Origin: Streptomyces sp. NBC_01591
GTDB taxonomy: Bacteria; Actinomycetota; Actinomycetes; Streptomycetales; Streptomycetaceae
Reading direction: 5' to 3'
DNA: 64,000 nt
Assembly (NCBI RefSeq): GCF_035918155.1
Contig: NZ_CP109327.1
Location: 682,001 to 746,000, forward strand
The notes under the pieces are model-generated. The model did not search any database. It was given only the letters and a program-made list of their open reading frames with translations, and was not told where the DNA came from. The position numbers and the translations under genes are program-made. Shown piece after piece: positions 1 through 64,000 of this stretch (the first letter of the stretch is position 1; each line of letters starts with the position of its first letter).

Positions 1-2
1 TC

Positions 3-824
3 GAGCTACCCGTCTTCTGTCAGTACGGCATCGGCGGGCCGGGCTTCGGGGCGTGGCGGGAGGCTGCCGTCCACACGATGACCACCAACTGGGTGCTCTC
101 AGGGCAATATCAGGGGTTTCCGCTGATGTACCACTGCCGTGTCCTGCCGGACACGGCACCGGCCCTTCCGGAGGAGCTTGCCGACGTGGATCGGGCCGTG
201 TCCTATTGGGGAGGCCGGCCGGAGGTACGTCGCCGTATCGAGGCCCTCAGCAAGTCCCCGGCAAGCCTCGTACTGTTCCTGGAGTACATCCCGCAGACGC
301 TGCACGAGTGGCTCACCGAGCAGGTACGAGTCGGTGACGAGGCAGTCGGCCGGGCCTGCACCCTGGTGGAAAAGGAACTGGAGGCCGGTACTTCCTTCAT
401 GAACGACCACGGTCTCCTGCACTTTGACGCCCACTTCCAGAACATCCTGACTGACGGCCGGCGCCTCTATTTCGCCGACTACGGCCTGGCTCTGTCGTCC
501 TGTTTCGACTTGGCCCCCGCCGAGGTCGACTTCTTCGAGCGGCACAGAACGTACGATCGCGCGTACACGCTCAGCTACTTGGTGAACTGGCTGATCACTG
601 GTCTGTACGGGTACGAGCGGGCGGAACGGGAGGCGCTGATACACGCGTGTGCCGAAGGAGCCCGACCTCCCGTCGGCCCGCCGGAGGTCATGGCGACCAT
701 CGCCCGGCATGCATCGCTTGCGGCAGTCGTGACGGACTTCTACGGGAAGCTGCAGCACGAGAGTCGCGAGACCGCGTACCCGCTGGCGGCGATCCACCAG
801 ATCTTCGAGTCGCGCAACAGTTGA
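3..824 (+). CDS. Protein-kinase-like phosphotransferase, 5' end cut by window edge
   Basis: The frame is open from the first bases of the window, and the residues before the first ATG (at 78) read as ordinary coding sequence (LPVFCQYGIGGPGFGAW), so that ATG is internal and the true start lies upstream. The product has a kinase-like catalytic loop, HFDAHFQN, followed about 12 residues later by FADYGLA, which resembles the DFG metal-binding motif. A role in phosphorylating a protein or small molecule is inferred from these motifs only. It ends convergently with the ABC exporter genes, with a strong hairpin between them. Confidence 0.75.
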   Translation, partial: ELPVFCQYGIGGPGFGAWREAAVHTMTTNWVLSGQYQGFPLMYHCRVLPDTAPALPEELADVDRAVSYWGGRPEVRRRIEALSKSPASLVLFLEYIPQTLHEWLTEQVRVGDEAVGRACTLVEKELEAGTSFMNDHGLLHFDAHFQNILTDGRRLYFADYGLALSSCFDLAPAEVDFFERHRTYDRAYTLSYLVNWLITGLYGYERAEREALIHACAEGARPPVGPPEVMATIARHASLAAVVTDFYGKLQHESRETAYPLAAIHQIFESRNS

Positions 825-850
825 GCGTCCTCGGATGCCGCGGACGGGGA

Positions 851-893
851 CGGGGTGGCGTACGCCGACGCGGTGTCGGAGTACGCCACCCCG
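851..893. terminator. Bidirectional hairpin terminator between convergent genes
   Basis: Bases 851-863 and 881-893 are a perfect 13-bp inverted repeat. The stem continues inside with 5 more pairs (65-69 with 75-79 of the same hundred) after one mismatch, leaving a 5-nt loop. It sits in the 110-bp gap between a plus-strand and a minus-strand stop codon. There is no clear T-run, which is common in high-GC actinobacteria. Confidence 0.65.
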
Positions 894-935
894 GGTGGGA
901 CAAGTTGCGGAAGGCGGCCCGCGAGGTCGTCCGGG

Positions 936-1724
936 CTACTTCGGATCGCGGTTGAAAACCGCCTTCGACCAGAAGTAGCCGAGCGCGGAGAGAGCCAGGC
1001 ACCAGGCGACCGCGAGCCACCCGTTGTTGCCGATCCCGCTGCCGAGCAGCAGGCCGCGCAGGGTCTCGATGGCCGGCGTGAACGGCTGGTACTCGGCGAT
1101 GGGCTGGAACCAGCCCGGCATCGCGTCGACCGGGACGAAGGCGCTGGAGATGAGCGGGAGGAAGATCAGCGGCATCGCATTGTTGCTGGCTGCTTCGGCG
1201 TTCGGGCTGACCATACCCATCCCGACCGCGATCCAGGTGAGCGCCAGGGCGAACAGCGTGAGCAGCCCGAATGCCGCGATCCACTCCAGGGCCGTGGCGT
1301 CCGTGGAGCGGAAGCCGATGGCCACGGCGACGGCACCCACGAGGACCACGCTCATGACCGACTGCAGCACGCTGCCGATGACATGCCCGGTGATCACGGA
1401 GCTGCGGTGGATCGCCATCGTGCGGAAACGGGCGATGATGCCCTCGGTCATGTCATTGGAGACGGACACCGCAGTGCCGATCGTGGTGCTGCCGACGGTC
1501 ATCAGCAGGAGGCCCGGCACGAGGTAGGCGATGTACTCGGAGCGGTCGGCGCCGCCGCCCATGCCCGCGCTCATCACATCGCCGAAGATGTAGACGAAGA
1601 GCAACAGCAGCATGATCGGCGTGAGCAGCAGGTTCAGGGTGAGGGACGGGTAGCGCCGCGCGTGCAGGAGGTTGCGGCGCAGCATCGTGGACGAGTCGCG
1701 TACGGCGAGGGCCAGGGAGCTCAT
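936..1724 (-). CDS. ABC-2 type exporter permease (DrrB-like)
   Basis: A 262-residue integral membrane protein with about six hydrophobic segments. The N-terminal cytoplasmic stretch ends in RNLLHARRYPSLTLN, and a first membrane helix follows; the C-terminal half has the conserved loop around FVPVDAMPGWFQPIAEYQPFTP, cited here as two parts (FVPVDAMPGW, QPFTP) and typical of DrrB/ABC2_membrane proteins. The ATG at 1722-1724 overlaps the stop of the upstream ATPase gene (ATGA), so the two are translationally coupled. It probably forms the membrane channel of a drug or lipid exporter; the substrate is unknown. Confidence 0.9.
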   Translation of the reverse strand: MSSLALAVRDSSTMLRRNLLHARRYPSLTLNLLLTPIMLLLLFVYIFGDVMSAGMGGGADRSEYIAYLVPGLLLMTVGSTTIGTAVSVSNDMTEGIIARFRTMAIHRSSVITGHVIGSVLQSVMSVVLVGAVAVAIGFRSTDATALEWIAAFGLLTLFALALTWIAVGMGMVSPNAEAASNNAMPLIFLPLISSAFVPVDAMPGWFQPIAEYQPFTPAIETLRGLLLGSGIGNNGWLAVAWCLALSALGYFWSKAVFNRDPK

Positions 1725-2737
1725 CGGACAGCCTCCTTCGGCTGGTTCGGCTGGTTCGGCTGGTTCGGCTGGTTGGAGCCGGTCAGGGCGAAGAACACGT
1801 CGTCGAGGTCGGGGGTGTGCACGGTGAGCTCGTCGGCCTCGATGCCGGCCGAGTCCAGCCAGTCGAGGATGGAGCGCAGCTCCCGCTGGCTGCCGTCGCT
1901 GGGGATCTGCAGCGACAGCGCCTCGTCGTCCCGGGTGACCTCGCGCAGCACGGAGGCGGCGCTCTGGTATGTGGACGGGTCGGAGAAGCGCAGCCGGATG
2001 TGCCCTCCGGGAATGAGCCGCTTCAGCTCGTCGGCGGTGCCTTCGGCGGCGATCCTGCCGTCGTTGAGGACGGCGATATGGTCGGCGAGCTCGTCGGCCT
2101 CCTCCAGATACTGGGTGGTGAGGAAGACAGTGACCCCGTCGGAGACCAGCTCGCGGATGATCTGCCACATGTTGTGGCGGGAGCGCGGGTCGAGCCCGGT
2201 GGTGGGCTCGTCGAGGAAGATGATCCGCGGGTTGCCGACCAGCGTCATGGCGATGTCGAGGCGGCGCTTCATGCCGCCGGAGTAGGTGGAGGCGGGCTTC
2301 TTCGCGGCCTCCACCAGGTCGAACCGCTCCAGCAGTTCGGCGGCGACCCGGCGGCCCTCGCGCTTGGACAGGTGGTGCAGGTCCGCCATGAGGAGCATGT
2401 TCTCCTCGCCGGTGATCAGGCCGTCGACGGCGGAGAACTGCCCGGTGACGCCGATCGCGGCACGCACCCCGTCCGGTGACGTGGCGACGTCGTGGCCCGC
2501 GACCTGGGCCTGGCCGCCGTCGGCGGCGATGAGCGTGGACAGGATCTTCACGGCGGTGGTCTTGCCGGCGCCGTTCGGCCCGAGCAGCGCGAACACGGAC
2601 CCGGCCGGGATATGCAGGTCGATGCCGTTGAGCACGGTCTTGTCGCCGTACGACTTGCGCAGACCGACGGTGGAGACAGCTGCGGGCGACTGCGGACCAT
2701 CGCCCCTTCTGGACGTGGACATGACAGATGAAGGCAT
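1721..2737 (-). CDS. ABC exporter ATP-binding protein (DrrA-like)
   Basis: A 338-residue ATPase. Walker A is GPNGAGKTT near residue 54, the signature is SGGMKRRLDIA, and Walker B is IIFLDEPTTGLDP, with the DrrA-type C-terminal extension carrying DELTVHTPDLDDVFF. The ATG at 2735-2737 has GGGAGG four to five bases upstream. It powers the permease encoded immediately downstream with a 4-bp overlap. The extreme C-terminus carries four Asn-Gln-Pro repeats made by a 9-bp tandem DNA repeat. DrrAB pairs export anthracyclines in S. peucetius, but here the substrate is unknown. Confidence 0.93.
   Translation of the reverse strand: MPSSVMSTSRRGDGPQSPAAVSTVGLRKSYGDKTVLNGIDLHIPAGSVFALLGPNGAGKTTAVKILSTLIAADGGQAQVAGHDVATSPDGVRAAIGVTGQFSAVDGLITGEENMLLMADLHHLSKREGRRVAAELLERFDLVEAAKKPASTYSGGMKRRLDIAMTLVGNPRIIFLDEPTTGLDPRSRHNMWQIIRELVSDGVTVFLTTQYLEEADELADHIAVLNDGRIAAEGTADELKRLIPGGHIRLRFSDPSTYQSAASVLREVTRDDEALSLQIPSDGSQRELRSILDWLDSAGIEADELTVHTPDLDDVFFALTGSNQPNQPNQPNQPKEAVR
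1741..1776. repeat. 9-bp tandem repeat (4 copies) in ATPase 3' end
   Basis: The unit gctggttcg is repeated at 1741, 1750 and 1759, with a fourth copy differing at one base at 1768. It is in frame and encodes four consecutive Asn-Gln-Pro triplets at the C-terminus of the DrrA-like ATPase, just before the overlap with the permease gene. Because the unit is a multiple of three, copy-number change would alter tail length without a frameshift. Confidence 0.85.
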
Positions 2738-2818
2738 GGAGCCCTCCCGTTCGAAGGGTGAAGTGACTGAGACGAATGGGGCGACTGGGGTGACTGGGCG
2801 AGTTCGCGGGGTCGTTGC

Positions 2819-3661
2819 TCAGACCCGGGCGCGGCGGACGTCGATGTTGCCGTACCGAGTGCGGGCGCGGACCTTGACGGTGTCCTCGGTCTTCTCCGGG
2901 GCCTCGGACGCGGTGAGCGTGTTGCGCACCTGGCCGGAGCCCGAGCTGGCGTCGAGCCAGGCGGCCGTGCCCTCGCGAATGCCGACCTCGATGGCGCCGT
3001 AGGAGGTCTCCAACTGGACGGTGCCGCGAGCCACTTCGCCCACGCGCAGGGTGCCGTGGGCGGTGGTGGCGGTGACCGAGTCCTCGGCACGCGCGATGTC
3101 GATGTCCCCGTTGGCGCCGCTCACCCGCAGCTCGCCGGTCGCGGCACCGACGGTCGTGGTGCCGTGCGAGTTCTTCAGGACGGCAGAGCCGTCCACGGTG
3201 CCGACGCGCAGACTGCCGGAGCTGGTGGTGATCTCGGCCGCGCCCTCGACACGGTCGACGGTGATGGACCCGTGTGACGCCTTCAGGTGCAGCGGCCCGG
3301 TGGCGTCGAGGCGCACATCGCCGGACGAGGTCTTCACACGCACCTCTCCGAGCCGGCCCTCGCCCAGCACCTGGGCCCAGGCGCCGGTCATGTCGATGCG
3401 CGAGCCCGTGGGCAGTTCGACCGTCACGTCGACGGTGCCGGTGCGGCCGAACAGATTGGGCTTGGGCGTCCTGACGGTCAGTACGCCGCTCGCGTACGTG
3501 ACCTCGGTCTGCTCGGCCGTCCGCGCGTCCTGGTCCTTCTTGGGGTCGCGGGGCCGCACGTCGACGAGGGTGTCGAGACGGTCACCGGCGGAGAACCGGA
3601 CGGAGCCGGCTTCCACGTGCACGGTGGCGGAGATCGCTTCGGGAGTGTCGAAAGAAGGCAT
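2819..3661 (-). CDS. DUF4097 family beta-strand repeat protein
   Basis: A 280-residue protein made of short repeated beta-strand units such as SGDVRLDATG, HGSITVDRVEG, SGSLRVGTVDG and HGTTTVGAATG, the pattern of DUF4097 (putative adhesin, beta-helix-like). The N-terminus resembles FDTPEAISATVHVEAGSVRF, shown here at exactly twenty residues. It has no signal peptide, so it is probably cytoplasmic. It lies between the RHH gene and the DrrAB genes on the same strand. The four together are likely one transcription unit, although the gaps are about 80-90 bp. The molecular function of the family is not established. Confidence 0.85.
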   Translation of the reverse strand: MPSFDTPEAISATVHVEAGSVRFSAGDRLDTLVDVRPRDPKKDQDARTAEQTEVTYASGVLTVRTPKPNLFGRTGTVDVTVELPTGSRIDMTGAWAQVLGEGRLGEVRVKTSSGDVRLDATGPLHLKASHGSITVDRVEGAAEITTSSGSLRVGTVDGSAVLKNSHGTTTVGAATGELRVSGANGDIDIARAEDSVTATTAHGTLRVGEVARGTVQLETSYGAIEVGIREGTAAWLDASSGSGQVRNTLTASEAPEKTEDTVKVRARTRYGNIDVRRARV

Positions 3662-3751
3662 GGCCGTACCGTCCTCTTGGGTCTTCGGGGCGTCCCCGCT
3701 GGTGGGACGTGGTGTGGGTGAAGTGGGGCGGGTGAGGCGGGCGGGGCGCGG

Positions 3752-4270
3752 CTAGCGGACCCAGCCCGTGATGCTCTGACCGATGGTGTGGGTCTTCTCC
3801 GTCGTACGCGGCCGCGTGCCGCCATTGACCGCGGCCGACACGGCCCGCACCAGCCACGCGTTGACCGACAGGCCCTCGCGGCTCGCGGCCTCCTCGGCGC
3901 GCGCCTTGAGGTGGGCCGGAAGTCGCAGGTTGACGCGGGCGGTGCCACCCTCGTCGCCGTCGGCGGGCGCCTGCGCCTTGAGCGGCTCGACGGGCGCGGC
4001 TGCCACCTCCATGGGACTGACGTCGGCAGGCGGCGGCGTCACCACGAAGTCGGGGTCGAGCCCGCGCAGTCGTACGTCGACCGAGCCGGGGGCGAGTTCG
4101 CGGGTGATCTCGTCCATCGCGGCGGAGAGCACATTGAGCATGGTCAGACGGGTCGCCGACTCCAGAGGAGCAGTGAGCCGCTCGGCCAGCTCGCGGGCAT
4201 CTTTCCCGCCGGCTTCGGCGGCCACCGCGAGTTCGCGGCGGAGGGTGTCGACATACGGCGTGAGGTCCAT
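3752..4270 (-). CDS. Ribbon-helix-helix (HicB/Arc-like) DNA-binding protein
   Basis: A 172-residue protein. Residues roughly 1-60 are alpha-helical, the middle is a Pro/Ala-rich linker, and the C-terminal portion has the RHH pattern ARVNLRLPAHLKARAEEAA followed by SVNAWLVRAVSAAV, like HicB/MetJ-Arc antitoxins. No partner toxin is adjacent, so a stand-alone regulator of the downstream DUF4097-DrrAB genes is more likely than a toxin-antitoxin role. The region just upstream of the start carries repeated GATGGCA and TGGCGCC motifs that could be its own operators. Confidence 0.82.
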   Translation of the reverse strand: MDLTPYVDTLRRELAVAAEAGGKDARELAERLTAPLESATRLTMLNVLSAAMDEITRELAPGSVDVRLRGLDPDFVVTPPPADVSPMEVAAAPVEPLKAQAPADGDEGGTARVNLRLPAHLKARAEEAASREGLSVNAWLVRAVSAAVNGGTRPRTTEKTHTIGQSITGWVR

Positions 4271-4278
4271 GACGCCAT

Positions 4279-4487
4279 GATGGCATCACGATGGCACCCC
4301 GTGCAAGTCTCTGTAGCGCCACGCTCGGGGTCAGCCCGGCAATGACCCCTCCGACCTGCGGAAACATGGCGATAGCGACCTGAGTCATTGTGGCGCCATG
4401 CGTGCACATGCGTCTCTTGGGGCGCGAAATGGCGCCGAGTGGCGCCAGACAGCATCGAACGGTGCCACCCTGCACCATGTGATGCCA
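4279..4487. promoter_or_regulatory. Cluster of TGGCGCCA/GATGGCA operator-like motifs
   Basis: Two direct GATGGCA copies (about 4280 and 4290) sit immediately before the RHH start. A second group lies at 4391 (TGGCGCCA, a perfect palindrome), 4430, 4440, 4460 (CGGTGCCA) and 4480 (TGATGCCA). Ribbon-helix-helix repressors commonly bind arrays of short repeats in their own promoter; autoregulation is inferred from this and not shown. No gene is recognisable from 4490 to 4845. Confidence 0.45.
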
Positions 4488-4845
4488 CGCGGTGTCGCAA
4501 GGGTGCTGCCCCTACCTCGCGGCCTGCCGCTGGATCAAGCCGCCCGCTGCGGCGCGATCGCGCCCGCCCCGCCCCGCCCCGCCAGGGCAGGTGTGAGGTC
4601 ATGATCAGAAGCATCGACATGCACGCGTTGTGACAGCACAACTTGCGCATCCGTATCCGGCCCGCAACCAGCGTCGGGGACCTGCCGCGAACTGCGCCGG
4701 CACGGGCGTCCTGCACCGCTCCGGCTTCCTCGACAGGATCGAAGTCACCAGCTCCGCCACCATCGAGCGCAAGCTCGGCGTCCGGTCCGGGAACGCTCGA
4801 TCTCGTTGTGATGACAGCGTGTCAGGTGGAGGTCGCGGGCTGGAC

Positions 4846-5128
4846 TCACCCGTCGTTTCGGTCCCGGGCAGCCATGACCTCATCGCCGTGCTCAAAGGCC
4901 CAGGCGCCGAATGCGTCAATCGGGCCGAGCAACGTCCGCCCGAGAGCGGTGAGTTCGTACTCCACACGGCGCGGCGCTTCTGCATAGGCATGTCGTTCCA
5001 CCAGACCGTTGAACTCCAGCCGCCGCAGCGTCTCGGTCAAAACCTTGGGGCTGATGCCGCCGATGCGCTCGCGGAGTTCGCCGGGTCGCCTGGGACCGTC
5101 CCGCAGGACCCAGATGGGGGCGGGCCCG
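4846..5128 (-). pseudogene. HxlR-family regulator, 5' end deleted
   Basis: Reading leftward, the frame gives the typical HxlR winged-helix core: WVLRDGPRRPGELRERI, ISPKVLTETLRRLEFNGLV, then RRVEYELTALGRTLL and an ordinary C-terminus. The first 15-25 residues of the family, including the start codon, are absent; similarity stops near 5115-5128. There the frame runs into the 5'-truncated oxidoreductase on the other strand. The family usually regulates redox genes transcribed divergently, so loss of both 5' ends in one deletion is the simplest reading. Confidence 0.75.
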
Positions 5129-5129
5129 G

Positions 5130-5719
5130 CACGAGGTGTTCGTCGGAGGCCGGGACGAACTGAAGGCCCCGCGGCTCGCGACGCGCATCGGCGGCGGTGC
5201 GGGACATGGGACCCTGCATGCGGCGGCGGACTTCGGTGAGGTGGTACTGGTCGCGCTGCCGTACGGGGCGGGGGCAGACGTCGTCAAGGAGCTCCAGGCG
5301 GCGCTGAGCGGGAAGGTCCTGCTCGACTGCGCCAATCCGGTCGGGCCCGGCTTCCGGCTGCTGACCGAAGGGGGCCCCTCGGCGGCGGGCCGCCTCGCCG
5401 CGGCGGCACCCGGCGCGCAGGTCGTCAAGGCGTTCAACCTCTGTCACGAGGACGTGTGGCGGATGACCCCGCCGCTCTTCGACGGTCAGCCCCTCGCGGT
5501 TCCGGTCTGCGGGGACGACGAGGCCGCACTCACACGGGTATACGAACTGGTGCGGGACATGGGATGCGCGCCGGTGCCTGTGGCGGGCTGGAACGCGCCG
5601 GACTGCTGGAGGCGACAGCGGCGCTGTACATCGGACTGTGGGTGGATGAGCAGGCGGACGTACGGGCGATCGCACCGCCGTTGGCATACGCGACAGGTCC
5701 ACGAGCCGAGAGCGTGTGA
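5130..5719 (+). pseudogene. NADP-dependent (F420-type) oxidoreductase, 5'-truncated and frameshifted
   Basis: The frame enters at HEVFVGGRDE, which corresponds to the end of the first beta-alpha unit of the family. It continues through VVLVALPYGA, LLDCANPV and AQVVKAFN, typical of NPD-fold F420/NADP reductases. The glycine-rich dinucleotide-binding start is missing. Near 5585 the frame breaks: MGCAPVPV is continued in another frame by GGLERAGLLEATAALYIGLW to the stop at 5719. It is therefore doubly inactivated. An intact member of this superfamily is at 27135-27779. Confidence 0.78.
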
Positions 5720-5926
5720 GGTGTACCGGGGATTGCGTCAGGGGTTCTGCGGCGCGCCGAGGGTTGGGGCTCTGCCCGTAGTCGTCAACATCTACGGAGA
5801 CGTCGGCGGCCGGCAAAGCTCTCACCCGCTCCAGGGTCTCTGCTCGGAACGTGGGCGCGCAGAGTGACGTGGTGAGATGCGGACACACGACGGTTCGTTC
5901 AGACGCCGTCGCCTGACGAGTACGGG

Positions 5927-6958
5927 CTACCGGTCGCCGACCACGGTGGCGAGTTCGTCGAGCAACGCGGTGACAGCGGCATCCGTCATCCGATAGCCGT
6001 CGGCGGTCCCGGAGATGCGGCCCGAGGCGACACGGGAGTTCCACCAATCTTCGAGGAAGCCGGGAGCGTATCCACCGGTGGAAAAGTCGTAGGGGTCGGC
6101 CACGAGACCGAAGACGATCATGAGCTCATAGTCCGGCAGCGCGTAGGAACGCTCGTACTGCGGAGGCGTCCTTACGTACCGGTCGAAGGATCCGACCTGG
6201 TTGAAGCTGGTGTACAACCAGAACAGGTAGTCGTACATCAGCGTGGAGCGCGCATCGGCGTGCAGGGCGAAGAACCCCTTGTCGTGCACGACGGCCTCCG
6301 CGAGTGCCCGCATTCGCCGGTCCGCGTCGGGCAGAACCTCAGCGACCTCGCGGAAAGCGCGCAGCAGCACCGGGGAGAAGCTGCCGTCGCGCACCGTGGC
6401 CAGGGCGGCGATCCGGTCCTCCTCCGCGGTGTCGTAGACGGACCCGTCGACCAGACCCGTGACGAAAGCCTCGAAGTTCTCCGCGACCAAGGTGATCGCG
6501 AAGTCGTCCTCCTGGTCGACATGGACCACGGTCGGCTCACCGTGTTTGCCGCAGGCGCGGTAGTCGAGGGCGAGCATGTCGTGGCCGGCCGATGGTGTGT
6601 CGGCGAAGTAGACACCGATCTCGGGGTACTCCCACATGTCGCTCCAGAACCGACTGCCGTACTCGCCGCCGAGCGATTGCGGCCTTGTCCGTCCGATGCC
6701 CCTGATGCCGGTGATCACGATGTGGTCGTCGGCCCAGGTGGTCGGCTCGGTCATGGGGAAGTGGTCCCGGGTCGGAACACCGCCGTTGTGCGCGGTCATC
6801 AGCGCGATGTAGGAGGCGGGCAGGCGGTACCCGCCGAGTTCCTCCTCCACCGACGCGATCAGTTCCTGCGTGGGCGGAGCCTCCTCCACGTACTCCTCCA
6901 GCGCGTACGCCGAATCGTCCCAGAACCCGGCCGCGTCGAAGCCTTCGAAATATCCCAC
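5927..6958 (-). CDS. SMI1/KNR4 (SUKH)-like protein
   Basis: A 343-residue soluble acidic protein. I chose the GTG at 6956-6958 because GGGAGG stands five bases upstream and the family-like sequence begins right after it (YFEGFDAAGFWDD). The N-terminal half has the SUKH pattern: SVEEELGGYRLPASYIALMT, then HNGG, GIRGIGR, and a later MWEYPEIGVYFADTPSAGHD core. SUKH proteins often serve as immunity proteins to contact-dependent nuclease toxins; no toxin gene is nearby, so that role is only possible. The C-terminal third has no motif I recognise. Confidence 0.78.
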   Translation of the reverse strand: MGYFEGFDAAGFWDDSAYALEEYVEEAPPTQELIASVEEELGGYRLPASYIALMTAHNGGVPTRDHFPMTEPTTWADDHIVITGIRGIGRTRPQSLGGEYGSRFWSDMWEYPEIGVYFADTPSAGHDMLALDYRACGKHGEPTVVHVDQEDDFAITLVAENFEAFVTGLVDGSVYDTAEEDRIAALATVRDGSFSPVLLRAFREVAEVLPDADRRMRALAEAVVHDKGFFALHADARSTLMYDYLFWLYTSFNQVGSFDRYVRTPPQYERSYALPDYELMIVFGLVADPYDFSTGGYAPGFLEDWWNSRVASGRISGTADGYRMTDAAVTALLDELATVVGDR

Positions 6959-7146
6959 TGTGCCCTCCCAGGCCTGCTCACCGAGCGATCGTACGTTCCG
7001 CGTCCGGACGCGATCACGGTCGCCCTCCGCTTCATCGCGTTTCAACTCGTCCGAGGGCCACCAGCACCTCACCTCGGTCCCGTTGAGGCGGCCCCGCCAT
7101 GCCACGGGCGCAGCACCGGGACAGCGTTTCCGGCTCGCTACGGTTC

Positions 7147-7443
7147 TGTACGCGGATAGCGCACGCTGCTCACGTCTACGCTGCCCGCCGCACCGCGTTG
7201 GCCGACGCGCTCACCAACCGCGGCGTGACGACGACTGCGGAAGACGGCCTGTGCCTGTGGATCCCTGTCCTCGACGAGGAGGCAGCCATCCGCTTCCTCG
7301 CCATCAATGGCGTACTCGTCCACCGCGGCAACTCCTCCTATCCCAAGCCGGGGCCACCTCGCATCCGGGTGGCCACCTCCAGACTTGCCACCAACGTCGA
7401 GGACATAGCGCGCCTCATCACCATCGCCGGCTCCCACAGCTGA
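7147..7443 (+). pseudogene. C-terminal remnant of PLP-dependent aminotransferase/MocR-type regulator
   Basis: The frame reads YAARRTALADALTNRGV, EDGLCLWIPVLDE, then LAINGVLVHRGNSSY and PPRIRVATSRL, which is the C-terminal small-domain pattern of MocR (GntR-aminotransferase) proteins and class-I aminotransferases. The PLP-lysine region and everything upstream are missing, and no start is present. It follows a divergent SUKH-like gene and is the first of several scraps up to 8.7 kb. Confidence 0.6.
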
Positions 7444-7636
7444 GCAATCAGCCGGGCGCTGACGAGCGGAGTCAAGCCGCTGGCCGCAGGCCCCGAACAG
7501 CGTTCTCCCAGCTCAACCCATGCGACAAGAAGGACCGCAGCGCGAGCAGATGTCACACGCCGCACAGCGACGTAACATGCGACATGAATAGCTGACCATT
7601 ACTCAATCGGCGATGCGGTCGCTGATTCGGGAGGGC

Positions 7637-7795
7637 TTGATGGTTGCGAACACGGTCAGGACCTGGGTAGCGGGCTGGGCCGCGTCCCCGCGGACGCCTC
7701 CGCCGGTCGAGAAGCCCTGGGGGTTCTACATCGAGGTGACCGACAGCCCAGGCGGTATCGAGGGGCGATACGCCGCCTCCTCGTCCGAGGAAGGT
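7637..7795 (+). pseudogene. Possible N-terminal scrap of a GNAT acetyltransferase
   Basis: About 45 codons read TVRTWVAGWAASPRTPPPVE then KPWGFYIEVTD, which resembles the N-terminal strand region of a family of Streptomyces GNAT acetyltransferases. After that the similarity ends and no acetyl-CoA motif follows. This is a weak call resting on a short stretch. Confidence 0.3.
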
Positions 7796-7951
7796 GGTCT
7801 GCCGGCCGGTGCGTTCGGCCGAGACGATGCGGCAGCCTGCGGCCACTTTTGCCGGGTTCACCGCACCGGGCCTGGTGAGCCGATGATGCGCGACCGTCAA
7901 ATCGCTTATGTCTCCAGCGGCTTGGATGCCTGAGTCGACCAGGATGATCAC

Positions 7952-8448
7952 GTGGTCGCCGACGACCAGGCGCTCGTCCGCACCGGCTTCCGCACGACCC
8001 CGACGGCGGACGGCATCTATGTCGTCGCCGATGCGGCCAATGGCGTCGAGGCGGTGGACGCCGTGCACCGCACCCGCCCCGACGTGGTCCTCATGAACAT
8101 CCGTATGCCCGAACCGACGGCCTGGAGGCCACCCGCCGCATTCTGGGCGACTGCCCCGACGGCGCACCGGCGCCCCGAGTGATCACGCTGACGACCTTCG
8201 ACCTCGACGACCTCGTCCGCGAGGCCCTGTCCGCCGGCGCCAGCGGGTTCCTGCTCAAGGACGTCACCCCGGAACACCTGGTCGGTGCCGTCCGCCTGGG
8301 CAACACCGAACTGGCCGCCCGCCTCCACCTGTCCGAGACCACTGTGAGGACCCACGTCTCCCGCATCCTCGGCAAACTCCAGCTACGCGACCAGGTCCAG
8401 GCGGTCGTCCTCGCCTACGGGAGTGGACTGGTCGCCGTGGGGCGCTGA
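7952..8448 (+). pseudogene. LuxR/NarL-family response regulator with frameshift and internal deletion
   Basis: The receiver start (ADDQALVRTGF, PDVVLMNIRMP) is in one frame. A base loss near 8115 shifts it to the frame continuing DGLEATRRILGDCP, APRVITLTTFDLDD, and SAGASGFLLKDVTPEHLVGA. The sequence then jumps directly from VRLG to NTELAARLHLSETTVRTHVS. The usual linker and the TPREREVL first helix of the HTH, roughly 40-45 residues, are gone, leaving only the recognition-helix half. No cognate histidine kinase is adjacent. Confidence 0.75.
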
Positions 8449-8585
8449 CGCAGGCCACAGCTTCGGCCAGGACCTGTACCCCGTCGAACAGCTCCGACTC
8501 GACATGACCAGTGCGATACGGACGGTGGCGAGGCCGCTCCCCCTCCCGGGCGGCGATGGGCTGCAGCGATCGGCTGCCCGGGCTG

Positions 8586-8673
8586 GACGAACGCTGCACC
8601 TCCACCGGCAGCATGTCCAAGACCTTCTCGCCGACCGGACTGCACCTGGGCTGTATCGCCGGTCCGGCTCCTC
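8586..8673 (+). pseudogene. Short aminotransferase remnant around PLP-lysine motif
   Basis: About 29 codons contain GSMSKTFSPTGLHLGCIAGP, closely matching the S-x-SKT-x-x-x-TG-x-R-x-G motif that carries the PLP-binding lysine of class I/II aminotransferases. Nothing recognisable flanks it. It may be a piece of a gene related to the remnant at 7147-7443, but the two need not be from one gene. Confidence 0.42.
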
Positions 8674-8749
8674 GGCCGGCTCGCCCTGGCCTGACTCCTC
8701 ACCAGGGGGGCGAGGATGCCCCTGTGGCCCCCGCCCCTTCGCGCCGCTC

Positions 8750-9727
8750 TTACCCGGGTGCCACCGCCGGCCAGGCACGTGGGTACGGCACGCGCAGGGC
8801 GGTCCCGTCGACCGTGGCGTGCTCGGCGGCAGCATGCAGGAGCCCGTCGCGCAGGACGAGCGCGCCGCTGCGGAGCATGGTCGTGACCAACTCGGCGGCG
8901 AGTACCTCAGGGGTCACGTCCAGGAGCCGTGCGGCGTCGGTCAGCCAGGCCCGGGCGTGCAAGTAGGGCTCGACCCCGGCAGCTGGGATGCCGTCGCGGA
9001 TCATCAGGGCGAAGGCGAAAATCCGGCGGGCGCCGTACCAGACCGCTCCGTCCGGGTCGTCGACGAGGCGCTGGGCCCGGCGCAGGGCCGCGGCGAGGGC
9101 GGCGTCGGGGTCGGTGGGGATCGGGCCGTGAGAGGGGAGGATCACTCGCGGGGCGAGGTCGGCCAGCCGCTTGAGGGAGGCGAGCGCGGTGGCGGCCGCG
9201 TCGAGCCCGTCGAGTGCGAGGTTGACCCAGCCGACGTCATAGTCCGACAGCGCGTCCCCGACCACGAGGAGCCGCTCCTCCGGCTGCCACAGGGCCAGAT
9301 GGCCCGGGGTGTGGCCGGGTGTTCGTATGACCTCCCAGTCCGTCTCCCCGAGGCGGAGGGCCTGCCCGTCTTCGAGGGGGACGTCGACCGTGTACGGAGC
9401 CACGGGCTGGTCGAGGTACTCGGCCGCACAGCAGCCCGGGTCCCTGCGAGAGATCGCCTCCGCCTCGGGTGCCCCGGCGGCGATGCCGACGCCGCCCGCC
9501 TGGAGGAGAGCGTTGCCGCCGACGTGGTCGGAGTGCCAGTGGGTGTTCACGACCAGGTCGACGGTCCCGGCGTGGGCGCGGGCCCAGGCGGCGGTCTCCT
9601 CGGCATGGGCCACGAAGCCGGTGTCGACCAGGGCCGGCTGCCGTCCGTGGAGCAGCAGGGTGTTGGAGTCGGGAAAGGGACGCTGCCACCACGTCAGCCA
9701 GGACGGCAGAGACGGCTGCGGGCTCAC
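8750..9727 (-). CDS. MBL-fold metallo-hydrolase
   Basis: A 325-residue metallo-beta-lactamase-fold protein. The zinc motif HWHSDH lies at residues 63-68 (His63, His65, Asp67, His68), followed by TPGHTPGHLALW, VVGDALSDYD and LPSHGP, which supply the remaining ligands. It has no signal peptide, so it is probably a cytoplasmic hydrolase of the glyoxalase II/lactonase type. The C-terminal helical region (about 230-325) is typical of such hydrolases. Its start codon overlaps the stop of the thioesterase gene by 4 bp, so the two form an operon. Confidence 0.9.
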   Translation of the reverse strand: MSPQPSLPSWLTWWQRPFPDSNTLLLHGRQPALVDTGFVAHAEETAAWARAHAGTVDLVVNTHWHSDHVGGNALLQAGGVGIAAGAPEAEAISRRDPGCCAAEYLDQPVAPYTVDVPLEDGQALRLGETDWEVIRTPGHTPGHLALWQPEERLLVVGDALSDYDVGWVNLALDGLDAAATALASLKRLADLAPRVILPSHGPIPTDPDAALAAALRRAQRLVDDPDGAVWYGARRIFAFALMIRDGIPAAGVEPYLHARAWLTDAARLLDVTPEVLAAELVTTMLRSGALVLRDGLLHAAAEHATVDGTALRVPYPRAWPAVAPG

Positions 9728-10182
9728 TCGGCGGGCCTGTTCACGCGGATCAGCGTCTGCTGTCCGTTGGCGACGAGCTTCCGCTCGCCGCCGTCCTGGA
9801 CGCCGTACACCTCCAACTGGCGCACGGTCAGGGTGCGTCCGGACTTCAGAACGGTGCCGATCGCCTCAAGACGGTCCCCGGCGGCGGGCGCCAGGAGGTT
9901 GATCTTGTACTCGACGGTGAGGACCTCGGCGTCCTCGGAGAGCAGTGTGAGCGCCGCGTAGCCACCGGCGCTGTCCGCGATGGCGCTGGTGGCCCCGGCG
10001 TGGACGTAGCCGTGCTGTTGGGTCACCTCGGGACGGGCCGGGAGTTCGATGTGTACGCGGCCGGGGCCGATGTGGGCGAGGCGCGCGCCGAGGTGGGTCA
10101 TGAGGCCCTGCTGGTCGAAGCTGTCCTGGACGCGCTTCTGGACCGCGGGGCTCGCCTGTTCCTGCTGCGTCTGGTCTTCCAC
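9724..10182 (-). CDS. PaaI-family hotdog-fold thioesterase
   Basis: A 152-residue single hotdog domain. GYVHAGATSAIADSAGGYAA contains the family's core helix, and the N-terminal part has FDQQGLMTHLGARLAHIGPG. The GTG at 10180-10182 is chosen because AAGGAG is nine bases upstream. An ATG 51 bases further upstream exists only because a 25-bp sequence is duplicated there. It probably hydrolyses acyl-CoA thioesters. It is translationally coupled to the metallo-hydrolase and lies downstream of the LysE gene on the same strand. Confidence 0.87.
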   Translation of the reverse strand: MEDQTQQEQASPAVQKRVQDSFDQQGLMTHLGARLAHIGPGRVHIELPARPEVTQQHGYVHAGATSAIADSAGGYAALTLLSEDAEVLTVEYKINLLAPAAGDRLEAIGTVLKSGRTLTVRQLEVYGVQDGGERKLVANGQQTLIRVNRPAE

Positions 10183-10206
10183 GTACGTGCTCTCCTTCGT
10201 GTCCGT

Positions 10207-10256
10207 ATCGAGTGGAGCGGGGTGGTTCGTCATCGAGTGGAGCGGGGTGGTTCGTC
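10207..10256. repeat. 25-bp perfect tandem duplication
   Basis: The sequence at 10207-10231 is repeated exactly at 10232-10256. It lies between the LysE stop codon (10255-10257, inside the second copy) and the thioesterase start. The copy junction creates an in-frame ATG (10231-10233) for the thioesterase that a single copy would not provide. Confidence 0.9.
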
Positions 10257-10872
10257 AGCCGGCCAGGCGCTCCACCAGCAGGAACCCGCCGATGACGATC
10301 ATCATGGCACCGGATGCCCGCGTGACCGCCCGGGCAGCCGAGGGCCGGGTCTTCAGGAGGGTACGGGCAAGGACGCCGACGGCGAGGTAGACCAGCGCGC
10401 AGGCCGTCATGTGGAGCGCGCCGAGCAAGCCGGTCTGTGCGGCGACCGGCCAGCCGGCCGCGGTGTCGATGAACTGCGGGAACAGCGAGAAGTACAGCAG
10501 CAGCGCCTTCGGGTTCAGACCGCTTATCCCGGCCCCTTTGAGCATGATCTGCGCGCGGGAGGAATCCATCGCCTCCCCGGGGGCAGCCAGCGCGGCCGGC
10601 CGCCGGAGCACACTCCAGCCCAGCCACACCAGATATCCGGCCCCGGCCACGGTCAGCGCGGTGAGTACGACCGGGGAGCTCGCCACGATCACCACCAGGC
10701 CCGCGACCGCGAGGAGTGTGTACCCGGCGTACCCGGCGATCAGCCCGGCGACCGCCGGGACGACCGAGCGGTCGCGCAGGCCGGCGGAGATGGCGTAGGC
10801 CCAGTCGGCGCCCGGGGTGAACACCAGCAGCAGATCCACTGCCAGGAAGGCCGCCAGCGTCGTCGTGTCCAT
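10255..10872 (-). CDS. LysE/RhtB-family amino-acid exporter
   Basis: A 205-residue polytopic membrane protein with about six hydrophobic helices. It has the family N-terminal motif FTPGADWAYAISAGLRDRS and conserved GAGYLVWLGWSVLR, and GLNPKALLLYFSLFPQF in the middle. It exports amino acids or related metabolites from the cytoplasm. It is transcribed divergently from an Lrp/AsnC regulator, the classic arrangement in which the regulator senses the amino acid and controls the exporter. Confidence 0.92.
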   Translation of the reverse strand: MDTTTLAAFLAVDLLLVFTPGADWAYAISAGLRDRSVVPAVAGLIAGYAGYTLLAVAGLVVIVASSPVVLTALTVAGAGYLVWLGWSVLRRPAALAAPGEAMDSSRAQIMLKGAGISGLNPKALLLYFSLFPQFIDTAAGWPVAAQTGLLGALHMTACALVYLAVGVLARTLLKTRPSAARAVTRASGAMMIVIGGFLLVERLAG

Positions 10873-10982
10873 CTGTCGTTCCCTCTCATTTCTTGCTTTG
10901 AGAGGGAAGGCTAGGTCGGATATGCCCGAAAGTGTTTGCGCATTTACCCCATGATCGCGTTATGTGAGGGAGAATCTTCTCC

Positions 10983-11456
10983 ATGGATGCCCTGGATCGG
11001 AAGATTCTTACCGAGCTACAGCTCGACGGCCGTCTCACGGTCACCGAGCTGGCCGCCCGCGTGCAGCTCAGCGTCTCGCCCTGCCACCGCCGCGTACGGG
11101 ACCTCGAACGCGAGGGGGCGATCCGCGGTTACCGCGCCGTGGTCGACCCGGCCGCCGTCGGCCTGAACTTCGAAGCCCTCGTCTTCGCCACTCTGCGCTG
11201 GGAGGACGCTGACACCGTCACGTCCTTCGAAGAGGCCGTGACCGCCGTCCCGCACGTACTCCAGGCCCAACGGTTGTTCGGCGAACCCGACTACCTCCTG
11301 CGCGTGGCCACCGCCGACCTGGCCGCCTTCCAGCAGCTCTACGACCAGCAGCTCGCCCGGCTGCCCGGGGTCCAGCGCCTGACCTCCACCCTCGTCATGA
11401 AGAACGTCATCGACGACCGCCCCCTGCCCGAGCAGTCGCCTGCACCGCACGGCTGA
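10983..11456 (+). CDS. Lrp/AsnC-family transcriptional regulator
   Basis: A 157-residue protein. The N-terminal helix-turn-helix reads [20 protein letters not shown], then [22 protein letters not shown]-terminal RAM ligand-binding domain follows ([20 protein letters not shown]). It is divergent from the LysE exporter with about 110 bp between them, so it very likely controls that gene and itself. Length is normal for the family. Confidence 0.93.
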
Positions 11457-11595
11457 CTCCTTGCCGGTCCGCGACGCCCTGGAAGGACGGCTGCTACGCC
11501 AACCAGCCGCAGAGCCATTCGCCGCACACTGTGCTCGAACGTCGCGGCCGGCGAAGACGGTGGTACGTCATAGCCGTTTCTGCCAAGGTGCAGTC

Positions 11596-12123
11596 ATGGA
11601 AACGACACCGGATGGACGGCCCATCCCGCCCCCGCATGCTGATGAGCGCGCCATGCTGGAAGCATGGCTCGACTTTCACCGTGCGACACTCGCCCTCAAG
11701 TGCTCGGGCCTCGAAGACGCTCAGCTACGACTGGCCTCGGCGGCACCGTCGTCGATGACGCTGCTGGGCCTCGTCCAGCACATGGCCGAGGTGGAACGCA
11801 ACTGGTTCCAGCGCGTGTTCACGGGCCGGGACGTGCCTCCGGTCTTCGGGGAGAGCAATGCCGATGGCTTTGCCCTTCATCCGGACCGTGGACTCGACGA
11901 GGCGACGGCTGTCTGGCAGGAGGAAGTCGCACGAGGCCGTGAGTTCATTGCCGCCGCGTCACTGGACGACTCCGGTCGCCTGCCTGAACAGGAAGCCGCC
12001 CATGTAGGCGACCATGGAGTGTCACTGCGCTGGATCCTGGTCCACATGATCGAGGAGTACGCAAGGCACAACGGCCATGCCGATCTGATCCGAGAGCGAA
12101 TCGACGGAGTCGCCGGGGCATGA
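11596..12123 (+). CDS. DinB-family (DUF664) protein
   Basis: A 175-residue four-helix protein of the DinB/mycothiol transferase superfamily. The metal-binding histidine pattern is visible in [15 protein letters not shown] and in [20 protein letters not shown]. The ATG at 11596 is preferred over earlier in-frame starts because family similarity begins there and AAGGTG lies seven bases upstream. Members are metal-dependent thiol (mycothiol, bacillithiol) S-transferases or of unknown function; the substrate is not predictable here. It stands alone. Confidence 0.88.
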
Positions 12124-12370
12124 GGCGTGCCGCCCATGGTTGGCATGACCGCACGAGCGGCCGCCCCGGCCCGGCCTGCGCCACCCGCGCGCAACCGGCC
12201 GAATGCACGGCTTCGAGAGCCTCGCCGAGCACCGGCCATTGCTCGCACCGGACTTCTCGGCGAGGCACAGGAGGTGCTCTCACTGCCCTTCACCTTGCAG
12301 TTCGACTTGGCCATCGGCCGGCAGCACCACACATCCGAGCCCCGATCAGCCGCGTCAACAACCCTGCGGG

Positions 12371-12904
12371 TCAACACACCTGGGCCGTGTCCGGGCCATC
12401 TTCTACAACCTTCGCGATCATGTCGTGGATGAGGTACTCGCCGGGGGCTCGGTTCTCCTTGAGGCGGGGGAGGTCGTCGATGCCGAACCAGTCGTAGGCG
12501 GTGTGCTTGGACCATTCCAGGGCGGGGTGGTCCAGATCGCCCTGGACCTCGACGAGATAGTCGGCCTCGTGTCGCGTTCCACCCCCGTCATCACCCGTCC
12601 AGGTAGTGATCCCGAGGAGGTGTCGGACGCGGCGCAGGCGCCAGCCCGTCTCCTCTTCTATCTCGCGGGCGAGGGTGTCCAGCAGGGATTCACCGGGCTC
12701 GACGTGGCCTCCGACGATGTCCCAGCAGTCGGGGAAGAGCCGCCTGTCAGGGCCGCGCTTCTGAGCGAAAGCTCTGCCGTCCTGGTTGAGGATGACTGCC
12801 CCGACTGTCCATACCTCGCCGTCGCCGGGCGCGGGGATCTCGACGCCGTCGTCCACGGTCACGCGGAGCTGAAAGCGCGCCCTCGTCTCCCTCGGCACCG
12901 TCAC
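12371..12904 (-). CDS. Nudix hydrolase
   Basis: A 177-residue protein with a complete Nudix box at residues 66-88 (Gly66, Glu72, Arg80, Glu81, Glu83, Glu84, Gly87 visible). The GTG start has GAGAGGGG shortly upstream. It hydrolyses nucleoside diphosphates linked to another moiety; the aromatic and acidic C-terminus (HTAYDWFGIDDLPRLKENRA) suggests a MutT/ADP-ribose-type substrate but does not settle it. It is convergent with the DinB gene. Confidence 0.92.
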   Translation of the reverse strand: MTVPRETRARFQLRVTVDDGVEIPAPGDGEVWTVGAVILNQDGRAFAQKRGPDRRLFPDCWDIVGGHVEPGESLLDTLAREIEEETGWRLRRVRHLLGITTWTGDDGGGTRHEADYLVEVQGDLDHPALEWSKHTAYDWFGIDDLPRLKENRAPGEYLIHDMIAKVVEDGPDTAQVC

Positions 12905-12956
12905 AGCTGCCCCTCTCGTCGCCTGGCTCCGATCCTGACTGGCGCACCAGGAGTGA

Positions 12957-13322
12957 TCATTCGCCTTCCTGTCGGCTACTGGCCCTCTCGGCCTCGATAA
13001 AGGACCGGGCCCGCCTCAACACGGACTGCCGCCAGAGCTCAGGGTCGGAATCGTAGACGGCGCAGTTCGCCTGCCATCGGCTGAACTCGTCGCTGATTTC
13101 CTTGATCGATCGGCACCAGGCGATGCCCCGTCCATGTCTCACGAGCCCGGGGCGCCGCGGGTCGCAACTCAGGTCGAAACCGTGCAGGTACTGCAGGGCT
13201 GTCACACCGAGGCCACTGGCTTTTCTGCATTCTGCGCGAGCAGTGCCCGCGTGGGAGATTGACGCCCTGTGGCAGGTCCTCGTCGTCCTGAAGCAGGCGA
13301 AGGACGGGAAACCGGACGCCAC
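12957..13322 (-). CDS. Hypothetical protein
   Basis: A 121-codon open frame whose C-terminal two-thirds looks like a real protein (FDLSCDPRRPGLVRHGRGIA, then SIKEISDEFSRWQANCAVYD, and an Arg/Glu-rich helix at the end). I do not recognise a family. The first 35-40 residues are less convincing, so the true start may be internal or lost. It lies just upstream of the Nudix gene on the same strand. Confidence 0.38.
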   Translation of the reverse strand: MASGFPSFACFRTTRTCHRASISHAGTARAECRKASGLGVTALQYLHGFDLSCDPRRPGLVRHGRGIAWCRSIKEISDEFSRWQANCAVYDSDPELWRQSVLRRARSFIEAERASSRQEGE

Positions 13323-13454
13323 TTCCTCCTCCGGATCACTCTTCCCGGCTCAGCCCTTGAACCTCTGGCGTTCCGGCGGCACCTGTTGAAGCGACTGAAC
13401 GAGCAGTTGACGTCCTGAGCGCCGCGAGCCAGAACCGTGGTTGCTCGGGCGGGA

Positions 13455-13528
<74 letters not shown>

Positions 13529-13767
13529 ATCCCGTTCGCGATCATACGGGCGCCTGCACTCCACCCCTCTTGAATTATCGAAAGCGACGAGAATCACTCA
13601 ACGTGACAGCGCTACAAGAGTTGAGCAAGAACCCAGCCCCTCGAACAAACAAATGCCGCTGCTGGAAGTGAACGAGGTGGCAGACAGTGAGTACGACGCG
13701 GGCAAGGGCAAGAAGTTGGATGCCATCACGGCTTACTGCGAGGGCGTCAACAGACACCCGATCTGGA

Positions 13768-14559
13768 TCAACCAGGGTTTGTCCGACCGATCACATGACC
13801 CTGGTCCGGGTGGACACCTCCGTCGTCGAGCCCGCCCACCGGCACGCATGGCCCAAGTACTGTGCGTCCTGGGGACATTGGGCTGGAATCGGCGAGCCGC
13901 CACCGTCCACGAGATGACACCTCGCAAGTGCTGCGGACGCGGCCCGCGCGCAGGTCTATGGTCCAGCGGTCGAGCGCGGGTGTGCCGGTCGCAGAGGGCC
14001 CGCCGTTGCCCCGACCCGCGGCGTAGAACGGCGCGGGCATGGTGGTGAGTTCCATGACGACGGTGTCGCCGTGGTCGTAGGCGTTGAGCCTGTTCGAGTA
14101 GAGCACCGGATCGATATCGAACCAGCGGGTGGCGCCGCCGGTCCGCGGCATCACCCCCACTCGCATCGGGTGCTTCGGGTTCCAGATGTACGGCACGGGT
14201 GTGCCCGCCTCGGCGGCCGCCAGGTCGAAGGTGATCGGCACGTCGACAATCACCACGTACTTCCTGGTGAGAGCGAAGTCGTGCATCATCGGCGCGTCCG
14301 ACACCGGGATCCTGGTGGTCCGTGCCACCCGGCCGGTCCGGTCGATCATGACCAGTCCGGCTGCGCTGACGTGCCGCTCTCCCCTGCACACGAACGACTG
14401 GGCGCCGTCGTCGGTGACTCCGAAGGAGCACGCGCCACGGGCGTGCATCGGATACGCGTAGTGCTCGAAGCGGGCGTCCATGGCCTCCAGCCCGAGCCCG
14501 GGAACCCGCCGGTAGGCAGCTCGTTCCCTGGAAGACGTCATGTCCCAGTTGTGCCGCAC
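13768..14559 (-). pseudogene. Carotenoid oxygenase (RPE65-like) remnant
   Basis: The central part matches carotenoid cleavage dioxygenases: MMHDFALTRKYVVIVDVPI (with an iron-ligand-type His), then PKHPMRVGVMPRTGG, RWFDIDP, and LNAYDHGDTVVMELT. The family is about 450-500 residues. Here the N-terminal blades are missing, and downstream of RWTIDLRAGRV the sequence decays with pieces of the C-terminus scattered over three frames (for example RTHSTWAM in one, LDDGGVHPDQ in another). I consider it non-functional. Confidence 0.7.
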
Positions 14560-14599
14560 GAGCGTTCAAGCCCCCGGACCTGGTACAGGTGCACCCTGG

Positions 14600-14749
14600 A
14601 CACCGTTGCTTGGCACCCTGTGGCGCCTCGCCCGCGACTGGTACACCGGACGCCTCGAACCGGGCTACACCCGCCGCGACCTCGCCTCCGCCACCGCCTA
14701 CTTCGCCGAGGTCGGCCTGAATGGATCTTTCTGGGGGCTGCCTGACTGA
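14600..14749 (+). pseudogene. C-terminal scrap, possibly alkylmercury-lyase-like
   Basis: About 50 codons read LLGTLWRLARDWYTGRLEPG then ASATAYFAEVGLNGSFWGL, similar to my memory of the C-terminal end of actinobacterial MerB/alkylmercury-lyase-like proteins (RLWYADRLDP, GLTGPFWRL pattern). There is no upstream portion. It is wedged between the oxygenase remnant and an IS5 remnant. Confidence 0.35.
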
Positions 14750-14794
14750 GGCCTGGTCTCCGCCTGCCGCCCCGGCAGCATGCTCGGCGTGCTG

Positions 14795-15045
14795 GTTGGG
14801 GCCCGTCCAGCCGGCACAGGCTCTCCCCCCGCGCCGCAGGCGTCCGTTGATCTGGTCGATCCGTTCCGGGACCGTCGCCGCGATACCGCGTCTGCGGATG
14901 CAGGCGCGGATCTTCCGGGCCGAGCAGCCCTTGTCCGCGGCGACGCGGTCGGGCCGGGTACGGGGGCGTCGTCCCTTGCATGACGGGTTCGAACTGGGTG
15001 CAGTCGTTGACGCGAGCAGACAGTCCCAGGTGCCGTCGGCGGACA
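14795..15045 (-). mobile_element. IS5-family transposase remnant
   Basis: The minus strand contains, in more than one frame, NDCTQFEPVM, GRRPRTRPDRVAADKGCSAR and IRRRGIAATVPERIDQINGR, the middle and C-terminal signature of IS5-family DDE transposases of Streptomyces (consensus RPRTRPDRV-ADKGYSSR, IPER-DQ). The ends of the element and the N-terminal third are not recognisable. It is a decayed copy of a different subfamily member from the one at 24.9-27.1 kb. Confidence 0.62.
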
Positions 15046-15125
15046 GTGGGTGACGGACCTGGGCCCCGGTACGCGTACGGGTACGTCGGCATCGTGATGG
15101 ACGACTGGCTCAACTACCCGACCGC

Positions 15126-15155
15126 TGGCCCTTCTGGCTTGGGCCGGAAGGGCCA
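15126..15155 (-). terminator. Hairpin terminator after sigma/membrane operon
   Basis: Nine perfectly paired bases (15126-15134 with 15147-15155) with a 12-nt loop lie about 60 bp downstream of the small membrane protein stop on the minus strand. There is no T-run; the call rests on stem strength and position. Confidence 0.45.
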
Positions 15156-15217
15156 ACAGCTTCCGGCATGGCGCCGAGTAGGTGGCGTTGCGCCGTGGGC
15201 GGCGGCCGGTTTGTCGC

Positions 15218-15568
15218 TTACCGGCCCGGCGCGACGGGTTCGCGACGTGGGACGCTGTGCGGTTCTGATGCTCGGGGCTGCCTGATGTCGTCTCCGTGCG
15301 ACCGGATGTGCTGGGCGACGGACAGCTCGCAGCGGCCGTCCACGCACGAACGCCGTAGCCGGCCCTTCGAGATGGTCTGCAGCAGCCCGATCGTCCAGCA
15401 CATGGGACACCCGCGCAACGCGAGCAGACCCACTGGTGCGAGCAGCAGCCCGGCCGGCCCGACTGCCGGGATGAGCAGGACCGAACCGGTCAAGGCGCCG
15501 AAACCCAGCGCGCCGCGCACCAAGTGCCGGGGCAGCGACGTACTGGCGAAGCTCTGATGGTCAGTCAT
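15218..15568 (-). CDS. Small membrane protein with CPMCW motif
   Basis: A 116-residue protein. Residues about 15-55 form one or two hydrophobic segments (ALGFGALTGSVLLIPAVGPA), followed by LRGCPMCWTIGLL. The Cys-x-x-Cys and a third and fourth Cys (CVDGRC) could bind metal or form disulfides. The start overlaps the end of the upstream ECF sigma gene by 8 bp, so it may act as a membrane-bound modulator, although it lacks a zinc anti-sigma HxxxCxxC motif. The C-terminal 40 residues are low complexity. Confidence 0.65.
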   Translation of the reverse strand: MTDHQSFASTSLPRHLVRGALGFGALTGSVLLIPAVGPAGLLLAPVGLLALRGCPMCWTIGLLQTISKGRLRRSCVDGRCELSVAQHIRSHGDDIRQPRASEPHSVPRREPVAPGR

Positions 15569-16121
15569 GACTGGCTCCCGGGCGTGAATCAGGCGTTTCC
15601 TGCAATGTCTGACGAACCGTTGTGCGGGCGCGGTGCAGCCTCGACTTCATTGCGGCGGTGCTGAGGCCGAGCGCATCGGCGACCATCCGCCCGCTGTAGC
15701 CCTGGATGTCGCGCATGATCAGCACACGTCGTTGGTCGGCGGGCAGGCCGGCGATCGCCGTCGCCACCCGGCCTGCTTCCAGACGCTGCAACACCTCGTC
15801 CTCGAAGGACGGCATGACGGTGTCCGGGACCGGTCCGTGACTGTGCAGCATCAGCCGCGCCCGCCGCAGGCACTCGTTGCGCACAATGCGGAACATCCAC
15901 GACGCCAGCGCCCCGGAGGCCCGCAGCATTCCGATCTTTCGGTACAGGATGATCAGCGCTTCCTGTGCGGCGTCCTCGGCATCCTGGGGAGAGGCGCACA
16001 AGGAGTACGCGAACCGCTGCACATGCGGGTGCGAGCCCGACACCAGAGCGGCTGCGGCCTCGACGTCGCCCTTCTGCGCCGCGACGATCAACTGTTCGCC
16101 GGGCCATGTGAAGTCAGCCAT
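15561..16121 (-). CDS. ECF RNA polymerase sigma factor
   Basis: A 186-residue sigma-70 family protein. Region 2 reads AYSLCASPQDAEDAAQEALI and SWMFRIVRNECLRRAR. Region 4 reads LPADQRRVLIMRDIQGYSGR with HTH SGRMVADALGLSTAAMKSRL. The ATG at 16119-16121 is chosen since similarity starts there (MADFTWPGEQLI); a longer frame upstream is not family-like. It directs RNA polymerase to a small regulon, possibly including itself and the overlapping membrane protein gene. Confidence 0.9.
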   Translation of the reverse strand: MADFTWPGEQLIVAAQKGDVEAAAALVSGSHPHVQRFAYSLCASPQDAEDAAQEALIILYRKIGMLRASGALASWMFRIVRNECLRRARLMLHSHGPVPDTVMPSFEDEVLQRLEAGRVATAIAGLPADQRRVLIMRDIQGYSGRMVADALGLSTAAMKSRLHRARTTVRQTLQETPDSRPGASHD

Positions 16122-16544
16122 GCGATCGCCCCCGACGACGCCGCACGATGACAGCACACGCACAGATGAGCACAGCCGCGACGATGACGGCACCAATGAT
16201 CACGACAAACCTCCGGTTCCTGTGCCGACGCTGTTGTCCGCACATCCATGAGAGGCGCGACCACCGCCAAAGGATTCACCCCTGCAGGGTTGCGCAGTGT
16301 CGGCTCACGGCATGACCCGCCGCGACTCGGCCACCTCGAATGAGAACGAGTGAGCATCCGTCACCTGGAATGCCACGGGGCAGCTGCCACCTGCCCGATA
16401 CCAACTCCAACTCTGCCGACCGGTAACCGACTTCATTTATCCCATCCGCTCCAGAGCAACGGCAATCACCAGCTCAGGAACGAGACGCCACTGGAGTTCC
16501 AAGCGTGGTAGCGGCGGGCCGCCGCAAGCACCCCAACGCCTCAC

Positions 16545-16563
16545 TTAGGCTAGGCTAACCTGA
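16545..16563. promoter_or_regulatory. Iron box (DmdR/IdeR-type operator)
   Basis: TTAGGCTAGGCTAACCTGA matches the actinobacterial iron-box consensus TTAGGTTAGGCTAACCTAA at 17 of 19 positions. It lies 51-69 bp upstream of an ATG at 16614, where it would cover a promoter. DmdR/IdeR represses such promoters when iron is sufficient. The gene now behind it is broken. Confidence 0.8.
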
Positions 16564-16613
16564 TCACGATCACTGCATTAGGGGCTGCCGACGTGTGGAC
16601 GGATGGGAACGGA

Positions 16614-17177
16614 ATGAAACAGGTGCGGCTCGCCGGGATCGCGGGCGTTCTGGCATAAATTGCCTGGCTTGTCGGGGACATCCTGCTCCTGGGCAAGCCC
16701 ATGGCATCGCCCGATAATCATCCCCTTCTGAATGACTATGACGGAATGGCCGGTGTCTCACTGGCGGCGATGCTGCCGGCTTCCACGACGCGGCTGGCGT
16801 GGGGAGCGCTGCTCGGCGTGCTGACCGGTCCGGCCGCCCTCGCGCGAGGGCGGCGGCCTGCGGCATCCCAGCTCGCCGACCTCGTCGGCGAACTCACTCT
16901 GAAATCACCCGAGTTCCCCAGCTGGTGGACCGATCACCGCGTCCTGCGCCGCACCCATGGCGCAAAGTCCTACCACCATCCCCTCGTCGGAGACCTCCGC
17001 TTCTCCTACGAGTCCTTCCAAGCGCCCGGCGAAAGCGACCGGACCCTGTGCGTCTACAACGTCGAACCGGACTCCGAAACCGCCCGCTCCCTCCAACTCC
17101 TCACCAGCTGGACGGCACCACAGCCGGACACGCTCCCCCTGCCAGAGCCCACCATCCCGCCCGAAGCAGCCCCGTAA
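16614..17177 (+). pseudogene. Chimeric broken ORF: membrane-protein N-terminus joined to MmyB-like regulator C-terminus
   Basis: From ATG 16614 the frame reads MKQVRLAGIAGVLA, hits an in-frame TAA at 16656, then continues as coding-like IAWLVGDILLLGKP and MLPASTTRLAWGALLGVLTG (a membrane protein start). At about 16845 it switches to SQLADLVGELTLKSPEF and HHPLVGDLRFSYESFQAPGE, the ligand-binding C-terminus of MmyB-type XRE regulators. Two unrelated genes have been fused by deletion, and the first is nonsense-mutated. A related MmyB remnant is at 36155-37005. Confidence 0.7.
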
Positions 17178-17291
17178 CAATTCCGCCCGGCCGGCATCAG
17201 GAAGGAGCAACTCCAGGCCCTGCTTTGCGGCTGGCGTCCGAGCCCAGAATCCCTGGCCCGTACCGGCGCCCGCCCGCCCCCCTGTCGACGG

Positions 17292-17996
17292 CTAGAGATT
17301 TGGGGGCTGCGGTAGGCGGACAGCAGACACCAGCAGCGTTTCGGCCGTGCGCGGCCCTTGCCCGGCGGCGGCCAGCGCATCGACGGTGATCTCGGTGAAC
17401 CCGGCCTCTTCGAGGGCCTTCGTCCACACGTGTTCCTGGAGCACCCAGCGGCGCATCGTGGTCTCTTCTCCTTCCGGTGTCCTTGCCGGGATGTCGGCGG
17501 GCACGGCATCGGGCTGGGCGTGCTCGCCGCTCAGGTAGTGGGCGAGGGTGGAGAACACCAGCCGCCCGCCGGGCCGCAGCGCGGCGGCCGCGGTCGGCAG
17601 CAGCTCCCGCGGCTCGGTGAAGTCGACCGCGCCGAAGACGCTGTAGAGGACGTCGTACGTGTTGGTCATCGCCTGCAAGTAGGCCACGACGTCGGACAGC
17701 ACGATGCGCAGGCGCGGCGCGAGGTGGCCGTACAGGTCGGTGGCCATGGCGTACTGGGCCGGTGAGGCGTCGACCGCGGTGACCCAGGCGGGTTGGTGAT
17801 GGACTGCCAGGTGCGCGGCGTGCCGGGCCGTCCCGGCGCCGAGGTCACCGACGCACCGGCCGGTCAGGTCGCCGAGCACTTCCGGGCCGGGTCCACCGTC
17901 CTGGTTCCAGGTCCAGTGAAAGGCCTCGGGGACGGTCCGGTCGGCAGCGGCACGGCCCCGGCCGTAGTGATACCAAAGGTCTCCGGTGGTGGTCAC
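17292..17996 (-). CDS. Class I SAM-dependent methyltransferase
   Basis: A 234-residue Rossmann-fold methyltransferase. Motif I is CVGDLGAGTARHAAHL, motif II is VTAVDASPAQYAMAT, and post-I strands DVLYSVFGAVDFTEP and LRPGGRLVFSTL follow. The N-terminal WYHYGRGRAAADRTVPEAFH is typical of small-molecule methyltransferases of Streptomyces. The substrate is unknown. It is monocistronic, convergent with the chimeric remnant. Confidence 0.88.
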   Translation of the reverse strand: MTTTGDLWYHYGRGRAAADRTVPEAFHWTWNQDGGPGPEVLGDLTGRCVGDLGAGTARHAAHLAVHHQPAWVTAVDASPAQYAMATDLYGHLAPRLRIVLSDVVAYLQAMTNTYDVLYSVFGAVDFTEPRELLPTAAAALRPGGRLVFSTLAHYLSGEHAQPDAVPADIPARTPEGEETTMRRWVLQEHVWTKALEEAGFTEITVDALAAAGQGPRTAETLLVSAVRLPQPPNL

Positions 17997-18134
17997 CCGT
18001 CCTATCCTGGCGGGCGCGACCGCGCACCGTACTGATTACCGGGAGGCCATGTGCACCCCCTAGCCGCTGTCTCGATGTGGTATCTCGTGGACATCGGGCC
18101 GGGAACGGTCCCCTCCTCGTCGCCGTGCCTCCCG

Positions 18135-18524
18135 TCAGGAGCCGCTGAGGTAGTACTCAAGAGCTGAGCCGGTCATTGCAACGACGCCGGCATCCGCTCC
18201 AGCTCCTGCAGGAAGATGCGACCGGTCCCTCTCCTCGCGGAGAATCACCGGCCGGTCCGTCGGGGTCACACTCGCCCCGAGGCGGTCCACCAGCTCGGCC
18301 AGGACATCGAAGAACTGGCCGGGCGGAAAGCGGTTGACGGCGATGCAGACCTGGTTGATGTCTACGTCGACCTCGTAGCCGTCGGCGGTGCGGATCAACA
18401 CACCGTTCGTGAGATCCTCGTCGGCGGCCGCAACGTACGGCGCCAGGACTTCTCGTACGAGCTCCATGTCGAGGGGCTCCGGTTCACCGTTCCGATAGCG
18501 GAGCACGAACAGCATGCGACTCAT
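18135..18524 (-). CDS. Hypothetical protein
   Basis: A 129-residue acidic protein beginning MSRMLFVLRYRNGEPEPLDM; the ATG at 18522 has AGGAG eleven bases upstream. The middle (GYEVDVDINQVCIAVNRFPP, then FFDVLAELVDRLGA) looks like an alternating beta-alpha protein of the kind seen in orphan immunity or small regulatory proteins, but I recognise no family. It is not coupled to neighbours. Confidence 0.6.
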   Translation of the reverse strand: MSRMLFVLRYRNGEPEPLDMELVREVLAPYVAAADEDLTNGVLIRTADGYEVDVDINQVCIAVNRFPPGQFFDVLAELVDRLGASVTPTDRPVILREERDRSHLPAGAGADAGVVAMTGSALEYYLSGS

Positions 18525-18664
18525 TGTTCTGTTGGCTCCTCTGTCCGCCGGCGGGGCACAGCAAGATGTCGGCGAAGAGCCTTCTCCCCGGCCGAGGGCG
18601 GTCGGGGAACTCTGCCCCCGCCCAGTGTCGATCACGTGCACTTTCCGGACGAACCCGCCCGCCC

Positions 18665-19567
18665 TCACTTGGGGTCGGTGTCCCGGCGGTAGAGATGAGA
18701 GGCGAGGGCGATGGCGGTGTGAGTGGCGGGGTGGGCGTCGTGGGGGCGCCAGATGAGGTGGACGGGGATGGGGCCGGCGTCGCGCAGGGGGCGGTAAGTG
18801 ATGTCGTCGCGGCGGTATTGGGCGGCTGTGGCCTGAGCGCTGAGGCCGATGCAGCGGCCGGTGGCGATGGCGGCGAGCCAGTCGTCGATGTCGTGGGTGT
18901 ACTCGACGTCGGGCCGTTTCCCTTCGGGCCACAGGCCGAGGGTGGTGGTGCCGGTGCGGCGGTCGATGGCCAGAGTGCGGGTGGGGATCTCAGCCAGGCG
19001 GACGCTACGGCGGCGGGCCCAGGGATCGTCGGAGGCCAGGGCGACGTAACGCGCCTCGTGGCCGATCAGGGCATGCGCCCAGGGTTTGAGGTCGAGCGGG
19101 GCGCGGATGACGGCGAGGTCGCACAGCCCTTCGGCGAGGCCGCCGGTGGGGGTGTTGTGGCGGATCAGGCGCAGGTCGGTCTCGGGGTGCTGTTCGTGCC
19201 AGCGGCGCTGGAATTCGGTGGTGTGGCTGCCGAAGGCGGACCAGGCGTGGCCGATGTGCAGGCGAGTACGGCCGGTGGCGGCTTCGTGGATGAGCTCGTC
19301 GGCGCCGGCGAGCAGGACGCGGGCGCGGGCGAGCACCTGCACACCCGCGGGGGTGGGTGCGACGCTGCGGCTGGTGCGGTGCAGCAGTCGCACCCCGAGC
19401 AGGTTCTCGAGGGCGGCGAGGGTGCGGGAGACAGCGGCCTGGGAGGTACCGAGTTCGTAGGCGGCATCGGTGAAAGTGCCGGTGTCGATGATGGCGACCA
19501 GGCAGCGCAGGTGTTTCAGTTCCAGTGCCTGTGCGCTGCGCCGCTCGTCATCCATACGCTCATTCAT
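18665..19567 (-). CDS. LysR-family transcriptional regulator
   Basis: About 300 residues. The N-terminal winged helix reads ELKHLRCLVAIIDTGTFTDA, then SQAAVSRTLAALENLLGVRL, followed by a periplasmic-binding-protein-like effector domain (LRLIRHNTPTGGLAEGLCDL). I place the start at 19565-19567; another ATG lies 12 bases inside. It is divergent from an EamA transporter with about 27 bp between starts, so it almost certainly regulates it. An inverted repeat ATACGCT-N13-AGCGTAT lies over the LysR start region. Confidence 0.9.
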   Translation of the reverse strand: MNERMDDERRSAQALELKHLRCLVAIIDTGTFTDAAYELGTSQAAVSRTLAALENLLGVRLLHRTSRSVAPTPAGVQVLARARVLLAGADELIHEAATGRTRLHIGHAWSAFGSHTTEFQRRWHEQHPETDLRLIRHNTPTGGLAEGLCDLAVIRAPLDLKPWAHALIGHEARYVALASDDPWARRRSVRLAEIPTRTLAIDRRTGTTTLGLWPEGKRPDVEYTHDIDDWLAAIATGRCIGLSAQATAAQYRRDDITYRPLRDAGPIPVHLIWRPHDAHPATHTAIALASHLYRRDTDPK

Positions 19568-19580
19568 ACACCCAGCGTAT
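19554..19580. promoter_or_regulatory. Inverted repeat, putative LysR operator
   Basis: ATACGCT (19554-19560) and AGCGTAT (19574-19580) are exact inverted repeats separated by 13 bp, between the divergent LysR and EamA starts. LysR-type regulators bind interrupted dyads in exactly this position. The left arm lies within the LysR coding start, suggesting autorepression or leaderless transcription. Confidence 0.5.
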
Positions 19581-19594
19581 AGATGGTCGCGTGA

Positions 19595-20560
19595 ATGCAT
19601 TTTGCGTATGCCAGTGGTGTGCCCATGGTGGTGGGTATGCAAATCGACTCCTGCGCCTCTCCCACCGTGGCGCCTGCTCCCGCCGCGCCCGACGGGGCCC
19701 GTGGCAGCGGGCGTTGGGGCGGGGTGGCTCTGATGCTGGGAAGTGGCCTGTCCAACCAGACGGGGGCCGCCATCGCGGCGCTGGCATTCCCCGTCATCGG
19801 CCCAGTGGGGGTCGTGGCGGTCCGCCAGTGGGTGGCCGCTGCCGTGCTCGGCGCGGTCGGCAGGCCGCGGCTGAGGCGGTTCACCGCGGCGCAGTGGCGG
19901 CCGGTGCTGGGGCTCGCGCTGGTTTTCGCCGCGATGAACCTGTCCTTGTACGTGGCGATCGAGCGGATCGGGCTCGGCCTGGCCGTCACCCTGGAGTTCC
20001 TGGGCCCGCTGACCGTGGCCTTGAGCGGTTCCCGCCGCCGCACCGACCTCGTCGCCGGTGTGGCGGCCGCGGGCGCGGTGGTGGTCCTTGCCCGCCCCAC
20101 CCCGTCCACCGATTACTTGGGCATTTGCCTGGCCACGCTGGCCGCAGTGTGCTGGGGCTGCTACATCTTGCTCAACCGGACCGTCGGCGCCCGGCTGCCC
20201 GGCCTGGAAGGCTCAGCCGCCGCCGCGGCCGTCTCCGCAGCCCTCTACCTGCCCATCGGCGCCTGGGTGCTCTGGCACCACCGACCCACCCTCGCGGCCC
20301 TGGGTTGTGCCCTGGCGGCCGGAGTGCTCTCCTCCGCGGTGCCGTTCCTCGCCGACCTGCTGGCCCTGCGCCGTGTCCCGGCGCACTTCTTCGGGGTGTT
20401 CATGAGCGTCAACCCCGTCTTCGCGGCCCTGGTCGGCCTCGTCGTCCTCGGGCAGCACCTCGACCGCCTCGCCTGGCTCGCGATCGCCGTGATCGTCGCT
20501 GCGAACACCGCCGTGGTCTCAACGGCCCACCGTCCCACCACCCGACGAAGTACGACATGA
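19595..20560 (+). CDS. EamA/DMT-family transporter
   Basis: A 321-residue membrane protein with about ten hydrophobic helices in two EamA repeats. It begins near the GTG/ATG region at 19595, and typical motifs are VVAVRQWVAAAVLGAVGRPR, LALVFAAMNLSLYVAIERIG and VALEFLGPLT-like VTLEFLGPLTVAL. The second repeat ends with FMSVNPVFAALVGLVVLGQH. It likely exports amino acids, purines or related metabolites (RhtA/YdcZ type), controlled by the divergent LysR regulator. Confidence 0.9.
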   Translation: MHFAYASGVPMVVGMQIDSCASPTVAPAPAAPDGARGSGRWGGVALMLGSGLSNQTGAAIAALAFPVIGPVGVVAVRQWVAAAVLGAVGRPRLRRFTAAQWRPVLGLALVFAAMNLSLYVAIERIGLGLAVTLEFLGPLTVALSGSRRRTDLVAGVAAAGAVVVLARPTPSTDYLGICLATLAAVCWGCYILLNRTVGARLPGLEGSAAAAAVSAALYLPIGAWVLWHHRPTLAALGCALAAGVLSSAVPFLADLLALRRVPAHFFGVFMSVNPVFAALVGLVVLGQHLDRLAWLAIAVIVAANTAVVSTAHRPTTRRSTT

Positions 20561-20751
20561 AGGCCCTCTTCGTCCACGCCCACCCCGACGACTTCGTCGG
20601 CACCCGCCGGGGACCCCGACCGGCTCCAGATCGACGTGGAGCAGGAGCGCCGGTACCAGATGGGCACCTACCCGCCGGACGCGGCCGCCGAGCAAGCCGA
20701 GGTCGAATGGTGCGACCTGATGATCTGCGACTCGGCTGGACCTGGACGGCT
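20557..20751 (+). pseudogene. Flavodoxin-like NAD(P)H quinone reductase remnant
   Basis: The frame starts MKALFVHAHPDDF, like the first beta strand of NQO1/flavodoxin-like NAD(P)H dehydrogenases. After a frameshift it continues PDRLQIDVEQERRYQMGTYP and AEVEWCDLMICD, matching the middle of the same family (about residues 60-95). The intervening FMN loop and everything C-terminal are missing. Confidence 0.5.
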
Positions 20752-21099
20752 GTGTGGTGCCGGGACCGGTTCCGCCGTCGCGGGCCCGGGTGACGTGTCA
20801 GCTACAGGAGGTCGAGCCGGCTCACGGCCGGACTACGTACACGTAACGGCTGAGGAGATCAAGGTTGCCGAGCAGTGGCTTAGAGGCGGCCGCTGTCGAC
20901 ACTGTCCGCGCGTCCGGTGGGTTCGGGCTCATACTGCTTTCACGAGCCAGTCAGCGGCGGAGGGCGTGCGGGTCAGGCGGGAGTGGGCGGCCCGTTCGCT
21001 CACCCCCGAGCGCCTGCGCGACAGTGTCCCGCTTCGGTCCGTCGACGGTGTCTATGCTGAACACGGCGTTGGCCAGGGGCAGTCGGCCGCCGCGGGGCC

Positions 21100-21215
21100 G
21101 GACCGGGCGAGTCCTTCAGCAGGTCGTCGCACTTCACGCCCAGTGCGATGGCGAGGGAGTCCAACACAACGATGTCGGGCTCCCTCGTCCCATGTGCGTG
21201 GCCGACCCATTGCAA
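21100..21215 (-). pseudogene. XRE-type helix-turn-helix scrap
   Basis: About 30 codons read EPDIVVLDSLAIALGVKCDD, resembling the last two helices of an XRE/Cro HTH (T-V-x-x-LA-x-ALGV-x-x-x-LL). There is no recognition helix or remainder. It lies directly downstream of the PhzF gene. This is a weak call. Confidence 0.35.
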
Positions 21216-21223
21216 TCGGTCGG

Positions 21224-22051
21224 TCAGGCGTGCAGGTTTCCATCGAGGACGGTGACCGCGTACCCGGTGAGATGGACGCGGTCACCGTGCACGGCGGTCC
21301 TGACAAGCCCGGTGCGCGCGGATACCTGGAGGCCGGTGAGCCCGTTGCGGCCGATCCGCGCCGACCAGTAGGGGGCCAGGGCGGTGTGAGCACTGCCTGT
21401 GACCGGATCCTCGAGGATGCCCTCGGCGGGTGAGAAGAAGCGGGAGACGAAGTCGTACTCCAGGCCGGGTCCGGGCGCCGGGGCCGTGATGATGACGCCG
21501 CGCAGGCCTTCACGACGGGTCAGGTCGGCTATCGCGTCGAGGTCGGGGGTCACGGCCCGGACGGTGGCCTCGTCGGGCAGGACGGTCAGCAGGTCGCCGA
21601 GCGCACCGGTACGGAAGGCTGCCTCCGGCTTCACCCCCAGGGCCTCCGACAAGCCTGCCGGCACCGGTACTTCAGTGCCGGGCGCGGCCGGGAAGTCCAG
21701 GGTGATGCTGCCGTCCTCGTGCGCATGCGCGGTGAGGATGCCGCTGAACCGGCTACGGAACCGCACTTCGCCGACAACCCCCCGCTCCCGCCGCAGCGTG
21801 TGCGCCGTGGCCAATGTGGCATGGCCGCACAGATTGGTCTCGACGAGTGGGGCGAACCAGCGAATCTCCCAGTCGGCGCCCTCGTCGGCGGGGAGCGGCC
21901 GCACGAAGGCGGTCTCCGAGTGATTCATCTCGGCGGCAACCTGCTGCATCCAGGCAACCTCAGGCCAGTCTCCAGCATCAAGCAGGCACACGCCCGCGGG
22001 GTTTCCGGCAAAGGGCCGGTCGGTGAAGGCGTCTACGACGTGGATACGCAT
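21224..22051 (-). CDS. PhzF-family isomerase/epimerase
   Basis: A 275-residue PhzF-fold protein starting MRIHVVDAFTDRPFAGNPAG. The catalytic Glu is Glu46 in NHSETAFV, with further motifs NLCGHATLATAH and the second-half DPVTGSAHTALAPYW. Family members catalyse isomerisation or act as uncharacterised racemases; there are no phenazine genes nearby, so a generic role is likely. I place the start at the ATG 22049-22051 since upstream codons are not family-like. Confidence 0.93.
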   Translation of the reverse strand: MRIHVVDAFTDRPFAGNPAGVCLLDAGDWPEVAWMQQVAAEMNHSETAFVRPLPADEGADWEIRWFAPLVETNLCGHATLATAHTLRRERGVVGEVRFRSRFSGILTAHAHEDGSITLDFPAAPGTEVPVPAGLSEALGVKPEAAFRTGALGDLLTVLPDEATVRAVTPDLDAIADLTRREGLRGVIITAPAPGPGLEYDFVSRFFSPAEGILEDPVTGSAHTALAPYWSARIGRNGLTGLQVSARTGLVRTAVHGDRVHLTGYAVTVLDGNLHA

Positions 22052-22461
22052 ACCGCGACGATATCGACGCCAATCACAGCCGGGCCAAGTCCAATCCGAG
22101 AAAAGTGGACTGATTTCTCGCTCCGAGTCTCCACTCGCCCGCACACCGCTCTTCCGAATGCCGGGGACGGGTCGATATCGAGAGCAGCAAGGCATCACCG
22201 ACGCGGTTGCCCCGGGCCGCCCCCACCTGGCCAACCCTGGTCTCATCACCCGGCTCAGGACCGATGGCCCGTACAACACGGCCGACAGCCCTGGCGCGTC
22301 GTTTCCAACAGGGCACGGTGAAGTAGTCGTACTCCGAGGAGCCCCGACCACCGAGGCTGAAGGTCAGGACGGAGCCGTAGCGCGCCCGCGTACGGGCCCC
22401 CGGGAGGGGCGAGCAGCGCTGGTAGATGCCGGATCCAGCCAGGGGGCACGGGGCAGGCTTC
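22052..22461. other. No confident gene
   Basis: About 410 bp between PhzF and the ABM-domain gene. Minus-strand frames contain protein-like fragments (for example RARYGSVLTFSLGGRG) that might be decayed 3' sequence of the ABM gene, but no family is recognisable and no start or ribosome site stands out. Confidence 0.4.
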
Positions 22462-22965
22462 TCAATCTCGTCGGCCCGCATGCTGCATCTGAGGGTGGCC
22501 CTCGACAGCAGCCTGGTGGACGTGTGCCGCAAGCAGGCCCGGAGCCGGGCCCACCACGTTCTGCACGTCGGCGGCTGTCACGGTGCCGGCCACGAAGATG
22601 CCAGTCGGGTGCACCGCATCATGAAGGACGCTGCGATGGAGTCGGGTCCGGTTGAGTCCAGGACGCTCGATCCCCGGTACGAGCGTGTCGACGCGGCTGA
22701 CCGAATCGGCGCGATGGGCCCGGGCCCACGACAGATGGTCCCCATCGCTGGTCCACTGAGCGTAGAAGAGCAGCCCGGTGCCGTCCGTGGAGAGGAAGAC
22801 GTGCTGCGCCAAGCGCCCTGTGGGCGTATCGGCCGCCTCCCACTCGTCGATCACGGCATCGGCGGCGGCGCGCGAACGCTCGGAGGAACCCGTGAGCCAC
22901 TCGCTCATCAGGGCTGTATTGACTGCAGGATGAACAAGATCGAGAAAACGCTTCGTGGTCATCAA
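22462..22965 (-). CDS. Antibiotic biosynthesis monooxygenase (ABM) domain protein, 3' end probably altered
   Basis: A 167-residue frame. An ABM-type ferredoxin-like unit is visible (DAVIDEWEAADTPTGRLAQH, LLFYAQWTSDGDHLSWARAH), then LHRSVLHDAVHPTGIFVAGT begins a second unit with GLLAAHVHQAAVEG. The second unit breaks off into a tail that is not family-like, so a frameshift or truncation near 22500 is likely. ABM proteins are cofactor-free oxygenases or stress-related heme or quinol proteins. Upstream is a strong hairpin separating it from the AhpD-like gene. Confidence 0.65.
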   Translation of the reverse strand: MMTTKRFLDLVHPAVNTALMSEWLTGSSERSRAAADAVIDEWEAADTPTGRLAQHVFLSTDGTGLLFYAQWTSDGDHLSWARAHRADSVSRVDTLVPGIERPGLNRTRLHRSVLHDAVHPTGIFVAGTVTAADVQNVVGPAPGLLAAHVHQAAVEGHPQMQHAGRRD

Positions 22966-23049
22966 CTCTCATACGTCAACTGCACTTGAGGTCAAGTGCA
23001 CGGGCTCGAACACGAGGCGTCACAGTGGCTCGAGATCGGCGGGGCCCGT

Positions 23050-23096
23050 GCCGCTGGGCCGGCCCGGATCGAATGATCGAGGGCCGGACCAGCGGC
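23050..23096 (-). terminator. Long hairpin downstream of AhpD-like gene
   Basis: Two arms, GCCGCTGG-x-CCGGCCC-x-GATC and the complementary GATC-xx-GGGCCGG-x-CCAGCGGC, fold into a stem of about 19 pairs with three small bulges and a GAAT loop. It begins 12 bp after the minus-strand stop at 23108. Confidence 0.6.
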
Positions 23097-23107
23097 TTCG
23101 ATGACGA

Positions 23108-23593
23108 TCAGACGGCGATGGTGGCGAGGTTGCCTGACTCGTAGGCGCCGCCCTGGTTGTTGAGGATCACGCCGAGCCGGTTGGTTGCGTTGATCACGGC
23201 GATCAGGGAGACCAGTGCGATGGCCTGGTCGTCGTCGTAGTGCTTGCGCACCTGGGCCCACGTCTCGTCGGAAACGCCCTCGTGGCCGTCGATGATGCGC
23301 GTGCCCTCCTCGGTGAGGGCCAGCGCGGCCCGCTCGGCCTCGGTGAACACGGTGGAGTGGCGCCAGGCGGCGACCAGGTTCAGCCGGGCCGAGGTCTCAC
23401 CGGCGACCGCGGCGTCCTTGGTGTGGATGTCGACGCAGAAGCCGCAGCCGTTGATCTGGCTGGCACGCAGCTGCACCAGCTCCTGGGTCGGCTTGGGCAG
23501 CGGCGACTCCTGGATCACCTGGCTGACGGCAAAGATCCGCTTGCCGATCTTGGCACCGATCTCGTGGGCGAACAGGTTCATACGGGGTTCCAT
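23108..23593 (-). CDS. Carboxymuconolactone-decarboxylase/AhpD-like protein
   Basis: A 161-residue alkylhydroperoxidase-D-like protein. The active site CxxC-x3-H is in NGCGFCVDIHTKDA, with flanking QELVQLRASQ and AAWRHSTVFTEAERAALALT, typical of the family that uses a thiol pair for peroxide reduction. It is divergent from an ECF41 sigma factor, the arrangement in which the sigma controls one COE (carboxymuconolactone decarboxylase, oxidoreductase or epimerase) gene. Start at ATG 23591-23593. A close paralog is at 41152-41625. Confidence 0.93.
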   Translation of the reverse strand: MEPRMNLFAHEIGAKIGKRIFAVSQVIQESPLPKPTQELVQLRASQINGCGFCVDIHTKDAAVAGETSARLNLVAAWRHSTVFTEAERAALALTEEGTRIIDGHEGVSDETWAQVRKHYDDDQAIALVSLIAVINATNRLGVILNNQGGAYESGNLATIAV

Positions 23594-23660
23594 CACAACG
23601 TCCTCGCTTGCGGAATCGTGCGCCGCACGGATCGTCCGCGCAGCGTCCTGATGCACATAG

Positions 23661-23687
23661 GGCGCCGGCCGCCGCGGCCCTGTGACG
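23661..23687 (-). promoter_or_regulatory. Putative ECF41 promoter of the AhpD-like gene
   Basis: On the minus strand CGTCACA (23687-23681) is followed after exactly 16 bases by CGCC (23664-23661). The ECF41 consensus as I recall it is TGTCACA-N16-CGTC, so there is one mismatch in each box. It lies about 70 bp upstream of the start. Confidence 0.42.
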
Positions 23688-23721
23688 GCGCGGCGATGTG
23701 ACGAAGGCCACCGATCTTCTG

Positions 23722-23748
23722 TGTCACAGGAGAGTGAGGGGCGGCATC
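23722..23748 (+). promoter_or_regulatory. Putative ECF41 autoregulatory promoter
   Basis: TGTCACA (23722-23728), 16 bases, then CATC (23745-23748), 45 bp before the sigma start. The -35 box is a perfect match to the recalled ECF41 consensus and the -10 box differs at one base. Confidence 0.42.
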
Positions 23749-23792
23749 TTGTGCGCGACACGGACAAGAGACGCAACAGGCAGGAGCCGACG

Positions 23793-24770
23793 ATGGACGA
23801 ACGCACCGAGCGAGCGACCGGCGTGAGCGGGCGCAGTCCTCACTCCGGCGAGACGGACTCCGCCACCGAGACGTTCGTCGTCCATCGCAACCTGTTGTTC
23901 ACGGTTGCCTACGAGATGCTCGGCTCCGCCGCCGACGCCGAGGACATCCTTCAGGAGACCTGGCTGCGCTGGGCGGACGTCGACCACGAAGCGGCGCGGG
24001 ACCCGCGTGCCTTCCTGGTCCGCATCACCACGCGCCAGGCGTTGACACGGCTGCGTACGCTGCGTCGGCGCAAGGAGTCCTATGTCGGCCCCTGGCTGCC
24101 CGAACCCCTGCTGACGGCACCCGATGTCGCCGAGGACATCGAGTTGACCGACAGCGTCTCCATGGCGATGCTGCTCGTGCTGGAGACGTTCGCGCCGACC
24201 GAGCGGGCCGTGTTCGTGCTGCGCGACGTCTTCGATCTCGGGTACGACGAGATCGCGCAGGCCGTCGACAAGACCCCCGCCGCGGTCCGGCAGATCGCCC
24301 ACCGCGCACGGGCCCACGTCGCGGCGCGCCGACCGCGTGAGGTCGTATCCCCGCCCCGGACACGCAGCGTGCTTGCGACTTTCCAACAGGCAGTCGAAAC
24401 GGGCGACTTGCAGCGCCTGCTCGACATCATCGCTCCGGACGTCGTGCTGCTGACCGACGGCGGCGGAGTCGTACGGGCCGCACTGGAGCCTGTCGTGGGT
24501 GCCGAGGCGGTGGCCAACGTGCTGGGCAGGCTCGCGTCCGCGTCCTTGCAGCCGGCCCAGGTCAACGGCCACCCGGCACTGATCCTGCGCACGGGTGGCG
24601 AGATCGACACTGTCCGTGCGGTACGGCTCGAAAGCGGCCTCATCACCGGGCTCTACGCCGTCCGCAACCCCGAGAAACTTCACGCATCGGCCAGGAGACC
24701 GCAGTGGGCCGCTGAGCCCGAACGGATCCGCCTCGGGCGACCTGGACAGGCCCCAGCGAGGCGGAGCTGA
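23793..24770 (+). CDS. ECF41-type sigma factor with SnoaL-like C-terminus
   Basis: A 325-residue protein. Sigma region 2 is YEMLGSAADAEDILQETWLR, region 4 has FAPTERAVFVLRDVFDLGYD and AVDKTPAAVRQIAHRARAHV. The extra C-terminal SnoaL_2-like domain follows (LLDIIAPDVVLLTDGGGVVR, then NPEKLHA at the end), diagnostic of ECF41. In this group the C-terminal domain replaces an anti-sigma factor. ATG at 23793 has AGGAG six bases upstream. Likely target: the divergent AhpD-like gene. Confidence 0.93.
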   Translation: MDERTERATGVSGRSPHSGETDSATETFVVHRNLLFTVAYEMLGSAADAEDILQETWLRWADVDHEAARDPRAFLVRITTRQALTRLRTLRRRKESYVGPWLPEPLLTAPDVAEDIELTDSVSMAMLLVLETFAPTERAVFVLRDVFDLGYDEIAQAVDKTPAAVRQIAHRARAHVAARRPREVVSPPRTRSVLATFQQAVETGDLQRLLDIIAPDVVLLTDGGGVVRAALEPVVGAEAVANVLGRLASASLQPAQVNGHPALILRTGGEIDTVRAVRLESGLITGLYAVRNPEKLHASARRPQWAAEPERIRLGRPGQAPARRS

Positions 24771-24879
24771 CGCCATCTTTCAGGAGCGCGCGGCGGACGG
24801 TGGCGAGGCTGGTCGCGGCCCGGCCGGTGCCTCGGTCGCCCTTGTGTTCCGCGGATGCGGGGTATCACGGGGTGCCATG

Positions 24880-25430
24880 CCGGTCGAGATCAAGTGGTGC
24901 TTGCTGCCCTGGCGTCCGCGTTCGACCGGAGAAGGTCCGGTCCGAGCCCCCTTGAGGGCCGGGCTCCGCCGCAGCTGCCGCGGCGGATCCTGTTCCGGGG
25001 CCTGGTCGGCCCGCTGCGGGATGGCGTGCGGGGTGTTGCGGTGCCGCAGCCAGGTGCGGATCGCCTTCGAGTCGTAACCCTTGTCGCCCAGGACGTGGGC
25101 GGGCCGCACACGTGGCGTCCCGGCCCGATGCGGGGCACCCGTATCGCCTCCAACACGGCGGTGAACCGGGTGCAGGCGTTGGTGTTGCCACCCGTGACCA
25201 GCAGGGCGCGCGGGTGGCCCAGGCCGTCGCAGGCCAGGTGGATCTTGCTGGTCAGGCTGCCTCTGGGGCGTCCGAGGGCTGGGCTGCGATGCCCCGTTAC
25301 CTTTTCTGTGGCCCCGAAATGGGGCGCCTGGCCCCCGGGTCCGGTATGGCTGTGTGCCCCCTGTCGAAGTCGATGACCTGGGGGGTGTTGCCGCCGGGCT
25401 TCGGGGCACCGCTTGACCGCTGATGAGGGG
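24880..25430 (-). mobile_element. IS5-family transposase remnant, middle and C-terminal part
   Basis: Minus-strand frames give SGAPKPGGNTPQ, then after a frameshift GRPRGSLTSKIHLACDGLGH and TRFTAVLEAIRVPRIGPG, then after another near 25110 RVRPAHVLGDKGYDSKAIRT and RHRNTPHAIPQRADQ. These are successive conserved blocks of IS5-family DDE transposases. The C-terminal end is replaced by unrelated sequence. The N-terminal part of the same gene lies on the far side of the IS110 element (26886-27128). Confidence 0.72.
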
Positions 25431-25434
25431 CCTG

Positions 25435-25567
25435 ACGACTGCCTGGTCCGGTGCAACGCCGGACCTCTTCACGGGCGGGATGTCTGCGTAACGTGGTTGC
25501 CGGCGTGTGGTGCCGCAGGGACGGCCGGGACGGATGCGAAAGGCACGACCGAAGAGGGGCATCGCGC
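25435..25567 (+). ncRNA. Candidate bridge-RNA (seekRNA) region of the IS110 element
   Basis: IS110-group elements encode a structured guide RNA in the non-coding end upstream of the transposase. Here that region holds a clean hairpin, GGTCCGG-tgcaacg-CCGGACC at 25445-25465, followed by G-rich sequence to the ATG. This is a positional and structural suggestion only; the guide loops cannot be assigned by eye. Confidence 0.25.
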
Positions 25568-26803
25568 ATGGCCGACACCGTCATCGATATCTCCGGCATA
25601 GGTCTGTTCCTCGGCCTGGACCTGGGCAAGGAGTTCCACCACGCCCGCGGCCTGACCGGGCAGGGCAAGACCGTCCACGACAAGAAGCTGCCCAACACCG
25701 AGGCCCGCCTGCGGGAGTTGTTCGACAAGCTCAGGGCCAAGTTCGGCACCGTCCTGGTGATCGTGGACCAGGTCGCCAACATCGGCGCGCTGCCACTGAC
25801 CGTGGCCCGCGCGACCGGCTGCCGGGTCGCTTACCTGCCGGGACTCTCGATGCGCCGGGCCGCCGACCTCTACCCGGGCGAAGCCAAGACCGACGCCCGC
25901 GACGCCTTCGTCATCGCCGACACCGCCCGGACCATGCCGCACACCCTGCGCGCGGTGGACCGCGACGACGAGAAGCTGGCCGAGCTGACCATGCTCACCG
26001 GCTACGACAACGACCTGGCCGGCGAGGTCAACCGCACCTCCAACCGGCTGCGCGGCCTGCTCTCCCAGATCCATCCCACCCTGGAGCGGGTGGTCGGCCC
26101 CCGGCTGGGCTACCCCTACATCCTGGCCCTCCTTGAACGGCACGGCTCCCCGGCCAGGCTGAAGAAACTGGGCCACGCCCGCTGCGAGGCCCTGCTCAAG
26201 GCGCACGGCTCGCGCAAGGCCCACCACCTCACCGCGGAGATCTTCGACGCGCTTGCCGAGCAGACCGTCATCGTGCCCGGCACCGAGGCCAGCGCGCTGA
26301 TCGTGCCCGGACTTGCCGCCCAGCTCGCCGCCGCCCACACCCAGCGCCGCCAGGCCGAGCAGGAGATCGCCGCCCTGCTGGAGGCCCTCCCTCTTTTCCA
26401 CCTCCTGACCTCCATGCCCGGCATGGGCGTCAGGACCACCGCCGCCGTGATCGTCGCCATCGGCGACGGCACCACCTTCCCCACCGCAGGACACCTCGCC
26501 TCCTACGCCGGACTCGCCCCCGCCACCAAGTCCTCGGGCACCTCCATCCGTGGCGAGCACGCACCCCACCGCGGCAACCGACTCCTCAAACGCGCCCTCT
26601 TCCAGGCCGCGTTCGCCGCGATCGGCTGCAAATCCGACCGCTCCTCCCGCACCTACTACGACCGTCAACGCGCACGCGGCAAGACCCACACCCAAGCGAT
26701 CCTCCGCCTGGCCCGCCAACGTGTGAACGTCATCCACGCAATGATCCGCACCGGGGCCCTCTACGAACCACGAACCCCCGGCGACATCGGCCTCGCGGCC
26801 TGA
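25568..26803 (+). CDS. IS110-family transposase (DEDD)
   Basis: A 411-residue recombinase. The N-terminal RuvC-like DEDD domain shows FLGLDLGKEFHHA, VLVIVDQVAN, and DLYPGEAKTDARDAFVIADT. The C-terminal Tnp_20 domain has LLTSMPGMGVRTTAAVIVAI and ASYAGLAPATKSSGTSIRGE, which should include the catalytic serine. The ATG at 25568 fits family length; a longer frame upstream is not conserved. It catalyses site-specific insertion of its element. All core motifs appear intact. Confidence 0.95.
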   Translation: MADTVIDISGIGLFLGLDLGKEFHHARGLTGQGKTVHDKKLPNTEARLRELFDKLRAKFGTVLVIVDQVANIGALPLTVARATGCRVAYLPGLSMRRAADLYPGEAKTDARDAFVIADTARTMPHTLRAVDRDDEKLAELTMLTGYDNDLAGEVNRTSNRLRGLLSQIHPTLERVVGPRLGYPYILALLERHGSPARLKKLGHARCEALLKAHGSRKAHHLTAEIFDALAEQTVIVPGTEASALIVPGLAAQLAAAHTQRRQAEQEIAALLEALPLFHLLTSMPGMGVRTTAAVIVAIGDGTTFPTAGHLASYAGLAPATKSSGTSIRGEHAPHRGNRLLKRALFQAAFAAIGCKSDRSSRTYYDRQRARGKTHTQAILRLARQRVNVIHAMIRTGALYEPRTPGDIGLAA

Positions 26804-26885
26804 CAGCACCACCGCCCCTCCCTTCCTGACCCCATCACGCGCGCACCGGCACGGCCACCCCCGCCGTGCCGGCCACCGGGCTGCC

Positions 26886-27128
26886 CATCAGGCACCCGAT
26901 CCGCCGGGAACGTCCCGCTTCGCGGGACGTTCCCAAAAACCAGCACCAACTCCCACGAACCGACCCTGACAGGGTTGACGAAACAGATAGGGGCACCCCC
27001 CCCTGAGCATCGTCCGGCCGTCCAGCCGAGGCCGCCCCATCGCTCTGCGGGGCAGGGATGGGGCGCACGAAGTCCCGCTCGACTTCGGAGGGTTCATGGC
27101 GACGTATCACTCGGCCATGAACCATCAA
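26886..27128 (-). mobile_element. IS5-family transposase remnant, N-terminal part
   Basis: From the right end, frames read VIRRHEPSEVERDFVRPIPA, then MGRPRLDGRTMLRGG, and after an inserted stretch of about 70 bp RDVPGGSGA. These match the IS5 N-terminal pattern (IRRHELTDAEWEFVRPLLP, RPRLDDR-MLNGI, WRDVPERYG). It is separated from the rest of the transposase gene by the IS110 element. Confidence 0.65.
26906..26934. repeat. Perfect 13-bp hairpin in the IS5/IS110 junction
   Basis: GGGAACGTCCCGC (26906-26918), loop TTC, GCGGGACGTTCCC (26922-26934). The right arm coincides with the IS5 coding block for RDVP, and the left arm is an inverted copy. No T-run follows on either strand, so it is not a classical terminator. 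Confidence 0.8.
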
Positions 27129-27134
27129 TCAAGA

Positions 27135-27779
27135 TCACATGGATGGCAGACCCTGGGCAGAGGGGCGGGTGACCACATTGATGTTGAACGTGTGGGCACC
27201 CAGGCCGCCCGCGATGCCCATGAAGAGCAGGGCGAAGTGCTCCTGTCCGCGTGCGGTGCTGATGCCGCCGATGTCCAGCTGGGACGACGGGGACCAGCCA
27301 AGGTCGTTGAGCAGGCGGCCGGTGGTCCGTTTGGCTTCGGCATCGTCGCCGGAGAGGAAGACGGTGCTCGGGCCATCGAGACCGTCCGGGGCGGTCATCA
27401 CGGTGGAGTCCATGGTGCACAGCGTCTTGACGACGGGGGTCAGGGGGAAGGCTTCCTGGATCTGTTCACCCAGGCTGCTGTTGGGGTGCGAGAGCTCGGT
27501 GAAGTCGTCGGAGAGGCCGACCCCGACATCGATCAGCAGGGTGCCGGCCAACGCTGGTGCCCCGATGGAGTGCAGCAGTTCCACGGAGACGGCCCCCGGG
27601 GTGGCATTGACCAGTACCTCTGCGTGGGCAGCTGTCTCGCTCAGGCCCGCCACGGGGAGACCAAGGTCTGTCCGCTCCTCAGGCCGACGTGAACCGAGGA
27701 GCACATCGTGTCCTGCGTCGCTCCAGCCTTGAGCCAGTGCTCGGGCGACGTTTCCGGTGCCAAGTAGTCCTATACGCAT
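27135..27779 (-). CDS. NADPH-dependent F420 reductase-like oxidoreductase
   Basis: A 214-residue NPD-fold protein. The dinucleotide-binding start is MRIGLLGTGNVARALAQGW, then HDVLLGSRRPEE, LVNATPG, LLIDVGVGLSDDF, and TVFLSGDDAEAK with DLGWSPSSQLDIGG. The length is normal. Such enzymes transfer hydride between NADPH and F420 or other flavins. The last residues (RPSAQGLPSM) are not family-like, and the IS5 remnant abuts the 3' end, so insertion may have replaced the natural C-terminus. Confidence 0.88.
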   Translation of the reverse strand: MRIGLLGTGNVARALAQGWSDAGHDVLLGSRRPEERTDLGLPVAGLSETAAHAEVLVNATPGAVSVELLHSIGAPALAGTLLIDVGVGLSDDFTELSHPNSSLGEQIQEAFPLTPVVKTLCTMDSTVMTAPDGLDGPSTVFLSGDDAEAKRTTGRLLNDLGWSPSSQLDIGGISTARGQEHFALLFMGIAGGLGAHTFNINVVTRPSAQGLPSM

Positions 27780-28198
27780 GGTGTGACGCTAGCCATTGTC
27801 GGGGCTCAGCGAATCGGACCGCGGGCCCGAGTGGACCGGCACCAAAGACGTAGTCCTGTGGTTGCTTCCCACTCGCTACGACAAAACTGCCGAGTCCTAC
27901 CGGGCAGCCGTCACCCACACATCGCTCCTGATGTGAGCGTGACACTTTGACGACAACTCCTAGGACCACTGACGTACGCGCACGGTACTACCGAGAGACG
28001 ATGACGTGGTGTCAGGTGTGGTGAAAGGCTGGCCCGCATGACGAGAACGCCCGGGACAGCGGGCGGATGAGGGAGCGCTCCGCGTTCCCCGGCCCACCTT
28101 CTGCGGCCCCGGCCGGGTCGGACCGGGCCGCCCCGCTCTTCTCGCTCTCCGCACCACCTTCTGTGCCGCTCTCTCACGCACCCACTCAAGGAGACCGT

Positions 28199-29779
28199 GT
28201 GACCACCATCAGCGCAGCGGTGCGCCGCGCCTCGTCCGTGGGCCTCGCCCTCACCGCGTGCTTCACCGCGCTGCCCGGCACGTCGGCGACAGCCGCGGAC
28301 CGCGACGGCGGAGCGGTGACGGCCGGGGCCGGCCTCGACCGCTACTACCACCAGCGCCTCGACTGGCGCAGTTGCGTCGTGGGCCCGGACGATGCCACGG
28401 GCCATGACCTGGAGAAGGCCGGCGCACGCTGCGCCGACGTGACTGTCCCACTCGACTACGCCGATCCCCGTGGACGTACCCTCACGGTCGCGATATCCCG
28501 ACTCGCTGCCACCGACACCCGTCACCGGATCGGCTCACTGCTGTTCAACCCCGGAGGGCCGGGCGGGCCCGGCCTCGGCTACTCCCCGCTCATTCGCCAG
28601 GTGTTGAAGGAGACCGGCGCACGCTACGACGTCATCGGCTTCGACCCGCGTTTCGTCGGCCGCAGCACCCCGCTCAACTGCGGCTGGCCCGTCGGTTCCT
28701 CCGTGCTCTCGGCCGGTCGAAGCCGGGCGAGCTTCGAGCGCCAGGTCGCCCTGCAGAAGGGCCTGGCCGACAGGTGCCGGGCCACCAACGCGTCCGTGCT
28801 GCCGTACGTCACCACCCGCAATACGGCCCGCGACATGGACGTCATCCGGGGCGCGCTCGGCGAGCGCAGGGTCTCCTACCTGGGCTGGTCCTACGGCACC
28901 TACCTGGGCACGGCCTACACCCAGATGTTCCCCCGCCGCTACGACCGGGTGGTCCTCGACGGGGCACTGGATCCACGCCGCTACAACCCTCGGCTGATGC
29001 GCGGCGTGGAGCGCGAGAACGAGCAGGCCCTCGCCGACTGGGCCACCTGGGCAGGGCAGCGCCACAGCGTCTACGGCCTCGGCCGCACGCGCGGACAGGT
29101 GCTCGCCACGATCAACCGCGTCGTCGCAACGTCTGCGCGCCACCCGCTGACTGTCGGCACCGGCGCGGACACGTTCCGGCTCGACGACACCCAGGTGCCC
29201 TTCGTGATCTTCTCCGGGACCGCGGACGACACCGATGAGGCACGAGCGGCGGCCGGGGATCAGATCTCCGTGCTCGCCAGGGCCGCAACGGGTCAACCTA
29301 CCCAGCTGTCACGGCAGTTCGCCGTAATGTTGCGGGGCGCACTCACCGACGAGGGGTCACGCAACGGCAGTGTGCAGTCCGCGATCCTCTGCGGCGATGT
29401 CTCCGTGCCGCGCGACCCCGAGAGCTATTGGCGGGACATTGAACGCAGCCGGGCCGAGCATGCGCTGTTCGGCCCCCTCACCAACAACATAGGGCCGTGC
29501 GCCTTCTGGGACCGGCCCCGCGAGAAGCCCACCCGGGTGCGTCACGACACCCCGGCACTGATCGTGGCCGCCACCGGCGACCCGCGCACCCCCTACACGG
29601 GCAGCGTGGCACTGCACAGCCTGCTGCCGAGCTCCAAGCTGCTCACCCTCAAGGGCGCCAACCGGCACGCGCTCTACGGCCAGTACGGCAACGCCTGCGT
29701 GGACAACGAGGTCAACCGGTACCTGGCCACCGGAAAGCTGCCCGCGCAGGACCGGACCTGCGTGAAGCGGAGCCACTGA
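28199..29779 (+). CDS. Secreted alpha/beta hydrolase, tripeptidyl-aminopeptidase (S33) type
   Basis: A 526-residue exported hydrolase. The GTG at 28199 has AAGGAG five bases upstream. The signal peptide spans roughly residues 1-33 (basic start, VGLALTACFTALPG, AATA-type cleavage site). Then come VPLDYADP, LLFNPGGPGGPG, the nucleophile elbow GWSYGTYLG, and the C-terminal TAP-like domain with ATGDPRTPYTGS and GANRHALYGQYGNACVD. This is the SlpD/SlpE/Tap family of mycelium-associated peptidases. Monocistronic. Confidence 0.93.
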   Translation: MTTISAAVRRASSVGLALTACFTALPGTSATAADRDGGAVTAGAGLDRYYHQRLDWRSCVVGPDDATGHDLEKAGARCADVTVPLDYADPRGRTLTVAISRLAATDTRHRIGSLLFNPGGPGGPGLGYSPLIRQVLKETGARYDVIGFDPRFVGRSTPLNCGWPVGSSVLSAGRSRASFERQVALQKGLADRCRATNASVLPYVTTRNTARDMDVIRGALGERRVSYLGWSYGTYLGTAYTQMFPRRYDRVVLDGALDPRRYNPRLMRGVERENEQALADWATWAGQRHSVYGLGRTRGQVLATINRVVATSARHPLTVGTGADTFRLDDTQVPFVIFSGTADDTDEARAAAGDQISVLARAATGQPTQLSRQFAVMLRGALTDEGSRNGSVQSAILCGDVSVPRDPESYWRDIERSRAEHALFGPLTNNIGPCAFWDRPREKPTRVRHDTPALIVAATGDPRTPYTGSVALHSLLPSSKLLTLKGANRHALYGQYGNACVDNEVNRYLATGKLPAQDRTCVKRSH

Positions 29780-30332
29780 CCGCCCGATGCCGCGTCGCCC
29801 CGGTCCCCCGGCCGCGCGCCGGTGGGCCGGGACGGCTCGGCGGCCCCTCAGGAACGGGCCATGGCCGGCGTCGAGCAGGCGACACCGAGAACTCCTCGAC
29901 CATCCGGAGCGTCCGAAGCGGCGCGTGTCGGCGAAAGCTCGGTTCGGACAGTGGTAGTCGCCCGACGCCGGTCGTACGGTCTCAGCACATCGGCGAGCAA
30001 CAGCATGCAACGGCACGGCACGGTTCTGCCGGAACGAGGACATCGGATGACGGGCATCATGCCCTGAACGAATACGACGGGGTCCCGCGGACTCCTGGTC
30101 CGTGCACTCCGCGCCCGTCGGCAGGCCGGGCACTGCCGGCACCTCGAGCATGGGTCCTTGGACCCAGCACCCTCTCCCACCGGGTGGCGCAGTGGGCCAC
30201 CGAAGACGCCGGGCGCGGAGATCGCCTTCAGCCGGGTGCTGGATCCGGTCTCGGGTCGGGTCGGGTCGGGTCGGGTCGGGTCGGGTCGGGTCGTCCCTGC
30301 ATACCTTGCCTGCGAGTCCCTGAAACGATCAG
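29780..30332. other. Non-coding interval between convergent genes
   Basis: About 550 bp with no frame I can support on either strand. Its one notable structure is the (TCGGG)8 array at 30251-30290. It separates the S33 hydrolase from the radical-SAM/peptide pair, which run toward each other. Confidence 0.5.
30251..30290. repeat. (TCGGG)8 microsatellite, G-quadruplex-prone
   Basis: Eight exact copies of the pentamer TCGGG occupy 30251-30290. The plus strand therefore has eight G-triplets with 2-nt spacers, which readily satisfies quadruplex rules. It lies 43 bp beyond the stop codon of the candidate precursor peptide. Confidence 0.92.
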
Positions 30333-30482
30333 TCAGTAGTCCCAGCCGAAGATGCTGGCGATGTCATGGCATTCGTCGGTCTGATCTGCTGCCAGGGTGA
30401 GTTCGTGCCGACTGGCCTCAATCCGTTCGGCGAGCGTAACCGTTGTCTCGATGTCCTGTTCACGTGCGGGCATGTTCGGCAT
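30333..30482 (-). CDS. Candidate RiPP precursor peptide (cyclophane/triceptide-type)
   Basis: A 49-codon gene overlapping the radical-SAM gene by 23 bp. ATG at 30480-30482 has GGAAGGA about ten bases upstream, inside the maturase 3' end; a second in-frame ATG follows three codons later. The first ~35 residues are charged and helical (AREQDIETTVTLAERIEASR), like a leader. The last residues are Asp-Glu-Cys-His-Asp-Ile-Ala-Ser-Ile-Phe-Gly-Trp-Asp-Tyr. Phe45-x-Trp47 and Trp47-x-Tyr49 fit the aromatic-x-x pattern cyclised by 3-residue cyclophane maturases. The role is inferred from context. Confidence 0.65.
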   Translation of the reverse strand: MPNMPAREQDIETTVTLAERIEASRHELTLAADQTDECHDIASIFGWDY

Positions 30483-31629
30483 GGCGCAGGATTCCTTCCA
30501 ATAGGTTGATCTTGCTGGTGCGGCAGTATGCGGTCTCGGTGGTGTCCAGGCGGCCGGTCTCGAAGTACTTGTTGGCTACCTGCCCGCCGCGGCAGTAGGC
30601 GAAGTACTCGCACTGCGTACGGCAGTTGGCGATGCCGGCCAGGGCTTCCGCGACCCACGGCACCTGCTCCGCGCGGGCTGCGAGGTCGGAAAGTGGGGTG
30701 TCCAGGACGTTGCCGGCGGTGAACGGGCCATGGTGGGGTGAACGGAACCCGGCAAGTTCCGCGCCGACGGGAAGGTAGTGGCCGTCCCAGGTCACCAGGG
30801 GCAGGGGCATGATCGGACGATCGGCACGCTGTGCCGCGGCTCCGGAGAGCTCCTCGCGGATGTAGGTGTAGACGTGGTCGAGATCCCTGATCCGGATACG
30901 AGGGTCGGCCTGCCGGCTGGCGGCCAATTCCTGCCAGAAGGCGATGGCCCCGGTCTGCGGCAACTGCCCGCCTGCGTATACGCCTTTCTTCTCGGCCAGG
31001 TTCACGGCCAGGCTTTCGCAGTCCAGCTCGCAGGCGAAACGGTACAGGCGACCGGCCGCTCCGGCAGACAGGTCTGACACCACCGCGATGATATTGAAGC
31101 CAATACCAGCGCGTCGCAGCGAATCGATTCCACGCATGGCCTGCGTCGTGCTCGGGTGTCCCGCCCAGTCCATCCGCGAGGCGTTCGCTTCACCAGGGCC
31201 ATCGATGCTCACCGTCACTTGGACGGGTACCTGCGAAAAGACTTCGCACCACGCGTCATTGATACGGGTGGCGTTCGTCGTCACCTTATGAGTCACCGAA
31301 TGCGTCTCATCCGGCCCGAAGGGCGCCACCAGGGAACGGAAGTAGGCCGGGTCCACCGCCAGCGGTTCTCCGCCGTGCCACGCGACGGTCACCGGATGCT
31401 GCCTGGACCACTCCCGGACGCCGGTTGCCACGGCCTCGGCGACCTCCACACTCATACGCCGCGCCACCTTCCGGTCGGGCAGGTAGCAGTAGGAGCAATC
31501 GAGATTGCAAAGAGTCGTCGGCTGCATCAGCACGGCCGACGCCGACCTCGCCAGCCTGACCCGACCCGTCTGCATGGCCCCCGCGTCACCAGGATCCACC
31601 TGACGAGCTGTCACGCTCGAAAGTGTCAT
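30460..31629 (-). CDS. Radical SAM/SPASM peptide maturase (cyclophane-forming type)
   Basis: A 389-residue enzyme. Cys41, Cys45 and Cys48 form the CxxxCxxC of the SAM-binding [4Fe-4S] cluster (CNLDCSYCY), and WHGGEPL is the GGEP motif. The C-terminal SPASM domain has ANCRTQCEYFAYCRGG, ANKYFETGR and TTETAYCRTSK, closest in my memory to GrrM/OscB- and AmcB-like cyclophane synthases. The ATG at 31627 has GGAGG seven bases upstream. It likely installs C-C crosslinks in the peptide encoded by the overlapping downstream ORF. Confidence 0.85.
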   Translation of the reverse strand: MTLSSVTARQVDPGDAGAMQTGRVRLARSASAVLMQPTTLCNLDCSYCYLPDRKVARRMSVEVAEAVATGVREWSRQHPVTVAWHGGEPLAVDPAYFRSLVAPFGPDETHSVTHKVTTNATRINDAWCEVFSQVPVQVTVSIDGPGEANASRMDWAGHPSTTQAMRGIDSLRRAGIGFNIIAVVSDLSAGAAGRLYRFACELDCESLAVNLAEKKGVYAGGQLPQTGAIAFWQELAASRQADPRIRIRDLDHVYTYIREELSGAAAQRADRPIMPLPLVTWDGHYLPVGAELAGFRSPHHGPFTAGNVLDTPLSDLAARAEQVPWVAEALAGIANCRTQCEYFAYCRGGQVANKYFETGRLDTTETAYCRTSKINLLEGILRHAEHART

Positions 31630-31881
31630 GGCCATGCCTCCACTGTTCCGGTATGCCGCCCGTTTCCGCGGCTCTGCCCCCTGCGCGGCGCCCGGGGCTA
31701 TTTCCACCCGCCCAACGCCGAATCCCGACCCAGGTCACGGCGGAGATCGGGCCGACGCGGGGCCGGGCGCACGACCGCGGACGCGTGCGCAGACGATCAC
31801 CGCTGGGCCCGAAAGCCGGCCCGGGGCGGGCGGGGATCCCTCGCGCCCCCGGCTCGATGACGAGGTGCCGGACCGGCCTGT

Positions 31882-32472
31882 TCAGGCAACGACGACAGGT
31901 TCACCGCTCAGTACGACACCGGCCAGGCGCAGCTCGTCGAGTGCGGCGCGCGTGGTGTCGGCGGAGACGCCGGCGGTGTAGTCGAGCAGGACCCGCACCC
32001 TGAGGCCCGCGCGCACTCCGTCCAGTGCGGTCGCCTTCACACAGTGATCGGTCGCGATGCCGACGATGTCGAGATCGGTGACGCCGCGGGCCTTCAGCCA
32101 GTCGGACAACGTCGTACCGTCCTGAGTGAAGCCCTCGAAACCGCTCTTCGAGGCGGAGTGCGCGCCCTTGAAGACGACCTCGTCGACGTGCCCGGAGTCC
32201 ACGGCGGGCGCGAAGTCCGGATGGAACTCGCCTCCCTCGCTGCCGACGACGCAATGCACGGGGAACGAGTCCCGGAAGTCGGGGTTCTCGGAGAAGTGGG
32301 CGCCCGGGTCGATGTGGTGGTCACGGGTGGCGACGACGAAGGCGTACTGCTCGTCGGGACGCCTGACCAGCTCGGCGATGGCGGCGGCCCGCCCCGCACC
32401 GCCCTTCACCGGAATGCTCCCGCCCTCGCAGAAGTCCTTCTGCACATCGACGATGATGAGTGCACGACGCAT
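31882..32472 (-). CDS. pncA: Nicotinamidase (isochorismatase-like)
   Basis: A 196-residue cysteine hydrolase. It shows RRALIIVDVQKDFCEGGSIP (Asp9 in the first catalytic position), VVATRDHHIDPGAHF (metal and catalytic region), VVFKGAHSASKSGF, and IVGIATDHCVKATALDG with the nucleophilic Cys. The combination is typical of PncA, which converts nicotinamide to nicotinate for NAD salvage. Monocistronic, minus strand, with about 190 bp to the next upstream gene. Confidence 0.92.
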   Translation of the reverse strand: MRRALIIVDVQKDFCEGGSIPVKGGAGRAAAIAELVRRPDEQYAFVVATRDHHIDPGAHFSENPDFRDSFPVHCVVGSEGGEFHPDFAPAVDSGHVDEVVFKGAHSASKSGFEGFTQDGTTLSDWLKARGVTDLDIVGIATDHCVKATALDGVRAGLRVRVLLDYTAGVSADTTRAALDELRLAGVVLSGEPVVVA

Positions 32473-32661
32473 GGAAGAGCCCTTTCACTCGGAGATCATC
32501 TCTCCCCGATGGTTGTCCTTCCGCCGGCGTGCGGGCGCGCCACTCGCCGGTCATTCACCCGAGCGGCGTGGCATGCGCGGCAATGAGGTACAGCGCTTCC
32601 TTCCCCACTGGAACCATGGAGCCGCCCACGACCACGACGGCGAGGCGGCTGATGTTGCTGG

Positions 32662-33384
32662 TCAGGGCTGTCCGTTCGGCCTCGGTGGCTGCCATCGGCC
32701 GGGTGTGTGCAGGCGGGCGGTCAGTTCGGTGACAGCTGTTCCGGTGTCGGCCGGGAGCTCGGACACGACAGTGAGCGCCGCGGTGATGTGCTCGGGCTTG
32801 GCGCGCGGGTCCGCCTGGACGGCGAGGACGGCGTCCAGGGCAGGCATCGGGGTCAGGGCGTGGTGCCAGGCTCGGCGGGCGGGGCCTGTGGCGTAGTGCG
32901 CGGTGAGAGTCTCGGCGGGTGCCAGGGGGACGCCCGCGCGGCGTGCCAGGGGGGCGAGACCCGAGGCGACGAGGTCGCAGATCTCGCCGGACCGGGCGGT
33001 GTTGCGGTGGTGATCGTCGCGAATCTGATAGATCGCCGCGTACACGAGGGCTTGCTCACGGTCCGTCGCTGGGGACGGCAGGGGCGTCTCGTGCCAGTAC
33101 TCCTCGACGGTCGACGGGGTGATCCGGGGGCGGGTTCGGCCGTCGGGTGCCTGTGTCGTGGCGATGCGTATGGCGCCGAGGGCGATGGCGTTCTCGGAGA
33201 GCCGTCGCAGACAGCGGAACTCGCCCGACTCCCTCGCCCCGGCAGCATGCCGGATCTGTGTGACGGTCGGGCCGTCCGTCCAGATGAGACGGGGGTCCGC
33301 GTCGTCCGCGTGGATGTCGTGGCCGAGATGCTCGGTGAGCGCGGCGGCAAGCCGCAGCAGGCCGGCCTCGGGCTCGCGGGTCAT
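32662..33384 (-). CDS. Hypothetical protein, coupled to upstream gene
   Basis: A 240-residue predicted soluble protein, alpha-helical and Arg/Ala-rich (ATDREQALVYAAIYQIRDDH, EICDLVASGLAPLARRAGVP). No family recognised. Its ATG (33382-33384) overlaps the stop of the upstream gene as ATGA, so they are co-translated. Similar two-gene pairs occur in Streptomyces genomes in my recollection, but the function is not known to me. Confidence 0.72.
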   Translation of the reverse strand: MTREPEAGLLRLAAALTEHLGHDIHADDADPRLIWTDGPTVTQIRHAAGARESGEFRCLRRLSENAIALGAIRIATTQAPDGRTRPRITPSTVEEYWHETPLPSPATDREQALVYAAIYQIRDDHHRNTARSGEICDLVASGLAPLARRAGVPLAPAETLTAHYATGPARRAWHHALTPMPALDAVLAVQADPRAKPEHITAALTVVSELPADTGTAVTELTARLHTPGRWQPPRPNGQP

Positions 33385-34073
33385 TGGTGGTCCGGCCGGG
33401 GCAGGACTGGGACGGTCTGCGGATAGCCGATGGCCGTGATCTCGGCCGTCAGCTGTTCGGGCGTCACATCGGGGTTGAGCGCCGCCACCATTTCCGGGGT
33501 CAGCGGACGCATCGCGTAGATGTGGCGTACGGCGTCCAGGTCCACCGGGGTGTTGTAGTAGCTCCGGGCCCAGTCGGCGAACCCCTCGGGCGTACCGTCC
33601 ACGAGGAAGGAGAACAGGTACGACGCCCCATCGGGGTCGCTGCCTCCGCCGTCGTACTCGATCTGGCCCGTTCGCCACCGGTCGTCGCCGGTCTCGCGCC
33701 ACAGGCAGGCCGTCACATTCGGAGTCCCGTCCTCGATGAAGGACGGCTCCTCGACGCAGGACCGGAACACCTCCGGTACCGAGTCCACGACTCCCGGCCA
33801 GACACTTCGGTCACCTGCGTATGGGCTCATGGGCGACTCGTGATCGAACCCGCGGATGTACACGCCCTCGGGCGAGAAGATGACCGAGTACTCGTCGCCT
33901 GCTCCGTTGTCCATCCAGCCCAGTTCGCGCCCTGGGGACCAGTGGGCGTCGAATCCGTGGCGGCGGTATGGGCCACCGGGCGCGAGGATCGCTTCCGCCA
34001 TCGCCATGGAGCGGCACCGGTCACGCAAGGCCGGGATGTCGGGAAGGTGTTGGGCGACGTCATGAACGGTCAT
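33381..34073 (-). CDS. Hypothetical protein, first gene of coupled pair
   Basis: A 230-residue acidic protein; start at ATG 34071. The sequence is rich in aromatic and Gly/Asp turns (GRELGWMDNGAGDEYSVIFS, VYIRGFDHESPMSPYAGD, VWPGVVDSVPEVFRSCVEEP), suggesting a compact beta-rich domain. The C-terminal third has LDAVRHIYAMRPLTPEMVAA. I recognise no family. The stop overlaps the start of the downstream partner by 4 bp. Confidence 0.72.
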   Translation of the reverse strand: MTVHDVAQHLPDIPALRDRCRSMAMAEAILAPGGPYRRHGFDAHWSPGRELGWMDNGAGDEYSVIFSPEGVYIRGFDHESPMSPYAGDRSVWPGVVDSVPEVFRSCVEEPSFIEDGTPNVTACLWRETGDDRWRTGQIEYDGGGSDPDGASYLFSFLVDGTPEGFADWARSYYNTPVDLDAVRHIYAMRPLTPEMVAALNPDVTPEQLTAEITAIGYPQTVPVLPRPDHQ

Positions 34074-34194
34074 GCCTGCATTCCAGCAGACGCCTACGAC
34101 AATCGAACGCCCGGCTGTCGTCTGCCGCTGCCGTGGTCCCGGGATGAACGTGCCCACGGACCGGTCATTGATCGGATTCATCAGGTCCGGCGGG

Positions 34195-34698
34195 TCAGTG
34201 TGAGTGATCAGTGAGGCCGTCGAAGAGAGGGTGCGACAGGTGCTCCGTCCACGGCCACGGTGGGGTTTCGGGTGCTTGGCGCCAGGTCAGATGCACTCGG
34301 GCGAAACGAGGCGGGTCTCCTTCGATGCTGAACAACACTTCGTCGCATCGGCTGCAACGGGCGAGTGCGGTGGCCTGCGTGCCGAACAGCGGATGCCTCT
34401 GGCCCACCTCGACGTGCAGCTGTGCCTCCAGAACTCTGGCCGTCGCGCTGGGGGCCAGAAGCCAGGGTTCCGGCAGGGGCCTCGATTCGCCGTCGAAGAG
34501 ACAGTCGTAGCCGGGATCGAGGCCTGCGTCCGCCCAGGGCCCGCGTGCCCCGGCGTCTCGCACTGCCAGGCGCCGACACGACGAACAACGGCGAACCTCT
34601 CGCATCGGACCGCGGCGACCACGCACGGGTTCATCGGGGAGAGCTTGTCGCAGGGTGCGGTCGATCAGTTCGGTTCCGCACGATGGGCAGGTATCCAT
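34195..34698 (-). CDS. Zinc-ribbon hypothetical protein
   Basis: A 167-residue protein starting MDTCPSCGTELIDRTLRQAL. Three CxxC pairs (CPSC, CSSC, CSRC) suggest two zinc ribbons, one near residues 3-45 and another fed by the C-terminal CSRC. It contains a PLPEPWLLAPSATARVLEAQ linker. Zinc ribbons usually mediate nucleic-acid or protein contacts; no specific role is visible. It lies upstream of the coupled hypothetical pair on the same strand. Confidence 0.72.
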   Translation of the reverse strand: MDTCPSCGTELIDRTLRQALPDEPVRGRRGPMREVRRCSSCRRLAVRDAGARGPWADAGLDPGYDCLFDGESRPLPEPWLLAPSATARVLEAQLHVEVGQRHPLFGTQATALARCSRCDEVLFSIEGDPPRFARVHLTWRQAPETPPWPWTEHLSHPLFDGLTDHSH

Positions 34699-34702
34699 GG
34701 CC

Positions 34703-35817
34703 TCAGTCTGGCTCACGCTCCGAACACGGTGGGGTGCGGGCATCGAGAGCAACGATCGGTAGCAGTGTGGCGGTGGCGGCGCGCTGCGCCACGATCAGGG
34801 TCGGGTGGTGGGTGCCTCTCAGGGACAGTGCGATGAGCGGAAGCAGAGTGAGGGCGGCGGAGACCGTGCCAACCAAGGCGGGGCCGGTCAGGCCGAGGGA
34901 GGAGTCCAGGGCCCGCCCGGCGATGCCGGCGCCGTAGGCGGAGGTGGTCAGGGCCGAGGTGAGCGTCGGGGCGTCGCCGGCGAAGCGGACGGCAAGGGAG
35001 GTGACGACCGGGTTCACGGTGAATCCGGTCAGGGCCATGAGGAAGATCAGAGCCATGGCCGCCACCGGGCTGTCCGACAGTGGGATCAGCAGGAGCAGGG
35101 TCAGAGCGGTGGCTGCCGCGGCGGTGATGGTTGTGGCCATCGGACGGCGGTCCCCCAGGCGGCCGCCGATGGTGTTGCCGCCCAGAGCGCCGACGCCGAA
35201 GGCGATCAGGACCAGTGGGACGGCGCCTTCCGCGATGCCGGCGCGGCCGGTCAGGAGCGGGGTGCTGTAGGTGTACGTCGCCAGGACACCGCCCGTGATC
35301 AGCATCGCGGCGCCGAGTGCCAGCCACAGTCGGCCCTGCCGCAGGGCCCGGACTTCGGCCCGCACCGACACCTCTGCGCGCCGCTCGATGGTGGGGACGA
35401 AGCGGCCGACGAATGCGGCGGCGAGGCCGGAGAGGACGGCCAGGGCCCAGAAGGGGCCGCGCCAGCCGGTGGGCTGTCCGGCGAGGGAGCCGATCGGCAC
35501 GCCGACGACGTTGGCCAGGGTCAGGCCGCCCATCATGACGCCGACGGCCCGGGTGGAGTTGCCGGGGCCCGCTGCGGCGGTGGCGATGACGAATCCGACG
35601 GCCCAGAACGCCCCGGTGGCCAGGGCGGTGACGACACGGGCTACGAGGACGACCGTGAAGGAAGAGCTGAGGGCAGCGACGACGTGTCCGAGGGCGAAGA
35701 CGGCCAGGGCCAGGACCAAGGTCTGCCGCTGGGGCAGGCGCAGGGTGGCCAGGGCCATGGTCGGCCCACCGACGATCATGCCGATGGCGAAGGCGGTGAT
35801 CAGGAGGCCGGGTCGGG
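34703..35817 (-). pseudogene. MFS transporter, N-terminus lost
   Basis: The frame encodes about 370 residues of an AraJ/Cml-type MFS efflux protein: LLITAFAIGMIVGGPTMALA, VVLVARVVTALATGAFWAVG, GVMMGGLTLANVVGVPIGSL, and LGGNTIGGRLGDRRPMATTI. It has about 11 hydrophobic helices but lacks the first helix and start. At about 35815 it fuses into the 3'-truncated alcohol dehydrogenase remnant. Expression as an intact transporter is unlikely unless an internal start is used. Confidence 0.75.
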
Positions 35818-36162
35818 CAGGTAGCGGCGTACGGGGGCGGGGCCGCCGCGCAGGCCGACGTGGGTGAAGAACAGTTCCTGGCCGTCGATGGCCACCTCGT
35901 GGGGGACGCCGACGAAGCCGACGTTGCCGCCGGGCCGTGCCGAGTGCAGGGCCTGCTGCATGGCCTGGGCGGTGCCGACGCATTCCAGGACCGAGTCGGC
36001 GCCGATCCCGTCGGTGAGGTCCTTGACGCGGGCGACGCCTTCCTCGCCGCGCTCGACGATGATGTCGGTGGCGCCGAACTCCAGGGCGAGCTGCTGCCGG
36101 GGTTCGTGGCGGCTCATGGCGATGATCCGTTCCGCGCCCAGTTCCTTGGCGGCGATCACCCC
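35815..36162 (-). pseudogene. Zinc-dependent alcohol dehydrogenase fragment, both ends lost
   Basis: About 115 residues of the coenzyme domain of an MDR dehydrogenase: GVIAAKELGAERIIAMSRHE, LALEFGATDIIVERGEEGVA, GADSVLECVGTAQAMQQALH, GGNVGFVGVPHE and FFTHVGLRGGPAPVRRYLPD. The catalytic zinc domain and Rossmann glycine motif upstream, and the C-terminal helices, are missing. Its 5' side runs directly into a 5'-truncated MmyB regulator on the other strand. Confidence 0.8.
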
Positions 36163-37005
36163 GGAGCGGGCCGGGCTGCCCGCAGGGTCCCGGCGCCGTG
36201 TCCCGGGGCTGCGCAGGAGCGAGGTCGCGGCCCTGGCCGACGTCAGCGTCGAGTACTACGCCAAACTCGAACGCGGCAACCTCGCCGACGTCTCCCCGGC
36301 CGTCCTCGAGGCCGTCGGCCGCGCGCTGCAGCTCGACGACGCCGAGCGCGCCCATCTCCTGCACCTGGCCCGGGCCGCCGACGGCACCGATACCCTCACC
36401 CGCCCCCGGCGCCGGACCACCCGGCAGTGGAAGCCGCACCGCAGCCTGCAGTGGACCCTGGACGCGATCACCGCCGGGCCCGCGTTCGTCCGCAACGGCC
36501 GCATGGACCTGCTGGCCGCCAACCGGCTCACCCACGCCTTCTACAGCGACGTCTACACCAGCGGTCAGCCCTCCAACCTCGCCCGCTTCAACTTCCTCGA
36601 CCCCGCCTCCCGGCGCTTCTACCCCGACTGGGACCTCGCCGCCGACGTCGCCGTCGCCATCCTGCGCACCGAGGCCGGGCGCAACCCGCACGACAAGGAC
36701 CTGCACGACCTGGTCGGCGAACTGTCCACCCGCAGCGAGAAGTTCCGCACCCGCTGGGCACCCACAACGTCCGCCACCACGGCACCGGAGTGAAGCGGTT
36801 CCACCACCCGGCCGTCGGAGAGCTCACCCTCGCCTACGAGGGCCTGGACATGGCCGCCGAACCCGGTCTCACCCTCACCATCTACACTGCCGAACCCGGC
36901 TCGCCCTCGGAGGAGGGGCTGCGTCTGCTCGCCTCCTGGGCCGCCACCCAGGAAACCGAAACTGCTACAGAACCGTCCACGGCCCACTGGCCACGGCAGG
37001 GCTGA
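36155..37005 (+). pseudogene. MmyB-type XRE regulator, 5'-truncated and frameshifted
   Basis: The frame enters at ITPERAGLPAGSRRRVPGLR, then EVAALADVSVEYYAKLERGN (HTH) and AVLEAVGRALQLDDAERAHL. The ligand-binding domain continues to DLHDLVGELSTRSEKFRTRW; near 36760 a frameshift moves the rest (GVKRFHHPAVGELTLAYEGL, AEPGSPSEEGLRLLASWAAT) to another frame ending at 37005. The first 10-20 residues and the promoter are missing, jointly with the 5' end of the divergent dehydrogenase. Confidence 0.8.
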
Positions 37006-37191
37006 GCCCGAGGTGGGTCGCGAGAGCCTCTTCGATGCTCTCGTCGCACTCGACGCTCTCGTCGAGGAACTGCTCGACTTCACGCAGCAGCCGGCGCACA
37101 ACATGGAGCTGTCACACCCCGATGGCCCCACCGTCGTCTGCGACATGTCCGGATGGCCGTTCGCAGAGGCGGACATCCAATTGGCGAGGCA

Positions 37192-37959
37192 CTACTGCGC
37201 GTTGCGCCGACGCGCGAGGTGGACGGTGATGTCGGCGGCAATCTCAACCGTCTCAGGCAGAACCTGCATGATCTGGCCAAATACCTGCTCCCGCTCCGAG
37301 GTCGGCAATACGAGATAGGCCGAGATGGTCGAGAGTTGGCCGACGTATTCGGTTGCGCTGATCGTCAAGCGCCGTTCGACCACGTCCTGTTGAACACCGG
37401 TGAACCATTCAGACCGTTGGAGTTCCGTACCCGGCCACTGCATCTCATGCTCCGGAGGTGTCCCGTCCGGGGACGGAATCTCGTCGCTCTCCAGGAACGG
37501 TGCTCGTGCCGCGCGAACAGCTTCCTCCACAGCCGGGTCGGCCAGCTGGATCGGCCCGCCGAACGAGGCGAACACGCCACCCGGCTCCAGCAGCGCGGCC
37601 ATGCGTGACCACCGACCCTCCGGGTTAGTCCAATGCAGCGCTGCTGCCGCATAGACCAGCCCGTACCTCTCGCCCGGTTGCAAGTCCTCGAACGCGGCCT
37701 GCACTGTCCTGACGCTTGCCGGCACGTGCTTGCGCAACTCGGCGAGCATGGCCCTGTCAGGATCGGTCGCGGTGACCATGACCTGCCGTTGAGCGAACAG
37801 GCGGGTTGCTTTGCCTGTCCCGGCGCCAATCTCGAGGGCACGCCGAGCCGGCTGACCCGCGTACGCCATCACCATGTCGAAAAGCTCCACGGGATACCCC
37901 GGCCGGAACCGTTCGTATGCTTCTGCCATCATTCCGAAGCTCAGTGCACGACCAGACAT
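37192..37959 (-). CDS. Class I SAM-dependent methyltransferase
   Basis: A 255-residue methyltransferase of the UbiE/YcgJ kind: SFGMMAEAYERFRPGYPVEL, motif I ALEIGAGTGKATRLFA, VTATDPDRAMLAELRKHVP, and AAALHWTNPEGRWSRMAALL. The ATG at 37957 has AGGA eight bases upstream; another ATG lies nine bases earlier. The substrate is unknown. The upstream region carries a 13-bp x5 tandem repeat that may be regulatory. A similar protein is at 49632-50411. Confidence 0.88.
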   Translation of the reverse strand: MSGRALSFGMMAEAYERFRPGYPVELFDMVMAYAGQPARRALEIGAGTGKATRLFAQRQVMVTATDPDRAMLAELRKHVPASVRTVQAAFEDLQPGERYGLVYAAAALHWTNPEGRWSRMAALLEPGGVFASFGGPIQLADPAVEEAVRAARAPFLESDEIPSPDGTPPEHEMQWPGTELQRSEWFTGVQQDVVERRLTISATEYVGQLSTISAYLVLPTSEREQVFGQIMQVLPETVEIAADITVHLARRRNAQ

Positions 37960-37992
37960 GCCGAGCATCCTGACACGATCTGAGTCGTCAGT

Positions 37993-38056
37993 ACTTGGTC
38001 TTTTCACCTGGCCTTTTCGCTTGGCCCCCCACTTGGCGTTCTCACTTGGCGTTTTC
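37993..38056. repeat. 13-bp degenerate tandem repeat, five copies
   Basis: Units acttggtcttttc (37993), acctggccttttc (38006), gcttggcccccc (38019, one base short), acttggcgttctc (38031) and acttggcgttttc (38044). The array begins 34 bp upstream of the methyltransferase start on its promoter side. Near-constant helical spacing of 13 bp could position a regulator. Confidence 0.8.
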
Positions 38057-38239
38057 GCGCGACCCGGCCGTCCGATCACGGCGGCCAAAGCCTGAAGCAC
38101 CAACGTCGCTCCATCGGGTTTCTGGTCGCAGGTGCGGCCCCGGGCGCAGGCGGCGGCGATGGCGCCCAGGAGCTGGAAGAGCATCCGATGCCCTCGGGGC
38201 GACGCGGTGGCAGTCCCGACCGGAGTGGCTCGGGATGGG

Positions 38240-39496
38240 TCAGCCGGTGGCGGGACGTGGTACCAGTCGGGCGGCCCGGGTTTCCAGGTAGCGGCGCTCG
38301 GCCAGGCTGGTGGTGCCGTGGGCGGCGCGGTGGTAGTACTTCCGGGCCGCCGGGTGGTCGCCGGCCAGCTCCAGCAGGTGTGCGCGGACCGCGTGCAGCC
38401 GGTGGTGGTCGTTGATCCGGTCATCCGCGGCCAGCTCGTCCAGCAGGGCCAGGCCGGTCTGCGGTCCGTCGATCATGGCGACCGCCACCGCCCGGTTCAG
38501 GCTGGCCATCGGGTTCGGCGAGAGCCGCTCCAGGATCTTGTACAGCGTGTTGATCTGGCGCCAGTCGGTCTCGCCGGTGCTGGGCGCCTCGTCGTGCAGC
38601 GCGGCGATGGCGGCCTGCAACTGGTAGGGGCCGAGCGTCGATCGGGTCATCGCGTCGGTGACCAGCGCGACGCCCTCGGCGATGCGACCGCGGTCCCAGC
38701 GCGAGCGGTCCTGCTCGTCGAGCGGAATCAGCTCGCCGTGTGGGCCGGTGCGGGCGGCCCGGCGGGCGTCGGTGAGCAGCATCAGGGCCAGCAGGCCGGC
38801 CACCGCGCCGTCGTCCGGCAGCAGCCGGTGCAGCAAGCGGGTCAGCCGGATCGCCTCGGCAGCCAGGTCGTCGCGGCGCAGCCGGTCGCCGGAGCTGGCG
38901 GTGTAACCCTCGTTGAAGATCACGTACAGCACGTGCAGCACGACCCGCAGGCGTTCCGCCCGGTCCTGCCCGACCGGCATGGTGAACTCGCTGCCCGCGG
39001 CCTTGATCCGCTGCTTGGCCCGGCTGATCCGGGCCGCCATGGTCGGTTCCGGTACGAAGTAGGCGCGGGCGATCTCCACGGTGGTCAGGCCGCCGACCGC
39101 GCGCAACGTCAGCGCGACCTGCGAGGCCGGGCTCAGCGCCGGGTGGCAGCACAGGAACAGCAGGGTGAGCGTGTCGTCCCGGTCGGCCGGGGTGTCCTCG
39201 CCGGGGCCGGGCGACGTCGGATCCGGCTCCCGGGCGGCCACCGCGTCCTCGCGCCGGCGCCGGGCCTGCTCGCTGCGGATCTGGTCGACCAGGCGGCGGC
39301 CGGCGACCGTGGTCAGCCATCCGTGCGGGTTGTCCGGGACGCCCTCGGTCGGCCAGCGTGTCGCCGCGGCGAGCAGTGCCTCCTGCACGGCGTCCTCGCT
39401 CAGGTCGAACTGCCCGTACCGGCGCACCAGCGCGCCGAGGGCCTGCGGCGCGAGCGCGCGCAGCAGGCCCTCGACGGTGGCGCGGTCGGCGCTCAC
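38240..39496 (-). CDS. ECF42-type sigma factor (SigJ/DUF6596-like)
   Basis: A 418-residue sigma factor. Sigma regions 2 and 4 occupy the first half (FDLSEDAVQEALLAAATRWP, PHGWLTTVAGRRLVDQIRSE, LTLLFLCCHPALSPASQVAL, TVEIARAYFVPEPTMAARIS). The long helical C-terminal extension is typical of ECF42 (GYTASSGDRLRRDDLAAEAI, ALLDELAADDRINDHHRLHA). Start GTG/ATG at 39494-39496 overlaps the stop of the YCII/DGPF gene. ECF42 sigmas pair with DGPF proteins, and the partner is present here. Confidence 0.94.
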   Translation of the reverse strand: MSADRATVEGLLRALAPQALGALVRRYGQFDLSEDAVQEALLAAATRWPTEGVPDNPHGWLTTVAGRRLVDQIRSEQARRRREDAVAAREPDPTSPGPGEDTPADRDDTLTLLFLCCHPALSPASQVALTLRAVGGLTTVEIARAYFVPEPTMAARISRAKQRIKAAGSEFTMPVGQDRAERLRVVLHVLYVIFNEGYTASSGDRLRRDDLAAEAIRLTRLLHRLLPDDGAVAGLLALMLLTDARRAARTGPHGELIPLDEQDRSRWDRGRIAEGVALVTDAMTRSTLGPYQLQAAIAALHDEAPSTGETDWRQINTLYKILERLSPNPMASLNRAVAVAMIDGPQTGLALLDELAADDRINDHHRLHAVRAHLLELAGDHPAARKYYHRAAHGTTSLAERRYLETRAARLVPRPATG

Positions 39497-39861
39497 GCGG
39501 TCGGGCCGCCGGAGAAGATCACCTGGCGGACCTCGATGCCCAGGCCGTTGAACCGGGCGTCCGGGATCATCGCGGCCAGCTCCAGCGCGCGGTCCCTGTT
39601 CTCGACGTCGACCAGGTAGTAGCCGCCGAGGAACTCCTTGGCCTCCAGGTAGGGGCCGTCGGTGACGACCGGCACACCGTCGCGGACGCGGACCACCGAG
39701 CTCTGTGACGGGTCGGCCAGTGCCTCGGTGCCGATCATCTCGCCGGACTCGCGGATCGTCTTCATGAATGTGCCGTGGCCGTCCATGATCTCCTGGCGCT
39801 CGGCCTCCGTCAGTTCCTCCATGATGGCCGGGTTGATGTGCATGATCAGCAGGAACTTCAT
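39493..39861 (-). CDS. YCII/DGPF-domain protein
   Basis: A 122-residue YCII-related protein: MKFLLIMHINPAIMEELTEA, GEMIGTEALADPSQSSVVRV, VVTDGPYLEAKEFLGGYYLV (containing the DGP-F signature), and LGIEVRQVIFSGG. The ATG at 39859 has GAGGAG six bases upstream. It is the conserved partner of ECF42 sigma factors, believed to participate in a common signalling or target function. Its stop overlaps the sigma start by 4 bp. Confidence 0.93.
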   Translation of the reverse strand: MKFLLIMHINPAIMEELTEAERQEIMDGHGTFMKTIRESGEMIGTEALADPSQSSVVRVRDGVPVVTDGPYLEAKEFLGGYYLVDVENRDRALELAAMIPDARFNGLGIEVRQVIFSGGPTA

Positions 39862-40041
39862 GTCCAACTCCTCACCGTCGTGGCGCCCGGTCGGGCCCCG
39901 TCATCGGGTGGTCGTCGCGGACCGGCCGTCCTTGACATACCGGCGACGGGTTCAGCAGATCAGATGATTCCACCGGCCCGGGTCAAGATCCGTCGAGCGG
40001 CTCCGACCCTACCGTGACGATCCACCAGAGGTGGTTGCTCC

Positions 40042-40501
40042 ATGAGTACGACGACGACCGAGACGGCACCGGCCGTGGACCGCGCCGGGCGGCGGGCCTG
40101 GCTGGGCCTGGCCCTGCTGGCGCTACCCACCCTGCTGGTCGGCCAGCCCGACCGCGATCGCGGCGGCCGTCGGCCAGCAACTTCTTCGGCGCTTCGCTGG
40201 GCATGGCGCTGCTCGGCGCGGCAGGCGCCGCGGCCTCTACCACCAGCGGATGGCCGGCCCGGTGGCGGACGCAACGTCGGCCGGTCTGCCCGCGGGCGCG
40301 GCGCGCCCAGCCCGGGAGACGCTGGCCGGTGCGGTCGACGCGGTGCACCGGCTTCCCGACCGGGCCGCGGCCGACCTGCTGCGCGCTGCGCACGACGCGT
40401 TCACCAGCGGGCTGCACGTGGCCGGCGCCGCCGGCGCGGTCATCTTCGCGGGCGTTGCGGTGTGGTTCCTGCGGGTGCACCGCCGATCCCAGCGGGGCTG
40501 A
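40042..40501 (+). pseudogene. DHA2 MFS exporter collapsed by internal deletion
   Basis: The first 33 codons (RAGRRAWLGLALLALPTLLV) are the N-terminal helix of an EmrB/QacA-type exporter. After a frameshift the sequence jumps to the C-terminal helix region: ASNFFGASLGMALLGAAGAA, RMAGPVADATSAGLPAGAAR, then AFTSGLHVAGAAGAVIFAGV. About 350 residues in between are absent. Both ends are of one family, so a single internal deletion plus small indels explains it. Its position next to the ECF42/YCII pair is suggestive of a former target. Confidence 0.72.
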
Positions 40502-41083
40502 CCGGCGCCCGGCGCATCCGCACCGGCCGGATCGGGTCATCGCTGCGGCCGAGGAAGCGTTCCACCTGCGGTTCCTCGCCCAAAGGGCCGTGCCCGACGC
40601 CCAGATGGCAGCCGTCGGAGGTGTTGAAGGTGATCGTGGAACGTCATGGGCGGCCGGGTTCTGTCGGTCGTCTTGATCCCCCGAGGTGGCCCGGGTGGTC
40701 AAGATGCCGCCGGTGATGGCCGCTGCGACTGCCACGGCTGCGCAGGCCGCTATCAGTCCGACGTTCATGCGCCGACCATGCCAGTGCCGAGCCGAACGCA
40801 GCCACTCCCTCAACGCAGATCCCACCCAGAGACTGGACAACGCACCGGAATACCACAGCCCCCTTCCGGTGCGGATTGTCTGTGTGCGACTCCAACAGCT
40901 TCATGGTCGCGGTCTCGGCTCCGTTCACAATGCGGCATCCGTTGTGAGGGTGTGCTCCCGACCATACCGACTGCAATGATATTCAGACACACCGTGTTCA
41001 GACAGTGTCACTTCCGTGGTGCCCGGGCGAGTCGGGGCGGGCCCGACAGAGGGTGCATGTGGTATGGATCACACACCCTGACC
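40502..41083. other. No confident gene
   Basis: About 580 bp between the collapsed transporter and the AhpD-like gene. A minus-strand frame near 40770 begins MNVGLIAACAAVAVAAAITG, a plausible membrane segment, but the rest is not protein-like and I do not call it. Sequence is lower in GC toward 41000-41100, where the promoter of the AhpD-like gene should be. Confidence 0.4.
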
Positions 41084-41110
41084 TGTCACACAGTTAACCG
41101 GGACAGCCCG
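41084..41110 (+). promoter_or_regulatory. TGTCACA box, possible ECF41-type -35
   Basis: A perfect TGTCACA at 41084-41090 lies 62 bp upstream of the AhpD-like start. At the ECF41 spacing of 16 the -10 reads CCCG, a poor match; CGGTC lies 18 bases from the -35 instead. It is weaker evidence than the 23.7 kb pair. Confidence 0.3.
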
Positions 41111-41151
41111 GTCAATAGTGTGAATCGGCACTACGGCGAGGAGAGAACACC

Positions 41152-41625
41152 ATGGATGCGCGTCTCAACTACTTCGGTAATGCGCTCGGGGCCAAGGTTC
41201 TGAAGCACATCAATTCGGCCAACAAGGTGGTCTCGGACTCAACGCTGCCGCACACGACACAGGAGCTGGTGAAGATCCGCGCAAGCCAGATCAACGGCTG
41301 CGGCTTCTGCGCCGACATGCACACCAAGGACGCCACCCACGCGGGCGAGACCGCCCAGCGCCTCAATCTGGTGGCAGCCTGGCGGGAGGCCACGGTCTTC
41401 ACCGACGCCGAACGTGCCGCACTGGAGCTGGCGGAGCAGGGCAGCCGCATCGCCGACGCCGCCGGCGGGGTCACCGACGAAGCCTGGGCGAACGCCGCCA
41501 AGCACTTCGACGAGGACCAGCTGGCCGCGCTGCTCTCCCTCATCGCCGTCATCAACGCCTACAACCGCATCAACGTCATCAACCAGCAGCCCGCTGGGGG
41601 CTATCAGCCCGGCCAGTTCGGCTGA
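41152..41625 (+). CDS. Carboxymuconolactone-decarboxylase/AhpD-like protein (second copy)
   Basis: A 157-residue paralog of the protein at 23108-23593, with the same NGCGFCADMHTKDA CxxC-H active site, TTQELVKIRASQI and AAWREATVFTDAERAALELA. The ATG at 41152 has GGAGAG upstream. It probably acts as a peroxidase or decarboxylase-like antioxidant in the cytoplasm. It is not next to an intact sigma gene, but an ECF41-like remnant lies at 46.2 kb. Confidence 0.93.
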   Translation: MDARLNYFGNALGAKVLKHINSANKVVSDSTLPHTTQELVKIRASQINGCGFCADMHTKDATHAGETAQRLNLVAAWREATVFTDAERAALELAEQGSRIADAAGGVTDEAWANAAKHFDEDQLAALLSLIAVINAYNRINVINQQPAGGYQPGQFG

Positions 41626-41801
41626 GCCGCCGGGAACGTCGGTGGACGTGCTGTCCGTCTCCTCGTCGCTCCTCCCCCGACCTGCGGCAAAGAGGCGGGC
41701 TTCCGGCCCGGCCCGAGGGGTCCCTGGCGTCTGGTTCAGGGGCCTCTCGGGTATCGAGCCCGTCCGCTGCCGGGGCCGGCGGGCATCGAACAACAAACAC
41801 C

Positions 41802-42018
41802 ATGCCCAGCTCAGCACCGCTGCACTTCTCGGACCGCGTCGCCATCGTCACGGGCGCAGGATCGGGCATCGGCCGGGCCACAGCCATCGCCCTGGCGGCA
41901 TCGGGGGCGCACGTTCTCGGCGTGGGACGGCGGCAGGAGGCGCTGGAGGAAACCGCTCGCGCACACGCCAACATCGAAGTCCTGTCGACCGACGTGTGCG
42001 AGGAGGGCGCCGCCGACA
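41802..42018 (+). pseudogene. Short-chain dehydrogenase, 3'-truncated
   Basis: About 70 residues of an SDR: FSDRVAIVTGAGSGIGRATA (the TGxxxGIG cofactor motif) and GAHVLGVGRRQEALEETARA, then NIEVLSTDVCE. At about 42018 it joins inverted flavoprotein sequence. The catalytic YxxxK is absent. Confidence 0.8.
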
Positions 42019-42245
42019 GGACTTCCTCGTCGCGTACGACACCGGCGTACTCGGTCATCATGTTGCGGATGGCGCGCTGCAGCGCGCGTACGTTCTCCGG
42101 CCCGTCCGCGGCGAGCAGCTTGTCGCACCGCCCTTGGACGTTCCGCGGCCTTCCTTGATCTCCGTGTACGAGGCGAGGGCCACCCGGTCGCGGGTGGACA
42201 GCTCCATACGCTGCGCGTCGTAACGGTTCATGTACCGCTCGCCGA
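42019..42245 (-). pseudogene. Succinate dehydrogenase/fumarate reductase flavoprotein fragment (inverted piece)
   Basis: On the minus strand one frame reads GERYMNRYDAQRMELSTRDR and VALASYTEIKEGRG. After a gap and frame change it reads CDKLLAADGPENVRALQRAI and RNMMTEYAGVVRDEEVL. Both are blocks of the SdhA/FrdA flavoprotein. It is in the opposite orientation to the C-terminal piece of the same protein that follows at 42258. Confidence 0.68.
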
Positions 42246-42257
42246 GCGCGTTGTCTG

Positions 42258-42590
42258 CGGACCGGACTGACGGAGCTCGCGGAGATCGAGAAGCGGATGG
42301 AGAGCGTCGGGGTCCATCCCGACATCGCCGGCTACCAGGATCTCGCGCACGCCTTCGACCTCAAGGCGGCCGCCCTGGCAGCTCGCGCCACCCTGGAGGC
42401 GGCGCTCGAACGCCGCGGGACCCGCGGCTGTCACAACCGCAGCGACTATCCGGAACCCGACCCGGCGCTGCGGGTCAACCTCGTGTGGTCGCCCGGGGCG
42501 GGCATCACCCGCGAGCCCCTTTCTCCCGTCCCGGACGAGATCGCCTCCCTCATGGAAGACGTCTCCACCGACGGCAAGCTCGCCGAGTAG
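42258..42590 (+). pseudogene. Succinate dehydrogenase/fumarate reductase flavoprotein C-terminal piece
   Basis: About 110 residues read LTELAEIEKRMESVGVHPDI, AHAFDLKAAALAARATLEAA, RGTRGCHNRSDYPEPDPALR, and LVWSPGAGITREPLSPVPDE. This is the C-terminal helical domain of SdhA/FrdA, including the R-G-x-H-x-R-x-D-Y/F-P motif. The catalytic and FAD domains are absent; a middle piece lies inverted immediately to the left. Confidence 0.72.
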
Positions 42591-42755
42591 CTGCCCTCTC
42601 CCCCGCTTTCACCGACGGCACGGCGGACCAATTCTGCCCGAGTGGCCGCCGTATTCCCGCTCACCCGCATGGCGCTTACGCATGCGTGTGCGCTGAAGCC
42701 TGAGAGCCTGCCCGGCGAACAGAGAACAGAGAATTTCGAGATTCTTCCGGACAGC

Positions 42756-42782
42756 CGTCACAAACACAGGCACCATCCGGTC
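42756..42782 (+). promoter_or_regulatory. Putative ECF41-type promoter
   Basis: CGTCACA (42756-42762), 16 bases, GGTC (42779-42782), 100 bp upstream of the NAD(P)-binding protein start. One mismatch in each box from the recalled ECF41 consensus TGTCACA-N16-CGTC. Confidence 0.38.
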
Positions 42783-42881
42783 TTTACCTGATACAGACGG
42801 AAAGACGCCGATGCCGAAACGCGGCAGCAGCCATCAGGCCGCGCGGGCACATACAAACAATCTCCCGAGAGGATTCCCATC

Positions 42882-43628
42882 ATGAAGGTCGTAGTCATTG
42901 GCGGTACCGGACTCATCGGCTCGAAGCTGGTCGCCAAGCTCAGCGAGCACGGCCACCGGGCAGTGCCGGCCGCGCCCAACACCGGCGTCAACACGCTGAC
43001 CGGTGAGGGCCTCGCCGAAGTCCTCGAGGGCGCCCAGGTCGTGGTCGACGTGTCCAACTCCCCCTCGTTCGAGGACGACGCCGTCATGAAGTTCTTCCGT
43101 ACCTCGACCACCAACCTCCTCGAGGCCGAGGCCGAGGCCGGCGTGACCCACCACGTCGCCCTGTCGGTGGTCGGCACCGAGCGCCTTCAGGAGAGCGGGT
43201 ACTTCCGTGCGAAGCAGGCGCAGGAGGAGCTGATCAAGGCGTCCGGGATTCCGTTCTCCATCGTCCACGCCACGCAGTTCTTCGAGTTCATGAAGGGCAT
43301 CGCCGCCGAAGCGACCGACGGCGACACCGTACGTCTGGCCCCTGTCAAGATCCGGCCCATCTACTCCGACGACGTGGCCGCCGCCGTGGGGCGCACGGCT
43401 GTCGGCACGCCCGTCAACGGCGTGGTGGAGGCGGCTGGCCCTGACACGTTCCAGCTGGACGAGCTCATCCGCAAAGGCCTCGCCGCGAAGAACGACCCGC
43501 GCACCGTGGTGACCGATCCGCACGCCACATACTTCGGTGCCGAACTGCAGGAGGCCACGCTCCTGCCCGGTGACGACGCGCACATTGCCGGGACCCGCTT
43601 CAGCGACTGGCTCGCCCAGCAGGCGTGA
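42882..43628 (+). CDS. NAD(P)-binding NmrA/epimerase-like (COE-type) protein
   Basis: A 248-residue Rossmann protein: MKVVVIGGTGLIGSKLVAKL (GGxGxxG), VVVDVSNSPSFEDDAVMKFF, HHVALSVVGTERLQESGYFR with a Tyr/Lys-like pair FRAKQAQEEL, and FFEFMKGIAAEATDGDTVRL. Such SDR-like epimerase/oxidoreductases are among the standard ECF41 target genes. The ATG at 42882 has GAGAGG upstream. Small-molecule substrate unknown. Confidence 0.9.
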   Translation: MKVVVIGGTGLIGSKLVAKLSEHGHRAVPAAPNTGVNTLTGEGLAEVLEGAQVVVDVSNSPSFEDDAVMKFFRTSTTNLLEAEAEAGVTHHVALSVVGTERLQESGYFRAKQAQEELIKASGIPFSIVHATQFFEFMKGIAAEATDGDTVRLAPVKIRPIYSDDVAAAVGRTAVGTPVNGVVEAAGPDTFQLDELIRKGLAAKNDPRTVVTDPHATYFGAELQEATLLPGDDAHIAGTRFSDWLAQQA

Positions 43629-43780
43629 GCTCACCGGGGTGGCCCTGGCGGCAGGACCACCCCGGCTCCGGCCGCTCGTGCCCTTCGCGCCACGGAACAC
43701 ATCTCGGCAGAATCTTCCGGCCCGTCCGTACGGGATTCCGCCCCCATTCGACATTTATCGCACGAGGAAGGAGGCGCGCC

Positions 43781-44373
43781 ATGCCCGAAATCGGCAATCA
43801 GACTACAAATCCCCGTGTCAGCGCCTACGAACATCTGGCCGGCTCCTGCACCATTGATCCGGCCCACAGCACGATCGGTTTCTCCGTACGCCACGCCATG
43901 ATTTCCAATGTGCGCGGAAAGTTCGACTCCTTGAAGGGCTTATCAAACTCGACCGCTCCCGGACCGAGCTGTCGGAGGCTCACGTGAGTATGCAGAGCGA
44001 CAGCCTGGACACGGGGATCAAGGAGCGGGATGCCCACCTCCAGGGGCCCGACTTCTTCGACTCGTCGAGATTCCCCCTGACCTTCCGCTCCACCCGCATC
44101 GCCCCGGCCGGTGACGACGAGTTCCGTCTGCTCCGGAGTTTGAGGATCAAGGACATCGAGCTGCCCATCGAGATCGATATCGAGTTCGGAGGTGCCGGCC
44201 GTGACGCCTACGGGCAGAACCGGGTGGGTTTCGAGGGGCGTGCCACCCTTCGGCGTTCCGCCTGGGGGCTGACCTGGAATACGGCGCCGGAGACGGGAGG
44301 CGTTCTCGTCAGCGACAAGGTGTCGCTGAACCTCGGCATCTCCGCGGTCCAGGTCGACCGGGCCGACGCCTGA
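43781..44373 (+). pseudogene. YceI-family protein disrupted by a one-base frameshift
   Basis: ATG 43781 has AAGGAGG ten bases upstream. The frame reads YEHLAGSCTIDPAHSTIGFS and VRHAMISNVRGKFDSLKG; near 43938 one base is missing, and the next frame continues LIKLDRSRTELSEAHVSMQS, NTGIKERDAHL-like TGIKERDAHLQGPDFFDSSR and GFEGRATLRRSAWGLTWNTA. Together they form a complete YceI lipocalin-like domain of about 197 residues. The rest is well preserved, so the lesion is recent or a sequencing error. Confidence 0.82.
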
Positions 44374-44466
44374 CGCGAGAACACCGGCGGACGTGTCGGG
44401 CGTCTTTCCCGGACGCACTCCGCCCCACTGCCTCCTTTGCCACTGCCCGCCGACACAGGATGCGTG

Positions 44467-44694
44467 ATGACCTCAATCTCCCAAGCCCCGCTCGTCGTTG
44501 CGGCCACCGTGCAGTCTCTGGCTGCGGAGGCCATCTCGCTCCAGGCCCGTATCACCGAGCTGCGTGAATCGCTGGTCCTGCTCGACCTGCAGATCCGGTC
44601 CATGTCCGACACCCTGCACCGGCTTCGGGCCGTCGGCGCCGAGCACCGCGCCGCGGACGTGGCTGTGTCGCCGATCCCTTCCTCCGGTACCTGA
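44467..44694 (+). CDS. Small coiled-coil protein
   Basis: A 75-residue protein; ATG 44467 has AGGA six bases upstream. A heptad-like helix fills residues 10-55 (VAATVQSLAAEAISLQARIT, LRESLVLLDLQIRSMSDTLH). No enzyme motif. Its helix resembles in style the N-terminus of the 189-residue protein at 47627, but I cannot show homology. Function unknown. Confidence 0.6.
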   Translation: MTSISQAPLVVAATVQSLAAEAISLQARITELRESLVLLDLQIRSMSDTLHRLRAVGAEHRAADVAVSPIPSSGT

Positions 44695-44827
44695 CCGGCT
44701 ACGCGTTGATGCCGCACGAGCGGCCAACCGCGACCTCACCAGATCTCAGAACCAACGCGGCTGAATCCCAGCGTTTGCCCGTGCTCCACCATCGGTGGCC
44801 AAGGGCCATAGATGGTTGAGTAGGACC

Positions 44828-45724
44828 ATGGACAGTTTCCAGATCGACGACAGCTTGGTGCGCTCCCTGGTGCGAGAGCAGCATCCGGACCTTGCAGAAT
44901 TGGACCTGCGTGAGGTGGCCGGCGGTTGGGACAACCAACTGTGGCGTCTCGGGGATGAGTTGGCCGTGCGCATGCCGCGCACGGAGCGCGCACCGTCCCT
45001 CCTGCGCAACGAGCACCGGTGGCTGCCCACCCTGGCCCCACGCCTTCCACTACCGGTCCCGACCCCCATGCGGATCGGTGAACCCTCCACACGCTTCCCT
45101 CGGCCATGGACCATCGCGACATGGGTTCCCGGCGAACCGGCCGACCGCGCCCCAATCAGCCACGCCCGCGCGGCCGACACATTGGCGGGCTTCCTCAAGG
45201 CGCTCCATGTGAAGGCGCCCGCCGAGGCACCGGTCAGTCCAGATCGCGGCGTTCCCCTCAAAACGCTCACGGACGCCTTCGAGAAGACACTCGGAAACCT
45301 CGCCCCCGAAAGCGTTACCGCTGACCTCCGGAATGTCCAGGACGTCTGGGACGAGGCCCTTGCGGCTCCCGATTGGGAGGACCCGCCGGTATGGCTGCAC
45401 GGCGACCTTCACCCGGCAAATGTCGTCGTCTTGGACGGGACGCTCTCGGGCGTGATCGACTTCGGTGACATGTGCGCAGGCGATCCGGCGGTCGATCTCG
45501 CGGCTGCGTGGGTGCTCCTTCCCGCGGGGGCGGCTGCACGGTTCTTCGACGCGTACGCGCACGTGGATGAGGCGATGATCCGTCGCGCACGAGGGTTGGC
45601 TGCCCTGAAGAGCCTCGTCCTCATCCTCATCGGCCAGGCCGGGGATCGGGGCCTGCCCGGCGGCAAGCCGACATGGGGACCCGCGGGCCGGGCAGCGCTT
45701 GACCGTGTTCTGGCATCAATCTAG
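44828..45724 (+). CDS. Aminoglycoside-phosphotransferase-like kinase
   Basis: A 298-residue APH-fold kinase. It shows EVAGGWDNQLWRLGDELAVR (N-lobe with ATP-binding), WLHGDLHPANVVV (catalytic Asp and Asn, Brenner motif) and GVIDFGDMCAGDPAVDLAAA (metal-binding Asp). The family phosphorylates aminoglycosides, macrolides, choline or other alcohols; the substrate is not predictable. The ATG at 44828 is preceded by TAGGA. A hairpin follows the stop. Confidence 0.9.
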   Translation: MDSFQIDDSLVRSLVREQHPDLAELDLREVAGGWDNQLWRLGDELAVRMPRTERAPSLLRNEHRWLPTLAPRLPLPVPTPMRIGEPSTRFPRPWTIATWVPGEPADRAPISHARAADTLAGFLKALHVKAPAEAPVSPDRGVPLKTLTDAFEKTLGNLAPESVTADLRNVQDVWDEALAAPDWEDPPVWLHGDLHPANVVVLDGTLSGVIDFGDMCAGDPAVDLAAAWVLLPAGAAARFFDAYAHVDEAMIRRARGLAALKSLVLILIGQAGDRGLPGGKPTWGPAGRAALDRVLASI

Positions 45725-45756
45725 GAGGACACGAACTTCCACGTGCTCAGCTCTGG

Positions 45757-45777
45757 GTGGCACGGTGGTGGTGCCAC
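45757..45777 (+). terminator. Hairpin after APH-like gene
   Basis: GTGGCAC (45757-45763) and GTGCCAC (45771-45777) are exact inverted repeats with a 7-nt loop, 33 bp after the stop codon. Confidence 0.45.
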
Positions 45778-46136
45778 ACGTGTTGCACACGACAGTGTCG
45801 AACACACGTCGCTGAGCTGCACGAAGTGGTCTTCACTCGCCTCGCGCCACACAGTCACCCGCAGAGAAGGCGGCACACGGCTTTCGCCTCGTCGGTCTGT
45901 GCCAGCGCCGGGAGACTGTTGCTCCTTCCGAGGGGAGCCTGCGCGGCAAGGTGGATTTTGCACGGGTCGGCCTGGTCGTGGGCCGGAGCTGTGCGACGCC
46001 GAGCCCTGGGTTCGGTGTCGCACCCCGCTGCCTCGATGAGCCAGGTCACGGTCTCTGGCAGATGAGACCGGACGGTTGACGTCTGTGTGACACCAAGCGG
46101 TGTCCGCGCCGCCGCAGGCACGTCGGCTTCCGCACG
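45778..46136. other. No confident gene
   Basis: About 360 bp with no supportable frame between the APH-like gene and the decayed sigma factor. Confidence 0.4.
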
Positions 46137-46720
46137 ATGCCGAACAGGGCACCGGCAACCGAGACGCTGCAGCACAGCCGCCGTGATGTCACCGGGTACT
46201 GGGAAGCGCGGTCGAGGCCGAGGAAGTGGTGCAGGAAGCGTGGTTGCGCTGGCAGAAGACCGATCGAACGGCCGTGGTCAGCCCCGTGGCCTTTCTGTCG
46301 AGCACCACCACCCGACTGGCGATCAACGTGGCCCAGTCCGCCCATGTGCGGCGCGAGACCTACATCGGCCCATGGCTGCCCGAACCCGTGGACACGAGCA
46401 GTGACCCGGAGGTGGGCGTCCAGCGGACCGAAGCACTGGAACTCGCGCTCCTTCTCGTCCTGGAGAAGCTGACTCCCGCGGAACGGGCCGCGTACGTCCT
46501 GAAGGAAGCATTCGACTACGCCTGTGCCGATATCGCGGAGATGCTCCAACTGACTGTCGTCAACGTCCGAAAGATCGTGAGCCGGGCCCGCAAGCAGACC
46601 CTCGACCTTCATGACGATCGCGGCTTCGAGCGAAGGCATTCACCGGGTCATGTGGGTGCTCAACCCGAGCAAGATCGCCGCGTTCCTCAACTCACGCCCC
46701 CGGTACGAGACCGCGCTCGG
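46137..46720 (+). pseudogene. Degenerate ECF41/SigJ-like sigma factor
   Basis: A short N-terminal trace (PATETLQHSRR) is followed by GSAVEAEEVVQEAWLRWQKT in another frame, then VSPVAFLSSTTTRLAINVAQ and ETYIGPWLPEPVDTSSDPEV, and region 4 LTPAERAAYVLKEAFDYACA and DIAEMLQLTVVNVRKIVSRA. Then most of the SnoaL-like domain is missing, and its last element (EGIHRVMWVLNPSKIAAF) lies in a third frame. Once the same family as the sigma at 23793, now inactive. Confidence 0.75.
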
Positions 46721-46985
46721 CGGCCCCGCCGGTACGAGGGCGGCGGAAGCGGAGAGCGCGCCTACCCGAGGGGAGCGGGCGTGCGCTCTGCCGCCGTACG
46801 AGGCAAAAAACACTGTCGAACACTATCTCTGCATTACCCTACGAGCAGGGAACACTGTTCAGCCCTAGCACGTTATCCAGTGGACATTCGATGGGACGGC
46901 GCGCTGCGTCTCTCCGGGGCCTGTCACGCCGCTGGCGACAACCGGGCAGCCACATCCATGCACCCATCCCCCTGAAGGGACCGTC

Positions 46986-47420
46986 ATGCGCAACCTGTCA
47001 CGTCTGGGAGCGATCAGTGTCTTGCTCGCCGCCCTCTGCTCCCCTGCCGGCGCAGCCCACGCGACCCCGGGCGGCCCCGGAGTCACCGGGAAGACCATCG
47101 CCCGGACCACCATCGGCGACCGTGACTACACACTGCGCAAGATCACCATTCCGCCCGGTCAGGGAACGGGGTGGCACTACCACGACGGCACGCTGTACGG
47201 CTATGTCAGGCAGGGAACCCTGAGCCACTTCGATGCCACCTGCGCCTCGGACGGTGTGTACCCCGAGGGAAGCTCTCTCCAGGAGCCGTCGGGCGCCGAC
47301 CACGTGCACATCGGTCAGAACCGCGGCACCACCGATGTCGTTCTCGAGGTCCTCTACGTTCTGCCGCACGGTGCCCCCTTCTCCCAGGACGCCTCCAATC
47401 CGGGCTGTGTCTTCGAATAG
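46986..47420 (+). CDS. Secreted cupin-domain protein
   Basis: A 144-residue exported protein: signal peptide MRNLSRLGAISVLLAALCSP with cleavage near AHA, then a single cupin barrel with GTGWHYHDGTLYGYVRQGTL (metal-binding His pattern) and SGADHVHIGQNRGTTDVVLE with the second His motif. It probably binds a metal and a small ligand outside the membrane. ATG 46986 has AGGGA upstream. Standing alone. Confidence 0.87.
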   Translation: MRNLSRLGAISVLLAALCSPAGAAHATPGGPGVTGKTIARTTIGDRDYTLRKITIPPGQGTGWHYHDGTLYGYVRQGTLSHFDATCASDGVYPEGSSLQEPSGADHVHIGQNRGTTDVVLEVLYVLPHGAPFSQDASNPGCVFE

Positions 47421-47626
47421 CGGACGCAGGCGGCCACGGCACCCTTGCGAGGCCCTGTCCTGGCGTGAAGCACCGTGAAGCACCATGTGGTGTCGACCTG
47501 GTCTCCCATCAACGCAAGAGTGTTCCTACGTATGATGGGGGTGGTATCTGTAGTGGAGCCGGGCGACATTTCGAAAAGAAGGCCGGGCGTGGACGCGACC
47601 ACAAGGGTTGAGGACGAGAGGAACAC

Positions 47627-48196
47627 ATGGTCTCCGTAACCCATGCGGCACACGACATCGAGGTCACCACTGAGAGCCTCCAGGAGGATCTGGCCCGTCT
47701 GAAGGTCCAGAAGCAGGCCCTGGAGCGCGAGCTGGCTGCCGTCATCGCCCATCTCCACTCCGTCCAGCGGGCTCTCGGCGCCTTTCAGGCCCTGATGTCC
47801 CCCTCCGGGGCGGCGTCTTCCGGCACCGCACCCAGGGCTGTCGCACACGTGGAACAGCTGCCGGATTCGCCGGCCGTGGATCCAGCCGACGCCGCGGCCA
47901 GAAGCGGACGCGCCACCCGGGATCCTGAATCCACGGCCGTGCCTGAGGAGCACGGCCCTGCGCCGGAGTCTTCCGACGAGGCCGGCGGGCAGAAGAAGTA
48001 CGGCAAGCTGACCGAACAGATCCTGGACTACTTCGCTGCAGTCGGCGACGTCGACGTACGCGCGCGTGATGTCGCGGCGGCGCTCGGCCGCGACAGTGAC
48101 AGTGGCAGCATCAACGCCGTCCGAAGCACACTCGACCGCTTGGTCGGCACGTCCCGGATCCGGCGCGCGGGCCGCGGCCTGTACCGCGCCGCGTAG
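47627..48196 (+). CDS. Coiled-coil protein with C-terminal winged-helix
   Basis: A 189-residue protein. Residues 14-60 form an uninterrupted coiled coil (LQEDLARLKVQKQALERELA, VIAHLHSVQRALGAF), 60-125 are a disordered Pro/Ser/Glu-rich linker, and 125-189 look like a winged helix (YGKLTEQILDYFAAVGDVDV, RDVAAALGRDSDSGSINAVR, STLDRLVGTSRIRRAGRGLY). The architecture suggests a dimeric DNA-binding regulator. I recognise no named family. GAGAGG upstream supports the start. Confidence 0.75.
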   Translation: MVSVTHAAHDIEVTTESLQEDLARLKVQKQALERELAAVIAHLHSVQRALGAFQALMSPSGAASSGTAPRAVAHVEQLPDSPAVDPADAAARSGRATRDPESTAVPEEHGPAPESSDEAGGQKKYGKLTEQILDYFAAVGDVDVRARDVAAALGRDSDSGSINAVRSTLDRLVGTSRIRRAGRGLYRAA

Positions 48197-48349
48197 CCTC
48201 TCTGACGATCACCCCCTTCCCCCTGCGGCGTCATATCGTACGGGGGCACACGTGCTGCGAGATGTGCCTCCGTGCGCTCAGTGTGGAGCCTTCGCTCATC
48301 GTCGCTCCTGATGGCCCGCCTGAACAGGCACGTCCGCGGACTGCTCACT

Positions 48350-49452
48350 GCGGCGCGGGAGGCATCGCGCGGGTGCTGCACCGAAGCCGGGGAGACGACG
48401 TCCCTACCGTAGAGAGCGGCGGTGATCCAGACCGCGAGCACCCGGACCTTGCGTTCCCACGTCGGTACGGCAAGCACGTGGTAGCCGCGGTGCATGAGCC
48501 AGGCGGGGAAGCCCTTGATGACCAGGCGCCGGTACTGGACGATGCCGCGGCCCAAACCCAACGTGGCCACCACTCCCAGGTTGTGGTGGACGTAGCTCTT
48601 GGCCGCCCGCCCCCGCAGCGTCGCCAGGATGTTCTTCGCCAGGCGCTTGCCCTGTCGCACCGCGTGCTGGGCGTTGGAAACCGTGTGCGCGCCGGGACGC
48701 CGCGCTGCGAGGTCGGGTACGGACGCGTCGTCGCCTGCGGCCCACACGTCCGCCACCGCTTCGGTCTCCGCCCGATGCGGAGGTCGGCCCGCGGACCAGC
48801 AGACCCCGTTCGCCTACGGGCAGGTCCGTGTGATTGTGCACGATGGGGGTTCGACGCGTTGCCCGCGGTCCACACGAAGAGACCCGAGTCGAACTCCTCC
48901 CCGTTCGACAGCACGACACGGCCGTGTTCGACGGAGACGAGTTGGGTGTTCAGGTGCACGTGCGCTCCGCGCTTTCGCAGCGCCCGCACCACCCACGCGC
49001 CAGGTCGGTCGCCGACCTCGGGCAGGATCCGGCCCCGCGCCTCGACCAGATGGAACCGCAGCTCGTCCTCGGCGAGTTCGGGGTAGTGCTTGAGCAACGC
49101 GGTCGCCAGGTACAGCAATTCACCGAACCTCTCGACGCCGGAGAATCCACCGCCCACGAAGGTGACGGTGAGGAGCCTGCAGCGTTCGGGGCCGCGCGGC
49201 AGCGACGCCGCGCGGTCGAACGAGGTGAGCAGCCGGTCGCGGATGGCGACGGCCTCCTCGACATGTTTCAGGCCGAGCGCCTCGTCGCTGAGCCCGGCTA
49301 TCGGGAAGGTGCGGGTCACCGCCCCGGCCGTGACCACGAGGATGTCGTAGCGGAGCTGGTGGTCCGGACCACTCTTCGGCCGGACAGTGACGGTGTGGCG
49401 AAACGGCCCGCAGCCGGCCACGACACGGTTCCCGGCTGCGAGGACGGTCATG
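48350..49452 (-). pseudogene. Type II NADH dehydrogenase (Ndh-2), multiply broken
   Basis: Reading leftward, VTVRPKSG then YDILVVTAGAVTRTFPIAGL, RLLTVTFVGGGFSGVERFGE, RAHVHLNTQLVSVEHG-like GAHVHLNTQLVSVEHGRVVL and LFVWTAGNASNP are in one frame. Near 48845 the frame shifts, and the rest (NAQHAVRQGKRLAKNILATL, YVHHNLGVVATLGLGRGIVQ, GFPAWLMHRGYHVLAVPTWE) is in another. The first ~80 residues with the FAD motif are missing. Respiratory NADH oxidation is therefore not provided by this copy. Confidence 0.8.
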
Positions 49453-49631
49453 TCGGCGCCGCAAAGGCAAACACTGGCAGGCACTGCTGGATTCACCGTT
49501 CTTCGCAACGGCGCAACCTCGCTGTTCTCGCAGCAGGGCCACGCAGACGACACCCGTTGTCCGAAGAATTGGGAGCCGGCCGTTGCGTACGAAGATGGCG
49601 GCATGGTTACGGTCGCAGTTAGGGTAACCGC

Positions 49632-50411
49632 GTGGAAAAGGACGAATGGTTACTTCACAGCTCATCGTTCGGCACAGCAGCGGCCGCATACGCCGAACAC
49701 CGCCCGGACTACGCACAGGCCGCGGTGCGCTGGGCGCTTGAGCCCGCGCCGGGCCTGCGAGTGCTCGACCTCGGCGCCGGAACCGGCAAGCTGACCGCCA
49801 CTCTGGTCGCGCTGGGCGTCGACGTCATCGCGGTCGAGCCCGACCCGGCGATGCTGACCGAGCTGCGCCGCGCACTGCCGACTGTTCGTGCCCTGCCGGG
49901 TAGCGCCGAGGCGATACCGCTACCGGACGCGTCCGTCGATGTCGTGCTGGCCGGCAACGCCATGCACTGGTTCGACATGGCCGTCGCGGGACCCGAGATC
50001 GCCAGGGTCCTCGCACCCGGCGGCATCCTGGCCGGCCTGTGGAACGTCATGGACGACCAGGTCGACTGGGTTGCCGGGCTCGCGCAGGTCAGCGGGAGCG
50101 CGGCCATCGGCCCGCGTGACACGCCCACCAGCTGGCGCGCCGAGACGGCCGGCATGCACCTTCCAAAGACCGGCGTGGCTGCCCGGTTCCGTTCGCCGGA
50201 GCAGGCCGAGTTCCCGCACGGGCTGCGCCGCACCGCCGACTCCCTCGTCGCGACCCTCGCGACGCGCGCGGGGGTGCTGGTCATGCCGGAACAGGAACGT
50301 GAGGCCACGCTCGGCCGGATCCGCGCGTTCCTCGCGAGCAGGCCGGAGACCGCCGACGGCGAGTTCGCCCTCCCGATGCTGACCGCTGTACTGCGCGTGC
50401 GGCGGCTGTGA
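49632..50411 (+). CDS. Class I SAM-dependent methyltransferase
   Basis: A 259-residue protein of the same type as the one at 37192: SFGTAAAAYAEHRPDYAQAA, motif I VLDLGAGTGKLTATL, VIAVEPDPAMLTELRRALP, and NAMHWFDMAVAGPEIARVLA. GTG 49632 has only a weak ribosome site; an in-frame alternative is not obvious. Substrate unknown. Divergent from the broken NADH dehydrogenase. Confidence 0.88.
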   Translation: MEKDEWLLHSSSFGTAAAAYAEHRPDYAQAAVRWALEPAPGLRVLDLGAGTGKLTATLVALGVDVIAVEPDPAMLTELRRALPTVRALPGSAEAIPLPDASVDVVLAGNAMHWFDMAVAGPEIARVLAPGGILAGLWNVMDDQVDWVAGLAQVSGSAAIGPRDTPTSWRAETAGMHLPKTGVAARFRSPEQAEFPHGLRRTADSLVATLATRAGVLVMPEQEREATLGRIRAFLASRPETADGEFALPMLTAVLRVRRL

Positions 50412-50757
50412 GAGCCATCGACCAGTTCGCCCTACCCTTCCGGTGTTGCTGTGTCCGGCTCTGCCCTGCGGTTCCTGGCCGGCCTGCGCTGCGGCGACAC
50501 CTCCGCTGCCCATCGACCGGATCGCCGCCGACCGGCCGTGCTGTCGCTCGCCGCCTTCCGTCGCCCGCCGCCACACTCCGGCGACGCCCATCCTGGCAGC
50601 AGGACGCCGTCGCCACGGCGGCAGTTCCCCCGCTCTGTGCCCGCGCGGCGGTGGGACGTGGCCGGGAAGGCGGTCGAAGAAGGAGACGATCCGCGAGCGT
50701 CGCGACTGGAAGCGGACATCTACAACGGTGGTTTCCTGCAGTTCTACGGAAATTGTG
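50412..50757 (+). other. Intergenic with possible DUF4375 scrap
   Basis: No intact gene. Near 50703-50757 a plus-strand frame reads EADIYNGGFLQFYGNC, matching the conserved N-N-GGF-QFY core of DUF4375 (DMP19) proteins. Nothing before or after extends it. Confidence 0.3.
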
Positions 50758-51429
50758 TCAGGCGGTCGGAGTATCGGCGACGCGATAGCCCACCCCGGGC
50801 GTCGTCGTGATGACCGGCGGGGTGCCCAGCTTGCGGCGCAACCGGCCGATGGTGACGGTCACCGTGTTGGTGAACGGGTCTGCGTTCTCGTCCCACACCT
50901 GTTCCAGGAGGTTCTCGGTGCTCAGGAAGCCCGGGGCGGCACGCAGCAGCGCCTCCAGGACGGCGAACTCCTTGACGGACAGCTCCAGCGGACGGCCGTC
51001 GCGGAGGGCGGTTCGGCGTACCGGGTCGAGTTCGAGGCCGGCGGTGCGCAGTGTGCGGGCCCGGGCGTCCGGCCTGCGGCGGGCCAGGGACCGGATGCGC
51101 AGGATCAGCTCCGGGAAGTGGAAGGGCTTGGCGAGGTAGTCGTCGGCGCCGAGGGTGAGACCGCTGACCCGGTCGCCGGGCGCTCCGGCAGCAGTGAGCA
51201 TCAGCACCATCGCGCGATCGTCCCGCTCGGTGATCATCTGGCAGAGCGTGTCGCCGTGGATGCCGGGCAGGTCGCGGTCGAGGAGCACCACGTCGTACGT
51301 GTTCAGGTCGAGCTTGGCGGCGGCGGCCAGACCGTCGTGCGCGATGTCGACGGCCATCCCCTGATCCCGCAGTCCCTCGGCGACGACCTCGGCGAGCGAC
51401 CGCGCGTCCTCCACGACCAGAACCCTCAC
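50758..51429 (-). CDS. OmpR-family response regulator
   Basis: A 223-residue two-component regulator: receiver VRVLVVEDARSLAEVVAEGL, phosphoacceptor Asp51 in VVLLDRDLPG, Lys in DDYLAKPFHFPELI, and a C-terminal winged helix with FAVLEALLRAAPGFLSTENL and VTIGRLRRKLGTPPVITTTP. The GTG 51427-51429 overlaps the kinase stop (GTGA). It likely controls the divergent ABC-2-like gene. Confidence 0.95.
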   Translation of the reverse strand: MRVLVVEDARSLAEVVAEGLRDQGMAVDIAHDGLAAAAKLDLNTYDVVLLDRDLPGIHGDTLCQMITERDDRAMVLMLTAAGAPGDRVSGLTLGADDYLAKPFHFPELILRIRSLARRRPDARARTLRTAGLELDPVRRTALRDGRPLELSVKEFAVLEALLRAAPGFLSTENLLEQVWDENADPFTNTVTVTIGRLRRKLGTPPVITTTPGVGYRVADTPTA

Positions 51430-52592
51430 CGTGTCGCCCTTCCGGAACCGCCCGCCGACGGCAGTGCCGCCCCGACGCACAGGCCGCCCTCCGGCCGGGC
51501 CAGGAGGGCGAGGCGACCGCCGTGCGCCGCGACGATCGCTGCGACGATCGACAGTCCCAGGCCAGAGCTCCCCTCCGACCCGGTCCGGTCGGCGCCGAGC
51601 CGCTCGAACGGCTGCGTCAGCCGGTCCACCTGGGCCTGGTCGAGGACGCGCCCGCCGGTCTCGACGACAAGGCGTGCCTCGGTGTCGTCGTGTTCGGTGG
51701 AGATCCGGATCCAGCCGCTCTCCTGGTTGTGCACGATCGCGTTGTCGACCATGTTCTCCACCATCCGGGACAGCAGCGCTGGGCTGCCCGGCGTCCAGGC
51801 GTCCGGCCGCACCTCGTCGTCCACGGTCAGCGTCTTCGCGGCAATGTCGGCGGCCCGGGCGGTCAACGCCTCCCGCGCCAGCTCGCCCAGCGACACGAGG
51901 GTCCGGTCGGCGAGGGTGCCGTGTTGGGCCCGGGCAAGGACGAGGAAGCCGTCCAGCAGGTGATTCACCCGGTCGAGCTCGGTCCGCAGCCGGCCTGCGA
52001 GCGCGACGGTCTGCGCGGCTGGCTCCGGTTTGGCGACGGCAACATCCAGCGACGCCCGCATCGTCGCCAGCGGCGTACGCAGCTCGTGCGAGGCGTTGCC
52101 GACGAACCGGCGCTGCGCGACGAATGAGGCTTCGAGGCGTTCCAGCAGACCGTCGACCGTGTCGGCGAGCTCCTTGACCTCGTCGACGGGTCCGGCCACG
52201 GCGAGCCGCTGATGCAGGTTCTCCGCGGAGATCCGCCGTGTCGCCGCGGTGATCAGCCGCAGCGGGCGCAGGACTCGGCCGGCGAGGATGCGGCCGAGCA
52301 GGAGTGAGACGCCCGCCATCACCACCAGTGCGATCAGCGAGCCGACCAGCAGTTGGTGGCTCTGCTGCGCATGTACGTCCGAGAGCTGCCTCTCAAGATC
52401 CCGGATCTGCTGCTCGGCGGCGGCGAGGTCGAACTGGCCGCCGGTCGGGGGCTGTTCAGGAGCGACGCTGGTCACCCGGCCACCCGACATCAGGTAGGTC
52501 AGGGCGAGCAGCACGATTCCGGACGCGAGGAACCCCGCCGCGTACAGGATCGTGAATCGCCGCCCGACGGTCCCGCTCCGTAGCTTGCCCAT
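51426..52592 (-). CDS. Sensor histidine kinase
   Basis: A 388-residue kinase. TM1 near residues 12-34 (FTILYAAGFLASGIVLLALT), an extracellular loop of about 50 residues, and TM2 (LLVGSLIALVVMAGVSLLLG) are followed by HAMP, H-box VGNASHELRTPLATMRASLD, N-box MVENMVDNAIVHNQE and G-box GLGLSIVAAIVAAHG. I prefer the ATG at 52590-52592, nine bases after GAGGAGG. It senses an envelope or extracellular signal and phosphorylates the response regulator. Confidence 0.94.
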   Translation of the reverse strand: MGKLRSGTVGRRFTILYAAGFLASGIVLLALTYLMSGGRVTSVAPEQPPTGGQFDLAAAEQQIRDLERQLSDVHAQQSHQLLVGSLIALVVMAGVSLLLGRILAGRVLRPLRLITAATRRISAENLHQRLAVAGPVDEVKELADTVDGLLERLEASFVAQRRFVGNASHELRTPLATMRASLDVAVAKPEPAAQTVALAGRLRTELDRVNHLLDGFLVLARAQHGTLADRTLVSLGELAREALTARAADIAAKTLTVDDEVRPDAWTPGSPALLSRMVENMVDNAIVHNQESGWIRISTEHDDTEARLVVETGGRVLDQAQVDRLTQPFERLGADRTGSEGSSGLGLSIVAAIVAAHGGRLALLARPEGGLCVGAALPSAGGSGRATR

Positions 52593-52710
52593 GCTCCTCA
52601 TCCTCCTCGGTTCCGGCCGGACACGGACCCAGGTTGCCCCACCGCACCTAACAGCGACATGACAGAGACGGTTCGGACCACGTTATGGCCCGATCCGTAG
52701 AACCGGGACC

Positions 52711-54243
52711 ATGCTCACGACCAACGAACTACTCCGGCAGGAGTGGACCAGGTTCCGGCGTCCGGGTCGGCTGATCGCGATGGCGGTTGCGGCTCTGGTC
52801 GTCGTCGCCCTCGGTCTGCTCCCTGCGTTCGGCAACCACACGTCCTGCGACGGCCCGTGCCCGGCCGAACCGACCGGGCCGGACGGCTCCCTCGTCAACG
52901 ACCAGTTCTACTTCCTGCATCGCGGCCTGGGCGAGAACGGCAGCATCACGGTCCGCATGACGTCCATGACGGGCACGATCACCTATCCCCCGCCAGACCA
53001 TGACCGGATCGTCCCGGGCCTGGTGCCGTGGGCGAAGGCCGGGATCATCATCAAGGACGGTATCCGCCAGGGATCCTCCTACGCGGCGTTGATGCTCACC
53101 GGCAGCCATGGCGTGCGGATGCAGTACGACTACCGTCATGACACCGCAGGCAGCGACGGTGGAGTCTCGGCCGAGTCGCCGCGCTGGCTGCGGCTGACGC
53201 GGTCGGGCGGCATCATCACCGGCTACGAGTCCGCCGACGGCGAGAGGTGGGCGAAGGTCGGCACGGCGCAGCCGGCCGGGCTGCCCAGGACCGTGCAGGT
53301 CGGCCTGTTCGCCGCCTCTCCCGGCGACCTGACACTGCGGCCCATGGGCCTCGGCGGTGCGACGGAAGAGGTGCGCTTCACCCAGGCCGGCGGTGTCTTC
53401 GACAACGTCGTTCTCAACGGCGCGGCCTCTGCCGGGGGTTGGAGCGGCGACGCCGTCGGCGAGATGAACCGGACCGACTGGGAGAAGTACCACAAGGCAT
53501 CCGGGGCGGTGGAGAAGAACGGCACGATCACCGTCACCGGCATCGGCGACATCGGGCCGGGAGGTACCGAGGACGGCGGCCGCCCGGTGGAGCGCTCCCT
53601 CGGCGGCCTGGCCCTCGGGCTGCTCATCGTGCTCGTGGTCGCCGTGCGGTTCGTCACCTCCGAGTACCGCCGCGAGTCCGCGCGCGGCGCGCCGGTCACC
53701 CGTCGGGCGCTCGCGGCGAAGGCGGTCGTCGTCGGAGCCGTCACGTTCGTGACCGGTCTCCTCGCCGTGGGCATCGTGGTCCCGGTCGGCAGGGCGATCC
53801 TGATGGAGAACGGGGCCACCGTCATCGGGGTGTCCGCGCTCACCGGAGTGCGGGTCGTCATCGGTACGGCCGCCGTGCTCGCCCTCGCCGCGGTGCTCGC
53901 GCTCGCGCTCGGCGCCCTGATTCGGCGCGCCTGGCTCGCGATTCTCGTCGCCGTCCTGGCGATCGCCGTCCCGTACGTTGTGACCTCCGTCCCGCTGCTG
54001 ACCGACGGCCTTTCGCAGTGGCTGTTGCGGGTCACTCCGGCCGCCGGGTTCGCCGCCCAGCAGACCCTCGTCGAATACCCGCAGATCGTCGCCCACTACG
54101 CGCCCTCCGCCGGATACTTCCCGCTTCCGTGGTGGGCCGGGGTCGGTGTGCTGTGTGCGTACACGGTGATTCTTCTGGGGCTTGCTCTGAGCCGTCTGCC
54201 GCGAAGCGACGAGCAGGCCGAGCAACCGGGTCATTGGAGGTGA
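52711..54243 (+). CDS. ABC-2-like membrane protein with large extracytoplasmic domain
   Basis: A 510-residue protein. One helix at about 20-42 (LIAMAVAALVVVALGLLPAF) is followed by ~245 residues outside the membrane with two beta-sandwich-like repeats resembling DUF1349/laminin-G (GIIIKDGIRQGSSYAALMLT, GERWAKVGTAQPAGLP). Five to six helices finish the protein (LALGLLIVLVVAVRFVTSEY, LAAVLALALGALIRRAWLAI). It resembles permease components of bacitracin/lantibiotic-type exporters, but no ATPase gene is adjacent. Divergent from the two-component system. Confidence 0.82.
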   Translation: MLTTNELLRQEWTRFRRPGRLIAMAVAALVVVALGLLPAFGNHTSCDGPCPAEPTGPDGSLVNDQFYFLHRGLGENGSITVRMTSMTGTITYPPPDHDRIVPGLVPWAKAGIIIKDGIRQGSSYAALMLTGSHGVRMQYDYRHDTAGSDGGVSAESPRWLRLTRSGGIITGYESADGERWAKVGTAQPAGLPRTVQVGLFAASPGDLTLRPMGLGGATEEVRFTQAGGVFDNVVLNGAASAGGWSGDAVGEMNRTDWEKYHKASGAVEKNGTITVTGIGDIGPGGTEDGGRPVERSLGGLALGLLIVLVVAVRFVTSEYRRESARGAPVTRRALAAKAVVVGAVTFVTGLLAVGIVVPVGRAILMENGATVIGVSALTGVRVVIGTAAVLALAAVLALALGALIRRAWLAILVAVLAIAVPYVVTSVPLLTDGLSQWLLRVTPAAGFAAQQTLVEYPQIVAHYAPSAGYFPLPWWAGVGVLCAYTVILLGLALSRLPRSDEQAEQPGHWR

Positions 54244-54248
54244 CCGTA

Positions 54249-54283
54249 GACGGCGCAGGAGCCCGGGCGGTTTCTGCGCCGTC
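54249..54283. terminator. Hairpin between convergent genes
   Basis: GACGGCGCAG (54249-54258) and CTGCGCCGTC (54274-54283) are exact inverted repeats with a 15-nt loop, right after the ABC-2-like protein stop and before the SDR remnant. Confidence 0.55.
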
Positions 54284-54310
54284 GCCGCGGGCTGCCGGAA
54301 GGCGACGTCG

Positions 54311-54715
54311 CTACGGGGTCGCGTCGGCAGAGCCCGCAATGTCCGGTGCCACGCGGAATCGCTGGTCGACCAGGGCTTCGAAGGCGTCCGGGTCGCCGAT
54401 GATTTCCTCGGCACGGTCCCGCTGCTGATACATGGTGTAGTACCGGGCCCCGATGGCGTCGGGGTCGGCCTCACCGCCACCGGGGACAATGCCGGAGGCG
54501 ATGGTCACCGTGCCGACGTAGACCCCTTCCGGCCCAAGTTCGGTGTGCAGAGCGCGTGCCCAGTTCCGCAGCCCGGCCATGGCCATGCCGGCGTTGGCCA
54601 GGCAGGGGGCCGGGATCGTCGAGGAAAAGCCCGTGGTCAGCAGCAGCGTGCCATCGCCCCGGGCGCGCATCTCCGGCAGTACGTGCTGCACGGCGGGCGG
54701 AACGCGGCGAGGCGT
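54311..54715 (-). pseudogene. Short-chain dehydrogenase, N-terminus lost
   Basis: About 130 residues of SDR C-terminal half: AVQHVLPEMRARGDGTLLLT, LANAGMAMAGLRNWARALHT, GPEGVYVGTVTIASGIVPGG. The cofactor-binding half is missing; similarity stops near 54700-54715, where the opposite strand has another fragment lacking its start. Confidence 0.75.
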
Positions 54716-54870
54716 TCGCACCCATCGCGCATGCGATCGCCGACACCCACAGCCACAACTACATCACCCCGGACCGGATCGAGTGGCTGCTCGGTCAGGC
54801 CACCGAACTGGGCCTGCGCTGCCTCGGTTTCGACGACCTGCCGGAGAAGGGGTCCCTCACCACCTCGTGA
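54712..54870 (+). pseudogene. Unidentified C-terminal fragment
   Basis: About 50 codons look like genuine protein: EAFAPIAHAIADTHSHNYIT, PDRIEWLLGQATELGLRCLG, then FDDLPEKGSLTTS and stop. No start is present and I do not recognise the family. It abuts the 5'-truncated SDR on the other strand. Confidence 0.4.
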
Positions 54871-54994
54871 AGGAACCGTCTTCCCGGCACAGACAAGGCG
54901 CATCGGCCCGCTTCGGATCTCGGCCCGCCGCAGGTGACGCCCACGGCGGGCTTGCGGGTCCTGGAGCAACCGGGTTGCCGACGGAACTACGGAA

Positions 54995-55645
54995 CTAGAG
55001 CTGGCGGCGCGCAAAAAGGACTGCTCCTGCAAGGCGCTCGTCGAGGTCCAGGAGCAATTGGGCCTCGACAGTGAATCCGGCGTCGCACAGCCAGGCTTCC
55101 ATTTGGGCGGGCCGGCGGCGGTGGACATAGACCTTCATCGGGTGGCCGCCATAGCCCTGCGTCTTCAGTTTCGACTCGTCGCCGATGTGAAAGCCGAGCA
55201 GCAGCGGTCCGCCGGGGCGCAACACCCGCCGGAAATGCCCGAGGACCGTAGGGATCTCGTCGTCAGGAACGTGGATCAACGACCAGAAGGCGAGCAGGGC
55301 GGTGACCGACGCGTCGGCGAGGTTGAGATCCGTCATCGATCCCACCTCGAACCGCAGGTCGGGATGGTCACGCCGAGCCACGTCGATCATCACGGGAGAC
55401 AGGTCGATACCGAATGCATCGACGCCCGACTCCTGCAGATGGGCGGTGACGTGCCCTGGTCCGCAACCCACATCCGCCACTGGCCCGCCGCCGGCTGCGT
55501 GAACCATGTCGGCGAACACCGCCAGTGCCGCGCGAAGGTACGGCTCCCCTGCCAGGGCCTCGCGCAGTTGGTCGGCATAGCTGACCGCGACCGTGTCGTA
55601 GGAGCTCCGGGTGTCTGCCAACCATCCGTCCACGTTCATGTTCAT
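54995..55645 (-). CDS. Class I SAM-dependent methyltransferase
   Basis: A 216-residue methyltransferase: SSYDTVAVSYADQLREALAG, motif I VADVGCGPGHVTAHL, DAFGIDLSPVMIDVARRDHP, ALLAFWSLIHVPDDEIPTVL, and RRVLRPGGPLLLGFHIGDES. Typical of Streptomyces small-molecule methyltransferases. Substrate unknown. Standing alone. Confidence 0.9.
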   Translation of the reverse strand: MNMNVDGWLADTRSSYDTVAVSYADQLREALAGEPYLRAALAVFADMVHAAGGGPVADVGCGPGHVTAHLQESGVDAFGIDLSPVMIDVARRDHPDLRFEVGSMTDLNLADASVTALLAFWSLIHVPDDEIPTVLGHFRRVLRPGGPLLLGFHIGDESKLKTQGYGGHPMKVYVHRRRPAQMEAWLCDAGFTVEAQLLLDLDERLAGAVLFARRQL

Positions 55646-56238
55646 GTTCCAGCACAGTAGTCGACCAACTGCTCGATCAACCTTCCTTCACGGACTGCGT
55701 GGAGCAGCACCAGAGTTCGTATGCGTATGGAGGGATGGAGAGTCGGCGCGCGCGAGCCGGTGATCACCGTCGCCCGGGCGGCGAATGCCTGCAAGGTGCC
55801 GCCGACGGGGCGCCCCTGTACGCGCTCGGGGTTCAGCTCACCGGGACGCGACATATGAAGGCAGGTCGACTCTGCCGGGACGGCTGGGGCACATCGTCGA
55901 GGCGCCGAGGACCGAGAGCGGGTCGGCGATGCCGTCCACCGTCCCGGGCACCGGCCCCGGGCTGGCCGGCGGTCGGCTGGTGCGGGCGGATCCTCGGGCA
56001 TGCGGTGGCATCGAGTATGGACGAGCATGCCCCGGTTCAGCGGGGTGGTCCCGGAGATCGCCGCGCGGGCCCATCCGCACTCCTTCACGATGAACCCAGG
56101 CACACCGCAGCAGGCCCAAGGGATTCAGCCAGGCATATCGCCCGACACGCCGCGGTGGACTGCTTTGCGGCCGCGCTCCACAGAGGTTGAGCAGGGACCC
56201 CGGTTTCGGCAGCGTCGGCCGCTTCCAGAGTGGTCCAC
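55646..56238. other. No confident gene
   Basis: About 590 bp. A minus-strand frame near 55650-55780 ends VREGRLIEQLVDYCAGT, faintly like the C-terminus of a SnoaL-like protein, but nothing upstream supports it. Confidence 0.35.
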
Positions 56239-56564
56239 ATGCCGACACCCGTACCTGCCCTCGCCCACCGGCCGTTGACCCCTCATGCCGTCACCGAGCT
56301 CGTCGCCCTGCCCACCGCGCCGCACATACCCGACGACTTCGACGCCCTCGACGCGGAGCTACAGCAACGCGGATGGGACTGGGAACACGAACTGGTCTGT
56401 GACTCCTTCCGCACCGGGCACGAACACGTGCTGTGCAGCGACGGCGGCAGCCCGTTCGGAGAGTCGGACGTCCGGCACTTCCCGTTCTTCGGCGAGCTGT
56501 ACCCGTAGACCGGGACGACGAAGACGCCTTGGCCGCATGGATCGACGAACACGTCGACTGGTGA
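56239..56564 (+). pseudogene. Small hypothetical protein with C-terminal frameshift
   Basis: ATG 56239 opens an 89-codon frame (VPALAHRPLTPHAVTELVAL, DDFDALDAELQQRGWDWEHE) stopping at 56508. The next frame from 56505 carries on smoothly as VDRDDEDALAAWIDEHVDW to a stop at 56564, so a one-base loss near 56505 is likely. Family not recognised; the acidic composition resembles Streptomyces small hypothetical proteins. Confidence 0.55.
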
Positions 56565-56571
56565 GTTCAAT

Positions 56572-56605
56572 TATTCCTTGACGCGAATATTCTTGACGGG
56601 GAATA
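56572..56605. promoter_or_regulatory. Double TATTC-N8-GAATA operator
   Basis: Two palindromes, 56572-56589 and 56588-56605, each TATTC-N8-GAATA, overlap by two bases in a shared GAATATTC center. They lie 10-43 bp upstream of the ArsR-fusion start, an ideal position for autorepression. Confidence 0.7.
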
Positions 56606-56614
56606 CTTGTCCGC

Positions 56615-57469
56615 ATGGACGAACTCCTCACCGCACTGGCCGACCCGGCCCGCTGGCGACTCGTGAGCCTGCTGGCCGATCGACCCCGCTCGGTCGGAGT
56701 CCTCGCCCAACTCGCCGAGGCGCGCCAGCCGCAGACGACCAAGCACCTGCAGACCCTTGAGCGTGCCGGTGTCGTCACCTCGCAGCGCACCGGCCAGCGC
56801 CGCATCTACGCACTCCGGACCGCTGCCCTGCGGGATCTGGCGGCTGAGCTCAGCCGGCTCGCCGACACCGCGGACGAGGCCGGTGGTCCGCGCGCGACCT
56901 ACGACCGCTACGGGCTCAGCCTCCGCGCAGAGCGGCTCGCCGCGCAGGAGTCGGGGTGGGCCGACGGTCGTTCGTTCAGGTTCCTCCGGTCGCTGGCGGG
57001 ACGCCCCGAGCTTGTCTGGCACCACCTGACCGAGCCCTCGCTTCTCGCTCGATGGTGGACGCCTGACGACCTCCGCGTCTCCGAGCTCGTCTTCGAGGCG
57101 CGACCGGGTGGGCGGATCGTCCAGGAGTACCGCGATGCCGAGGACGCCGACGGCTGCGACCCGGTCGCCGGGCGCGCCGAGGGAGTCGTCGAGGACGTAC
57201 GCCCCGGTGAGTGCCTCGCCTACCGGCTCTCCCCGCTGCTTCCCGATGGCAGTCTCGCCTTCACCGCCCATGTCGACCTCGGTCTCCGGCCCACCGACAC
57301 CGGCACGGACCTCGACGTCCATTGGCGGATCACCGACAGCACCGTCGACTCCGCGGACTTCATCGCAGGCATCGAGATCGGCTTCGGCCAGAGCCTGGAC
57401 AAACTCGCGGCGGTCCTCGCCCCGGACTCGTACGACACCCACGACACCGACACAGGGAGCACGAAGTGA
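56615..57469 (+). CDS. ArsR winged-helix fused to SRPBCC (AHSA1) domain
   Basis: A 284-residue fusion. The ArsR part covers residues 1-95 (MDELLTALADPARWRLVSLL, RQPQTTKHLQTLERAGVVTS). The SRPBCC/AHSA1 domain covers about 125-270 (LVWHHLTEPSLLARWWTPDD, PGGRIVQEYRDAEDADG, DSADFIAGIEIGFGQSLDKL). Such fusions are thought to sense a hydrophobic ligand in the helix-grip pocket and release DNA. The stop overlaps the GTG of the DHFR-like gene. The double palindrome just upstream is its likely operator. Confidence 0.9.
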   Translation: MDELLTALADPARWRLVSLLADRPRSVGVLAQLAEARQPQTTKHLQTLERAGVVTSQRTGQRRIYALRTAALRDLAAELSRLADTADEAGGPRATYDRYGLSLRAERLAAQESGWADGRSFRFLRSLAGRPELVWHHLTEPSLLARWWTPDDLRVSELVFEARPGGRIVQEYRDAEDADGCDPVAGRAEGVVEDVRPGECLAYRLSPLLPDGSLAFTAHVDLGLRPTDTGTDLDVHWRITDSTVDSADFIAGIEIGFGQSLDKLAAVLAPDSYDTHDTDTGSTK

Positions 57470-58068
57470 CAGAGCAGTCCTCCGGCCGCAGGGTCGTCAT
57501 CAACATGAGCCTCTCCCTCGACGGCCACTACGCCGGGCCGCGCGACCCCGAGGACAATGGCTGGGTGATGCCGTACGCCCACACCGATGTCGCCCGCGAC
57601 CACATGACCAGCCTGCGGGAGCAGGCGACGACGGCTCTGCTCGGGCGGGTCAACGCCGAGGGGTTCCTCGGTTTCTGGCCGACCGTCATCGGCCTGGAAG
57701 GTGCCGACCCGCGCGACGAGGGCTTCGCGAAGTGGCTCCTCGACACCGACAAGGTGGTGCTCTCCTCCACTCTCGGCCAGGCGCCGTGGGAGCGGACGAC
57801 GATCGTCGACAAGCCGGCCGCAGAGGTGGTCACGGACCTCAAGGCCACCGAGGGCGGCGACATCCTCGTACTCAACAGCGCGAGCGTCATCAAGGCGCTG
57901 CTGACGGCCGACAAGGTCGACCGGCTGGCGCTCACGATCTTTCCGGTCTTCCTCGGCGGCGGGCCGCGCCTGTTCGACGACGGCCTGCCCACGGGGCGGT
58001 GGGCGCTGGTCAGCCAGGCCGCGGGCGAGCACGGCACGTTGGCTCTCGTCTATGACCGAGTCCGCTGA
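57466..58068 (+). CDS. Dihydrofolate-reductase-fold (RibD C-terminal) protein
   Basis: A 200-residue DHFR-like protein: RRVVINMSLSLDGHYAGPRD, LLGRVNAEGFLGFWPTV, KVVLSSTLGQAPWERTTIVD, LVLNSASVIKALLTADKVDR, FPVFLGGGPRLFDDGLPTG. GTG 57466 overlaps the ArsR-fusion stop (GTGA), so it is translationally coupled and probably co-repressed. It is an NADPH-dependent reductase of unknown substrate. A second family member starts at 63873. Confidence 0.92.
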   Translation: MTEQSSGRRVVINMSLSLDGHYAGPRDPEDNGWVMPYAHTDVARDHMTSLREQATTALLGRVNAEGFLGFWPTVIGLEGADPRDEGFAKWLLDTDKVVLSSTLGQAPWERTTIVDKPAAEVVTDLKATEGGDILVLNSASVIKALLTADKVDRLALTIFPVFLGGGPRLFDDGLPTGRWALVSQAAGEHGTLALVYDRVR

Positions 58069-58080
58069 GCCGACCTGACA

Positions 58081-58239
58081 GTCCGACGGGACCGTGCGGC
58101 CAAGGTTCTCGGCCTCGGCCTTCCCGCTGAAACCGAAGTCCTGGCTCGCCTGCACGGGGTCGCCACCAGGACGGGTAAGGACTTCATCCTGATCTTCACG
58201 GCGGAGGACGAGCCCTACGACCTGCTGATCAAGGACTGA
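58081..58239 (+). pseudogene. Unidentified 3' gene fragment
   Basis: About 50 codons read RDRAAKVLGLGLPAETEVLA, LHGVATRTGKDFILIFTAED, then DLLIKD and stop. There is no start codon, and the frame is the one following the DHFR-like stop. The family is not recognised. It looks like the end of a gene whose 5' part was replaced. Confidence 0.4.
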
Positions 58240-58347
58240 GTGGCTCCCCCGTCAGCAGCGTGCCGTGCACGTGGGCGGTGCCGTTCGTCGGTAGACGGCG
58301 GAAGTATCCAGTGGTACGCGCGGCGCCGTCTCCTATAGGTTCTGCGG

Positions 58348-59340
58348 ATGCGGCAATTCGCGGACGTCGAAGGCCTGTCGGAACTTGTGCGTGATGCGCT
58401 GGGAGCAGGACGCCGCGTTGTCGCGGTGGACCGGTTGCGCGGGGGGAGCAAGAAGGGTGTGTACCGGGTCCGCCTCGACGGTCCCCGCCCAGAGAGTGTG
58501 ATCGTCTACAGCTGGGCCGAGGCCGAGAACTACTGGCCGAGCACGCAAGAGACCGATCCGGCCGACCCGCTCGCGCCCGCCTCAGGAGTGGTCCCGTTCC
58601 TGACCGCACAACGGGCCCTGTGCAGCCTCGGAGTGCGGGTTCCACGGGTACTCCTGGCGGATGACAGCCGACGCCGTTGTCCGGCAGACTTCGCCGTGGT
58701 CGAGGACATCTCCGGCGGCACGCTCGAAGCCCTCTTCGAGAGTGATCCCGATCGCGCCGCGGGAGCCCTGGTCGACCTCGCCGAGATGCTCGGCGTAATG
58801 CACCGCGACCGGGCCCAGCACTACGGCAGGGTGGACCTGCTGGAGCAGGGCGCCGGCGTGTCCGAGCTCTCGTGCGAGCGACGGGTCCTCGACCGCGCCC
58901 TGCGGGACCTCAAGGAGGCGGCGGGGCGCGACGACAGCATCGCGACGGCTGACACCGCATTGCACGACCGCCTGCAGGAGCTGGCCGACCGGGTGAGCCC
59001 TCGCACGGAATACGGCCTCATCCACGGAGAACTCGGACCCGACCACGTCCTGGTCGATGCCGACGGGCACCCGGTCCTGATCGACATCGAGGACCTGATG
59101 TACTTCGACATCGAGTGGGAGCATGTCTTCCTCCAAATCCGCTTCCACGAGCGGTACACGACACTGGCCCGTCCCGGTCTCGATCCGCAACGGCTCGACC
59201 TCTACATGCTCGCAATGCGGCTGTCGCTGGTAGCCGGTCCGCTGCGCCTCCTCGACGGTGACTTTCCCGACCGGGCGTTCATGCAGGGGGTCGCCGAGCA
59301 CAACGCGAAGAAGGCGCTGGCGCTTCTGCCGTCGGTGTAG
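58348..59340 (+). CDS. APH-fold phosphotransferase
   Basis: A 330-residue kinase-fold protein: GGSKKGVYRVRLDGPRPESV (N-lobe), FAVVEDISGGTLEALFESDP, YGLIHGELGPDHVLVDADGH (catalytic loop, with Glu where many APH proteins have Asp) and VLIDIEDLMYFDIEWEHVFL. I recall HGELGPDHV as normal in this Streptomyces subgroup. Substrate unknown. ATG 58348 has TAGG-type upstream bases only. Confidence 0.85.
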   Translation: MRQFADVEGLSELVRDALGAGRRVVAVDRLRGGSKKGVYRVRLDGPRPESVIVYSWAEAENYWPSTQETDPADPLAPASGVVPFLTAQRALCSLGVRVPRVLLADDSRRRCPADFAVVEDISGGTLEALFESDPDRAAGALVDLAEMLGVMHRDRAQHYGRVDLLEQGAGVSELSCERRVLDRALRDLKEAAGRDDSIATADTALHDRLQELADRVSPRTEYGLIHGELGPDHVLVDADGHPVLIDIEDLMYFDIEWEHVFLQIRFHERYTTLARPGLDPQRLDLYMLAMRLSLVAGPLRLLDGDFPDRAFMQGVAEHNAKKALALLPSV

Positions 59341-59625
59341 CCCTCGAAGACGCGGAACCGCTGTGGGGAGTGCGTGAACGTCAGGCTGCAAGTGGACCGA
59401 CGGCCGCTCCCCCGGTGGTGGGCCTACCGAGGCAACCCGGCCGAGTTGTCGGGCGTCGGTCTCCGTCTGGATCGGGGCGCCGGTCACGGTTGTGGCAAAC
59501 CCGCTGGTCGGGCCGATCAGGGCGCCGAACATCACGGCGGTGGGCGGTACAGATTTCCACCATCGCTCCCGTCCGGTGCCCCGGCCCGGCCCGTCACAAT
59601 GAGTCCTGGGCCGCCGCCGAGCTCG

Positions 59626-61149
59626 TCACGAACCGGCAGCACCGGCAGCGCCGCCATCACTGTCATCACCGGCCTGAGCACGCGAAAGGGCGATGCGGCA
59701 GCGCGTGAGATCGACATCAACGATCTTCACGGTGAGGATGTCGCCCACGCACACGACGTCCTCGGGCCGCTCGACAGGCGTTTCAGCCGGCTCTCCGATG
59801 TGCACCAGCCCCTCGAAGCCGTCCTCCCGGTCTTCGATACGGACGAAGACCCCGAACGGCACAATCTTCGTGACCGGCCCGGTGACCATTTCCCCGACCC
59901 GCTGCGCCAGCTGCGGCCACGGGTCCTCCTGCACTGCTTTGAGCGACAGCGGAACCCGTTCCCGGCCCATGTCGACGTCGAGGACTTCGGCCGTGATCTC
60001 CTGGCCGACGCTGACGACGTCGGAGGGATGGTCGAAGGGGCGCCAGGACAACTCCGGAATGTTGATCATCGCGGTGAAGCCGCCGATGTCCACGAACGTG
60101 ACTCCGAAATCGGCGATTGCCGTCACGGTGCCGGTGACGACCTGACCGCGCCGCAGGGTCTTCAGGAAGGCCCAGTCCCGGTCGCTGGGCGTCGGCTCGG
60201 TCTGCCAGCGCGCTCGGAGAATGCCGTCGTTGTCGGGCAGAACCGCCGTGAACAGCGGGTGACACTCATCAGCGTCCAGGGGTACGACGGCAGCAGCACA
60301 CGCATCGGTGATACGAGGGATCAGTGCTTCGAACTGGGTCTCGTCGGCAATCGTGTTGGTGATGCGGCCGTTCGCGTCCTCCCAGAGGATTTCCACCGTG
60401 CCCTCGTCGGGCAGAGCTGCCACGACCGCGTCGACCTCGGTGAGCAGGTCCGGCCAGACTGCCAGCTGGGCACGAGGAGCCAGTCGGGCACGCACGGCCG
60501 CGATGTTGTCACGTGTGAGACGGTGCCAGCGAGACGCGTTCCCGACGTAGGTCTCCTCCAGGAAAGTCGCGCGGCGGGTACTGACCGTCCAGTTCAGGCG
60601 GGCCCAGAAGTCGGCGTCGGCCGGGCGCTGTACGTGCAGTTGGTCGGGGGCGAAGTCGTACGGCGACGCGTCCAGGCGTTCCGCGAACAGTCCGAGCGAG
60701 CGGGTTCGGGCCAGCGCCGCTTCGCAGGGCCGGCTGCTGCCGACGTAGAGGTACTGGTCCCAGCCGACGTGCACCGTGAATGCCCCCTCAACCTCCAGGC
60801 GGCACCATGCGCCGTTGTCCCGGAGCATCGCCCGGACGAGTTCCAGACCGACCACGACCGGCACCGGCGCACCATCGTGAAAACCGGCGAGGTCGTGCGG
60901 GAAGAGGCCGGCCAGACCGTGGCCGTCGACTGCCGGTTCCACACCGAAATGGACGAAGCCGCTGATCTCCGGCTCACGGATGGCCAGTTGATCGATGCCC
61001 ATGTCCTCGGCGAAGGCGGCGACGGCCATCAGGTAGGCGGCCTCGACCGGTCCGTGGTCGCTGATCTCGGACTCGGCACCGATGTAGCGGCCGTGCTGAT
61101 CACGATCGGCGGTGTCGTACTTGGTGACCCGGTAGACATGGGGCAGCAC
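59626..61149 (-). CDS. S1 RNA-binding domain protein
   Basis: A 507-residue protein starting with GTG at 61147-61149. The N-terminal half (HVYRVTKYDTADRDQHGRYI, GPVEAAYLMAVAAFAEDMGI) is a conserved Streptomyces region without a named function. The C-terminal portion has two S1 barrels (LRRGQVVTGTVTAIADFGVT with FVDIGGFTAMI; GPVTKIVPFGVFVRIEDRED). It may bind structured RNA or the ribosome. One base separates it from the stop of the upstream HEAT-like gene, so they form an operon. Confidence 0.88.
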   Translation of the reverse strand: MLPHVYRVTKYDTADRDQHGRYIGAESEISDHGPVEAAYLMAVAAFAEDMGIDQLAIREPEISGFVHFGVEPAVDGHGLAGLFPHDLAGFHDGAPVPVVVGLELVRAMLRDNGAWCRLEVEGAFTVHVGWDQYLYVGSSRPCEAALARTRSLGLFAERLDASPYDFAPDQLHVQRPADADFWARLNWTVSTRRATFLEETYVGNASRWHRLTRDNIAAVRARLAPRAQLAVWPDLLTEVDAVVAALPDEGTVEILWEDANGRITNTIADETQFEALIPRITDACAAAVVPLDADECHPLFTAVLPDNDGILRARWQTEPTPSDRDWAFLKTLRRGQVVTGTVTAIADFGVTFVDIGGFTAMINIPELSWRPFDHPSDVVSVGQEITAEVLDVDMGRERVPLSLKAVQEDPWPQLAQRVGEMVTGPVTKIVPFGVFVRIEDREDGFEGLVHIGEPAETPVERPEDVVCVGDILTVKIVDVDLTRCRIALSRAQAGDDSDGGAAGAAGS

Positions 61150-61150
61150 G

Positions 61151-62296
61151 TCACTGCCCGCCGTAGGTCGAAGGCGCCGCTGCGTTCGCAGCGGCCAGGG
61201 CGATCATGCGGTGCATGGCTGCCGCCGGAATCGATGGGTTGTGGGCGGCGTCCTCGGCGCTGTGCTCATCGAGGAGCAAGGAGATCAGGACTTCCGGCGG
61301 CAGGGCCGGGTTCTGCCAGGCCGAGCGCTGGACGCGGTGGTCGGCATCGCCCGCCAGTCTGGCAGCGGATTCGGGGGAAAGGCGCAGGTCACCGGCGGCG
61401 CTGCTGCGCACTTCGGCGTCGGGGTCGCGGCTGAACCGTTCGACGAGGGCGGGGCACGATGCGGGGTCGTCGAGCGCCAGAAGGCGAATACGGGGCTCTG
61501 GGTCATCGGCGAAGCGGAGGAGGTCATGACGGGGAAAGTTCGGGTGGTTGCGAGGACGCCCCGGAAACGAGAAGCTGCCGGACCACCAGCTCCACACTTC
61601 CAGGAGCAGGCTCGCCGGGGCGTCCTCACAGGACTCGGTGAGGAAGAGGCGCACGATGCGGTCCTCGTCGCGGGCAAGGAGCTCCACGACGTCCGGCGGA
61701 AGGTGCGGAGCGCGGGCCACACTGCGTCGGATCCGAAGGTTCGGCGACACGGCGAGCCGGCGCATCGCGTCAGTGTCTGCATGGAGGGCGGCAATCCACC
61801 ACACCGCGTACGTACGGTCATCGGCGGTGATATCAGGAACGGTGGCCGCCATCGCCGCGATCTCGGCCGGGCTCGAAGGCGGTCGGGACTCGGAGTCCGG
61901 CGCCCGCTCGATACCGACTCGTGCCCCGGTCTCCTGATAAGCGGCCTGCTCCGCTGCCAGCTCCGCCAGAGCCTTGCGGAACGGCGAATCCGGGGTGGCG
62001 GAGAGGAGCCGGCTCCACTGCATGGGCGAGAGTCTTCCTGATTCCGCTGCAATGCCGCGGACTGCTCTCGCGGGGTGGACGACCGCCGCGTCCAGGACAC
62101 CGGCCGGAAGGTCATCGCGGTACAGGAAGTGCACGAAGGGCTTCGTCCTCGCGTCGAAGAGGCTGATCAGCACCTCCGCCGACGCGGCCCGGTTGGAGCC
62201 CAGGCCGCGCAACCACGCATGGGAGATGCGCTCGCAGGGACGAAAGCCCTCGGGCAGCGCGGCCCAGGCACTCAGGTCGGCATCGGTCTCGGTCAT
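61151..62296 (-). CDS. HEAT/leucine-rich-variant repeat protein
   Basis: A 381-residue protein made of LRV/HEAT-like repeats: LLSATPDSPFRKALAELAAE, VSPNLRIRRSVARAPHLPPD, ADDPEPRIRLLALDDPASCP, RDPDAEVRSSAAGDLRLSPE, AGDADHRVQRSAWQNPALPP. These D-P/x-R-x-x-A-x-x-P patterns form protein-binding solenoids. First gene of the operon with the S1-domain protein; probably a scaffold. Start ATG at 62294-62296. Confidence 0.85.
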   Translation of the reverse strand: MTETDADLSAWAALPEGFRPCERISHAWLRGLGSNRAASAEVLISLFDARTKPFVHFLYRDDLPAGVLDAAVVHPARAVRGIAAESGRLSPMQWSRLLSATPDSPFRKALAELAAEQAAYQETGARVGIERAPDSESRPPSSPAEIAAMAATVPDITADDRTYAVWWIAALHADTDAMRRLAVSPNLRIRRSVARAPHLPPDVVELLARDEDRIVRLFLTESCEDAPASLLLEVWSWWSGSFSFPGRPRNHPNFPRHDLLRFADDPEPRIRLLALDDPASCPALVERFSRDPDAEVRSSAAGDLRLSPESAARLAGDADHRVQRSAWQNPALPPEVLISLLLDEHSAEDAAHNPSIPAAAMHRMIALAAANAAAPSTYGGQ

Positions 62297-62363
62297 CTAT
62301 CGATTGAACAGGTAAGGAGTCGGAAGGATCAAGGCGTCATCGCATCCTCACCTTGAGGGCTTG

Positions 62364-63632
62364 TCAATCGGCGTCAGTGGCCTCGTCGAAGAAGCGGACG
62401 ATGCGCGGAAGGGCCCGCCTCACCGAGTTGTTGTGGTCGTAGTCGCCGACATCGGTGAGCCGGTGGTCGGCGCCGTTGTCCGTCAGCTGTTGCGCGCAGT
62501 ATTCGGAGTGGGAGTCATCGACGTCCTTGTCGCCGCGGGCGTGGAAGAGACTCACGGGAACGTTCGGCTTCCAGTCGCACGTGGTGTCCAGCGCGTGCAG
62601 TCGGCGCTTGAGGACACCGCTTGGCGTACGGATCTTGTCGAGGAAGTCCTCGGTGAACAGGTCCTTGGAAGCGGGCGACAGCGCACCGGCGATCTGCTCG
62701 GTCGTGTGATCACCGTCGAACAGCTCCTCCACGATCTGGTCGTAAGGCGCGCGGAAGGCTTCGCTCGGCGAGCCGTAGAGGCCGTAGGTCTTGTTCCAGG
62801 CGGTGGCGAAGTAGGCGAGATAGAGCCCGGACTTGTCGATCTTGTCGTCCGCCGCGTCCGCCTCGAACGCGGACAGATGGAACGGGCCGGCGACCGGGGC
62901 GAGCGCTCCGAGCCGGAAGTACCGGTCGGCGCCCTCCTTCTGGAGGGCCCGGCCGACCAGCATGGCCGCAGGCCCTCCCTGCGAGAACCCGCTGACCTGG
63001 ACCGTACGCTCGAGCTCCCGGCCGTCTCGGTGGGCGAAGGTACGGGCCGCGCGCAGCGCGTCGACGGCGGCGGCGACGGTGGCCCGTGGGTCGCCGTAGG
63101 GATGGAAGCCCTCGCCCGCGCCGAGGCCCACGTAGTCGGGGGCCGAGACCGCGCGTCCGGTCGATGCGAACAAGTACGCGGCGAGTCGGTCGCCGGAGGC
63201 AGGATCCTCCGAGGCGACGTCCTTGCGGTAGGCGATGGTGCCGTGCAGCCAGGAGACGGTCGACAGACGCCGGCCGGCGGTCTTGGGTAACACGATGAGC
63301 TGGCTCGCGATGGTGGGATCACCCGCGCTGTTCGTGGTGCGATAGACGACCTGGTATGCCGTCACTCCGTAACGGACCTGGGAGGAGTCGATCTTTCCTT
63401 GCAGTTCCGAGGCGATCTGTTGTGCCGTCAGATCGGCGACCTGGCGCGAGGAGACAACGGCTCCGCCCTGTGCCTGCCGGGCAGGGGTGTCGGCGATCGA
63501 GGCCTGCGAGGTCGGAGCCGGTCGGGTCTGGCTGTCGACGGCCGAGGCCGAGACCGGCGCGGTCAGAACCGCCCCGCTGCCGAGGACGGCCGCACCGACC
63601 AGCAACCGGATATGGAAGCGCTGTGAAGTCAT
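62364..63632 (-). CDS. Secreted lipase/alpha-beta hydrolase
   Basis: A 422-residue exported protein. Signal peptide about residues 1-31 (FHIRLLVGAAVLGSGAVLTA, ASA-type cleavage). The core has VSWLHGTIAYRKDVASEDPA, VSAPDYVGLGAGEGFHPYGD, nucleophile elbow VSGFSQGGPAAMLVG and C-terminal VPVSLFHARGDKDVDDSHSE, then DVGDYDHNNSVRRAL with the candidate His. Resembles the secretory lipase/LIP family. ATG 63630 has AGGA seven bases upstream. Confidence 0.92.
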   Translation of the reverse strand: MTSQRFHIRLLVGAAVLGSGAVLTAPVSASAVDSQTRPAPTSQASIADTPARQAQGGAVVSSRQVADLTAQQIASELQGKIDSSQVRYGVTAYQVVYRTTNSAGDPTIASQLIVLPKTAGRRLSTVSWLHGTIAYRKDVASEDPASGDRLAAYLFASTGRAVSAPDYVGLGAGEGFHPYGDPRATVAAAVDALRAARTFAHRDGRELERTVQVSGFSQGGPAAMLVGRALQKEGADRYFRLGALAPVAGPFHLSAFEADAADDKIDKSGLYLAYFATAWNKTYGLYGSPSEAFRAPYDQIVEELFDGDHTTEQIAGALSPASKDLFTEDFLDKIRTPSGVLKRRLHALDTTCDWKPNVPVSLFHARGDKDVDDSHSEYCAQQLTDNGADHRLTDVGDYDHNNSVRRALPRIVRFFDEATDAD

Positions 63633-63824
63633 GTATGGATCCTGCCCGCTGACAGTTCCACAGGGACATGGGGCCACCTGCCCGCCCGATGTAGGGCCGG
63701 CCCTACAGGGTTCCCCTAGGAGTGGGCTTGAGTTCTAGCAGTCCTTGCTCCAGGACAGGCGCGCAGTGATCATGGAGGCTCCATGGGCTGAGCTGTACGG
63801 CTTGCGTTCGTTTCGCACCGCGCC

Positions 63825-63844
63825 GCCAGCCAGCCAGCCAGCCA
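63825..63844. repeat. (GCCA)5 tetranucleotide repeat
   Basis: Five consecutive GCCA units at 63825-63844, 28 bp before the last gene's start, in the upstream region of the DHFR-like gene. Confidence 0.85.
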
Positions 63845-63872
63845 CTGTCAATCGATCAACGGAAGGTCGTCC

Positions 63873-64000
63873 GTGCGCAAGCTCGTGTACTACATCGCGT
63901 CCACTCTCGACGGTTTCATCGCGGGACCGGACGGTTCCGACCCCACCGGTCCGGACGGCTTCTGGCCGATCCCCGAGGACTACATTCAGCACCTCATCAC
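63873..64000 (+). CDS. DHFR-fold (RibD C-terminal) protein, cut by window edge
   Basis: GTG 63873 has GGAAGG upstream and opens a frame reading VRKLVYYIASTLDGFIAGPD, GSDPTGPDGFWPIPEDY to the end of the window. The N-terminal strand and S-x-DGF-IAGPDG loop are typical of DHFR-like reductases. Second of this family in the window; only ~42 residues are visible. Confidence 0.85.
   Translation, partial: MRKLVYYIASTLDGFIAGPDGSDPTGPDGFWPIPEDYIQHLI

Follow-up and report, generated by a model that had tools for sequence, protein, structure and literature searches.

An AmcB-family maturase gene overlaps a gene for an uncatalogued IFGW-type precursor peptide in Streptomyces sp. NBC_01591

Maturase gene and overlapping precursor gene

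The window analyzed here is a stretch of 64,000 nucleotides from Streptomyces sp. NBC_01591 (contig NZ_CP109327.1). On its minus strand, positions 30460..31629 encode a radical SAM/SPASM-type maturase of the AmcB family, as assigned using NCBIfam, Pfam and an AlphaFold2 model. The protein has 389 amino acids when counted from the preferred start, the ATG at 31629 with a GGAGG 7 nt before it, and the stop codon ends at 30460. Further in-frame starts lie upstream (ATG at 31635 and GTG at 31707); the maturase residue numbers used below count from the ATG at 31635. The maturase scored 453.5 bits against NF041718 (AmcB, NCBIfam cut-off 425) and matched Radical_SAM in Pfam, while the second-best family was GrrM/OscB (TIGR04261; 230.9 bits, below the cut-off of 310). 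The genome (10.25 Mb, 3 contigs) contains only this one AmcB match above the cut-off. AmcB is a named cyclophane-forming family, so neither the enzyme nor the gene layout is new.

The comparison set comprised 77 loci with scores of 200 bits or higher, which correspond to 75 distinct maturases; lower-scoring loci were dropped. The three cysteines of the radical SAM cluster motif C43NLDC47SYC50 (31486..31509, minus strand) were present in 75/75 maturases, as were Cys338, Cys342, Cys348 and Cys371 near the C-terminus (30523..30624, minus strand), which form one auxiliary-cluster set; C130 was also invariant. In a profile alignment the C-terminal set aligned with the Aux II region of anSMEcpe and the Aux I ligands were absent, a trait of the whole 75-maturase set and not of the window enzyme alone. 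Three of the four cysteines fall on what we take to be the Aux II ligands of anSMEcpe; the alignment stops short of the fourth. The folds closest to the AlphaFold2 model (pLDDT 87, pTM 0.87) were those of anSMEcpe and ChlB, with TM-scores relative to the query of 0.66-0.68 and 0.67-0.71, respectively. Among RiPP maturases ChlB, solved together with its leader peptide (PDB 9gm3, 9gmc), has the nearest fold, but it shares only 19-21% identity with the window maturase; no paper on ChlB chemistry was found in the open-licence literature.

A small ORF of 49 codons follows on the same strand (30333..30482), running from an ATG at 30482 to a stop codon ending at 30333 and terminating in I-F-G-W-D-Y. 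Its first 23 bp (30460..30482) overlap the 3' end of the maturase gene, and its GGAAGGA ribosome-binding site (30493..30499) sits 10 nt ahead of the ATG, within the maturase codons for Glu380-Gly381. The complete maturase with its CNLDCSYC motif, the 23-bp overlap, the GGAAGGA site and the C-terminal hexapeptide had all been listed in a preliminary description of this DNA, and each was found on re-reading exactly as described. In all six loci with an IFGW-type precursor for which DNA was read, the precursor starts 23-26 bp inside the maturase gene, the GGAAGGA is identical and the sequence TGGAAGGAATCCTGCG ahead of the start is the same. The maturase would be translated first and, because the ribosome-binding site of the precursor lies within the last maturase codons, the two proteins are probably made together by coupled translation.

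The length of the ORF alone is uninformative, since 150 ORFs of at least 30 amino acids overlap positions 24000-38000 of the window and the +1 frame of the precursor stretch is likewise stop-free in 5/6 loci. Across the six loci, dN/dS of the precursor was 0.29-0.90 (15 pairs), and 191 of 447 precursor differences fell on third codon positions. Taken alone, this codon evidence is modest, because 239 of 10000 column shuffles gave at least as large a third-position share and another frame (+1) is open in 5/6 loci. That such an ORF follows the maturase in 6/6 loci is partly circular, the IFGW class being defined by the ORF itself; stated independently, each of the six distinct maturases that reach 70% identity and whose DNA was read, the window included, is followed by an ORF of this class, and the next three (58-64% identity) are followed by an ORF with the same leader. 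Since the ORF follows six maturases, shows these dN/dS values and codon positions and belongs to a set of 32 distinct IFGW-type precursors, it is more than a chance reading frame, and the 49-codon ORF is a real gene.

The window precursor matched no NCBIfam or Pfam family at E 0.05 (the best matches were unrelated families at 0.054 and 0.056), and three IFGW-type relatives likewise matched no NCBIfam family at E 0.05. The precursor class is therefore new in the sense that it is absent from the curated libraries searched. Of the 'new family' proposed earlier, the part concerning the precursor stands, whereas the enzyme is an AmcB and the layout is that of AmcA/AmcB; 'unannotated' was also only partly true, many precursor relatives being annotated as 'hypothetical protein'. 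A second precursor elsewhere in the genome was rejected on three profile searches, which used the profile of the class itself (A1), AmcA_1 and AmcA_3a: the first gave one significant match (E 3.7e-32; the other six at E 1.4 or worse), AmcA_1 found no second precursor, and the ten matches to AmcA_3a, none better than E 0.53, were at chance level. A promoter scan at the cassette found no promoter-like site, and a terminator scan found one terminator-like site, inside the maturase gene and at chance level.

Conserved core and shared leader of the precursors

The protein search yielded five relatives besides the window's own precursor, and an 11-row profile extended these to 33 proteins. A 36-row alignment contains 32 distinct IFGW-type rows, of which 30 either belong to these 33 proteins or were typed from loci. 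In the core I44-F45-G46-W47-D48-Y49 (30336..30353, minus strand), Gly and Trp are each kept in 32/32 rows. Phe-Gly-Trp is intact in 31/32, the lone exception (P0138) having Leu for Phe, which confirms the conserved aromatic core of the preliminary description. The Tyr two residues after Trp is kept in 28/32; two rows have Ser, and in another two (P0136 and P0141) the peptide stops at the residue following Trp, perhaps because of a short contig in the case of P0136. Given 31/32 for Phe-Gly-Trp vs 28/32 for Tyr, the conserved unit is Phe-Gly-Trp and not Phe-x-Trp-x-Tyr. The homologue comparison suggested earlier thus gave a conserved short ORF beside orthologous maturases, with a residue at the Tyr position that varies.

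A core at the extreme C-terminus, claimed for the family, holds for the window and for 10/32 rows in total that end exactly at W-x-Y, while the other 22 extend or end differently: two end one residue past Trp and 20/32 run 2-40 residues further (31 rows were counted by script, and L086, which ends GWASLWRRF, was added by eye). A strictly terminal core is a minority trait. The window precursor has a single Asn, at residue 3, and none in the core. The prerequisite of a triceptide, an aromatic residue followed at i+2 by a residue bearing beta hydrogens, is present in F-G-W (31/32) and in W-x-Y (28/32).

Upstream of the core, the segment L17-Q34 (LAERIEASRHELTLAADQ; 30381..30434, minus strand) has R20, I21 and L28 in 32/32 rows each, and the leader common to the relatives reads LxERIxxxRxxL, with an E and an A further on. 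When the leader profile was compared with the precursors of the non-canonical LYSG, WEG and RADVL classes, the same segment aligned (E 7.8e-5, probability 61%); the match to canonical AmcA leaders was weak (probabilities of 9.7% and 2.5%). The same leader also occurs with a C-terminus of ...LDIFCHFLGIC (P0142, P0144, L115) and with one of ...SDRxxKxDVxxVxW-x-x (P0150, L007, L088), giving one leader family with three swapped cores. A constant leader with an exchanged core is the usual RiPP pattern.

The SDRxxKxDVxxVxW tail resembles the beginning of a Peptidase_S74 domain. The ORF after the precursor in L007 and in genome G297 (L088/L128) carries the remaining part (PF13884, 33.7 and 29.3 bits, cut-off 22). 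An AmcB-type leader is fused to an apparent first part of S74 at L007 (~5082-5572), L128 (~9547-10244) and P0150, the remainder having been read after L007 and L088/L128; the domain is split with one half on the RiPP precursor, and in both L007 and L088 the next ORF shares a GTGA overlap with it. The genome of the window itself also has a split S74 pair, with AmcB not nearby (L139, contig C1, ~379 kb); its first ORF ends SDRAVKTSVSPVRWDR, and the other frame has STWRYRW...RHLGPMAQDW. This suggests that the S74 split also exists apart from AmcB. The Trp-x-Arg end of the S74-tail precursors had been considered as a triceptide motif, a candidate weakened by the like ending of this split gene. In other precursors (L010, L089, L090, L091, L116, L117), LYSG or a variant of it comes after features of the CxxCG-like and C-x-H kinds, and the one tested (L090) matched no NCBIfam family. 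Further classes are RADVL (L035, L050), WEG (L092-L094) and VFHKFxSMSQTWSR (L108, L110).

Maturase clade and the residue switch at 214-217

The ORFs downstream of the 75 maturases were classed by motif, with class labels of our own: WDN 24, AWNHFENIP 24, IFGW 6, LYSG 6, WEG 3, S74 2, RADVL 2, HKF 2, FCHFLGIC 1, other 2 and none 3; by eye, L027 ('other') and L039 and L042 ('none') have WDN/FDN ORFs missed by the motif or distance rule. The maturases with IFGW-type precursors form one clade (support 100/99), and 0/500 shuffles were as low, so enzyme clade and precursor class coincide. This clade is nested in a larger AmcB clade of 20 rows (support 100/98), all of whose precursors are non-canonical. 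An IFGW-type precursor directly follows the maturase in six distinct loci from three genera (Streptomyces, Nonomuraea and Microtetraspora), and 7 of 8 maturase/precursor protein pairs that each apparently come from one genome are IFGW-type. Records named AmcB pair with IFGW (P0008), FCHFLGIC (P0029), S74-tail (P0030) and RADVL (P0075) precursors, their own or on the same contig; proteins now named AmcB therefore accompany several unlike substrate classes. Because the RADVL precursors in the 20-row clade (L035, L050) contain only one or two aromatic residues, the clade may lack one common chemistry. One genome (G353) holds both an IFGW-type (L086) and a canonical WDN-type (L113) AmcB pair, which offers a natural setting for testing whether the substrates are orthogonal.

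Two alignment columns are invariant on each side yet different: residue 217 is Lys in 20/20 clade maturases vs Glu in 48/48 canonical ones, and residue 347 is Tyr (20/20) vs Phe (48/48). Position 331 is Ala in 18/20 clade rows vs Phe in 47/48 canonical rows, 356 is also a nearly fixed difference, and at 214 the clade has Ala or Val (20/20) where the canonical rows have Glu (48/48). The window maturase reads Ala214-Glu-Lys-Lys217 (30985..30996, minus strand) where canonical AmcB has E214-E-x-E217, and thus lacks both Glu214 and Glu217, a feature found here and outside the NCBIfam definition. Among 36 lower-scoring loci, mostly GrrM-like with possibly a few partial AmcB and not assigned to families one by one, Glu217 is found in 34 and Glu214 in 33 (Asp in 3). 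The two HKF maturases, outside the 20-row clade, also have Lys217, and the outlying L041 and L082 have Val. Among the best 120 of 358 nearest proteins, 85 have Lys217 and 35 Glu217; 18 of the 85 keep Glu214, including P0020, which is probably an IFGW-type maturase with P0149 as its apparent partner. In the AlphaFold2 model, residues 214-217 come right after a predicted strand (208-213), and in the radical SAM fold the end of this sixth barrel strand lies at the active-site end of the barrel. The switch at 217 suggests changed substrate handling but does not prove it, since it amounts to about one phylogenetic event.

The probable crosslink, alternative readings and genomic setting

The genes, their pairing, conservation and overlap, the family and the clade are established, and the description of a radical SAM maturase with a downstream, overlapping RiPP-type precursor, related to AmcB and GrrM, was upheld by the family scores and the conserved pairing. 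The three-residue cyclophane it had also proposed is a candidate linkage; the clade has lost Glu217, and the core lacks the Asn of AmcA motifs. The pair probably makes a crosslinked peptide. With a probability of roughly 0.6, we read the locus as a minimal RiPP cassette in which an AmcB-family enzyme forms a carbon-carbon link in Phe-Gly-Trp, most likely a three-residue ring between Phe45 and Trp47. The enzyme would recognise the helical leader LxERIxxxRxxL, and that ChlB, close in fold, was solved with the leader of its precursor favors this reading. A 5'-deoxyadenosyl radical would then start a link between side chains of the C-terminal Phe-Gly-Trp, probably from the aromatic ring of Phe45 to the beta carbon of Trp47; P0138, with Leu for Phe, could not form such a ring. 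A second, Trp-x-Tyr ring may form where Tyr is present, and removal of the leader by a protease and export would depend on genes elsewhere.

Triceptides are made by radical SAM enzymes (XncB, OscB, MscB, YxdB, HaaB, YhhB) that act on aromatic-x-residue motifs and bond the aromatic ring to the beta carbon of the residue at i+2, with Arg, Asn, Asp, Ser and Ala named as second partners in passages of PMC11002830. The FGW and WxY of the window core both fit this ring-to-i+2 geometry, but neither Trp nor Tyr, which would be the second partners here, is named in those passages. GrrM/OscB, although second-best by score, differs in that most of the lower-scoring loci have Glu where the window maturase has K217. 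No paper on an AmcB enzyme, IFGW cores or S74-fused precursors was found in the open-licence literature, and one 'AmcB' match was a chemical abbreviation.

It is possible, though unlikely, that the AmcB clade of this RiPP cassette makes a different bond, such as another C-C or C-O link among the side chains of Phe, Trp and Tyr or a change to a single residue, and that 'triceptide' is the wrong label. The Lys217 shared by the clade and most of the best 120 of the nearest proteins, the loss of Glu214 in 20/20 clade loci and cores very unlike AmcA, two with almost no aromatic residue, point this way; but the fixed differences arose on one or few branches, P0020 and 17 more of the best 120 keep Glu214, Lys217 is also present in both HKF maturases, which are not clade members, and the overall NCBIfam score is still that of AmcB. 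Equally tentative is a broader proposal, that a distinct clade is misfiled under AmcB in which the substrate and the active-site acid (E217 to K) have changed, with one leader family serving unrelated cores (FGW, split-S74 tails, FCHFLGIC, LYSG, RADVL and WEG) and a crosslink of a new kind.

We consider it improbable that this is an ordinary AmcA/AmcB triceptide pair (NF041718 with NF041721, NF041722 or NF041723) whose precursor was merely missed by the AmcA models and which forms both the Trp-x-Tyr and the Phe-x-Trp ring. The enzyme scores above the AmcB cut-off, and canonical precursors also lie downstream, usually overlapping AmcB, with motifs at the C-terminus. However, two canonical AmcB partners tested match NF041721 and NF041722, whereas the window precursor is unmatched by AmcA models at E 0.1 and has no WDN/FDN or NHFENIPTFYNWN motif; the canonical precursors seen all have Asn-containing motifs, Tyr is lost in 4/32 rows, and the maturase belongs to the separate, well-supported clade with K217 and Y347 where canonical rows have E and F. 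That the small ORF arose by chance or encodes a small regulatory protein, with the true substrate elsewhere, is very improbable: spurious ORFs of such length are many and the codon-position bias is modest with another frame open, but the peptide is conserved in 32 distinct rows, beside the maturase wherever its DNA was read, and the three genome searches found no other precursor.

The Phe-Gly-Trp cassette adds to AmcB a precursor class overlooked by annotation models. The enzyme clade, leader family, swapped cores and the charge change fixed just past barrel strand six offer a handle on how enzymes of the radical SAM maturase type come to switch substrates or chemistry, and the two-gene size makes the cassette easily tested in E. 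coli.

Of 392 genomes sampled from the genus of the window, 4 carry the two-gene unit, the window included. Neighboring genes (GC3-based gene picker, at least 60 amino acids, blastp E 1e-6) were compared among the window (~10 kb flanks), L125, L126 and L127 (~8 kb; L125 repeats L009), and L006, L008 and L009 (4 kb); the L085 maturase is identical to that of L009 (Streptomyces sp.). No neighbor was common to these loci save one weak 41% pair at unlike positions in L126 and L127, which agrees with the minimal unit described earlier, and a conserved protease or exporter partner was rejected for the flanks compared. The cassette would thus turn up in unrelated chromosomal settings. A plasmid origin was also rejected, the sole plasmid match at E 1e-40 being a GrrM homologue on a Nostoc plasmid. 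In another locus (L129, 8440-14195), a lasso-type operon with a cyclase like that of albusnodin/ikarugamycin (below cut-off), a B2 protein above cut-off and an ABC transporter lies immediately ahead of an AmcB whose precursor is of the FCHFLGIC type; nothing similar to these genes was seen in any IFGW locus compared. In the window, an isochorismatase-type gene lies upstream of the cassette and a gene for a TAP-like hydrolase is convergent with it; an IS110-family transposase gene lies 3.5 kb away (25451-26803), and a perfect 8.6-copy TCGGG tandem repeat (30251-30293) lies 40 bp past the precursor stop codon.
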